This document shows, piece by piece, positions 1 to 36,436 of a stretch of DNA of 36,436 nt; position 1 is the first letter of the stretch; each line of letters begins with the position of its first letter. This DNA comes from Candidatus Omnitrophota bacterium. GTDB taxonomy: Bacteria; Omnitrophota; Gorgyraeia; Zapsychrales; Aceulaceae. A program made the translations under genes and the position numbers. The stretch spans positions 1-36,436 of the forward strand of contig JAQUUP010000019.1 of NCBI GenBank assembly GCA_028693815.1, given 5' to 3'. Below the pieces are notes generated by a model, which was given only the letters and a program-made list of their open reading frames with translations, searched no databases and had not been told where the DNA came from.

Positions 1-1
1 T

Positions 2-265
2 ACGGCAGTCTATTGGTGGATGGTTAAAATGGGGCTTGCTCTCGCAGGACTCCTTGGAGGTGCGATGCTTGCCTGGACAGGGTTTGATCAAGGAAAAGGC
101 ATTGGAAAATCTTTAGATACTTTATTTTGGATGAGAGTCTTTGACGTTTCTATTCCAATCATAGCATCCATTATTGCAATAATTTTTATTTTCAGTATAA
201 AATTTACTGAAAATGATGCTCACAGGGTTCGCAAAGAATTGGAAGAAAGACGCGGAAAGGCATAG
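2..265 (+). CDS. C-terminal end of a GPH/MFS-type sugar transporter (partial)
   Basis: The frame is open from base 2 to a TAG stop at 263-265, so the gene runs in from outside the window and the ATG at 20 is probably internal. The visible 87 residues hold a Gly/Ala-rich membrane helix, a loop with GFDQGKG, a second helix (about residues 45-65 of the visible part), and a charged cytoplasmic tail ending ELEERRGKA. This is how members of the glycoside-pentoside-hexuronide (GPH) branch of the major facilitator superfamily end. The likely role is sugar:cation symport in the inner membrane; the substrate cannot be read from this end. It lies 8 bp before a GT-A-like protein and near a trehalose synthase, so a disaccharide or sugar substrate is plausible (inference). 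Confidence 0.6.
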   Translation, partial: TAVYWWMVKMGLALAGLLGGAMLAWTGFDQGKGIGKSLDTLFWMRVFDVSIPIIASIIAIIFIFSIKFTENDAHRVRKELEERRGKA

Positions 266-273
266 AAAAGAAC

Positions 274-1215
274 ATGACAAAACAAGACAACAAAAAGAAA
301 ACAAGCTCAAAACCAATTATTATTTTTCCATACCAAGGGTATGAAGATAACGAACAGTGTGAATGGTATTTCTGGTGGACAGTTGAAAGGTGCAAAGAAA
401 TCGATCCTATGCCAATTGTTGTGATACCAAGATCTACAGTCATCAGAGGCAATGCTGTTTCTTTTATAAAAGACGAACGATACAAAACTCTTGAAGTTGT
501 GCAAACCTGGTCTGTGGACACATGTCAGACCTGGCTTACAGGCTGGGGTCACGTGCTTGATAACTATCCTGAGGCAGAAAGAATTATACAAATACCAGGC
601 GATCTAGATTATGTTGACGAAGACGTTGAGTTTTATGATAAACTCAAAGGCTTTATTGAAACAACAGACGCAGATATCGCCATAGGTGATTTTAGAACAG
701 GCGATCAATACAGTGCAAAAAGTTTAGTCGACACCTACGGGACATATCCTCTTTTAGCAAACTGGCTTCCTGAAATCTCGCAAAGCATAAGATCCCTACC
801 TCTTAACAGGCCAAGATCTGAATTTCTTAATTTTAAAACAACAGTCCTAAAAGATCTTTTAATAAGAAATAGAAATTTTGCTTATGAACAAACTCTAAAT
901 TTCTTGATCAAATGCTGGGATTTTGATAAAAAGAAATGGATGTACAATATATCGGTGTCTCCTCTAGGAACCTTATCTGACAATAAATCTTTTCGAGACT
1001 ACAGAGTATGCGTTGATCAAACAGAGAGAATTGAAAGAATGCTTTCATTGTTATGGAGAGAAATTAGAGAACCCGAAAAAAAAGATGGTGTAAGCGATGC
1101 CACTTTTGAACAACAATACAATATGTTTAGCAGCGAATACGACATTCTCCGCACCAAATCAAAAGGAATCATGGAAACTGCCCGAATTACGTTAAGAGCT
1201 CTTCTCGGAGCATAA
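274..1215 (+). CDS. GT-A-like putative glycosyltransferase, family not recognised
   Basis: The protein has 313 residues, with no signal peptide or membrane segment. After a short Lys-rich start it has a beta-strand (IIIFPYQ) and, near residues 108-116, IPGDLDYVD, which looks like the DxD metal/nucleotide-sugar site of GT-A glycosyltransferases. ADIAIGDFRTG follows about 25 residues later. A second half with SEFLNFKTT and YEQTLNFLI would form the acceptor side. I do not recognise the exact family. The ATG at 274 is 8 bp after the transporter stop, so the two are probably co-transcribed. The gene converges with a TreT trehalose synthase, so a role with sugars or sugar-based compatible solutes is possible (inference). 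A nucleotidyltransferase-like or non-catalytic role is not excluded. Confidence 0.5.
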   Translation: MTKQDNKKKTSSKPIIIFPYQGYEDNEQCEWYFWWTVERCKEIDPMPIVVIPRSTVIRGNAVSFIKDERYKTLEVVQTWSVDTCQTWLTGWGHVLDNYPEAERIIQIPGDLDYVDEDVEFYDKLKGFIETTDADIAIGDFRTGDQYSAKSLVDTYGTYPLLANWLPEISQSIRSLPLNRPRSEFLNFKTTVLKDLLIRNRNFAYEQTLNFLIKCWDFDKKKWMYNISVSPLGTLSDNKSFRDYRVCVDQTERIERMLSLLWREIREPEKKDGVSDATFEQQYNMFSSEYDILRTKSKGIMETARITLRALLGA

Positions 1216-1234
1216 ATCAAATATACATCTATAC

Positions 1235-1269
1235 AAAAAAATGACACACAGCGATGCTGCTGTGTGTCA
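1235..1269 (-). terminator. Rho-independent terminator after the TreT gene
   Basis: Arms at 1242-1252 and 1259-1269 are perfect 11-base inverted repeats (TGACACACAGC) around a 6-base loop, and the inner AGC/GCT can extend the stem. On the - strand the stem is followed by a run of seven T (1235-1241 read as A on +). It lies between the convergent ends of the GT-A-like gene (1215) and the TreT gene (1308). The + side has no T tract, so it mainly stops leftward transcription. Confidence 0.85.
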
Positions 1270-1307
1270 AATTCATACGACGAACATACCTAAAATTATT
1301 AAATTTT

Positions 1308-2513
1308 CTATTTCTTTACACAAGCTGTCATCAAAGAAAGATAATCAATAACATGACGCGTAATAAGAAAGTTACGCCTTGTATACTCTTTAGCGTTTTG
1401 CCCCATAGCTAAAGCAAATTCAGGATTATTTAAAAGATAGCGAATGCGATAAGCGCAACCCTCAGCCGAACTAACTGTAAACCCAGTTTGTCCATAAACA
1501 ATCTGGACCGTGATTCCACCAACAAAACCTCCAATAACAGGTCTTGCTTTCCACATCGCCTCAGCGACAGTTAACCCAAAACCCTCTTTAAGAGATTTCT
1601 GTAAAACAACAGCTGCAGCTCTTTGCAAAGCGTTAATAATAATGTTAGCATCAGGAGGAAGATCTAAAATAAAAATATCTTTATCTTTTTCTGCAGCGTT
1701 CTTCACTTCATTTAAAACCTCCAACCCTTCAGGATCATCTGCAGCGCTACCTCCAGCTAGAACAAGACAACAATCATTATACTGCTTAACCATTTTATAA
1801 GCTTCAATAACGCCAACAGGATCCTTAAAACGATCAAATCGAGAAACCTGCAGAATCATCGGCTTATCTTTTGGAATATTAAATTGTTCTAAAACAGAAT
1901 TAATCTCTTCTTGTGTCAGCTCTTTATTTTTATCGCTCAACGGATCAATAGACGGATATACCAAATACTGAGGAATACTAAGTTTCTGGGCAAAACTTGG
2001 CAAAGAAAATATCGCCCCATCATATTTCGAAACGTATTCTTTCAAGAAATTCCATACCTTGCGCTGAGGACGCGAAGCATCAATGTGGCAGCGCCATAAC
2101 CATGTCGAACCTTTTTTCTTTTTATAAATTAATGGGGCAGGCTGAGGATCATGAATAATAACCATGTCTGCATCCAAATTCATTTTCAAGCCATTCTTCT
2201 TGTTAATTCGAAGATAAGCATCGTACATTTCTTTAGTAATAATTTGATTCTGCCCCTGAAGCGCATTGTGAAAACTTTTCGTTACTTGATAAAACTCTGG
2301 AGCTCCCTCGATCACATCCCAGCGTGTATCAATTCCCAAATCTTGAAACAAAGGAACGAGCCGATGCAACATCTCAGCAACGCCTCCACCCCAACGCGTC
2401 GAATTAACATGAACGAATTTTTTTCCCTTAAGACGATCTGCAACGCGATGTCCAAGATCAACAATTCCTGCAGGAGCAATATTTCGATAAGATTCCCAAT
2501 CTAGCGTGCTCAT
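1308..2513 (-). CDS. treT: Trehalose synthase, glycosyltransferring type (TreT-like, GT4)
   Basis: This GT-B fold glycosyltransferase of about 401 residues should join NDP-glucose to glucose to give trehalose, reversibly in known TreT enzymes. Visible marks are VNSTRWGGGVAEML with the Gly-rich acceptor loop near the start, VIIHDPQPAP, the GT-B linker VSRFDRFKDP with its Arg and Lys for the nucleotide phosphates, and the GT4 E-x7-E motif in EGFGLTVAEAMW. The ATG at 2513 is chosen over an in-frame start at 2555: it overlaps the upstream DUF5752 stop as ATGA, has GGAGGG upstream, and begins MSTLDWESY as expected for the family. Its pairing with DUF5752 is a known association. Trehalose would serve as osmolyte or carbon store. 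Assignment to TreT rather than another GT4 enzyme is by overall similarity. Confidence 0.85.
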   Translation of the reverse strand: MSTLDWESYRNIAPAGIVDLGHRVADRLKGKKFVHVNSTRWGGGVAEMLHRLVPLFQDLGIDTRWDVIEGAPEFYQVTKSFHNALQGQNQIITKEMYDAYLRINKKNGLKMNLDADMVIIHDPQPAPLIYKKKKGSTWLWRCHIDASRPQRKVWNFLKEYVSKYDGAIFSLPSFAQKLSIPQYLVYPSIDPLSDKNKELTQEEINSVLEQFNIPKDKPMILQVSRFDRFKDPVGVIEAYKMVKQYNDCCLVLAGGSAADDPEGLEVLNEVKNAAEKDKDIFILDLPPDANIIINALQRAAAVVLQKSLKEGFGLTVAEAMWKARPVIGGFVGGITVQIVYGQTGFTVSSAEGCAYRIRYLLNNPEFALAMGQNAKEYTRRNFLITRHVIDYLSLMTACVKK

Positions 2514-3169
2514 GAGTACTGCCCTCCTTCTTGAAGCTCTTGATCGCACAAACAAAGTATTTTCTTGCGAAGCCCTTCTAAACCATACATATAAGCATCG
2601 ATTCGCTCAATACTTTGAGCTAACTGACTTAATCCTAAAACCTCTTCGAGCCAGATTGAAAAGTCACTTCTTCCTTTTTGTCCACGTAAACGTGCCTCAA
2701 AAACATGATTATATATCGCGCTTGCATCGACACAAGCTAGACTGTCTCGAAACTCCTTTAAATTCTGAGCTTTAAGCCTCGTAGGAATTTCGATAATTTT
2801 TGACTTCATTAAATAAAACGGCTGACCAAAAGAAACAGCTGGAATTGTTTTTATGCTTGAGAGATGGTCGTCAATGACTTCAATCAAATCGCTTCGAACA
2901 TCTTCGATTTTTTGTTTGCCGGAAGGCGTTAAGGCTGAAAGCTTTTCTCCTAAAACGCGATCTCTAACCTGCATCACAATCCAATTAGCAAAGTCACTCG
3001 GATACGGCCCCATAATATAAAAATGCCGCAAAAAATAACTATGCGTATGAAAATATATTGAATCAGGCGAGGCTTCCTCTATTAACTCCAAAAGCTCAGC
3101 CTCGTCATTGGCCTTTTTGCCAGTGAGCTCTTTAATTTCAATGCAATCCGTAAATTGAAATTCTTTCAT
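2510..3169 (-). CDS. DUF5752 family protein
   Basis: A cytoplasmic protein of 219 residues. It starts with the characteristic IKELTGKKANDEAELLELIE followed by SIYFHTHSYFLRHF and SDFANWI, the His-rich first part of DUF5752 proteins. These are usually encoded beside TreT or other trehalose/alpha-glucan genes. The biochemical role of the family is unknown to me. The stop overlaps the treT start (2510-2513), so translation of the two is coupled and they probably act together. The second half is helical, with SLACVDASAIYNHVFEARLR. The ATG at 3169 is the only good start. Confidence 0.8.
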   Translation of the reverse strand: MKEFQFTDCIEIKELTGKKANDEAELLELIEEASPDSIYFHTHSYFLRHFYIMGPYPSDFANWIVMQVRDRVLGEKLSALTPSGKQKIEDVRSDLIEVIDDHLSSIKTIPAVSFGQPFYLMKSKIIEIPTRLKAQNLKEFRDSLACVDASAIYNHVFEARLRGQKGRSDFSIWLEEVLGLSQLAQSIERIDAYMYGLEGLRKKILCLCDQELQEGGQYS

Positions 3170-3345
3170 TTTTTATTCCTTCTCTTTATCTAGTTATCTA
3201 ACAGTGTTATTCATTAACGCATTCATTAAAACAAAAAAATAGAAATGAAATAATAAAGAAATTATACTCCTATTTTGATTCTTGACTATAAAATTATTCA
3301 ATAGCCTAATAATTCTTCAAAATAAAAATAGATAAAAAGCAGCAA

Positions 3346-3927
3346 TCACTTGTTCTTTATTATTCTAAAAGAATTCTTCATCATCAAGGCAACCATCCAA
3401 CCGCCGGCGAACAAACAAATCCCCATAGATAAAACGCCAAGAAAGCGAAAGAAAAAAGCAACCCATCCATCAAAAGCCAACAATCCCATTTGCGTTAACA
3501 AATAATTCCAATCATGAGCAATGCTAGGCGTTAAACCAAAAGGCGTCACCAAAGGCAAAGCCATAGCTTGTGCATCACCAGCATAAGTGGCTACATTAAA
3601 AAAATTAGTAGAAAGCCAGCCAAAGCAAAGTGCCGAAGCAAAATAATCTTTTTGTTTCAAGAAATTATAAACACCATAAAGAGGTACCAAGCACTGAAGA
3701 ACCGTCCCTCCAGCAATCGTTAAGAATTCTCCACCAAAAGAAAAAACCATATGACCTAATTCATGGATTCCCAAATTAATCGCCCCGAGCAAAGACTGAT
3801 AATGCGGATCCCTTAAATGTCTAATTAGAACACAGATGAACCATATCAACAAAGGCAAACGAACAAACCCGTTTCTTCCCTGGCACCATTGGACAATGTC
3901 TTTTTTCATGTTCATTAAAAAAATCAT
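3346..3927 (-). CDS. M50-like membrane metalloprotease, small
   Basis: This 193-residue integral membrane protein has about four to five hydrophobic segments. HELGH at residues 55-59 in a hydrophobic setting (LGIHELGHMVFSFGGEF) is the HExxH zinc motif, placed in a membrane helix as in site-2 proteases (M50/M50B-like). An acidic residue in ATYAGDAQAM could be the third ligand, but the usual NxxPxxxxDG motif is not seen. No PDZ domain is present and the protein is shorter than typical site-2 proteases. Function could be intramembrane proteolysis, or the site could be structural. No strong ribosome-binding site marks the start; ATG codons at 3915 and 3909 are alternatives. The neighbours do not suggest a substrate. 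Confidence 0.6.
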   Translation of the reverse strand: MIFLMNMKKDIVQWCQGRNGFVRLPLLIWFICVLIRHLRDPHYQSLLGAINLGIHELGHMVFSFGGEFLTIAGGTVLQCLVPLYGVYNFLKQKDYFASALCFGWLSTNFFNVATYAGDAQAMALPLVTPFGLTPSIAHDWNYLLTQMGLLAFDGWVAFFFRFLGVLSMGICLFAGGWMVALMMKNSFRIIKNK

Positions 3928-4068
3928 TTAGAAAATTCTTTCTAAAAAGCAGCTACCGCTTTTTAAGCGACTGCGTCTTTCTTCTGTCACAAGAAAATAA
4001 TTATATCGCTCTGAATGAACAAAACAATCATTGTTTGTCGAACTTAAAAGCAAATTTCCCTAATCAAT

Positions 4069-4518
4069 CTATTTATTAATAATAAAACTTGGCCCAAGCC
4101 GAACATTCTTATCTAGCTTCCAACAACAGCATGCAACGGTTTTATTTTCTGTTATTTTAATCTCAGCTTCTTTGCCAAGCGCTACTACGGCATGCCAAAC
4201 TTTCTTGCGAATAACAATGGGTCTATCCAGCAAAAAACATTTTATATCTTCAAAATTCTTTTTAAGCGACACAAACAATAAGGCCTTTCCTTTAACAGGC
4301 TCAAAAGTCTCATCAGAAAAAGGATGCTGTTCTAAACGTCCAACGGACTGATCTCTTAATACTAAATATGCTACCCGCCATCCAACTTTAGCTGTCTCCA
4401 CGTGAACAATACGCCAAAGATTACGATTATTTACCTTACTTTCCTTCCCAGGATAACAAATAAGCTTTCCGTATGATTTAAAATTCTGCGCAGTAATTTT
4501 CTTATATGGCTGTGCCAC
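4069..4518 (-). CDS. Ureidoglycolate lyase (AllA)-like cupin
   Basis: The 149-residue protein has the order of motifs of the ureidoglycolate lyase/hydrolase cupin family: F-x-x-YGKLI near the start, then LEQHPFSDETFEP in the middle and VWHAVVALG later. The family releases urea from ureidoglycolate in allantoin breakdown, but no allantoin or purine genes are nearby, so the substrate here is unproven. The start is a GTG at 4518 with GAGG six bases upstream; no ATG fits. It stands alone, 140 bp after the M50-like gene (reading leftward), just downstream of an alcohol dehydrogenase remnant. A related sugar-acid or acyl-specific cupin is the main alternative. Confidence 0.65.
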   Translation of the reverse strand: MAQPYKKITAQNFKSYGKLICYPGKESKVNNRNLWRIVHVETAKVGWRVAYLVLRDQSVGRLEQHPFSDETFEPVKGKALLFVSLKKNFEDIKCFLLDRPIVIRKKVWHAVVALGKEAEIKITENKTVACCCWKLDKNVRLGPSFIINK

Positions 4519-4552
4519 GTTAACCTCAGCTTAAAAACAATTCTTAATCTTT

Positions 4553-4708
4553 TTATTTTAGCGAAGCCATATCAATAACAAAACGAAAACGCACATCCCC
4601 TTTGACCACGCGTTCATATGCATCTTGTGCTTTATCGATAGAAATAATCTCAATATCTGAAACAATATTATGTTTTCCGCTAATAATTCGAAACCATATT
4701 TCTAACAT
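4553..4708 (-). pseudogene. C-terminal remnant of a zinc-dependent alcohol dehydrogenase
   Basis: A 51-codon open frame runs from an ATG at 4708 to a TAA at 4553-4555. From its 12th codon it reads KHNIVSDIEIISIDKAQDAY, followed by a segment ending RFRFVIDMASLK. This is the end of the CAD/YahK-type NADP-dependent alcohol dehydrogenases (typically HNI.SDIE...I..AYERM....V.YRFVID). The first residues do not fit, and the ~300 residues with the zinc and NADP sites are gone: the ABC ATPase gene ends at 4714 immediately upstream. It is best read as decay left by deletion or replacement, although a short peptide could still be made. Confidence 0.8.
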
Positions 4709-4713
4709 AAAAA

Positions 4714-5460
4714 TCAAAAATCAGAAATATCAAACACTTTATTTAGATTATCCGGCTCTAAAATCGATTCTTTAGAGCCATTTTGAAAAATCTTTCCATC
4801 TTTAATAATCATCCCTTGAGTATAAAAGCTTCGTATGTCCTCCAAGTGATGAGTGACAAGTACTATTTGAGGAGCCGAAGGCTTAATCGCAATTTGTTCA
4901 ATCAAACGATACGCTTTTTGTCTGGCTCCAATATCTAAAAAAGCAAATGGCTCATCTAGTATCAAAAGCTCGGGCTGGTTAATCAATGCTCGGCATAAAA
5001 TTACTTTAAACTGTTCTCCAGAAGAAATCGAACCAAAACTTTTTTCAAGTAAATGCACACAACTAAAGGCATCTGCCATTTTATGAACTTGCTCTACAAT
5101 GTCAGTATTTTTTTCTGATAAATAACTTGTTGAACCATCAATTCCTGAGGCAACAATATCCTCGACGTTATAACGCTTGTACATTCTATTAAATATCCAC
5201 GTAGACACATAGCCTATTTTCTTACGAAGGTCAGGAATACATATTTTTCCGTATTGCTGCCCTAAAATAAAAACAGAACCTTCTTGCGGCCAAAGATAAC
5301 CCATCAGAATTTCAAGCAGTGTTGTTTTTCCAGAACCATTATTTCCAAGGATAAACCAATGCTGACCCTGATACGTTGACCAATTAACATGGTGAAGAAT
5401 TTGTTTTTTTCCGCGAAAGATAGAAATATCTTTAAGTTCGATAATTTTATTTTCTTTCAT
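4714..5460 (-). CDS. ABC transporter ATPase, solitary (YlmA/ModF-like)
   Basis: A single-domain ABC ATPase of 248 residues. Visible elements are Walker A GNNGSGKTT (about residues 39-47), a Q-loop region around RKKIGYVS, a signature written SSGEQ instead of the usual LSGGQ, Walker B LLILDEP, and the switch His in VTHHLEDI. No permease or binding protein lies next to it, so its partner is unknown. The sequence style resembles the YlmA/ModF group, some of which act without a membrane partner. The start ATG at 5460 lacks a clear ribosome-binding site. Its 3' end abuts an alcohol dehydrogenase remnant. Confidence 0.8.
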   Translation of the reverse strand: MKENKIIELKDISIFRGKKQILHHVNWSTYQGQHWFILGNNGSGKTTLLEILMGYLWPQEGSVFILGQQYGKICIPDLRKKIGYVSTWIFNRMYKRYNVEDIVASGIDGSTSYLSEKNTDIVEQVHKMADAFSCVHLLEKSFGSISSGEQFKVILCRALINQPELLILDEPFAFLDIGARQKAYRLIEQIAIKPSAPQIVLVTHHLEDIRSFYTQGMIIKDGKIFQNGSKESILEPDNLNKVFDISDF

Positions 5461-5725
5461 TTAAGAATTGTATCTTATGTGTGAAGTGCTTGCAAGAAAT
5501 TACAAATCGATTTTTAAACGTAATAAAGGAAAGGGTTCTAAACTTTAAGAATATGAATGAAGAATACCGGCACGCCTTGGAAAACAGAAAAGATTACACG
5601 CTCTAGCAATTCTCTTTCAATCTACTGATCTTTTCTCTTTGCCTTCACAATGCAAAGAATAAAACATCAACATGCTACATAAGCGGTAGCAAAAAAGGTC
5701 CACACAGTAAAAACTTTCTTATTTA

Positions 5726-6448
5726 TTAAATTTTATCAGACTGGAGAAAATAACATTTAACAGATGAATCATTGGCGGTCAACAACGAAACATCTTCCCA
5801 GGCAATATTCGATTTTCTCTTAATATCAAGAAGCTTCAACTGCCGCATCAGCTCAAAAACTAAACTTTTATTTTCCTTTTGATTTTCTCCTATAAATAAA
5901 ATAAAATCTAATCCACCTAAAATTGCAACATAAGCGCCAACATATTTTAAAAGCTGATAACAAAAAACCTGCTTAGCAAATTTCGCTCTAGGGTCTTTCC
6001 GACTAAAAACATCTTTAAGCCTTGAATGTACACCTGCTAAAGCTTTGAACCCACTCTGAGTAGACAACAAATTCTCAACTTCGGAAACGGACACCCCATC
6101 AGCCATCAACTGAAAAACGATTGTACTATCTATATCCCCACACCCTGTTGCTGACAAAATACCTCCTGCCTCAGAAAAGCCATCACTGAATTCAATCGGA
6201 TTACCATTCTTGACTGCGACAATATTAGTAGATTCACCAATAAAAATTGTAATAATACTACGATTCTTTATTTTTTCAAAATCTTTAATCTTTTGCAATG
6301 CTTTCTGATGAACACCAGATTGTCTACCATGTTTCTTAAAATTCTTTTTTGATAACGAATAAGGAATAGCATATAATTGAGCATACTCAGGCAGGCATGA
6401 AAAAAAAGCATCTTTTTTATTCTTCTTTAAATCACTTTCAAACATCAT
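5726..6448 (-). CDS. Truncated acetate kinase paralogue, probably catalytically dead
   Basis: About 240 residues align with the middle of acetate kinase and with the complete AckA encoded just upstream. KDAFFSCLPEYAQLYAIPYS matches the DTAFH...YALPY region and GCGDIDSTIVFQLM matches the TRSGDIDP block. It lacks the N-terminal phosphate-binding third (N-A/G-G-S-S-S, GHR, LAPLHNP) and stops just before the C-terminal TNEEL-like segment. By alignment, the catalytic His of GFHGTSH is Gln (GRQSGVH) and the Arg of TRSGD is Gly (ATGCGD). It should not phosphorylate acetate. The stop of ackA overlaps its start (ATG 6448, AGGA five bases upstream; ATG 6454 and 6445 are alternatives), so translation is coupled. 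It could be decaying, or a regulatory partner of AckA (inference). Confidence 0.75.
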   Translation of the reverse strand: MMFESDLKKNKKDAFFSCLPEYAQLYAIPYSLSKKNFKKHGRQSGVHQKALQKIKDFEKIKNRSIITIFIGESTNIVAVKNGNPIEFSDGFSEAGGILSATGCGDIDSTIVFQLMADGVSVSEVENLLSTQSGFKALAGVHSRLKDVFSRKDPRAKFAKQVFCYQLLKYVGAYVAILGGLDFILFIGENQKENKSLVFELMRQLKLLDIKRKSNIAWEDVSLLTANDSSVKCYFLQSDKI

Positions 6449-7659
6449 CTGCATCCTTTCAGCAAACGTGCACCCTCAAGACAAATCATCATCTCCTCTT
6501 CAGTTGGCATCGTCACAACAGCAATTTTTGAAGAAGAAGACTGAATTGAAACTGTCTGTTCTCGAGATACTTTTTCATTCTTTTTCTTATCGATAACAAT
6601 ACCTGCCCAACACAGCGACCTACAAACGCTCTCGCGAATCAATGGATTATTAACACCAATATCGTCGGTAAACACCAACGCATCAACCTGACCACCAAGC
6701 ACCATAAGATACCTGCCAATATAACTTTTAAGTCGATTTACATACATATCAAAAGCTAATTGAGCCCTTTTTCCAAACCGCTTATGCCCAAGAAAAGCAA
6801 TAATATCTGTTATATCGCTAGAGAATCCGGATATGCCCAAAAGCCCACTTCTCTTGTTTAATAAATCACTAATTTCCTGAGAATGAAAATCAGAAATCTG
6901 CATTAAGCTAACAACAACCATCGGATCGATATCTCCCGATCTTGTACTCATAATTAACCCAGAATTCGGAGAAAACCCCATCGAAGTATCAACCGAACAT
7001 CCTTTTTTTATTGCAGTAACACTAGCGCCTCCTGTTCCTAAATGACAGACGATCATATTTATTTTTCCAGGACTTTTTTTCAAGAATTCCGATAAATGAC
7101 GACAAACATAAGAACAAGAAATCCCATGGAATCCATAACGACGATATTGGTACTGCTCAATAATTCGCCTTGGAACAGGATAAGTGTATGCCTTAGCTGG
7201 AATCGAAGAATGAAAAGCAGAATCAATAACTGCGTATTGCGGAACTCTAGGAAACATTCTTATTGTCTCTTTAATTATATTCATCGATATAGGGTTGTGA
7301 AGAGGAGCTAAAGGTAAGCATCGTTCCATTCTTTTTAAACTTGTCCGGTCAAGCAAAACCGATCGTTTAAAATATTCTCCCCCATGAACAAACCGATGAC
7401 CGATAGCATCGACCCTAATATTATTTTTATTAATATAATCAACAGCTAAAGCAGTTGCTTTTACATAATCCGAAATTGGAAGAATTTCTTTGGTTGTCTT
7501 ACCATTAAATTGGTTCTCGATATAAGAAGATTTCATACCTTGCCCGCCTACGCGATAAGCTTTCCCTTTTAAAATCAACTCAACGTTACGCGCGCCTTGA
7601 TACTTAAAAATTCTATAGCTCAAAGATGAGCTTCCCCCATTAAATACCAATATATGCAT
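6445..7659 (-). CDS. ackA: Acetate kinase
   Basis: 404 residues, normal for AckA, which makes ATP and acetate from acetyl phosphate and ADP. Key residues are present: N in VFNGGSSS, R in GHRFVHGG, H in LAPLHNP, D in IDSAFH, the first H of GFHGISC, R in STRSGDIDP, and an acidic TEEEMM near the end. Odd points: the second His of the HGTSH motif is Cys, and the FTGGIGEN motif reads FTDDIGVN, so two Gly become Asp and Glu becomes Val. These might alter kinetics or nucleotide preference. The ATG at 7659 is chosen over an in-frame TTG at 7671. It overlaps the pta stop by about 20 bp and the truncated paralogue follows at once, making one pta-ackA-ackA-like operon. Confidence 0.88.
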   Translation of the reverse strand: MHILVFNGGSSSLSYRIFKYQGARNVELILKGKAYRVGGQGMKSSYIENQFNGKTTKEILPISDYVKATALAVDYINKNNIRVDAIGHRFVHGGEYFKRSVLLDRTSLKRMERCLPLAPLHNPISMNIIKETIRMFPRVPQYAVIDSAFHSSIPAKAYTYPVPRRIIEQYQYRRYGFHGISCSYVCRHLSEFLKKSPGKINMIVCHLGTGGASVTAIKKGCSVDTSMGFSPNSGLIMSTRSGDIDPMVVVSLMQISDFHSQEISDLLNKRSGLLGISGFSSDITDIIAFLGHKRFGKRAQLAFDMYVNRLKSYIGRYLMVLGGQVDALVFTDDIGVNNPLIRESVCRSLCWAGIVIDKKKNEKVSREQTVSIQSSSSKIAVVTMPTEEEMMICLEGARLLKGCR

Positions 7660-8641
7660 AATGCTTATCAAAATTAATAAAAATATTGCGTGAATTAGAA
7701 AATTTCTTTTGTGCCCGAATAACGGTCAGAGCCGTACAAGCAATAATATCGTCTACACTACATCCGCGAGATAAATCACTACATGGCTGAATTGTGCCCA
7801 AAATGATCGGGCCAATTGCCCTAGCATTTGCCAGACGTTCAGTCAATTTATAACCAATATTACCTGCATCCAATGTAGGAAAAATTAAAACATTGGCTTT
7901 CCCAGCAACATCACTATCATTCAATTTCCAAGCTGCAACTTCTGGAACAAGAGCGCTATCCGCCTGCAATTCTCCCTCAATAAAGAAATCCTTCTTTAAA
8001 TCCTTAGCGAGCTCAACCGAATTTCTTACCTTGTCAACAAGTTCACCGCTCGCACTTCCTTTTGAAGAAAAGCTTAACATTGCAACCCTCGCTGTCACAT
8101 CCATAACATCCTGAAAAAACTGTGCACTTGAGACAGCAATCCGTGCCAATTGATCACTAGTCGGGTTTGGAATAACGCCACAATCCGCATAAAGCAAAAC
8201 CCCTTCCTCGCCGAAAACACAGTTAGGAACTCCCATTAAAAAACAACTAGTTACAACCCCAATTTTATCATTTAATTCCAAACAATAAAGAACCGCACGC
8301 ATAACCGCTGCGGTTGAATGAGACGCGCCAGCAACCATCCCATCAACAAGTCCGCAGCGCAACATCATTGCGGCATAAAAAAGCGGATCATCCATCAATT
8401 CCTTAGCTTTTTTATAAGTCATTCCTTTGGCCTGTCGAATTTCATAAAGCAAATACGCAAACTGATCTCTTTGAGAAGGATCAATGTTCCTCGATGAAAA
8501 CAAAAGAGGCTCCGCAATTCCCTCTTGACGAATATAATCAACCGCTTTCAAAACTCTATCATCTTCAGCCTCAGGAAAAATAATCCTTTTAGGATCACTT
8601 TTAGCCCGATCCCGAATTTGTTCAATAACTTCTGTGTACAT
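7640..8641 (-). CDS. pta: Phosphate acetyltransferase (short form)
   Basis: The 333-residue protein is the stand-alone catalytic type of Pta, without the DRTGG/CobB-like N-terminus. It converts acetyl-CoA and phosphate to acetyl phosphate and CoA. Landmarks are RIIFPEAEDDRVLKA near the start, DGMVAGASHSTA, FADCG-like LLYADCGVIPNP, VAMLSFSSKGSA and IFPTLDAGNIGYK. AGGAG precedes the ATG at 8641. With AckA downstream it gives substrate-level ATP from acetyl-CoA, as expected for a fermenter or acetate producer. A phosphate butyryltransferase is less likely given the acetate kinase neighbour. Confidence 0.92.
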   Translation of the reverse strand: MYTEVIEQIRDRAKSDPKRIIFPEAEDDRVLKAVDYIRQEGIAEPLLFSSRNIDPSQRDQFAYLLYEIRQAKGMTYKKAKELMDDPLFYAAMMLRCGLVDGMVAGASHSTAAVMRAVLYCLELNDKIGVVTSCFLMGVPNCVFGEEGVLLYADCGVIPNPTSDQLARIAVSSAQFFQDVMDVTARVAMLSFSSKGSASGELVDKVRNSVELAKDLKKDFFIEGELQADSALVPEVAAWKLNDSDVAGKANVLIFPTLDAGNIGYKLTERLANARAIGPIILGTIQPCSDLSRGCSVDDIIACTALTVIRAQKKFSNSRNIFINFDKHYAYIGI

Positions 8642-8733
8642 AAATCACACTCCTTTAATACATCCTAAAATGTCAGCTTCATCTTTGCAAACTTAACCGC
8701 TTGACCACATTATAAAATTCCTAAAAAGCTAAA

Positions 8734-9687
8734 TTAACCATAAAAGCAAGCTTCATTCTTTCCCATCTCTTTGGCCATGCACAAACCAAGATTAGTTTTC
8801 AACAAAAGCTCTTGTGTGCTCATCCCAAGAATATACCGACTTATCCCCATGCTGCAGGTTGCAGCATCTGGAAGCATTGTTTTTTGTAAAGCATCTTTAA
8901 CCTTCTTCGCAATCGACATCGCTTCAGACCTTGTGGTTACTGATAGAATCGCCAAAAACTGATCTCGCGATTGCCGGCAAACAATATCTGTGTCGCGAAA
9001 ATTATTCTTAAAAATTACTCCAGCTTTCTTTAGCAAATCATCACCACTGTCCTGTCCATATTTATCAACAAAACTATGGAAATTATCAATATCTATCATA
9101 ATCGCACATAACGGTTGAAAAAATCGATTCGTACGTTTAACTTCAAAATCTAAACAACGAAGAAAATATTGATAATTGTAAAGTCCCGTCAATGAATCTT
9201 CAAATAAAGAATCTGTCTCCTTCGGGTTCCCAGCGTTACTGCTTATTTGGGAATTTTCTAAAATCTTATTTTCTTCCACTATTTTTTCTTCAGAAAGCTC
9301 TTTCAAAATCCCTTCCACCCCAACAATCTTTCCTTTCTTATTCTTTAAAAAATTACTTTGGGCAGTGATAGCAACCCGACTCCCGTCTCGGCGAACCATT
9401 TGAATTCTATAATCAGAGATAAACCCTTTTTCATTTAAACTTCTTAAAAAAGCAGCTCGGTCATTCCTTTGCAAATAAAATTGATCAGCTAAATTAACAC
9501 CAAGAACATCCTGCTCACTCTCAAAACGAAACATCTCAGCAAATGCTCGATTAGCGAATGAAATATTACCTTCGTTATCTGCAGCGTAAAGACCACTTTT
9601 CATAGAATGAACAATATCATCCAACTCAAATCTTCCTTCTTGATCAAGGCTATTTTTTACTCTTCCTTCTAGATTAATAGGTTCCAT
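8734..9687 (-). CDS. PAS-GGDEF protein with degenerate active site and intact I-site
   Basis: 317 residues, no membrane segment. A PAS domain covers about residues 22-135 (LYAADNEGNISFANRAF; ends IVGVEGILKELSEEK), followed by a linker and a GGDEF domain (about 160-317; DSLTGLYNYQYFL, IDIDNF, CSMGIS). The GGDEF motif itself reads SRDQF (240-244), so cyclase activity should be lost. The c-di-GMP inhibitory site RxxD is kept as RDTD (231-234), exactly five residues upstream. This pattern is known from degenerate GGDEF proteins that act as c-di-GMP receptors. AGGAGGG precedes the start. Being just upstream of pta-ackA in the same direction, it might sense a signal linked to acetate metabolism (inference). 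Confidence 0.85.
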   Translation of the reverse strand: MEPINLEGRVKNSLDQEGRFELDDIVHSMKSGLYAADNEGNISFANRAFAEMFRFESEQDVLGVNLADQFYLQRNDRAAFLRSLNEKGFISDYRIQMVRRDGSRVAITAQSNFLKNKKGKIVGVEGILKELSEEKIVEENKILENSQISSNAGNPKETDSLFEDSLTGLYNYQYFLRCLDFEVKRTNRFFQPLCAIMIDIDNFHSFVDKYGQDSGDDLLKKAGVIFKNNFRDTDIVCRQSRDQFLAILSVTTRSEAMSIAKKVKDALQKTMLPDAATCSMGISRYILGMSTQELLLKTNLGLCMAKEMGKNEACFYG

Positions 9688-9810
9688 CTGTATCCCTCCT
9701 ATTTTTACTCTCTTGGCTAAACACTAACCAAAGAAAGCGTTCGTTATATAATTAACTATTGTTTAACTAAGTTAAGTATTCATTCATAATTAAATCAAAA
9801 AAAATCCCCA

Positions 9811-10362
9811 CTAAAAACTCGGCGGTGTCACAACCCACAAAACCTCTGTTTCTCCTTTATTTAAATTCTTAAAAGAATGTGGCGTATTAGAATTAAAATA
9901 GATGCTATCTCCTTTCTTTAAAGAATAGTATGTATCGCCCAACATAATTTCAAACGCTCCTTTAAGAACCAAAACAAATTCTTGACCATAATGAGAATAA
10001 GAAGATTCCCCAGAGGAAGCATTATTGCTTAACTTAAACAGCAAAGGTTCCATTTGCTTATACGGATTTGATTCAGACAAAAGAGACATCCGTATACCCT
10101 GCCCCACATGTTTAAGCGACTTACGATCACACTCTCTTGTGACAATCTTATTTTTTTGATTAACGTCCTCGCCAACCAAGCTACCTATCGTTGTTTCTAG
10201 CGCATCAGCAATCGACTTTAATGTGGCAAGGGATGGAGAAGCCTTTCCTTTTTCTACTTGGGAAAGAAAACTTGGACTAACGCCTACATCTTTAGCCATC
10301 TCCCTAAGAGTGATCTCTTTCTGATCTCTTAATCTTTTTATATTAATTCCAACACTTTTCAT
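9811..10362 (-). CDS. XRE-family regulator with C-terminal cupin domain
   Basis: 183 residues. The helix-turn-helix is at the N-terminus (about 5-60: IKRLRDQKEITLREMA, VSPSFLSQVEKGKASPSL) and a cupin_2 domain at about 105-180 (SHYGQEFVLVLKGAFEIMLG, YFNSNTPHSFKN), the MerR-unrelated SinR/PuuR-like XRE-cupin architecture. Such proteins sense a small metabolite in the cupin and repress nearby genes or their own. The start is the ATG at 10362, with GAGG upstream. Longer in-frame starts up to 10407 are excluded because a good -35/-10 promoter lies in that stretch. It precedes the PAS-GGDEF/pta/ackA block and may regulate it (inference). Confidence 0.88.
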   Translation of the reverse strand: MKSVGINIKRLRDQKEITLREMAKDVGVSPSFLSQVEKGKASPSLATLKSIADALETTIGSLVGEDVNQKNKIVTRECDRKSLKHVGQGIRMSLLSESNPYKQMEPLLFKLSNNASSGESSYSHYGQEFVLVLKGAFEIMLGDTYYSLKKGDSIYFNSNTPHSFKNLNKGETEVLWVVTPPSF

Positions 10363-10673
10363 TTTTAACCTCAGTTTTAATATATGACAAAATCTATTTC
10401 TTGTCAATCATTACTTAATTTCTATATTGCATATTAAGTATTAATTAACAATTACAAAATTTAACAAAATTCTTAACCCTGAGCATTTAAAAAGATCTTA
10501 AAAAGTAATATCTAGCAACAATTAAAAACGTTGAATAATTCTGTTCTTTTAGTAAAATAAAATTTTTATATTTTTGATACTCTATTTTTATAACACCAAA
10601 ACAAGCTCAAGGCTCAATCTAGAATTCGCACCATGACATTTATGACTCTTGATCAAAACACTGATTTCTTCTA
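10363..10673. other. Intergenic region between rlmK-like and XRE-cupin genes
   Basis: This 311-bp AT-rich stretch holds the XRE promoter (10379-10407) and a second inverted repeat, TACTTAAT (10412-10419) with ATTAAGTA (10433-10440), just upstream of the -35. Beyond 10445 I see no gene, hairpin terminator or repeat; the rest, out to the stop codon of the rRNA methyltransferase at 10674, is featureless. Confidence 0.5.
10379..10407 (-). promoter_or_regulatory. sigma70-type promoter of the XRE-cupin gene, with inverted repeat
   Basis: On the - strand, TTGACA (10402-10407) is separated by exactly 17 bp from TATATT (10379-10384), giving a start point about 10 bp before the ATG at 10362. The spacer is bounded by the inverted repeat TGACAA...TTGTCA (10385-10406), well placed for repression by the XRE protein itself (inference). 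Confidence 0.75.
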
Positions 10674-11642
10674 TTACAAATCAATCTGCCAGCAACGATG
10701 AACCAGCTTATTACGATAATCTTCAGGAATCGTTTTAGGCGTCAGCTCTTTAACTTGTTTGACGTTAAGCCTTCTTAATTTAGGATCAAAACGTTGATGA
10801 TTGGTCGAAAAGATAACTGTTGAATCTTTTGCCATCACAAGAAAAACTTTTTCGAGCAACTCGACATGGTGCTTATTAATGTCGAACACAGAATTCTTTC
10901 CTCGACGCTGAGAAAAAGACGGAGGATCTACAAACGCAAGCGTAAATTTGCGTCCCTTTCTTTTCAAGTCATCTAAATATTTTTCGGTATCAGAACAAAC
11001 AAACTCATATTTTAAATTATTAATATTATTTAATTTAAAATTATCCCTCGCCCATTGAAGATATGTCGCTGATCGATCCACCGTCACAATTGATTTTGCT
11101 CCACCGAGTGCTGCAACACAGCTAAAAGAACCAGTGTAGGCATAAAGATTAAGAAAATCCTTATCTTTTACCATTTCCCGCACCAATTCACGCGTATTAC
11201 GATGATCGGAAAACAATCCCGTATCCACTAGTCCGTCGAGCTTAACCCAAAACTTTAAATCCCGCTCAGAAACAGCCAATCGCATTCGCTGTGACTTTGA
11301 ATTTTTATAACGCGCTCCGGAAGCACTCTTCGTTTGCCGACGTTTTAAAAAAACCTTGTCTTCTGGGATATTAAGAATTTCACCTGCGGCTTTTGCCATC
11401 CGTGGCAACCAAGTAGGTCCTGTCTGCAAACGGATATATTCACCAACAACCAAATGTCCCTGGTACCAATCCACGACTGCTCTTACCTCAGGGATATCCC
11501 GGTCGTATAAACGAAAAACATCAATATTCCGGCGCTGAAAACGACGAGCCAAATGCTTGTATTGCCTTTTGATTCGATTAGCAAAAATTTCAGCGTGATA
11601 TTCTATTTTCTCATCTGTAACATAATGTTTTAGCTTTTCCAT
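10674..11642 (-). CDS. rlmK: 23S rRNA methyltransferase, RlmK-like (m7G2069)
   Basis: 322 residues that match the C-terminal half (RlmK) of the fused E. coli RlmKL enzyme, which makes m7G at position 2069 of 23S rRNA using AdoMet. Visible landmarks are FANRIKRQYKHL and FRLYDRDIPE at the start, LDTGLF-like VDTGLFSDHR, the AdoMet motif I LNLYAYTGSFS, the acidic VDRSATYLQWA, and the catalytic-loop motif FVDPPSFSQR. The end HRCWQIDL also matches. The separate RlmL half (m2G2445) is not in the window; here RlmK is a stand-alone gene, as in many non-enteric bacteria. No clear ribosome-binding site precedes the ATG at 11642. Confidence 0.85.
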   Translation of the reverse strand: MEKLKHYVTDEKIEYHAEIFANRIKRQYKHLARRFQRRNIDVFRLYDRDIPEVRAVVDWYQGHLVVGEYIRLQTGPTWLPRMAKAAGEILNIPEDKVFLKRRQTKSASGARYKNSKSQRMRLAVSERDLKFWVKLDGLVDTGLFSDHRNTRELVREMVKDKDFLNLYAYTGSFSCVAALGGAKSIVTVDRSATYLQWARDNFKLNNINNLKYEFVCSDTEKYLDDLKRKGRKFTLAFVDPPSFSQRRGKNSVFDINKHHVELLEKVFLVMAKDSTVIFSTNHQRFDPKLRRLNVKQVKELTPKTIPEDYRNKLVHRCWQIDL

Positions 11643-11718
11643 TACAACAGTTTATCAAGCAAAGAAAATTAAGTCAAAATAATATGTTTTAAAGAAATTT
11701 CGTACTATTAATTACATC

Positions 11719-11760
11719 AAAAAAAAGGGGGTCGCCCTTATCGGGTGCCCCCCTTTTTTT
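11719..11760 (-). terminator. Strong terminator after the pst-phoU operon
   Basis: A G/C-rich hairpin: G5 with CGCCC on one side pairs with GGGTG and C-run on the other across a TTATC loop (about 11727-11753). A-tract on the left and T-tract on the right give U-runs in either direction, so it can work on both strands. It lies about 160 bp beyond the phoU stop and stops leftward transcription before the rlmK-like gene. Confidence 0.9.
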
Positions 11761-11919
11761 ACCATAATCAAAGAAACAAGAACAATAAACACATGATTTA
11801 TGCTTGGACTGGACCTAAACACACGCAAAGGCTAATAGTGTAACTATGCGTACAATTTTATAAACTTTATTTTTTCAAACCGCTTATATCGCCTTACACT
11901 ACAAATTAATCCAATATTC

Positions 11920-12585
11920 TTACAATAACTCTCTATGATGCTTAATGACTTTAGCATTAATCATATAAATTACATCTTCTGCTATGGCCGCAGCATGATC
12001 ACAAATTCTCTCTAAATCACGAGCAACCAAAAGAAGGGCAACGGCTTGAGTCACCATTGCACTATCTTTTATCATGTGTTCGTCAATCAATTCTCTGATA
12101 ATAACCGTTCGCAATCTGTTTGACTCTTTATCAGAAAGAATAACTTGTTTAGCTAATTCCTGATCATGATTTACAAAAGAGTCTATTGAATTCTTAACCA
12201 TTAACTTTGCCTGATTAGCTAATTTTACAATATCCAACAACGACTTTGGTAAAGGCTGACCAGATGACTCTAAAACCCTTTGTGAAATATTTACTGTTAA
12301 ATCTGCCATTCTTTCGAGTTCAGTGTTTATATGCATTCCTGTCGTAATCAAACGAAGATCACATGCAAGAGGCTGAAATAATGCAAAAAGGTCGATCACT
12401 TCCTCCTCAATCTTTATCTCCATATCATCGATCTTTTTATCATTATCAATAACAGAAAGCGCCTGCTTCTTATCATGTTTCTTAAGAGCTTCGACAGATT
12501 TATGTATCGCCTCTTCTACCATTGCTGCCATCTTTAGAATATCTATATTCAGTTTCTTTAATTCATCATCAATATTTCTTTTCAT
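11920..12585 (-). CDS. phoU: Phosphate signalling protein PhoU
   Basis: 221 residues forming two PhoU helical repeats (about 5-105 and 110-215). Typical metal-binding/charged motifs are visible, such as DKKIDDMEIKIEEE and DLRLITTGMHINTELERMAD in the first repeat, and VARDLERICDHAAAIAEDV in the second. PhoU couples the Pst transporter to the PhoR kinase and keeps the Pho regulon off when phosphate is plentiful. It lies 2 bp after pstB and is the last gene of the pst operon, followed by a strong terminator. Confidence 0.95.
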   Translation of the reverse strand: MKRNIDDELKKLNIDILKMAAMVEEAIHKSVEALKKHDKKQALSVIDNDKKIDDMEIKIEEEVIDLFALFQPLACDLRLITTGMHINTELERMADLTVNISQRVLESSGQPLPKSLLDIVKLANQAKLMVKNSIDSFVNHDQELAKQVILSDKESNRLRTVIIRELIDEHMIKDSAMVTQAVALLLVARDLERICDHAAAIAEDVIYMINAKVIKHHRELL

Positions 12586-12587
12586 AT

Positions 12588-13427
12588 TTAACCAAACCTT
12601 CCCGTAACGTAATCTTCTGTAATTTTTTTTGCAGGATTTGTAAAAATCTTATTTGTAAAATTATATTCAACCAACTCGCCTAGCATAAAAAATGCGGTAT
12701 AGTCTGAAACGCGTGCCGCCTGTTGCATATTATGCGTAACAATAATAATCGTATATTTCTTTTTTAACTCATGAATTAATTCTTCTATCTTGCCAGTAGC
12801 AATCGGATCTAACGCTGAAGCAGGCTCATCTAACAATAATATCTGAGGTTCAATGGCAAGAGCGCGTGCAATACATAATCGCTGCTGCTGTCCTCCCGAC
12901 AAAGAAAACGCACTTTCATTTAGCCTATCTTTTATCTCATCCCACAAAGCAGCATCTTTGAGACTCTTTTCAACTTTCTCTTGAATTAAATCCTTATTTT
13001 TTACCCCATTAATTCTTAAACCATATGCTACGTTTTCAAAAATAGACTTTGGAAAAGGATTTGACTTCTGAAAAACCATACCAACTTTACGTCTTAAATC
13101 AACCACATCCAAATCTTTATCAAAAATATTATTCTCATCTATAAAAATACCACCCTCATATTTTATCTTATGAATAATATCGTTCATCCTATTAAAACAT
13201 CTTAAGAATGTTGATTTTCCGCAGCCAGAAGGCCCTATGATTCCCACAACTGTATTAGACCTTATTCCCATATTAATATTTTTAAGTGCATGAGTTTTAT
13301 CATAGAAAAAATTAAAATTCTCTACGACTATCTTAATCGCATTGTTTTCTATATCTTTATTAATATAGCTAGCTTTCAAACCATTATTCTTTAATTTAAA
13401 TACGTTTTCCTCTGTTATCGTCGTCAT
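12588..13427 (-). CDS. pstB: Phosphate ABC transporter ATPase PstB
   Basis: 279 residues, including an N-terminal extension of about 30 relative to the usual 250. Walker [11 protein letters not shown]-loop [12 protein letters not shown] (the NPFP typical of PstB), signature LSGGQQQR, Walker [14 protein letters not shown] and switch [13 protein letters not shown] are all present. It powers high-affinity phosphate import with PstC and PstA. Its ATG overlaps the pstA stop (13424-13427), so translation is coupled. Confidence 0.96.
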
Positions 13428-14278
13428 TCCATCCTAACCTTTCTTAACTTATATCTCAATATTACTGCAAAAAGATTCATGCAAAAAACAAGGCCAATTA
13501 AAACCAACGCCGTTCCATAAGCTAATGGCCTTACTTTCTCAATCGCATGATGTTGTGTTGACATAATATAAAGATGATACGGCAATGCCATAAATTGATC
13601 CGAAAGAGATCTCGGCAAAAAAGGCAAATAGAATGCAGCTCCAGTAAATAAAATCGGCGCTGTCTCTCCTGCTGCTCGAGCTAAGCCAAGAATAGTTCCG
13701 GTAAGCATTCCCGGGACAGCATAAGGTAAAACATTTGTCCGGATAGTTTGCCACTTAGTGGCACCAAGAGCCAACGACCCTTCTCTATATGATTTAGGCA
13801 CGCCTTTCAGCGCCTCTTCACTTGCTGTAATTGTCCACGGCAAAGTCATAAGTCCTAAAGTTAATCCTGCAGACAATACCGAAGCATTTAATTTCATCAA
13901 CTGCACAAACAAAACAACTCCAAACAAGCCATAAACAATCGAAGGAACTCCGGATAAATTACGGATAGACATTCTTATCAATCGCGTTATTTTCCCTTTT
14001 GTAGCATATTCGCTCAAATAAATAGCACATCCCATGCCTAACGGAACTGCCAAAATAGCTGTAATGGTCGTAACGAGAAATGTTCCAAATATTGCTGGCA
14101 AAATTCCACCCTCTGTCATTCCATTTGTTGGCATTTGGCTTAAGAATTCCCAGCTTATTACGCTCTTTCCTTTAGAAATAATATCGTAAAGAATAAACCC
14201 AACAATAAATAAAACAACAACAAGGCATCCCCTTAACAGCCCAAATCCTATAGCTTGCTCAATGTAATTTTTTTTCAT
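13424..14278 (-). CDS. pstA: Phosphate ABC transporter permease PstA
   Basis: About 284 residues with six membrane helices and the PstA-type ABC permease core: [26 protein letters not shown], and the EAA loop [24 protein letters not shown], where the ATPase docks. I chose the ATG at 14278 ([11 protein letters not shown]). An in-frame TTG at 14299 would place the start inside a hairpin. Neither has a good ribosome-binding site, so translation may depend on readthrough coupling or on the structured leader at 14294-14347. Confidence 0.93.
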
Positions 14279-14293
14279 CGATGTACTTTTTTC

Positions 14294-14347
14294 CGCCAAA
14301 ATCTTTGATTTTGGCGAGATCTCGCCAACTTTAGCATAAAGTTGGCG
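14294..14347. repeat. Compound palindrome between pstC and pstA
   Basis: Three overlapping palindromes fill 54 bp: a hairpin with 9-10-bp arms at 14294-14316 (CGCCAAAAT...ATTTTGGCG), the perfect 14-base palindrome GGCGAGATCTCGCC at 14313-14326, and a hairpin with 11-bp arms at 14323-14347 (CGCCAACTTTA...TAAAGTTGGCG). The middle one excludes the outer two, so two alternative folds are possible. There is no T-run. It ends 16 bp before the pstA ATG. It could be a REP-like repeat unit or an intra-operon control structure. Confidence 0.85.
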
Positions 14348-14370
14348 GACATATATATAATTTATTCATA

Positions 14371-15237
14371 TTATCTATTCACCTGTTCGTATTTATGCAA
14401 AATAATATCAGATGCCATATTAACAAAAAATGTAATGATAAATAATACCAACCCTAAAGCAAATAACGCATAATAATGAGTCGTATTGTAGGCAACTTCT
14501 CCCAGCTCAATGGCTATACTCGAAGTAAGGGTTCTTACCGGCCCAAGTATGCTTTCTGGCATAGCAGGAGCACAGCCCGTTGCCATCAAAACGGTCATTG
14601 TTTCTCCAATCGCTCTTCCCATTCCAAGCATACAAGCAGCAATAATACCCGATAATGCAGCTGGAACTTTTACTCGAATAACAGTTTGCCATTTCGAAGC
14701 TCCTAAAGCCAAAGAAGCCTGCTCGTAAGAACTTGGCACACTACTTAATGCATCCTCAGAGATGCTAACAATAGTCGGCAAAGCCATGACAGCCAAGAGC
14801 ACAGCACCATTAATAGCATTCAGCCCGTTATGAGTATGAAATATCTTTGCCAAAAGCGGCCCAACAAGAACGATCCCTAGAAAACCAAGAACAACAGATG
14901 GTATTCCAGCTAAAATTTCAACAATAGGTTTGGCGATTTCTCTTACCCTCCGACTAGCGACATCTGACAAATAAGCAGCTGTTCCAACGCCTAAGGGTAT
15001 CGCAATAAGTAATGCTCCAACAGTAACAATAAGTGTGCTTACTAACATTGGAACGATGCCGTATTGCTCTTCCACATACGATGTCGGATTCCAAACAGAC
15101 CCGAACAAGAAAGACCATACATTAATTTCCTGAAACGCCGGTATGGAGGTAAAAATTAATAACGCAAAAATACCTAAAAGCGCAACAACTGAAATCATGC
15201 CGTTTGCAAAGAAAAAGCCGTGGATAAGCTTTTCCAT
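14371..15237 (-). CDS. pstC: Phosphate ABC transporter permease PstC
   Basis: About 288 residues, six membrane helices. PstC marks are VWSFLFGSVWNPTS, IPLGVGTAAYLSDVASRRV, EILAGIPSVVLGFLGIV, and the EAA loop ALSSVPSSYEQASLALGASKWQTV, followed by GRAIGETMTV. I chose the ATG at 15237 (MEKLIHGFF), directly before the first helix. An in-frame TTG at 15291, 8 bp after the pstS stop, would add 18 residues, and neither start has a convincing ribosome-binding site. The ATG lies in the loop of an inverted repeat (15218-15258). Confidence 0.92.
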   Translation of the reverse strand: MEKLIHGFFFANGMISVVALLGIFALLIFTSIPAFQEINVWSFLFGSVWNPTSYVEEQYGIVPMLVSTLIVTVGALLIAIPLGVGTAAYLSDVASRRVREIAKPIVEILAGIPSVVLGFLGIVLVGPLLAKIFHTHNGLNAINGAVLLAVMALPTIVSISEDALSSVPSSYEQASLALGASKWQTVIRVKVPAALSGIIAACMLGMGRAIGETMTVLMATGCAPAMPESILGPVRTLTSSIAIELGEVAYNTTHYYALFALGLVLFIITFFVNMASDIILHKYEQVNR

Positions 15238-15258
15238 AAGTCTTAAACTTATCCACGG
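15218..15258. repeat. 11-bp inverted repeat around the pstC ATG
   Basis: CCGTGGATAAG (15218-15228) and its exact reverse complement (15248-15258) flank a 19-base loop that contains the probable pstC start codon (15235-15237). If transcribed, the hairpin would place the start region in its loop. It encodes a KPWIS/KLIHGF stretch if the longer TTG start is used. Not a terminator, as no T-run follows. Confidence 0.75.
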
Positions 15259-15298
15259 TTTCTTTCTATTTCGAACAATATTGTTTAGCAAAATAAAT

Positions 15299-16171
15299 TT
15301 ACAATCCTGCCTTACTGTTATATTCTACATATTCACCTGGAAGCTGAAAAAAACCTTGCTTTTCAACTTCTTTCTGTCCTTGCGGACTTAATTCGAACTC
15401 TAGAAAAGCCTTTACTTCGCCTGTAGGCGTTCCATTAATATATTGATTTAAAGGACGTGAAATAGGATACTTTCCGCTCTTTACATCTGCCTCACTCAGT
15501 GGATTAGCATAAGCAGCACCAGCCATAGAAGCAACCTTTAGCACGTTAATACCGCTCGCATCTTTTACGTACCCTACACCTACATAACCTATGCCTGATT
15601 GATCCTGCTTTACAGCTTCCACTATTTGTGCATTTCCATTCATTCGATTCATTTTCTGAGAATAATCACCTTTTAATACAGACTCCTGGAAAAACACAAA
15701 TGTTCCTGAGTTTGATTGACGACCATAAAGCGTTATAGACATGTTCGGTCCACCAACTTCACTCCAATTCGTAACTTCACCTCTAAAAATTCTACCGATC
15801 TCATCTACAGTAAGCTGATTAACAGAATTATTTCCGTTTGTGATTACGCTTAGCCCATCCATGGCAACAACAACTCTCTTAACCTTAACTCCATTTTTTG
15901 ATGCCTGCTCTACTTCTTTTGCCTTCATTTGCCTAGAAGCATTAGCTATGTCACATTTACCGTTAATTAATGCTGCGATACCTGTTCCAGAGCCTCCTCC
16001 AGTAACTGCAATATATTTACCTGGATTTTGAGCCATATATTCTTCAGCTAATGCCTGAACAAGATTAATTAAAGTGTCTGACCCTTTGATCTGAATCATG
16101 TCCTCGGCATAAACGCTTGTAGCACACATCAAAAATGCAACAAACAATGATAAAATTAAAAATCGTTTCAT
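15299..16171 (-). CDS. pstS: Periplasmic phosphate-binding protein PstS
   Basis: About 290 residues. A Sec signal peptide (MKRFLILSLFVAFLMC... cut near VYA-ED) is followed by the PstS fold with phosphate-contact motifs IKGSDTL, GGGSGTGIAAL and GRQSNSGTFVFF. It delivers phosphate to PstC/PstA. The ATG at 16171 has AGGAGA upstream; the longer frame to 16228 would run into the promoter. A four-repeat PHO box and -10 lie directly upstream, giving a leader of about 28 bases. Confidence 0.95.
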   Translation of the reverse strand: MKRFLILSLFVAFLMCATSVYAEDMIQIKGSDTLINLVQALAEEYMAQNPGKYIAVTGGGSGTGIAALINGKCDIANASRQMKAKEVEQASKNGVKVKRVVVAMDGLSVITNGNNSVNQLTVDEIGRIFRGEVTNWSEVGGPNMSITLYGRQSNSGTFVFFQESVLKGDYSQKMNRMNGNAQIVEAVKQDQSGIGYVGVGYVKDASGINVLKVASMAGAAYANPLSEADVKSGKYPISRPLNQYINGTPTGEVKAFLEFELSPQGQKEVEKQGFFQLPGEYVEYNSKAGL

Positions 16172-16205
16172 ATATCTTCTCCTTACCTTTATTTTATTTA
16201 AATAA

Positions 16206-16260
16206 ATTATATTATTATAATGTGACAAACATGTGACAACAACGTTAACTCTTTGTTAAT
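16206..16260 (-). promoter_or_regulatory. PHO box and -10 of the pstS operon
   Basis: Read on +, GTGAC at 16222 and 16233 and GTTAA at 16244 and 16255 repeat with an exact 11-bp period. On the - strand these are TTGTCAC-type PhoB half-sites (known consensus CTGTCAT, 11-bp period). The -10 TATAAT lies at 16206-16211, 10 bp from the nearest half-site, which is the arrangement of PhoB-activated promoters without a -35. Same geometry as at 17923-17976 and 20544-20597. Confidence 0.85.
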
Positions 16261-16265
16261 CTTAA

Positions 16266-17543
16266 TTAAAACTTAAATAACACATCTGCCTGAATCAAAT
16301 GCTGTGTATTGCTTGTACTTCCATTAATAGGATGCATATTGTAATAATCTAGGCCAAGAATAACATTTTTCTTGATTGCATAAGACCATGCAACTTCGTG
16401 ACCAGCAACATTTGTTTCTCCACCATAAGCATCAGAGTCTGGGAAAATATCTAACCAAGCATCTGTTTCAAGGTGACGATAACAATATTTAATTTGCCAG
16501 CTACCTGGATTCTTAATTTTCTTATCTCCAAATTTCATACCAGCAAGATATCCTTTATTATTATCACTAGGATCTGGATTATAAATATAATTTCCAAAGA
16601 AACTGATTGCTTCAATAGCGATCGGAAGATCTATTCCTTCAAATGGATTGCTAATTTTAAGTTCAACTGTAGGATTAACCGTATTGTAATCATACACTAA
16701 ACCTGTACTGTTTCCTGTGTTCGTTTTAGCTGAGTTATCAAAAGTTTTTCCTTCAAGACCTGTAAATCCATAATAGGCAACAGCACCTTTCAGGCTGATC
16801 TTCTCACCAACCTTAGAACCAACACCTACCTGGGCATAATACATCGCAGGGTCAGCAGCTGAGCCCTTCTCTACAGCAGATGTATTATATTCAAACATAG
16901 GAAAAACACCTGCGTTTAAGAATCCGTCTAACATGCCAACTGAATGAGTTGCCGAAACGGCAATACCATCTGGGTTGATATCTCCATCCCAAAGAAGGTC
17001 ATCTGTTTGCCAAAGAACTGGCTTTCGTGCAAATCGTCCGACATAAATATCTACGCTGGAAAGCGGAGAATATTTGGCATATGCATAGTCTAGACGAATA
17101 TCTGGCGTCTCAAACTCTTGACCCATCGTCTGGTTTGTTGATCGAGGATCTGCTCCACCTGTAGCCAAACCAAAACCGACTTCTACTTGATCAGCCACAT
17201 CTGTTGTCACGCCTAAACGAAAACGATATCTCCCACGGCTTCGATTGTATTTAGCTTGGCCTTTATCAGCGGCTTTTGATTCATATTGATAACGAACACG
17301 CAAATCACCTTTAAGCTTCATCTTCTGAACCCATTCAGGTAATGCATAAGATTTATGCTCAGCTATCTCTTTCGCAACTTCCTGTTTCGTTTCATCCAAA
17401 ATTATTTCTGCCTCCATAGGAGTCAGAATATTTTTTTGAACTAACTTGTTCACCAAAATATCGATCTCTCCTGCAGATGAACTTGAAGAACAAGCCCCAA
17501 ATACGATTGCTCCTAAAAACAATGCTAAAAAAAACTTCTTCAT
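16266..17543 (-). CDS. Putative phosphate-starvation outer-membrane porin (Porin_5-like)
   Basis: About 425 residues. A signal peptide (MKKFFLALFLGAIVFGAC) is followed by a short helical region (IDILVNKLVQKNILTPMEAEIIL) and then a beta-barrel: KMKLKGDLRVRYQYES, many alternating strands, and a terminal F (ADVLFKF), as needed for BAM recognition. FGAC could act as an atypical lipobox, unusual for a porin; cleavage after SSSA is the alternative. AGGAGA precedes the ATG at 17543. Placed between phoR and pstS downstream of a PHO box, it probably lets phosphate or polyphosphate cross the outer membrane, like OprP/PhoE, but it is not their homologue by eye (function is inference). Confidence 0.8.
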   Translation of the reverse strand: MKKFFLALFLGAIVFGACSSSSSAGEIDILVNKLVQKNILTPMEAEIILDETKQEVAKEIAEHKSYALPEWVQKMKLKGDLRVRYQYESKAADKGQAKYNRSRGRYRFRLGVTTDVADQVEVGFGLATGGADPRSTNQTMGQEFETPDIRLDYAYAKYSPLSSVDIYVGRFARKPVLWQTDDLLWDGDINPDGIAVSATHSVGMLDGFLNAGVFPMFEYNTSAVEKGSAADPAMYYAQVGVGSKVGEKISLKGAVAYYGFTGLEGKTFDNSAKTNTGNSTGLVYDYNTVNPTVELKISNPFEGIDLPIAIEAISFFGNYIYNPDPSDNNKGYLAGMKFGDKKIKNPGSWQIKYCYRHLETDAWLDIFPDSDAYGGETNVAGHEVAWSYAIKKNVILGLDYYNMHPINGSTSNTQHLIQADVLFKF

Positions 17544-17691
17544 CTTTTTCTCCTTTTTTAATAAAGACATTGTTACGAAAATAAAACCAGCGTAAACAAT
17601 CTCTCCTAATTAATCTTAACCTTTTTCAAAATAAAAAATAAACTCTGATGAAAGCTCATGCTCACCGTAGTTCCACAAGCTATATCATCAT

Positions 17692-17895
17692 TTAATTTTC
17701 ATCAATAAACTTTCTAATTTGCTTAAAATCTATCTCTGCTTTTTTCATAGTCTCTTTGACGTATTCGTCACTATAACTATGATTTTTTTCAATAATGTTT
17801 AAAATATTATTCAATGCTGCAATTTCAGATCGTAGCCAATTAACTACAAAATCTACATTAATTGCATTAGATTTAATCATCTGACTCAGTACCAT
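17692..17895 (-). CDS. Small helical protein in the Pho regulon, unknown function
   Basis: 67 residues, predicted all-helical and cytoplasmic, with no recognised domain: MVLSQMIKSNAINVDFVVNW at the start and a Lys/Glu-rich end KKAEIDFKQIRKFIDEN. It is likely real because it has an excellent ribosome-binding site (GAGGAGG) and a PHO-box promoter about 20 bp upstream with the same geometry as pstS and phoB. It may be co-transcribed with the porin 148 bp downstream. A role in phosphate homeostasis or Pho signalling is inferred only from this control. Confidence 0.7.
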   Translation of the reverse strand: MVLSQMIKSNAINVDFVVNWLRSEIAALNNILNIIEKNHSYSDEYVKETMKKAEIDFKQIRKFIDEN

Positions 17896-17922
17896 TATTC
17901 ACCTCCTCTCTTTCTTAAGAAG

Positions 17923-17976
17923 AGTATAATTCTATAAGGTGAAAATAAAATGGCTGCTCTGTGAAATGATTGTGAA
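17923..17976 (-). promoter_or_regulatory. PHO box and -10 of the small gene/porin unit
   Basis: Read on +, GTGAA at 17939, 17961 and 17972 and a weaker ATGGC at 17950 lie on an exact 11-bp ladder. The -10 (TATACT on -) is at 17923-17928, 10 bp from the nearest half-site, exactly as before pstS. The start codon follows at 17895 with GAGGAGG between. Confidence 0.78.
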
Positions 17977-17997
17977 TTTGATTTTAATAAGACTAGT

Positions 17998-19782
17998 TTA
18001 AGCTTTGGGAAGAGTAAAACTAAACATGGTTCCTTTTCCTAGTTCGCTTTGAACGGAAATCTGTCCTTTATGCGACTGAACAAGGTGTTTTGCTATGGAA
18101 AGCCCGAGACCGGTTCCGCCTAGCTCGCGTGATCTCGCTTTATCGACTCGATAAAAACGTTCAAAAATGCGAGGTAAATCTTCTTCAGGTATTCCAATTC
18201 CATTATCTTTTATACTCACTTCAACAAAATCATTTCTTTCAGCTACAGATATGGTTATCAACCCTTCATCATTATTATATTTGATAGCATTATCGATTAA
18301 ATTCAGAAAAACCTGCATAATACTTTTTTCATCTGCTTTTATTTTTGATAAATTGTTAGGAATATTCTTTTTTATGACAATTTTTCCTTCCCTGATCTGC
18401 TTCCTCAAGCTAACGATAACCCTATCAACAATATCCTCAATATTGCAAGACACAATATTCAAATTAGTTTTGCCTGACTCTATCCTTGATAAATCTAAAA
18501 GATCGTCGACAAGTTGAGCCAAGCGATTAGCATCCGCATTAATAGTTTTGAGAAAATCTTTGGCATTTTCTTTGTCCTCTATTGCTCCATCTAGCAATGT
18601 TTCTGAAAATCCCTTTATATTCGTGATAGGAGTTCTAAGCTCATGAGAAACATTAGCCACAAAATCTTTTCTGATATTTTCAAGCCGCCTTAATTCAGTA
18701 ATATCATGAAAAACCAACACCGCGCCAAAAATCTCGTTGTCCCTCATAACGGTAGCCGCATGAACCTGTAATGTTCTTTCTGAGGGCTGCAAGATATTGA
18801 TCTCCCCAGATTGCACGCCACTTTTTAAATCTAAAACCTTATCAGCTATTTCTTGAATCTCAATATTTCTGATAACTTCCAAGGGTCGTCTCCCTATTGG
18901 GCTTTCAGATACATTCAACATTTTCTTAAGAGTATTATTCATAAGCTTTATAGACCCGTTATTATCAATAACAATAACTCCCTCGAACATACTCAAAAGT
19001 ATCGCCTCAAATCTAGACTTATTTGCCTCAACCTCACTTATCCTTGCTTTAATCTGCTCAGACATGTAATTTATCGAGCTGCTCAACTCTCCTATTTCAT
19101 CATTTGTAAATATATTAATTCGCCTTGAATAATCTCCACTTGATATCTTTTTAGCCACAGCTGAAATCTTTTTTAAAGGATTGGAAATATAAATAGAAAC
19201 TATAAAGCCGATGAGAACTGAAAAACCAAAAGCAATGATCAAAGAAACGCCTAATATTTTCTTTAATTTATTAGTCACAACTGCTATCTCGCTTAATGGA
19301 ACTGCAAGTCGAATAACTCCACTTGTCTTATCGTTCTGAAAAAGACAAGACATGTAAAGCATGTCTTCTTGTAGAGTTGTGCTAAATCGCCTACTTTCTC
19401 CTAGTCCTGTTTTTAATGCCTCCTGAACTTCAGGTCTGTACAAATGATTTTCCATGTCGGCAAGATCTGTGCCTGATAACTCAGAATCGCCTAAAACCTT
19501 TCCGCTTGAGTCAATCAAAGTCACTCTAAGACCTAAATCTTTTCCTATTTGATCTGCAATTTCATCAGTTTTTTCTATGGATAATAACTTAGAATGGCGA
19601 CTATCGAAGTAAGATTTGGCAAGAAGCACCTCTCTCGAAAGACTGCTTTTAATTCGATTGTAGGTATTATCTTGTAAATTATTCTTTAAATAGATATAAA
19701 CAAAAGAAAGGATAAAAATATTAATTACAATAATAATTAGTGTGAGCTTATATTGAATAGGGAGCCTAATTTTATTCATCAT
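17998..19782 (-). CDS. phoR: Phosphate-sensing histidine kinase PhoR
   Basis: 594 residues. Domains in order: membrane helix (about 12-32), periplasmic/extracytoplasmic sensor (about 33-172), helix (about 176-200), HAMP (about 200-250), PAS (about 255-365), HisKA with phospho-acceptor H380 in NVSHELRTP, and HATPase_c with [20 protein letters not shown], and GTGLGLSI. This is the large PhoR/WalK-like layout of Gram-positives and many anaerobes rather than the short E. coli PhoR. It phosphorylates PhoB under phosphate limitation, with PhoU and Pst giving the sensing input. The start overlaps the phoB stop by 11 bp. Confidence 0.92.
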
Positions 19783-20461
19783 TATTTAAGCAATAGCCAT
19801 AGCCTCTAACCGTCTCAATTAATTTTCCAAGTTTACCTAATTTTTGGCGTAAGCGCTTTATATGTGTGTCAATTGTTCTTGTTGTCACATCTGAACTCAA
19901 TCCCCACACATCCTCTAAAAGCTGATCTCTAGACTGAACTCGTCCTTTTCTAGACATCAAAGTTTCTAAAAGCTTAAACTCCATTGCTGTCAGCTTGACT
20001 TCCTTATTTCTAACTTTTACCTTATGGCGAGGCTTATCAATCACAATTTCTTTAAATTCAAAAATATCTTTTTCTGACTCCTCTGGGATTCCTCTTTTTA
20101 ATATAGCTTTGACTCTTAAAACCAACTCTCTTGGACTAAAAGGCTTTACAATATAATCATCTGCCCCAAGCTCAAATCCGATAATGCGATCAACTTCTTC
20201 CCCTTTTGCTGTTAACATAACAACTGGAATTGAAGCTGTTCTTTTGTCCTGCTTGATTTGTTTACATGTTTCTAATCCATCCATTTTAGGCAACATGATA
20301 TCTAAAATGATCAAATCAACAGGCTGCGTATCTAAAATATCCAACGCCTCTTCACCAGTAATAGTTGATTGACAGCTAAACCCGGCTTTTTCTAAATTAT
20401 ACCTCACAAGCTTCGAGATATTTTTATCATCTTCAACTATTAGGATATTTTTATTCGGCAT
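19772..20461 (-). CDS. phoB: Phosphate response regulator PhoB
   Basis: 229 residues: receiver domain (1-120) with acidic pocket EDD (10-12), phospho-acceptor D54 in [14 protein letters not shown]84 and K106 in VKPFSPREL, then an OmpR-type winged helix (about 130-225; [33 protein letters not shown]). It binds 11-bp direct repeats and recruits RNA polymerase. A PHO box of its own lies upstream (20544-20597), so it likely activates itself. Confidence 0.93.
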
Positions 20462-20543
20462 TTTCGCACCCCTTTAATGATATAAACAATATTATCACAC
20501 CCTTTTAATATTAACAAATATAATAGGTATCGTCATTTTATTA

Positions 20544-20597
20544 AGTATATAAAATTCATGTGAATTTTATATGACATTTATGTAATTTCTTCGTGAA
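20544..20597 (-). promoter_or_regulatory. PHO box and -10 of phoB-phoR
   Basis: Read on +, GTGAA at 20560, ATGAC at 20571, weaker GTAAT at 20582 and GTGAA at 20593 follow an exact 11-bp ladder. The -10 TATACT (- strand) is at 20544-20549, again 10 bp from the nearest half-site. The leader to the phoB ATG is about 75 bases. Points to positive autoregulation. Confidence 0.78.
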
Positions 20598-20747
20598 TTA
20601 AAAAAGGTGAGAGCTTAAAGAATCTATAGGCTCCGAGTTTTTTGACTTTTAAGAATTATTGACATTGCTTATAATTTCCAGATTGCTTTATGTTGACAGC
20701 GATTAGATAATGCTATTCTTGTGAATATTGCCAAATTTCCAAGAATT

Positions 20748-22079
20748 CTAGCGATCACTCCATAATTCTATTAAAGAATTATTCATAACAGCACTTTTAG
20801 GAAGCAATTTTATAAAATTCTGGCGTAAACTATAGGTATAAGATCCTTGCGTTGGAATCATTAAAACATCACCAACTTCAATACCTTTTCCAAAATATGA
20901 AAAACCCCAAATATCATGCGGAGTACAAAGCGATCCAAACACCATGCAGGGCTTTTCCTCTAAAGAAGGTTGACTTAAGTTAATAACAGGAAAATAATCG
21001 ATCTCAAAACGCTCCCACCCAATCATGTTGGTGCCACCATCAGTAACAACAACATCTTTATCCTTTTTATCGATGACCTCTAATAAAATATGCATAACTT
21101 CATGACTAATCCATCGTCCAGGCTCTAAATAAATATCGCAATCTATATATTTAAATATGTGTTGATCAAGCGCGTCAGCAAGATCCTGAGCAAATTCTTC
21201 AATTGATATTGAAGGCAAGCATCGATGATCCATCCCCTCGCTCATCTGAGGAACGAGACATTGCTTTAATTTTCCCTCAGGAGTTGAGCTTGGTTGCATC
21301 CACTCGCCCTGGGCAGGCCAATAACCTCCACCAACATCAACAAAATCAATTTCTTGAACAACTGATTTGTCCATTTGCAAAAAAGCCTTACCCAAGCGCT
21401 CAAGAAAAGCAATCTGCTTATTTGCATCAAGATTCCAGCTCGAATGAAACTGCAATCCGCATAGTTCAACATGAGAACATTCTTTCGCTTTACCAAAGAA
21501 ACAATCTAATTTATCCAGAGGAACGCCAAACTTTCTCCATAAACCGTTTTCTTCATTCATTAAGCGAACACCTGCTTTTATTTTTATATCTTTTCTACAA
21601 GCTACCTTTTGAAGACGATCTAATTCGCCAAAGCTGTCAAGAAGAACAGTGACGACCTTAGAATGATGACATGCAAACTCAAGCTCAAAATCCGTTTTTC
21701 CTGGTCCGCTAAAAATAACCGACTTTGGATTATATTTCACCGCACATCTCAATTCTTCTGCGCTTGAAACATCTATTCCGTACCCCTCTTCAACAAGAGT
21801 TTCAATCATAACAGGATGATTATTGCTTTTCATCGCATAAAAAAATGACACCTGTGAAATTCTGCTCTTAAAAGCCCTATAAAATTCCTGCGCCTTACTT
21901 CTTAACGCCAACTGATCAAAAAGATACAATGGAGATCCTTTTTCTCTACAAACATCAAGATAGTCATTTTTCTTTTTTAAATATTTATCGACAAAAGCAC
22001 ACAGCGCTTCTTTATCCATCAATGGCGTTTTAATTCTTAAGATTTCTTGAGCTTTATCTAAATATTCTTGTTCATCCAT
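20748..22079 (-). CDS. Fold-III PLP-dependent decarboxylase (LysA/ornithine-DC family)
   Basis: 443 residues with the alanine-racemase-like barrel and C-terminal beta domain of group IV decarboxylases. K84 in YAMKSN is the PLP lysine, H212 in LQFHSSW stacks on the cofactor, VGGGY (249-253) and EPGR (319-322) bind the phosphate, and C385 in GSLCTPHD is the catalytic Cys of the partner subunit. It should be active. The substrate is not clear: relatives act on meso-diaminopimelate, ornithine/arginine, carboxyspermidine, or, in natural-product and siderophore pathways (SbnH, BtrK-like), on ligase products. It is the last gene of a tight operon with an ATP-grasp ligase, an acyltransferase and a SpeD-like protein, which favours a special pathway over lysine synthesis (inference). 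Confidence 0.85.
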   Translation of the reverse strand: MDEQEYLDKAQEILRIKTPLMDKEALCAFVDKYLKKKNDYLDVCREKGSPLYLFDQLALRSKAQEFYRAFKSRISQVSFFYAMKSNNHPVMIETLVEEGYGIDVSSAEELRCAVKYNPKSVIFSGPGKTDFELEFACHHSKVVTVLLDSFGELDRLQKVACRKDIKIKAGVRLMNEENGLWRKFGVPLDKLDCFFGKAKECSHVELCGLQFHSSWNLDANKQIAFLERLGKAFLQMDKSVVQEIDFVDVGGGYWPAQGEWMQPSSTPEGKLKQCLVPQMSEGMDHRCLPSISIEEFAQDLADALDQHIFKYIDCDIYLEPGRWISHEVMHILLEVIDKKDKDVVVTDGGTNMIGWERFEIDYFPVINLSQPSLEEKPCMVFGSLCTPHDIWGFSYFGKGIEVGDVLMIPTQGSYTYSLRQNFIKLLPKSAVMNNSLIELWSDR

Positions 22080-22082
22080 ATA

Positions 22083-23378
22083 TTATTCTATCTCAACAAT
22101 CAGTTTCTGCGACAACTCTATACATTGGTCTTCAACTGACTTATCCAAATCTGGCTTAAAAATAACATATCCTAATATTCGTGTATCATAATCTTCAGGA
22201 GGAAGCTTAATCATGTCGCCCTTGGCACACCTTAAGCGACACTCTACGACTCGCGAATCACTATCAATAGCTTTCGCGTCAATCATTTTTACAATACCAC
22301 ATTTCGTCGCAATTAAATGAAGACCAACAACGCGATCCCAACATTCATCATCAGGAATAACAACCAATTTTCTTTCTGCAAAATCAAGAGCTGCTTTTAA
22401 GATATCAAACCCACAACTCGCCTTGATAAGCGGCGGCAAACAATCCCCTCCTGGCCGAGGAGTTACTTCTAGCAAAAAAACCTGATTATTATGCACCTTA
22501 AAATCCGCCATAACCATGCTGGATTTAATGCCTAAGGCATGCGATGCTTTTAAAAGAATTTCTTTTACCTTCTTAAGATCAAAACCTTTGGGAAGCTTTG
22601 CTGGCAACTCGTAAGCTAAGATCGTTCCAAAGTCAGATTGTGGCAAATAATATTTTCTTGTTAAACGGATAAGCTGAAGAGTTTGCCCCTTTACGATAAA
22701 ATCACAACTATATTCCAAACCAGGAATATACTGCTCCATAAGTATAACTTTTCTAGGATCTTCTGTTTTCGGCATATGTCGAGAAGTGTACATCCCATTG
22801 TTACTATGCCTTCTAAGTTTATCAAAAACAATCTTACATGACTCATGACATTTATCCTGATCTTCGCAATAATAAACAAGCTCGCTTCCACTGCCCGTAA
22901 GAGGCTTGACAACCACCGGTCCGCTAATAGAGTCAAAAGACTTTAAGACGTCATTCTCGCTATAAACCAATACCGCATCTGGACAAACAACACCATTCTT
23001 TTTCCAAATATTTTTAGAAAGAAACTTCGAACGACAATTGATGAGTGTCTCGATATTTGAGAAAGATAGACCAAATTGCTGTGCAACAACAGAAGCAAGA
23101 GTTAACGATTCACAATCAAAGCAAGCAATGCCTGAAAACTTAATGTTATTTGTACGAACATAATCTTTTAAGCTATTAACAACAGCAGATTGATCTTGAA
23201 GATCAAGAATAATTTCTGACGATAGGTCAACTTCAGATTGATTATATTTTGCCCCTTCCTCAATGTCCGTGACAAAAAAAACTCTCTTAGGATATCGTTC
23301 TTTCAATAACCCAACGTAATCAATCGTAGTGCCAACAACTAAAATTCTTTTTTTCTTAAGCAATTTTAGCCTCATCAA
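22083..23378 (-). CDS. ATP-grasp ligase, probably amino acid/amine ligase
   Basis: 431 residues. N-terminal Rossmann-like region (KRILVVGTTIDYVGLL; IACFDCESLTLASVVAQQFG), then an ATP-grasp core with GPVVVKPLTGSGSELVYY, EQYIPGLEYSCDF, and the Mg-binding motif FLLEVTPRPGGDCLP. The carbamoyl-phosphate synthase/BL00235-like ATP-grasp enzymes activate a carboxylate as acyl phosphate and join it to an amine. The C-terminus (about 330-431) is the small domain seen in L-amino acid ligases. The gene is 3 bp upstream of the PLP decarboxylase start and overlaps the acyltransferase gene by 23 bp, so product flow between these enzymes is likely. Substrates unknown. Confidence 0.85.
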   Translation of the reverse strand: MMRLKLLKKKRILVVGTTIDYVGLLKERYPKRVFFVTDIEEGAKYNQSEVDLSSEIILDLQDQSAVVNSLKDYVRTNNIKFSGIACFDCESLTLASVVAQQFGLSFSNIETLINCRSKFLSKNIWKKNGVVCPDAVLVYSENDVLKSFDSISGPVVVKPLTGSGSELVYYCEDQDKCHESCKIVFDKLRRHSNNGMYTSRHMPKTEDPRKVILMEQYIPGLEYSCDFIVKGQTLQLIRLTRKYYLPQSDFGTILAYELPAKLPKGFDLKKVKEILLKASHALGIKSSMVMADFKVHNNQVFLLEVTPRPGGDCLPPLIKASCGFDILKAALDFAERKLVVIPDDECWDRVVGLHLIATKCGIVKMIDAKAIDSDSRVVECRLRCAKGDMIKLPPEDYDTRILGYVIFKPDLDKSVEDQCIELSQKLIVEIE

Positions 23379-24291
23379 AGTTTTTAATAAAATATAGTGG
23401 GCGGGGGGTCAAATGAAACAATTTCTTCCAAGAAAAATCGCCGCAAAGAAAATCAGCCTCCTTATACTTTTTCTTGCAAGACTCTTCCATGTGATACATA
23501 TTAATAACCTTGGCTATGCCAGGATAATTGGAATTGGTTCCTCCTGCAAGCAAAGTATATGTGTTGTTGTAAACACAACCCATATCAATTGCGGCAACTT
23601 GACTATCAATTTTTAATGTCGTCATTCTCAGCCATCCTTTTTGAGAAAGATAATCTCTTAACGAGCGAAAGCTTTTAGTGAATTTATCATCAGAAAAATA
23701 AGAATATTGTTCAAACCGCTCCAAATTAAGTCTTATCATTTCTTCAAAGTCATTAGGATGATCGCTGCAGATTTCTAAACCTTTTTCATATATCCTATTA
23801 ATTTCGCGTCGAATTGTTTTAATGGATTTTCGTGAGAATGCTGAATAATAATTTTCCATGGAGTGATGGTGGGCTTCTGAAGAAAAAAGATACCCTATTT
23901 CATCTTCTGTGACAAAACTTTCTAAAAAAGAAGGGCTATTAAGTAAGTAACGTGAAAAATGGCGGATATTGTTTTCCTCAAGCCACGCAAGCATTTGCTG
24001 GAAAACATTCTTGTCCCTTGCAATCAAGCGATTCTGCTCGATCCAAGTTTTTTTCTGCCAAATTTCTCCAGGAAAATAAGTATAATAATTATGCTCTTCG
24101 ACAAAGCATAAAGGAATAAGACCAATCAACTTCTTATTTTCTTCTGCAACAAGAAAAAAAAGTTTCCTTTTAAAATGATCATGAAAACAACCGCGAACAT
24201 CCCAAAGATCGGTTAATTGCTCACAAGGCATTAACCGCTCCCAAATCTCTCGACAAGATTTAGGATCTGTTTCAAAAAACACTTTTATCAT
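23356..24291 (-). CDS. CelD/BioF2-like GNAT-fold acyltransferase
   Basis: 311 residues. The second half carries the hallmarks of the acetyltransf_6 (CelD/BioF2, FemAB-like) family: KSIKTIRREINRIYEKG before the fold, then AAIDMGCVYNNTYTLLAGG and DFLCGDFSWKKLF near the end (substrate/acyl-CoA or aminoacyl donor site). The first half is a GNAT-like repeat. It likely transfers an acyl or aminoacyl group to an amine. It begins 1 bp after the SpeD-like stop and overlaps the ATP-grasp gene. No membrane segment or signal peptide. Confidence 0.75.
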   Translation of the reverse strand: MIKVFFETDPKSCREIWERLMPCEQLTDLWDVRGCFHDHFKRKLFFLVAEENKKLIGLIPLCFVEEHNYYTYFPGEIWQKKTWIEQNRLIARDKNVFQQMLAWLEENNIRHFSRYLLNSPSFLESFVTEDEIGYLFSSEAHHHSMENYYSAFSRKSIKTIRREINRIYEKGLEICSDHPNDFEEMIRLNLERFEQYSYFSDDKFTKSFRSLRDYLSQKGWLRMTTLKIDSQVAAIDMGCVYNNTYTLLAGGTNSNYPGIAKVINMYHMEESCKKKYKEADFLCGDFSWKKLFHLTPRPLYFIKNFDEAKIA

Positions 24292-24292
24292 A

Positions 24293-24718
24293 TCAATATC
24301 TATACTTTACATTCGTCAGGCAACTTTTTCCACCAAAGAATTCCTTAGAAAATTTCTCGACAACATTCAAATCATAAGGTTTACAACTAAAAACATCTAA
24401 GTATACAGTATTTGTTAAATTAGCAAAATGTGCAGAAATCAAAGATGTCTCTATTAACTGAACCATCGAAAACCCTGCAACTCTCTCTTCTTCACCAAAA
24501 TGAACAACTTGCGTTTCACCATAACGCTTCATCTCAATTAACTCACAAAGACAAACAACAAACTCTTTGATTTTTTGAGCGTCTCTAATAGTATCTGGAT
24601 TGCAGTCATAAATATCAATGCTCCCTGCAACTCCCCAAACCGATTGTTTGTTCAACTCATGAATAGTGTCGTCCCTTGATGGAAGCGGCTCCAAACAAAC
24701 ATTTTGCATTCTTTCCAT
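24293..24718 (-). CDS. SpeD-like pyruvoyl decarboxylase, probably not a standard AdoMet decarboxylase
   Basis: 141 residues. It has the fold marks of bacterial AdoMet decarboxylase: VWGVAGSIDIYDCNPDTI, FSMVQLIETSLISAH and YLDVFSCKPYD. S92, H97 and C112 have the spacing of the self-cleavage/catalytic residues Ser63, His68 and Cys83 of Thermotoga SpeD, so a pyruvoyl enzyme cut before S92 is expected. But the residue before the cut is Thr rather than Glu, and the HTWPE segment, which carries AdoMet-binding Trp and Glu in the family, reads HFANL. There is no spermidine synthase near. SpeD relatives that decarboxylate ornithine or arginine are known, so a changed substrate is likely (inference). 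AAGGAGAAG precedes the ATG. Confidence 0.8.
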   Translation of the reverse strand: MERMQNVCLEPLPSRDDTIHELNKQSVWGVAGSIDIYDCNPDTIRDAQKIKEFVVCLCELIEMKRYGETQVVHFGEEERVAGFSMVQLIETSLISAHFANLTNTVYLDVFSCKPYDLNVVEKFSKEFFGGKSCLTNVKYRY

Positions 24719-24754
24719 TTCTTCTCCTTGTTAGAAATTCACCGTTAAAATTAA

Positions 24755-24934
24755 TTAAAACTGATTCAAATGCTTTTTGCCTTCTCTTAAACTTTTTAAA
24801 TTCTTCTCTTCTTTTTTCTTTATTTTCTTAAGCCATAATTCTTGCTCTTCCTCGCAATCCTCTTGATATTCCTCTTCATACTCTTCTTTAGGTTCCTCTT
24901 CGTATTCTCTATAATATTTCTTCTTTTGGTTCAT
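24755..24934 (-). CDS. Small Glu/Lys/Tyr-rich protein
   Basis: 59 residues. After MNQKKKYYREY come two acidic stretches (EEEPKEEYEEEYQED, EEEQELW) and then a Lys-rich tail (KKIKKKEEKNLK). No known domain. GAGGAAA five bases before the ATG at 24934 supports this start; the in-frame longer version to 25012 overlaps the upstream gene and is unlikely. Low-complexity composition allows an electrostatic or coiled helix. It is 36 bp before the SpeD-like gene, so it may be part of that operon; a precursor-peptide or assembly-factor role for the ATP-grasp pathway is only speculation. Confidence 0.55.
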   Translation of the reverse strand: MNQKKKYYREYEEEPKEEYEEEYQEDCEEEQELWLKKIKKKEEKNLKSLREGKKHLNQF

Positions 24935-24956
24935 TGTTGATTTCCTCAAATATAAT

Positions 24957-25328
24957 TTAACCGTCTGCGTCCTCCTCAGGCACAAACAAGTCTTCTGCAT
25001 TCTCCTCTTCATTATCCTCTATGTTTATCTTAAAAATACTAACAGCAACATTTTCTTCGTTTTCAAAAACATAATCAACATAAACATTCTCGCCAACTTC
25101 AATCTCGTCAGTTGATTCAAAATTCTCAAAAATTGTATCTCCATTAATCATAAACATCATTTCTGCCTCTTCATCATCAAGATCAATAATTGTTATGCTT
25201 AAATCTGATACTTCGGATACAGCTCCTAAAACAAACTCTGTTTCTGCTGTTTCCTGAGCACTTGATGTTAAACATAATCCTAAAACAGCTATTATTCCAA
25301 AAAGCAAAACAATAACTTTCTTTACCAT
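24957..25328 (-). CDS. Exported acidic protein of unknown function
   Basis: 123 residues with a Sec signal peptide (MVKKVIVLLFGIIAVLGLCL, cut after SSA-QE) and a small beta-rich domain (FVLGAVSEVSDLSITIIDLD; EIEVGENVYVDYVFENEE), ending in a highly acidic tail (EDNEEENAEDLFVPEEDADG). The pattern resembles the DUF5666-type OB/beta-barrel exported proteins but is not a certain match. The ATG at 25328 has AGGAGA upstream. It is first in the run of genes leading to the SpeD-like operon, with a possible promoter about 240 bp upstream. A periplasmic, metal- or amine-binding role is possible given its charge. Confidence 0.6.
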   Translation of the reverse strand: MVKKVIVLLFGIIAVLGLCLTSSAQETAETEFVLGAVSEVSDLSITIIDLDDEEAEMMFMINGDTIFENFESTDEIEVGENVYVDYVFENEENVAVSIFKINIEDNEEENAEDLFVPEEDADG

Positions 25329-25484
25329 TTTCTCTCCTTTAATTGATAACATTCCCTTCGTTTCTCCTTTTTAATACTATTAATTTAAAAACCTATATAT
25401 AAAAAACGCATTCCGGAAAAAAGTCCTAGGCCTCTTAAGAGTCCAAACACTTCAAACCAAAACACGTTATTTTTTCTTTCCTCG

Positions 25485-25512
25485 TCAGATTAAGAGCTTA
25501 ACTCTTATCTGA
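25485..25512. repeat. Hairpin in the leader of the exported-protein gene
   Basis: TCAGAT (25485-25490) pairs with ATCTGA (25507-25512) and AAGAG with CTCTT, with one bulged base and a 5-base loop. It lies in the putative leader between the promoter and the gene at 25328. No T-run follows on the - strand, so it is not a terminator. Confidence 0.55.
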
Positions 25513-25572
25513 TTCTCATTTTTAAAGCGAGATTTTTCGAGAACATCTCCTCCTTTAAGTTATTATAAATTA

Positions 25573-25600
25573 ATAGTATTCCTTTTTGAAACAATTTCAA
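25573..25600 (-). promoter_or_regulatory. Possible promoter with palindromic operator
   Basis: On the - strand TTGAAA (25595-25600), 16 bp, TACTAT (25573-25578). The -35 is half of the perfect inverted repeat TTGAAA-N3-TTTCAA (25586-25600), which could be an operator. Would drive the exported protein and the SpeD-like operon with a leader of about 240 bases. Confidence 0.4.
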
Positions 25601-25790
25601 TGTTTTTATAATATTTTTTTTAAAAATACACAAATAGATTTAATGAAGAAATAAACTCCCAAAACAAAGAAAGAATCCTCTTTTTCAGAACGACAATCTC
25701 GTCTCTAAATCAAAAAATCCATCAAGTTGAAACTAACAGATCAAAATACATGCCCAAGCGAAACAGCGCGTCAGAATAGCATTCAAAACT

Positions 25791-26165
25791 TTAACCAATC
25801 ATAGCTTTTAATACCCTGGCAATTTCTGCCATGTTTGATGTTTTAACGCAATAATCATCTGCACCCATTTCTCTAGCTTTTATCGCATTAACTGAATCAA
25901 AAAGACCTGTCATGACAACAACTTTTACTGAGTCACCGTTTAGATCTTTAATTCTTTTGCAAGTTTCAAATCCATCCATACCGGGCAACTGAGTATCCGT
26001 AATAACAATATCTGGCTTATCTAACTCTACTTTCTTAATTCCTTCTTCTCCTGAAACAACTGCACTAAACTCCCAATCATTATAAAATTCATCAAAAAGT
26101 TCTTTAATAAGAAATTGATCACCCTCATTATCTTCGATTAACAAAATTTTTCTGCTCACAAACAA
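25791..26165 (-). CDS. Single-domain response regulator (CheY-like)
   Basis: 124 residues, receiver domain only. Acidic ED pair in LLIEDNEGDQ (11-12), phospho-acceptor D57 in DIVITDTQLPGMDG, T86 in VVVMTG and K108. The usual KP is KT here (CVKTSNMAE). No output domain, so it must act on a partner protein. It is the last gene of a signalling operon with a CACHE kinase, 8 bp after another receiver. Confidence 0.9.
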   Translation of the reverse strand: MFVSRKILLIEDNEGDQFLIKELFDEFYNDWEFSAVVSGEEGIKKVELDKPDIVITDTQLPGMDGFETCKRIKDLNGDSVKVVVMTGLFDSVNAIKAREMGADDYCVKTSNMAEIARVLKAMIG

Positions 26166-26173
26166 CCTCCCGT

Positions 26174-26614
26174 TTAATCAACTCTAGGTAATTTAACTAT
26201 CGAAAACCAAAAGTCTTCGATTTTCTGAACAACATCAATAAACTTATTAAAATCAACAGGCTTCTTAATATAACAATTCGCATGATGATCATAGGCCTTT
26301 GCAATATCTTGTTCTGCCTCAGAAGTCGTTAAAACAACTACGGGCACTCGCCTTAAGATTGGATCTGCCTTAATTTCAGCCAAAACTTCACGACCGTCTT
26401 TCTTAGGCAAATTAAGATCAAGAAGAATCAAGTCCGGGGTAGCTGCGCCTGAATATTTACCCTTTTTAAATAAAAAATCTGTCGCCTCTTCTCCGTCTTC
26501 AGCAACAGAAAGATTATTTTTCATCTTACTTTCTTTTAATGCTTCTTTTGTTAATTCAACATCACCAGGATTATCTTCTACTAATAATATTTCAATTGAT
26601 TTTAAGTCTGTCAT
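26174..26614 (-). CDS. Single-domain response regulator, Rcp1-like
   Basis: 146 residues of the Rcp1 type ([21 protein letters not shown]), with phospho-acceptor D66 in [14 protein letters not shown]96 in VVLTTS, K118 in YIKKP and the DFW C-terminal helix typical of this subfamily. Such regulators usually pair with kinases having a FAYVASHDLQEP H-box, which is exactly what the next gene upstream encodes. No output domain. Confidence 0.9.
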
Positions 26615-26639
26615 AGATTCATTCTCCTTTTAATTTCTC

Positions 26640-28724
26640 TTAGACCTCGTCCCCTTGTTTTTTAAGCTCTGCTTTCAAATCTTCAGCGCTAATAAATCCA
26701 TCTTCAACAAGCATTTCACCCAATTTTCTTTTTCTTTCTTTTGAAAGCGTAAAATAAAATGTCGTGCCTTGTTCAGGTTTTGACTCAATCCATATACGCC
26801 CGCCATGCCTTTCCACAATCTTTTTGCAAATAGCTAATCCTATTCCCGTGCCCTTATACTCCTTCTTTGTATGTAAGCGCTGAAATATAACAAAAATTCT
26901 CTCTTTATACTTTTCATCTATGCCGATGCCATTATCAGAAATGGAGAAAAGCCATTCTTTTCCTTTGTCTTGAACACCTATACGAATTTTAGGCTTTCGA
27001 TCTCCTCTATATTTTATAGCATTCCCAATTAAATTCTGAAACAGTTGAAGCAATTGCACATCATCGCCATAAACAACAGGCAAATTATCAAATACAATAT
27101 CACTGTCGGATTCTTTTATAGCAATGTCTAAATTATTAATGACTTCTTTGCACACCTTTGCACTGTCAACCGCTGCAAACTCTTTTCCTTTTGTCCCAAC
27201 TCTTGAAAAAGCTAAGAGGTCATCAATAAGCTGTTGCATTCTTTTTGCGCCATCTGTAGCAAAAAAGATATATTTTCTTCCCTTGTCATCTAATAACTCG
27301 TTATACTGCCTTTCTAAAAGCTGCGTATAACTTGCCACCATGCGAATCGGCTCCTGAAGATCATGGGAGGCAACATAAGCAAATTGCTCAAGCTCTTTAT
27401 TGGAACGCTCAAGATCATTCTTTAAGGCAGTTAATTTATTACGCTCGTCTTCTAGTCTTTTTTTTGATTCCTCTAAATCATCCAAAATATTTAAAATCGC
27501 CATCTTTGTCTCTTCTAAAGCTTTATTATCTTTTTGCGATCGAAATAATGTCTGAGAAAGCTCTTCTGTCTTTTTAGCAACTTTTGCCTCTAAATCTCGA
27601 TAGGAACCCTGCAGCTGCTCTGACATCTTATTAATAGCATGGCTTAATTGCCCGACTTCGTCATTTGATCGGATATTCACCTTTTTAGAAAAATCTCCCG
27701 AACCTATAACAAAAACAGCATCGCGTAGCTTTTCAATAGGCCCCGAAATTGAGAATGAAACATAAAAACAAAAAAACATAGCTATGATAAAAATAAAAAT
27801 TCCTATAATAATAAGTCTCTGCATATTTTCTTGTGCATGGCCAATAAAATCCGATATCTCAATCATTGAAATAATCATTCCAGCCTTTCGATCACCAGCG
27901 TCAACAAATCCAAAAGAATCGACTACATACTCATCGTCCCCATCTTTTATCACAGAATAACTATCGCTATAATTTTCCTCCCCCTCCACTACTGTAGTTT
28001 TAGAAAATAATTCTCTAAAATCACTTGAATCTTTAGTCGATCCTACGATAACATAATCATTAAAATCATCCCAATTGTTCCGAGCCATTGCCCTCTTTTT
28101 AACCAAATCATATTTTTTTTTATCCAAGTATTGCTTTTTTATCAACAAGAAAAATTCATTATCAGAAGAGCCTTTAAGCATCTCTAAAAAATGGTCTATT
28201 TCTTCTCCTAACTCTACATATCCTATCAACTCATTATTGCGATAATAAGGCGTAACAACGCGAAGCGCAAAAGCAGTTTTTCCTAACTCAAGTCCTGAAA
28301 CAAGCTGTTTTGTATCTCGCGCTTTCCAAAAAGTAAATCGAGTAATGTCGTCTCCATAAATATCTTTATCGTGAACACGCAAAAAACATTTTCCATCAGG
28401 CAAAATAAAATAAAAATGTGTTATGCCATAAGATTTTTTAAGCTCTTGAAATAACGGTTGTAGTGCCTGGTATAGAACATCTCTGTCTTTTTCCAGATAA
28501 ATATTCTGAAAATTCTCATCTTGCACAAAGACATTTAATGCCGCTGACAATTTCTCAGTATCTTGCTTCTCTAAAAGAGAAAAATCTTTATTAAAATCTT
28601 TCTTCATTTGAAGCATATTTTCCAGAAAGACTCTCTCAAAAGACTGCTGAGAAAAAAACAAAACAACTATAATAAGCAGTGCTATTGTAAAAAAACTAAA
28701 GAATAATTTATAAAATATTTTCAT
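26640..28724 (-). CDS. CACHE-HAMP histidine kinase with MshEN-like tail
   Basis: 694 residues. Order: membrane helix (6-26), periplasmic double-CACHE-like sensor (about 35-300; FYFILPDGKCFLRVHD, GKTAFALRVVTPYYRNNELI), helix (303-325), HAMP (about 326-380), long coiled coil (380-445), HisKA with H454 in FAYVASHDLQEP, and HATPase_c with NLIGNAIKY, DNGIGID, and GTGIGLAI. The last 30 residues read KLGEMLVEDGFISAEDLKAE and a KKQ, matching one motif of the MshEN (GspE N-terminal) c-di-GMP-binding domain, here in single copy. The start overlaps the stop of the PhnD-PAS gene (28721-28724), and two receivers follow. The sensed ligand is unknown. Confidence 0.88.
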   Translation of the reverse strand: MKIFYKLFFSFFTIALLIIVVLFFSQQSFERVFLENMLQMKKDFNKDFSLLEKQDTEKLSAALNVFVQDENFQNIYLEKDRDVLYQALQPLFQELKKSYGITHFYFILPDGKCFLRVHDKDIYGDDITRFTFWKARDTKQLVSGLELGKTAFALRVVTPYYRNNELIGYVELGEEIDHFLEMLKGSSDNEFFLLIKKQYLDKKKYDLVKKRAMARNNWDDFNDYVIVGSTKDSSDFRELFSKTTVVEGEENYSDSYSVIKDGDDEYVVDSFGFVDAGDRKAGMIISMIEISDFIGHAQENMQRLIIIGIFIFIIAMFFCFYVSFSISGPIEKLRDAVFVIGSGDFSKKVNIRSNDEVGQLSHAINKMSEQLQGSYRDLEAKVAKKTEELSQTLFRSQKDNKALEETKMAILNILDDLEESKKRLEDERNKLTALKNDLERSNKELEQFAYVASHDLQEPIRMVASYTQLLERQYNELLDDKGRKYIFFATDGAKRMQQLIDDLLAFSRVGTKGKEFAAVDSAKVCKEVINNLDIAIKESDSDIVFDNLPVVYGDDVQLLQLFQNLIGNAIKYRGDRKPKIRIGVQDKGKEWLFSISDNGIGIDEKYKERIFVIFQRLHTKKEYKGTGIGLAICKKIVERHGGRIWIESKPEQGTTFYFTLSKERKRKLGEMLVEDGFISAEDLKAELKKQGDEV

Positions 28725-30289
28725 TCACTATCCTTCTTCTGTTCTTTAGCAATATTAATTTCCTTCTCTAATTTTTTAATCTTATCTTTAAGCTCTGCCA
28801 TTCGCATCTCACGATTAACCATAAACTTATTTATTCTCTCCAGCTCTTCGTTTCTTCTTTTTACTTCACCTTCGAATTGTTTTCTTTCTGTTACATCTAC
28901 AAAGCTTTCAATACCTCCGATAATTTTTCCTTTTCGGTCCCTTAAAAAATCAGCGTTCTTTGAAATAGTATGCTTTTGGCCTTGCTTATCAATAATAGTG
29001 CATTCCCTTGATAAGATTGGCTTGTTAACATCTGAATCATAAAGCCCACACTTATCATTACAAGGAGCCTGAGCAAAAATTGTGCATTCCTTGCCAATCA
29101 TTTCATCAGCTTTATAGCCTGTGATTTCTTCTGCTTTTTTATTCCATAACAAAATTCTTCTTTTCGTATCAACCGTAAAAACAGCACTGGGAATAACTTT
29201 AAAAATATGTTCGGAAAATTTGTTAGCTTCTTTAGCTCTAAGTCCTGAAACAAAAACACCAATCGTCAACACCAAAATAAACACAACTAGAAAAACAATA
29301 ACCAAAATCCACCAAAAATATTGAATTAATAGTTGCTGAAAACTTATTTTTCCATAATCTCTATAAAACCCAATACGTAACTCTCTTAAGCAATCATGGA
29401 CAGGTTGATAACTAAGCGGAATAGCCCATCCAGCAATTTGAGCAGCTTTAGCTGCAGGATCATCCGCAGACATATTTAGCAATGCCTTTGCAACCGTATC
29501 TGATAAGTCATCAGAAACACTTGATAACGCAGCAAACGGCCATTCGGGATAAACGCGAGTACTGTGAAGAAATCCTACATGACACGCCAAATCTTCTTTG
29601 CGATCAACAGAATGCACATGGTTAAATACACGAACATCACCTAATGTTATCTTGCCTTCTTTTGACATTCGCTCTAAAGTATCCGTACGTACCGTTCCGG
29701 CATCTATATCCCCATTCAGAACAGCATAAACAACAGCATCATGAGTCCCGCCAAAACGCAATTCTTTAAAATCGCGATATGGATCTATGTTATTCAAAAG
29801 CAATTCTCTCAATGCAGCATGCCAGCCGCCTAGAGAATCCTCAGAAACAGCCATAAAACTTTTTCCTTCTAAATCACTTAAAACCTTTATATCTTCTCTA
29901 TCTGACTTAAAAAATATAACACCTCCAAAAACAGTAGATGTCCCAGCTGCTGTTAAATTCTTAAGAGTCAAAAGTCTCCTAACGTCATATAAACTTTCTA
30001 ACTCGACATAAAATGAAGAATTCGCTAAAATAAAATCAATTCTTTTGTTTTTTACTGCTGGCACAATATCATTAAAATCAAGTGGAACAATTTCAAATCT
30101 TTTTTCCGGAATGTGATCATTAAGGTAATTCGCGGTAGGACCCCATTGCTTTACGCAACGCTCATATCCACGCTTTGCAAGGACACCAATCTTGATTATC
30201 CTGGATTCAGAAGCATGCAGCATACGAGCAGAAATGAACATTAACAAAAAAACGATCAATATAATTCTTAATTTCTCAACTAAAATCAT
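28721..30289 (-). CDS. PhnD-like periplasmic sensor fused to a PAS domain, no kinase
   Basis: 522 residues: N-terminal signal/anchor (about 8-26), PhnD-type ligand-binding domain (about 32-300; IKIGVLAKRGYERCVKQWGP, DFILANSSFYVELE, GGVIFFKSDR, LEGKSFMAVSEDSLGGW, GDIDAGTVRTDTLE), membrane helix (about 335-358), PAS domain (about 372-490) with a Cys-rich insert (GKECTIF, PCNDKCG), and a C-terminal coiled coil. The PhnD fold binds phosphonates or other oxyanions/small ligands. It lacks HisKA/HATPase domains; those lie in the next gene, with which it overlaps by 4 bp (ATGA). The two probably form one receptor complex (inference). TorS/PhnD hybrid sensors normally carry all parts in one chain. Confidence 0.88.
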   Translation of the reverse strand: MILVEKLRIILIVFLLMFISARMLHASESRIIKIGVLAKRGYERCVKQWGPTANYLNDHIPEKRFEIVPLDFNDIVPAVKNKRIDFILANSSFYVELESLYDVRRLLTLKNLTAAGTSTVFGGVIFFKSDREDIKVLSDLEGKSFMAVSEDSLGGWHAALRELLLNNIDPYRDFKELRFGGTHDAVVYAVLNGDIDAGTVRTDTLERMSKEGKITLGDVRVFNHVHSVDRKEDLACHVGFLHSTRVYPEWPFAALSSVSDDLSDTVAKALLNMSADDPAAKAAQIAGWAIPLSYQPVHDCLRELRIGFYRDYGKISFQQLLIQYFWWILVIVFLVVFILVLTIGVFVSGLRAKEANKFSEHIFKVIPSAVFTVDTKRRILLWNKKAEEITGYKADEMIGKECTIFAQAPCNDKCGLYDSDVNKPILSRECTIIDKQGQKHTISKNADFLRDRKGKIIGGIESFVDVTERKQFEGEVKRRNEELERINKFMVNREMRMAELKDKIKKLEKEINIAKEQKKDSE

Positions 30290-30426
30290 AAAATAATTCC
30301 TTTATAATATTTCATTGCATAACTAATAACATGATACACTGCCTTATCTTTAATTCCTATCAAATTTATTTAAAACTTTGAGAATTTTTATATACAAAAG
30401 AAAAAATAAAAGACATCATGCATACC

Positions 30427-30469
30427 AAAAAATTAAGTGCCCAACTCTTTTGAGATTGGACACTTAATT
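30427..30469 (-). terminator. Terminator after the peroxiredoxin gene
   Basis: AATTAAGTG (30431-30439) and its complement (30461-30469) form the base of a hairpin that continues with CCAA/TTGG and CTC/GAG around a TTTT loop. On the - strand it is followed by six T. It lies about 100-145 bp beyond the peroxiredoxin stop (30573). Confidence 0.8.
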
Positions 30470-30572
30470 TAATTAACCTCAGTCAAATAATCTTAAGAAT
30501 TTCTTCCTAATCATAATTCTCTAAGAAAATCATAAAAACCTTAACAGAAGAAATCTTACAACTTCTGGCTAT

Positions 30573-31265
30573 CTACTTCAACTTCAGCGGTTTTAAACAC
30601 ATAAACCAATCAAGACATTTAATCCCAGATTTCTCTGCTCCATCAACTCTTTCCTTGGCCGTTCCACAGCTCCCAGGAGGAGGGACGATAACATCTTCCC
30701 CTAGCTGCCAATCTGCAGGAGTTGCAATATTATACTTATCTACCGTTTGCATAGAAATTAAAATTCTCTTAATTTCTTGAAAATTACGTCCAGTTGACAA
30801 AGGATAATACATAAGTGCTCTTATTTTCTTTTCAGGATCAATAAAAAAAACCGCTCTTACGGCGCTTACATTGCTTTCCCCAGGCTGAATCATTCCAAAT
30901 TTATGAGCAACTTCCATAGTTAAATCTGCGATAACTGGAAAATTAACTTCAACGTCCTTCATTCCTTTATATTCTATTTTTTCCTTAATAGTTCTTAGCC
31001 ACGCAATATGGCTATAGTGGCTATCGATTGAAAGTCCAATAAGCTTACAATTCATTGCTTCAAAATCCTTTTCCATCGAAGCAAAAGTCATAAACTCAGT
31101 CGTGCAAACAGGAGTAAAATCAGCTGGATGACTAAAAAGAATTACCCATTTTCCTTGATAATCTTCTGGAAATTTAATGTGCCCTTGCGTTGTATCTGCC
31201 TCAAATGAAGGTGCAATTTCTCCAATAACCGGCATATGTACTTTTTTACAAATAAACTCTTCCAT
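30573..31265 (-). CDS. Peroxiredoxin (AhpC/TSA, Prx6-like)
   Basis: 230 residues. The peroxidatic Cys is C54 in HPADFTPVCTTEF, with the conserved PxxxTxxC motif and the Arg of VRAVFFIDP. The long C-terminus has further Cys (PPGSCGT and KCLDWFMC) resembling archaeal Prx6-type enzymes, where such residues may resolve the disulfide. It reduces H2O2 and organic peroxides using a thiol donor. AGGAGA precedes the ATG at 31265, and the gene is 15 bp after an EncFtn-like iron-storage protein, forming an oxidative-stress unit under the promoter at 31806-31834. Confidence 0.93.
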   Translation of the reverse strand: MEEFICKKVHMPVIGEIAPSFEADTTQGHIKFPEDYQGKWVILFSHPADFTPVCTTEFMTFASMEKDFEAMNCKLIGLSIDSHYSHIAWLRTIKEKIEYKGMKDVEVNFPVIADLTMEVAHKFGMIQPGESNVSAVRAVFFIDPEKKIRALMYYPLSTGRNFQEIKRILISMQTVDKYNIATPADWQLGEDVIVPPPGSCGTAKERVDGAEKSGIKCLDWFMCLKPLKLK

Positions 31266-31280
31266 AACACTCTCCTTTTC

Positions 31281-31580
31281 TTATTTCTTATTAATTTCTT
31301 CTTCTACTTCTTTAGCTCCTTCATCATAAAACCCTTGTTCATCTGGATCCAATTCTTTCAACAACCTAAGAAATTCTCCTGCATGAACTTTTTCTTCATC
31401 AGCAATATCCAAAAGAACATCCTGAGCCAACTTATTATCAGTTGATTCTGCAAGCTGCACATAAAGCTGAATAGCCTCATACTCTGCTGCAATCATAAAG
31501 CGAACTGAGCGAATCAACTCTTCATTACTTATCTTTTTATCCTTTGCTAACCCTGAAAAAGGCGTTCCGAATTCTGGCAT
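31281..31580 (-). CDS. Ferritin-like two-helix protein, EncFtn-like
   Basis: 99 residues: MPEFGTPFSGLAKDKKISNE, then two helices with ferroxidase-type residues E33 (MIAAEYEAIQL), E63 and H66 (DIADEEKVHAGEF). These match the spacing of E32, E62 and H65 in encapsulated ferritin EncFtn, which dimerises to complete the diiron site. EncFtn stores iron inside encapsulin shells; no encapsulin gene or obvious cargo tag is visible here, so free or encapsulated use is open. GGAGGG precedes the ATG at 31580. A longer frame to 31718 lacks a good start. Co-transcribed with a peroxiredoxin. Confidence 0.8.
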   Translation of the reverse strand: MPEFGTPFSGLAKDKKISNEELIRSVRFMIAAEYEAIQLYVQLAESTDNKLAQDVLLDIADEEKVHAGEFLRLLKELDPDEQGFYDEGAKEVEEEINKK

Positions 31581-32010
31581 AAAACCCTCCTTTCTTACCT
31601 CTTTTTTATACACTTCTGCTAAAATAACTTCTATTGCAATTCTTCCAAGCCACTGCATATTCATTCGACACAAACTTTTTATCTTCAAACTGCGGTGTTC
31701 ATCACTATAAATAAACAAAAATTCATTAAGCCATAATTCTTACTTTTCATTCTTTACGCTTTTACTTAAAAACCTCAAAGCATTTAAGCATAATTCGTAA
31801 TGACTCTTATATAGTAATTGTTACTATCTGTCAAGAAAAACTTTTCATGAAATATTAAGACTTTCTTATCTTCCTAATAAATAGATTAATAAACATCCTT
31901 AACTACAAGTCTCTTAAACAAATCTCCCGTTTAAACTAAATCAAAAAGAATCCACTGTCAGATTAAGCAAAAAATAACTGCCATCTTTTATTAAATTCTT
32001 TTTAAAATAT
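31581..32010. other. Leader and intergenic region upstream of the EncFtn-like gene
   Basis: About 430 bp. The promoter at 31806-31834 predicts an untranslated leader of about 220 bases before the ATG at 31580, unusually long. It contains an open frame extending the EncFtn-like protein (to a TTG at 31718) that does not look conserved. From 31835 to 32010, where the diguanylate cyclase gene ends, I see no gene, terminator or repeat. Confidence 0.5.
31806..31834 (-). promoter_or_regulatory. sigma70-type promoter with Fur/PerR-like palindrome in the spacer
   Basis: On the - strand TTGACA (31829-31834), 17 bp, TATAAG (31806-31811). The spacer is almost entirely the palindrome ATAGTAA-N3-TTACTAT (read on + at 31811-31827); viewed as 7-1-7 it resembles Fur/PerR boxes. 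Repressor binding would block RNA polymerase. It sits upstream of the EncFtn-like/peroxiredoxin pair. Confidence 0.75.
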
Positions 32011-33726
32011 TTATTTGTTTGTATGAATTCTATTTTTGCCTTCTTTTTTAGCAAAATATAAAGCCGAATCAGCTTTTGACATAAAATCATAACGATTTAT
32101 TTCTTTGTTCTTCGGAAGCTGCGCAAGTCCTATGCTCACACTCACTTTCATCTTTAATCTTAATTCTTCAACTTTAACTTTAATTTTATTTGCCACTATT
32201 TCCGCATTCGATATTTCTGTATCTGGCAAAATAATAACAAACTCATCGCCAGCATATCGACAAGCAACATCAACATCTCGAACATTTTCTTTAAATATTC
32301 TCGATAATTCTTTCAATAAAATATCTCCTTCTATATGCCCATGTGTATCATTATAAGTTTTAAAATCATCGACATCGATCATAAGAATGCACAAAGGCCT
32401 GTCGTATCGCTTAGAGCGACTAATTTCGCGATCAAGAGTTTTTGCAAAGTATCGAAAATTATAAATACCAGTCAAAGGGTCTGTTACGGTCAAAAATTTT
32501 AAATCACTATATAGTTTTGATGCTTCCATCGCGATCCCGACTTGACGAGTAATCATGCTCAACACCTTTAAGTCAAGTTGAGTAAATATCTCTTCATCTT
32601 GAAAATGCTTATCTGTTACGCTCAAGACTCCAAGAACTTGATCTCCCATTTTAATCGGAGCGCTTACAAATGATTTGCTTTCACAAGAAGGCCTATTCTT
32701 TCTTAAATACCTTTTATCCTTTTCAATATCCTCAACAAGAACTGGTCTTCCTTCTAACGCAACCAACCCGGCAATCGGATCGCCAATTTTCATCCTTGCC
32801 TTTACCGCAATGCTCTCACCTAGCCCAATATATCCCCTTAATACCAATTCTTGAGTTTCTTCATCAACTAACATAAGAGAACATTTTCTTGCCTTTAAAA
32901 TTTTAGACGTTTTTTCAATAACAAAATCAACTAATTTATTTAAATCTAATACTTTATGCAAACCTTCTTCTAGACTTAAAACTTGCTCAAGTTTAGTTTT
33001 TTCTAGCTGCATTTTGTTCACTAGCTCTTCTTCCTTCTTCTGGGCCTCAATTCTTTCCGTTATGTCTCTTGCAATAATCGAAGCACCGATAATATTTCCC
33101 GACATGTCTGCTATCGGCGATACCGACAAAGAAACGTTAATCAAAGAGCCGTCTTTTTTCATTCGAGCAGTCTCATAGTGCTTAATTCTCTGGCCATTCT
33201 TAACTTTTTCCAATATATCTCCTAGAGACTTATGCTCGTTTTCAGGAATCAAAATCTTCGCTGAACGCCCGACAACTTCTTCGCTAGCATAACCCAACAT
33301 ATTTTGACTGCTTTTATTCCAATCAGAAATAGTTCCATCTAGCGCTAAGGACCATATCGCATCTTGCGATGAATTAACGATTGCGGCAAGTTTTGAATTT
33401 AATTCTTCCTTAAGTTTATAATGCAAAAACCAAAAAGATACAGTCCAGAGAATTATCAATATCAGCGCATGATTAGTTAAAACTCGCCAAACTTGACCAA
33501 CAGGAGGAACAATGATCAAAGACAACACAATAAGACATGAAGAAGAAATAGTGAAAATATAAGGATGTTTGTTGTTTGATGACTGCAAGAAAAATAACAC
33601 AACGATGATATAAACAAGGCCCCCGATTGCCCAGCGTACAGACAAATCAACGCTAAAGGCAATAATGCTCAACAAAATACACAGCGCAAATATATGCGAA
33701 TTCTTTAATTTAAGTTTTAGGAACAT
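32011..33726 (-). CDS. Membrane PAS-GAF-GGDEF diguanylate cyclase
   Basis: 571 residues: about four N-terminal membrane helices (roughly 10-102), PAS (about 110-228; SSQDAIWSLALDGTISDWNK), GAF (about 250-400; MLVDEETQELVLRGYIG) and GGDEF (about 412-571). The active motif is AGDEF (492-496), a known functional variant, and the I-site RDVD (483-486) is five residues before it, so product inhibition is expected. It should make c-di-GMP from GTP. Last gene of the clpB-tamB operon (5 bp gap). It contrasts with the degenerate GGDEF protein at 8734. Confidence 0.92.
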   Translation of the reverse strand: MFLKLKLKNSHIFALCILLSIIAFSVDLSVRWAIGGLVYIIVVLFFLQSSNNKHPYIFTISSSCLIVLSLIIVPPVGQVWRVLTNHALILIILWTVSFWFLHYKLKEELNSKLAAIVNSSQDAIWSLALDGTISDWNKSSQNMLGYASEEVVGRSAKILIPENEHKSLGDILEKVKNGQRIKHYETARMKKDGSLINVSLSVSPIADMSGNIIGASIIARDITERIEAQKKEEELVNKMQLEKTKLEQVLSLEEGLHKVLDLNKLVDFVIEKTSKILKARKCSLMLVDEETQELVLRGYIGLGESIAVKARMKIGDPIAGLVALEGRPVLVEDIEKDKRYLRKNRPSCESKSFVSAPIKMGDQVLGVLSVTDKHFQDEEIFTQLDLKVLSMITRQVGIAMEASKLYSDLKFLTVTDPLTGIYNFRYFAKTLDREISRSKRYDRPLCILMIDVDDFKTYNDTHGHIEGDILLKELSRIFKENVRDVDVACRYAGDEFVIILPDTEISNAEIVANKIKVKVEELRLKMKVSVSIGLAQLPKNKEINRYDFMSKADSALYFAKKEGKNRIHTNK

Positions 33727-33731
33727 TTCTA

Positions 33732-35024
33732 TTAAAATCCTTTTTTATATTTCAAATAAACTCTATCGTCAGTTTTAGACTTATTCTTCTCGTTAATAAG
33801 ATCCTTTTTCTCTTGTGTTATAAATTCTTTTTGAGCCCCAACAGAAATCGCATCTGTCACCTTGTATTCTCCTCCTACTTTCTGTGAAACATCAGGCTTT
33901 TGATCGACCTTGCTTCTTTCTTCTATCTCATAACTGGCTTCTAATCCATCGGCTAAATCTTTTGTCACAGCAATCCCTTTGCCTTGCGCATCGTATTTCA
34001 CAGAAAAACTTCGCAAACCAAGCTTCTGGGCAAACTGATCACCTTGCCCGCCAAATAAGAAATAATCAATAAAATCCTTAGACAAATCCGCAGACACTTC
34101 TCCCTTATTTAATAATTCTTCAGAATCTTTCCATGTTCGATTAGTAGCCAATGCCAACAACAACCTTTCTTTGGCCATAGGCGAATCGGAACTAACTTGC
34201 AAATCTGGATTCTGAAGACTGCCTTTAACAGCAATGTCTATTTTTATTCTTTCAACAACTGAAGTTGCTTTAATATTAAAACTTGGTTTTTGTGGATCAC
34301 CATTAAACATTATTTTGCTTTCTTGGAGTCGCACTAAAGCTGTCTTGTTTCCATGTATTGTTCCGCCTTTTAGAATAACGAGCCCATGCAATCCTAAGAC
34401 GTTTTCATCGTTTTTAATGTTTATCTTAAATTCGCCTGGAGCCTTCTCAAGAAAAAACCCATTCTTTGTTATTTTCTCGATAACAAATTCTCCGCTTATC
34501 AAAGGCTGATCTACTGAGCCTTTAATAAAAACATCTACCTCAGAAAGACTTCCTTTGACTCCGCTAAGAACATCTGCCTTAAGCAAATCTTTTAGCTCAC
34601 CATCTGAAATGGACTTTGAATAAAGATTAAAATCTACAGACCCTTTTTCAATCTTCCCACGAAACAAAACAGGGTCTGCATCTGGCAAAATCAACCTTGC
34701 ATTATCAATCTGCAACTCAACCTCATTTAAACTTAAAGAATGAATGTTTACGATTAATGTCTGCACTTTTAGCTGATTTGGAATCGGAAACCATTTCAAA
34801 TTTTCCAATACGATATTCTTATACAGCATGCCACTAACTAAACTGCCTTCGGCCTGCTCCCAGTCAACTAAATTTTCGTCATTGGTCAGCTTTGCAAATC
34901 TTTCGGTTAACACCAACCCTCCGGAATTAGTGAAAAAAAGGAAATAACCAGCCCCTAAAAGCAAAGCTCCAAAAGCAATGATGATGCTGCCCAAAAGAAC
35001 AAATTTCTTTGATTTAGTTTTCAT
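33732..35024 (-). CDS. Short TamB/AsmA-like envelope protein
   Basis: 430 residues. A membrane anchor (about 8-32) is followed by a beta-helical repeat region. The start ERFAKLTNDENLVDWEQAEG and the C-terminus (VKGSLQNPDLQVSSDSPMAKERL, then FDxxxFxxG-like DYFLFGGQ and a barrel-like end YLKYKKGF) match the first and last parts of TamB (DUF490). Full TamB is about 1200+ residues, so this is a compact form. TamB bridges the two membranes and helps lipid transport to, or protein assembly in, the outer membrane. Its presence supports a two-membrane envelope. Overlaps the clpB stop as ATGA. Confidence 0.75.
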   Translation of the reverse strand: MKTKSKKFVLLGSIIIAFGALLLGAGYFLFFTNSGGLVLTERFAKLTNDENLVDWEQAEGSLVSGMLYKNIVLENLKWFPIPNQLKVQTLIVNIHSLSLNEVELQIDNARLILPDADPVLFRGKIEKGSVDFNLYSKSISDGELKDLLKADVLSGVKGSLSEVDVFIKGSVDQPLISGEFVIEKITKNGFFLEKAPGEFKINIKNDENVLGLHGLVILKGGTIHGNKTALVRLQESKIMFNGDPQKPSFNIKATSVVERIKIDIAVKGSLQNPDLQVSSDSPMAKERLLLALATNRTWKDSEELLNKGEVSADLSKDFIDYFLFGGQGDQFAQKLGLRSFSVKYDAQGKGIAVTKDLADGLEASYEIEERSKVDQKPDVSQKVGGEYKVTDAISVGAQKEFITQEKKDLINEKNKSKTDDRVYLKYKKGF

Positions 35025-36394
35025 TTTTTCTTTTTACTGTTTTTACAATTAAAAATAAAGTCTTTGTTATCAACATCAACAAAAATAGAATCTTTTTCCT
35101 TAAACTCTCCTTTAAGAATCTTAAGAGCAATCGGATCTTGAATATATTTTTGCACTATCCTTTTTAAAGGTCTCGCCCCAAAAGCGATATCATAGCCTAA
35201 CTCTCCAATATAATCTTTTGCCTGATCCGATACGTCAAAATCAAAATTCTTTTCGCTTAAGCGGTTTCTTAATATTTCTAATTGAATGTCAACAATTCGG
35301 CGTATATCTTTTTTTTCCAACTGGTTAAAAACAATAACTTCGTCAATACGATTAAGAAACTCAGGACGAAAATGACTTTTGATAACATCGTTAATTTTTT
35401 GATCAATATCCTTTTTTTCATCTGATTCTATAATTAAATTAGTCCCTATATTTGAAGTCATAATAATTATAGTATTTTTAAAATTAACAACTCTTCCTTG
35501 TCCATCTGTTAATCGACCGTCATCAAGAATTTGCAACAACGCATTAAAAACATCTGGGTGCGCTTTTTCAATTTCATCAAACAAAATAACCGAATAAGAT
35601 TTTCGACGTACTGCCTCTGTGAGCTGTCCTCCTTCTTCATACCCAACATATCCAGGAGGAGACCCTATCAATTTTGATACGCTATGCTGCTCCATATACT
35701 CACTCATATCAATTCGAATCATAGCGTTCTCATCGTCAAACAAAAACCAAGCCAATGATTTAGCTAATTCCGTTTTTCCAACTCCTGTGGGCCCAACAAA
35801 AATAAAAGATCCTACCGGGCGATGCGGGTCACTTAATCCTATTCGAGAACGCCTAATCGCATTAGCAATCAAATCAATCGCTTGATCTTGCCCCACAATA
35901 CGCTTCTTTAAACTTTTTTCAATATTAATCAGCTTCTCTGTTTCCCCTTCCATTAATTTTGAAATAGGTATTTTAGTCCATTTGCAAACAACCTCAGTAA
36001 TGTCTTGATCGTCAACCTCTTCTTTTAACATGGTTCCATGCTTTTGAAGCTCAATAAGTTCCTTGTTTTGGATCTCTAAATCTTTTTGCAAATTAATCAA
36101 AATTCCATATTTAATTTCTGCTGCTTTATTAAGATCACCACTTCTTTCAGCCTTTACTTCTTCTAGCTTTTGTTTTTCTATTTCTGATTTTATTTTTCTA
36201 ATCTTATCAATTAGACTTTTCTCACCCTGCCATTGCAACCGAAGCTTTTTATTATCTTCCTTTAAACTATCTAGTTCTTTCTCTATTTTCTTAAGCCTCT
36301 CTTGAGATGCTTCATCTTTTTCCTTTTTTAAAGCCTGTTTTTCAATTTCTAGCTGACGAATACGTCGCTCATAAATATCTAATTCCTGTGGCAT
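35021..36394 (-). CDS. clpB: ClpB disaggregase, C-terminal part (M-domain and NBD2)
   Basis: 457 residues from the ATG at 36394. The first about 120 are the coiled-coil M-domain (QELDIYERRIRQLEIEKQAL), followed by the second AAA+ module: VGQDQAIDLIANAIRRSR, Walker A GPTGVGKTE, pore loop SPPGYVGYEEGG, Walker B VILFDEIEKAHP, sensor/Arg finger region FRPEFLNRIDEVIVF and sensor 2 FGARPLKR. Full ClpB has about 860 residues. The frame continues upstream beyond this ATG but is cut by a TAG at 36404-36406, where ClpB has a conserved Glu (LRxEIDSMP). As read, the N-domain and NBD1 would be missing from this protein. tamB and a diguanylate cyclase follow in the same operon. Confidence 0.9.
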   Translation of the reverse strand: MPQELDIYERRIRQLEIEKQALKKEKDEASQERLKKIEKELDSLKEDNKKLRLQWQGEKSLIDKIRKIKSEIEKQKLEEVKAERSGDLNKAAEIKYGILINLQKDLEIQNKELIELQKHGTMLKEEVDDQDITEVVCKWTKIPISKLMEGETEKLINIEKSLKKRIVGQDQAIDLIANAIRRSRIGLSDPHRPVGSFIFVGPTGVGKTELAKSLAWFLFDDENAMIRIDMSEYMEQHSVSKLIGSPPGYVGYEEGGQLTEAVRRKSYSVILFDEIEKAHPDVFNALLQILDDGRLTDGQGRVVNFKNTIIIMTSNIGTNLIIESDEKKDIDQKINDVIKSHFRPEFLNRIDEVIVFNQLEKKDIRRIVDIQLEILRNRLSEKNFDFDVSDQAKDYIGELGYDIAFGARPLKRIVQKYIQDPIALKILKGEFKEKDSIFVDVDNKDFIFNCKNSKKKK

Positions 36395-36403
36395 GCTATC
36401 AAT

Positions 36404-36436
36404 CTATATCCTCAACTTTGAAGCAGCTTCATCGAT
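36404..36436 (-). pseudogene. clpB: End of upstream clpB segment, closed by in-frame TAG
   Basis: Read on -, codons 36436-36407 give IDEAASKLRI, the exact end of ClpB NBD1 (LIDEAASRLR-E-IDSMP). The next codon, 36404-36406, is TAG in place of a Glu codon (GAG/GAA), then IDSMPQELD continues in the same frame. One base change (GAG to TAG) explains it. The remainder of the gene lies outside the window. Confidence 0.85.

Follow-up and report, generated by a model that had tools for sequence, protein, structure and literature searches.

An acetate kinase with pyrophosphate-type motifs and its co-inherited, catalytically dead paralogue in a class of Omnitrophota

The analyzed stretch of DNA, hereafter the window, is 36,436 nucleotides long and comes from a Candidatus Omnitrophota bacterium (contig JAQUUP010000019.1, assembly GCA_028693815.1). 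A cluster of genes on its minus strand encodes, in order, an XRE-cupin regulator, a PAS-GGDEF protein, the phosphotransacetylase Pta and two members of the acetate kinase (AckA) family, which we call A and B (Table 1). The start codon of A is read from the sequence as the ATG at 7659. B starts 10 nt inside A at an ATGA junction, and its frame stays open for 242 codons, in agreement with the first-pass annotation, which had described about 240 open codons and a start overlapping the ackA stop.

Table 1. Features of the A-B cluster in the window.
Feature	Position	Strand	Evidence
B: AckA paralogue, catalytically dead, reduced to domain II, 242 aa	5726..6454	-	Open frame, Pfam, alignment, model
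A (ackA): acetate kinase with pyrophosphate-type motifs, 404 aa	6445..7659	-	TIGR00016, motifs, tree
Overlap of A stop and B start, ATGA junction	6445..6454	-	25/27 pairs abut or overlap, all within 3 nt
A PHOSPHATE2 motif CHLGTGG, with one extra glycine	7028..7047	-	Sequence motif
pta, phosphotransacetylase, overlapping the A start	7640..8641	-	TIGR00651, 315.8 bits (cut-off 311.2)
PAS-GGDEF protein gene	8734..9687	-	Equivalent position in relatives L085-L087 (domains named for L085; L086 and L087 judged by length only)
XRE-cupin regulator, likely first gene of the cluster	9811..10365	-	Domain match, comparison with relatives
Terminator-like hairpin 3' of B	5673..5691	-	Single one found; not above chance

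B resembles acetate kinase over only part of the family profile. Its match to Pfam Acetate_kinase (PF00871) is confined to profile positions 148-385 of 392 (E 2e-34; 119.4 bits, cut-off 22), and it falls below the TIGR00016 cut-off (110.6 bits vs 293.4). In an alignment with M. thermophila AckA, His180 is replaced by Gln, Arg241 by Gly, Asn211 by Glu, His208 by Phe and Glu384 by Lys, and no residue stands opposite Arg91 or His123. Of the catalytic residues expected of an active acetate kinase (Asn7, Arg91, His123, Asp148, His180, Arg241, Glu384), none is aligned and kept. The first-pass annotation was thus right that the N-terminal third and the C-terminal Glu segment are missing, and that the catalytic His and Arg have become Gln and Gly. 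The open frame is nevertheless more than chance, since a second family of the order shows conservation of the frame at 46% across 230 aa, and only 1/20000 simulated copies remained open after 40% random substitution. A start-codon artefact was considered for the short B and excluded, since the overlap of its start with the end of A leaves no space for domain I.

Losses of this kind extend to B proteins from other genomes. In the alignment, Asn7, Ser12, His208, Gly212, Arg241 and Glu384 are missing from all or nearly all B, and this, together with the absence of half of the active site from the window B, makes it highly improbable that B itself catalyzes a reaction with another substrate. What speaks for such a function is that His180 is retained in 14 of 27 B, and that many B of a second group of pairs (group 2; the window belongs to group 1) keep both Arg91 and the His180 motif.

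The part of B that remains is the dimer domain, and the phosphate loops have been erased. In S. typhimurium AckA, segments of domain II and the insertion at 150-180 are described as forming the dimer interface (PMC3475010), and the short form of B spans approximately AckA residue 150 to the end of domain II. In an AlphaFold model of the window B, with a mean pLDDT of only 60, residues 34-242 match AckA residues 156-385 (Z 11.9 to 1g99, rmsd 4.3, 185 aligned). A model of a full-length B (from G055) has pLDDT below 50 across most of domain I and is uninformative about that domain. Columns conserved in both A and canonical AckA are retained by B to 72% in the interface insertion (~150-180), 39% in domain II and 24% in domain I, percentages that rest on few columns (7, 39 and 22, respectively). 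Residues of the interface pocket are altered in B, with Met228 kept in about 4% and Leu or Met taking the place of Lys310 in 22 of 27.

The gene upstream of B had been taken for an ordinary ackA. Its product does score above the TIGR00016 cut-off (376.6 bits vs 293.4), but it carries a pyrophosphate-type signature, with CHLGTGG in PHOSPHATE2 and FTDD in ADENOSINE, the two sequence features sought for that type. The extra PHOSPHATE2 glycine is present in all A read, and in each of the 24 aligned A, Asn211 is replaced by Thr or Ser, Gly239 by Ser or Asn and Gly331 by Asp or Ser. All 24 also keep the general catalytic residues other than those of the donor site, as expected of an active acetate kinase. 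Group 1 A have in addition lost Lys14.

Features at PHOSPHATE2, Asn211, Gly239 and ADENOSINE are those by which the cited accounts distinguish the Pi/PPi enzyme of Entamoeba histolytica (EhACK; PPi-forming, 4h0o, EC 2.7.2.12) (PMC5517563, PMC4390882). EhACK shares with A the extra PHOSPHATE2 glycine, Thr at Asn211, Ser at Gly239 and Asp in ADENOSINE, and with group 1 A the loss of Lys14. It uses Pi/PPi and has a longer PHOSPHATE2 loop, and the single loop-shortened variant reported was inactive (PMC5517563). The same source gives four Anaerolineaceae sequences, putative PPi-type ACKs, as the only longer-loop sequences identified besides those of Entamoeba; like the window A, they combine the extended loop with Asp-Asp in ADENOSINE (PMC5517563). 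EhACK differs from A in the Gln-Met that occludes its adenosine pocket. The window A has Asp-Ile at this position, and A enzymes generally carry Asp-Ile (or Ser-Leu), which counts against a Pi/PPi reading of the A-B pair; the Anaerolineaceae sequences likewise carry Asp here. Moreover, E. coli ACK variants given Entamoeba residues are reported to have gained no PPi use (PMC5517563), so the motifs are no proof of the donor. Judged from its residues, A probably transfers phosphoryl between acetyl phosphate and Pi/PPi and not ADP/ATP.

To survey the distribution of A, we scanned 384 genomes of the class and 384 of the phylum (overlapping draws) with a degenerate motif of the longer PHOSPHATE2 loop, CHLG[T/S]GG; it matched in 30 and 28 of them, respectively. 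Among 34 pattern loci, 27 (in 27 genomes) encode AckA, and the remaining 7 do not and were rejected. B lies directly downstream of A on the same strand in 26 of these 27 Omnitrophota loci, the last being truncated by a contig edge, and 25 of 27 junctions abut or overlap. A 28th genome (G048) also has the pair, with an assembly gap in its B. As far as they could be read, all B in the 26 paired loci are open. The pairs are spread over 13 families of the class, and no pair occurs in the 57 phylum genomes outside it, where two pattern matches were found, neither of them AckA. Of the 16 best second-copy matches in the class, 15 are A-B pairs, and the other is a B located where its contig begins. 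Canonical AckAs that occur singly in the class have HLGNGCS in 11 of 11 read, out of 12 such loci, one of which (L060) yielded no passing ORF. In two loci (L090, 927-2137; L093, 927-2161), the A frame is broken into two overlapping or neighboring frames and B is open; the break may be either assembly error or decay.

Within the order of the window, 10 of 81 genomes have AckA-family genes. Six carry A with an adjacent B (G000, G011, G017, G027, G048, G055), three carry a single canonical AckA and no B, and one has a weak match inside a long ORF. At 6 of 81 genomes, the pair is patchy in the order and therefore dispensable. The first-pass annotation had named absence from close relatives as a sign of neutral decay, and B is indeed absent from two genomes of the window's genus (G001, G002). 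However, A is missing along with B from these two and from a further genome of the family, so the pair is present or absent as a unit. Beyond the phylum, an archaeal match (L037) proved to be a chance frame antisense to another ORF, tblastn against plasmids gave only matches below 60% identity (38-42% in the 15 matches listed), and a scan of viral contigs found nothing.

Phylogenetic analysis indicated that the pairing is old. In a 66-row tree, from which four partial or broken A (G360, G471, G294, G383) and the gapped B of G048 were left out, B formed one clan (100/99). A and the E. histolytica enzyme together formed another (99/95), as expected from a common origin, and EhACK grouped with the window-type A of group 1 (100/98). 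Trees of A and B built from 23 pairs had 15 of 20 splits in common, compared with a mean of 0.22 and a maximum of 2 after permutation, although one A split with support of 100 is missing from the B tree. Pairwise distances were correlated (r 0.95), with B evolving 1.9 times faster. In four close pairs of full-length B, dN/dS was 0.13, 0.12, 0.05 and 0.10, about the same as for A in the last three of these pairs (0.125, 0.05 and 0.11), all at dS of 1 to 3.7, near saturation. The comparison of the window B with that of G011 is saturated (pS 0.79, pN 0.34), and its differences by codon position (0.40, 0.30 and 0.61) follow the pattern of a coding gene; for the window's own short B, conservation suggests selection. 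B is thus an ancient paralogue, co-inherited with A and under purifying selection in its full-length relatives.

These results separate the two fates that the first-pass annotation had offered for B, a pseudo-kinase regulator or late decay after tandem duplication. The analysis supports a pseudo-kinase partner. A decaying remnant of a recent duplication would account for the loss of domain I and of catalytic residues, the faster rate, and the absence of B, together with A, from genomes of the same genus. We nonetheless regard it as very improbable, given the single old clan, the pairing at 26 of 27 loci across many families, dN/dS near 0.1 in full-length relatives, where neither relaxed selection nor the broken frames of a pseudogene were seen, and a truncation that converged on one domain boundary. 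Most genomes have a full-length B; the short form occurs in G000, G011, G017, G099 and G048. Monophyly of four short B rows was rejected (AU p 0.003 on the B tree and 0.0001 on the A tree), which implies at least two independent losses of domain I. Truncation therefore came later and more than once, in a non-catalytic paralogue that was already old, and the B proteins provide a natural series of pseudoenzymes, from full length down to a single domain.

The explanation we lean toward, by a modest margin over even chances, is that A and B together make up a heteromeric acetate kinase, probably one that uses Pi/PPi, with B as its non-catalytic subunit. A, with its general catalytic residues and Entamoeba-type motifs, would exchange phosphoryl groups between acetyl phosphate and Pi/PPi; together with the Pta encoded in this operon, it could convert acetyl-CoA and phosphate to acetate and PPi, if this is the direction in which the pathway runs. 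B would fill the second place of an AckA-type dimer through domain II and might stabilize or regulate A; in the window lineage, it would have shrunk to this dimer domain. Canonical AckA (PF00871), which shares its fold and family with both A and B, is a textbook homodimer of two active subunits that makes ATP, whereas B is without an active site. An instructive parallel is provided by TsaD and TsaB, which both have ASKHA folds. Like A and B, these proteins (YgjD and YeaZ) are an enzyme and a truncated paralogue, and they are described as a heterodimer (PMC4330362). B, too, is a truncated, inactive paralogue co-inherited with an enzyme, and by analogy it may act on A as TsaB does on TsaD. The systems differ in that TsaD-TsaB serves another pathway, that B has retained domain II, and that the A-B heterodimer is putative.

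The donor used by A is a separate matter from its partnership with B. Possibly, though we hold this to be rather unlikely, A is still an ATP/ADP acetate kinase with B as a non-catalytic subunit, its odd motifs being merely an adaptation to B. Every TGG-type A of the phylum with readable flanks does have a B, and the PPi type of the Chloroflexi relatives is only putative in print (PMC5517563). Set against this, identical motifs occur in the Pi/PPi-using Entamoeba enzyme, which falls in one clan with A. H+-pyrophosphatase and the PFK family gave no discrimination, as they occur in 11/12 and 12/12 genomes with and without the pair; being equally common without it, they count against the Pi/PPi reading. 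One PFK of the window's genome has a GGDD motif, which we take to be of the PPi type.

More tentatively, and at rather less than even chances, a two-subunit, PPi-forming acetate kinase may be widespread in one class of Omnitrophota with its ancient dead paralogue as an obligate part, and the Entamoeba enzyme may descend from the catalytic half and work without the partner. EhACK differs from A in this respect, since A is encoded together with B and the cited accounts of EhACK describe no second subunit (PMC5517563, PMC4390882). In the open-access literature, our searches turned up no description of acetate kinase with a partner paralogue. If the heteromeric reading is right, a conserved AckA with a dead partner and pyrophosphate-type motifs would constitute a heteromeric acetate kinase, and a type of PPi acetate kinase proven only in an amoeba would have a wider bacterial reach. 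The ATP yield would also be altered relative to that assigned to Pta-Ack in published Omnitrophota models (PMC10066038).

Gene neighborhoods bear on a further alternative. The order and tight coupling of A and B are constant, while their other neighbors vary and include pta, a FolE2-like gene and a YgeY-like hydrolase gene; neighbor domains were named for few loci, with the remainder judged by length and place. In the window type, pta precedes A. In the other branch of group 1, a FolE2-like gene lies 3' of B in the two loci named by Pfam, and in the group 2 loci examined, an XRE-cupin gene and a YgeY-like M20 hydrolase gene precede A. B could be a separate AckA-derived ligand sensor or inhibitor, forming no stoichiometric enzyme with A and reporting or limiting acetyl phosphate or PPi, for example through regulators of the operon. 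XRE-cupin genes in the window-type and group 2 clusters and the PAS-GGDEF gene of the window type are compatible with such a role, ASKHA folds have been turned into regulators elsewhere, and ROK repressors are among the fold matches of the window B model. We consider a sensor unlikely, if somewhat less so than an ATP-dependent A, as the A-B order and coupling stay fixed when other neighbors change, and as B retains the dimer domain with its phosphate loops erased.

The FolE2-like GTP cyclohydrolase genes lie closely 3' of B (L068, 6666-7454; L072, 4899-5681), with scores under the NCBIfam cut-offs. The YgeY-like M20 hydrolase gene overlaps the A start in L075 (2960-4180), L080 (7340-8557) and L074 (8232-9473), and the acyl substrate of group 2 pairs may not be acetate. 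Elsewhere on the minus strand of the window, a ureidoglycolate lyase-like protein (4069-4518; 29.8 bits, cut-off 23) is encoded downstream of B and an ABC ATPase gene, and a polyamine-like cluster (20751-24718) comprises a PLP decarboxylase, an ATP-grasp protein, a GNAT protein and S-adenosylmethionine decarboxylase. Upstream of the pta-A-B operon, also on the minus strand (11920-20461), lie genes for PhoU, PstB, PstA, PstC, a PstS-like protein, a porin, a PhoR-like kinase and a PhoB-like regulator, and a phosphate link between this Pst-PhoU/two-component cluster and the putative Pi/PPi enzyme is possible.
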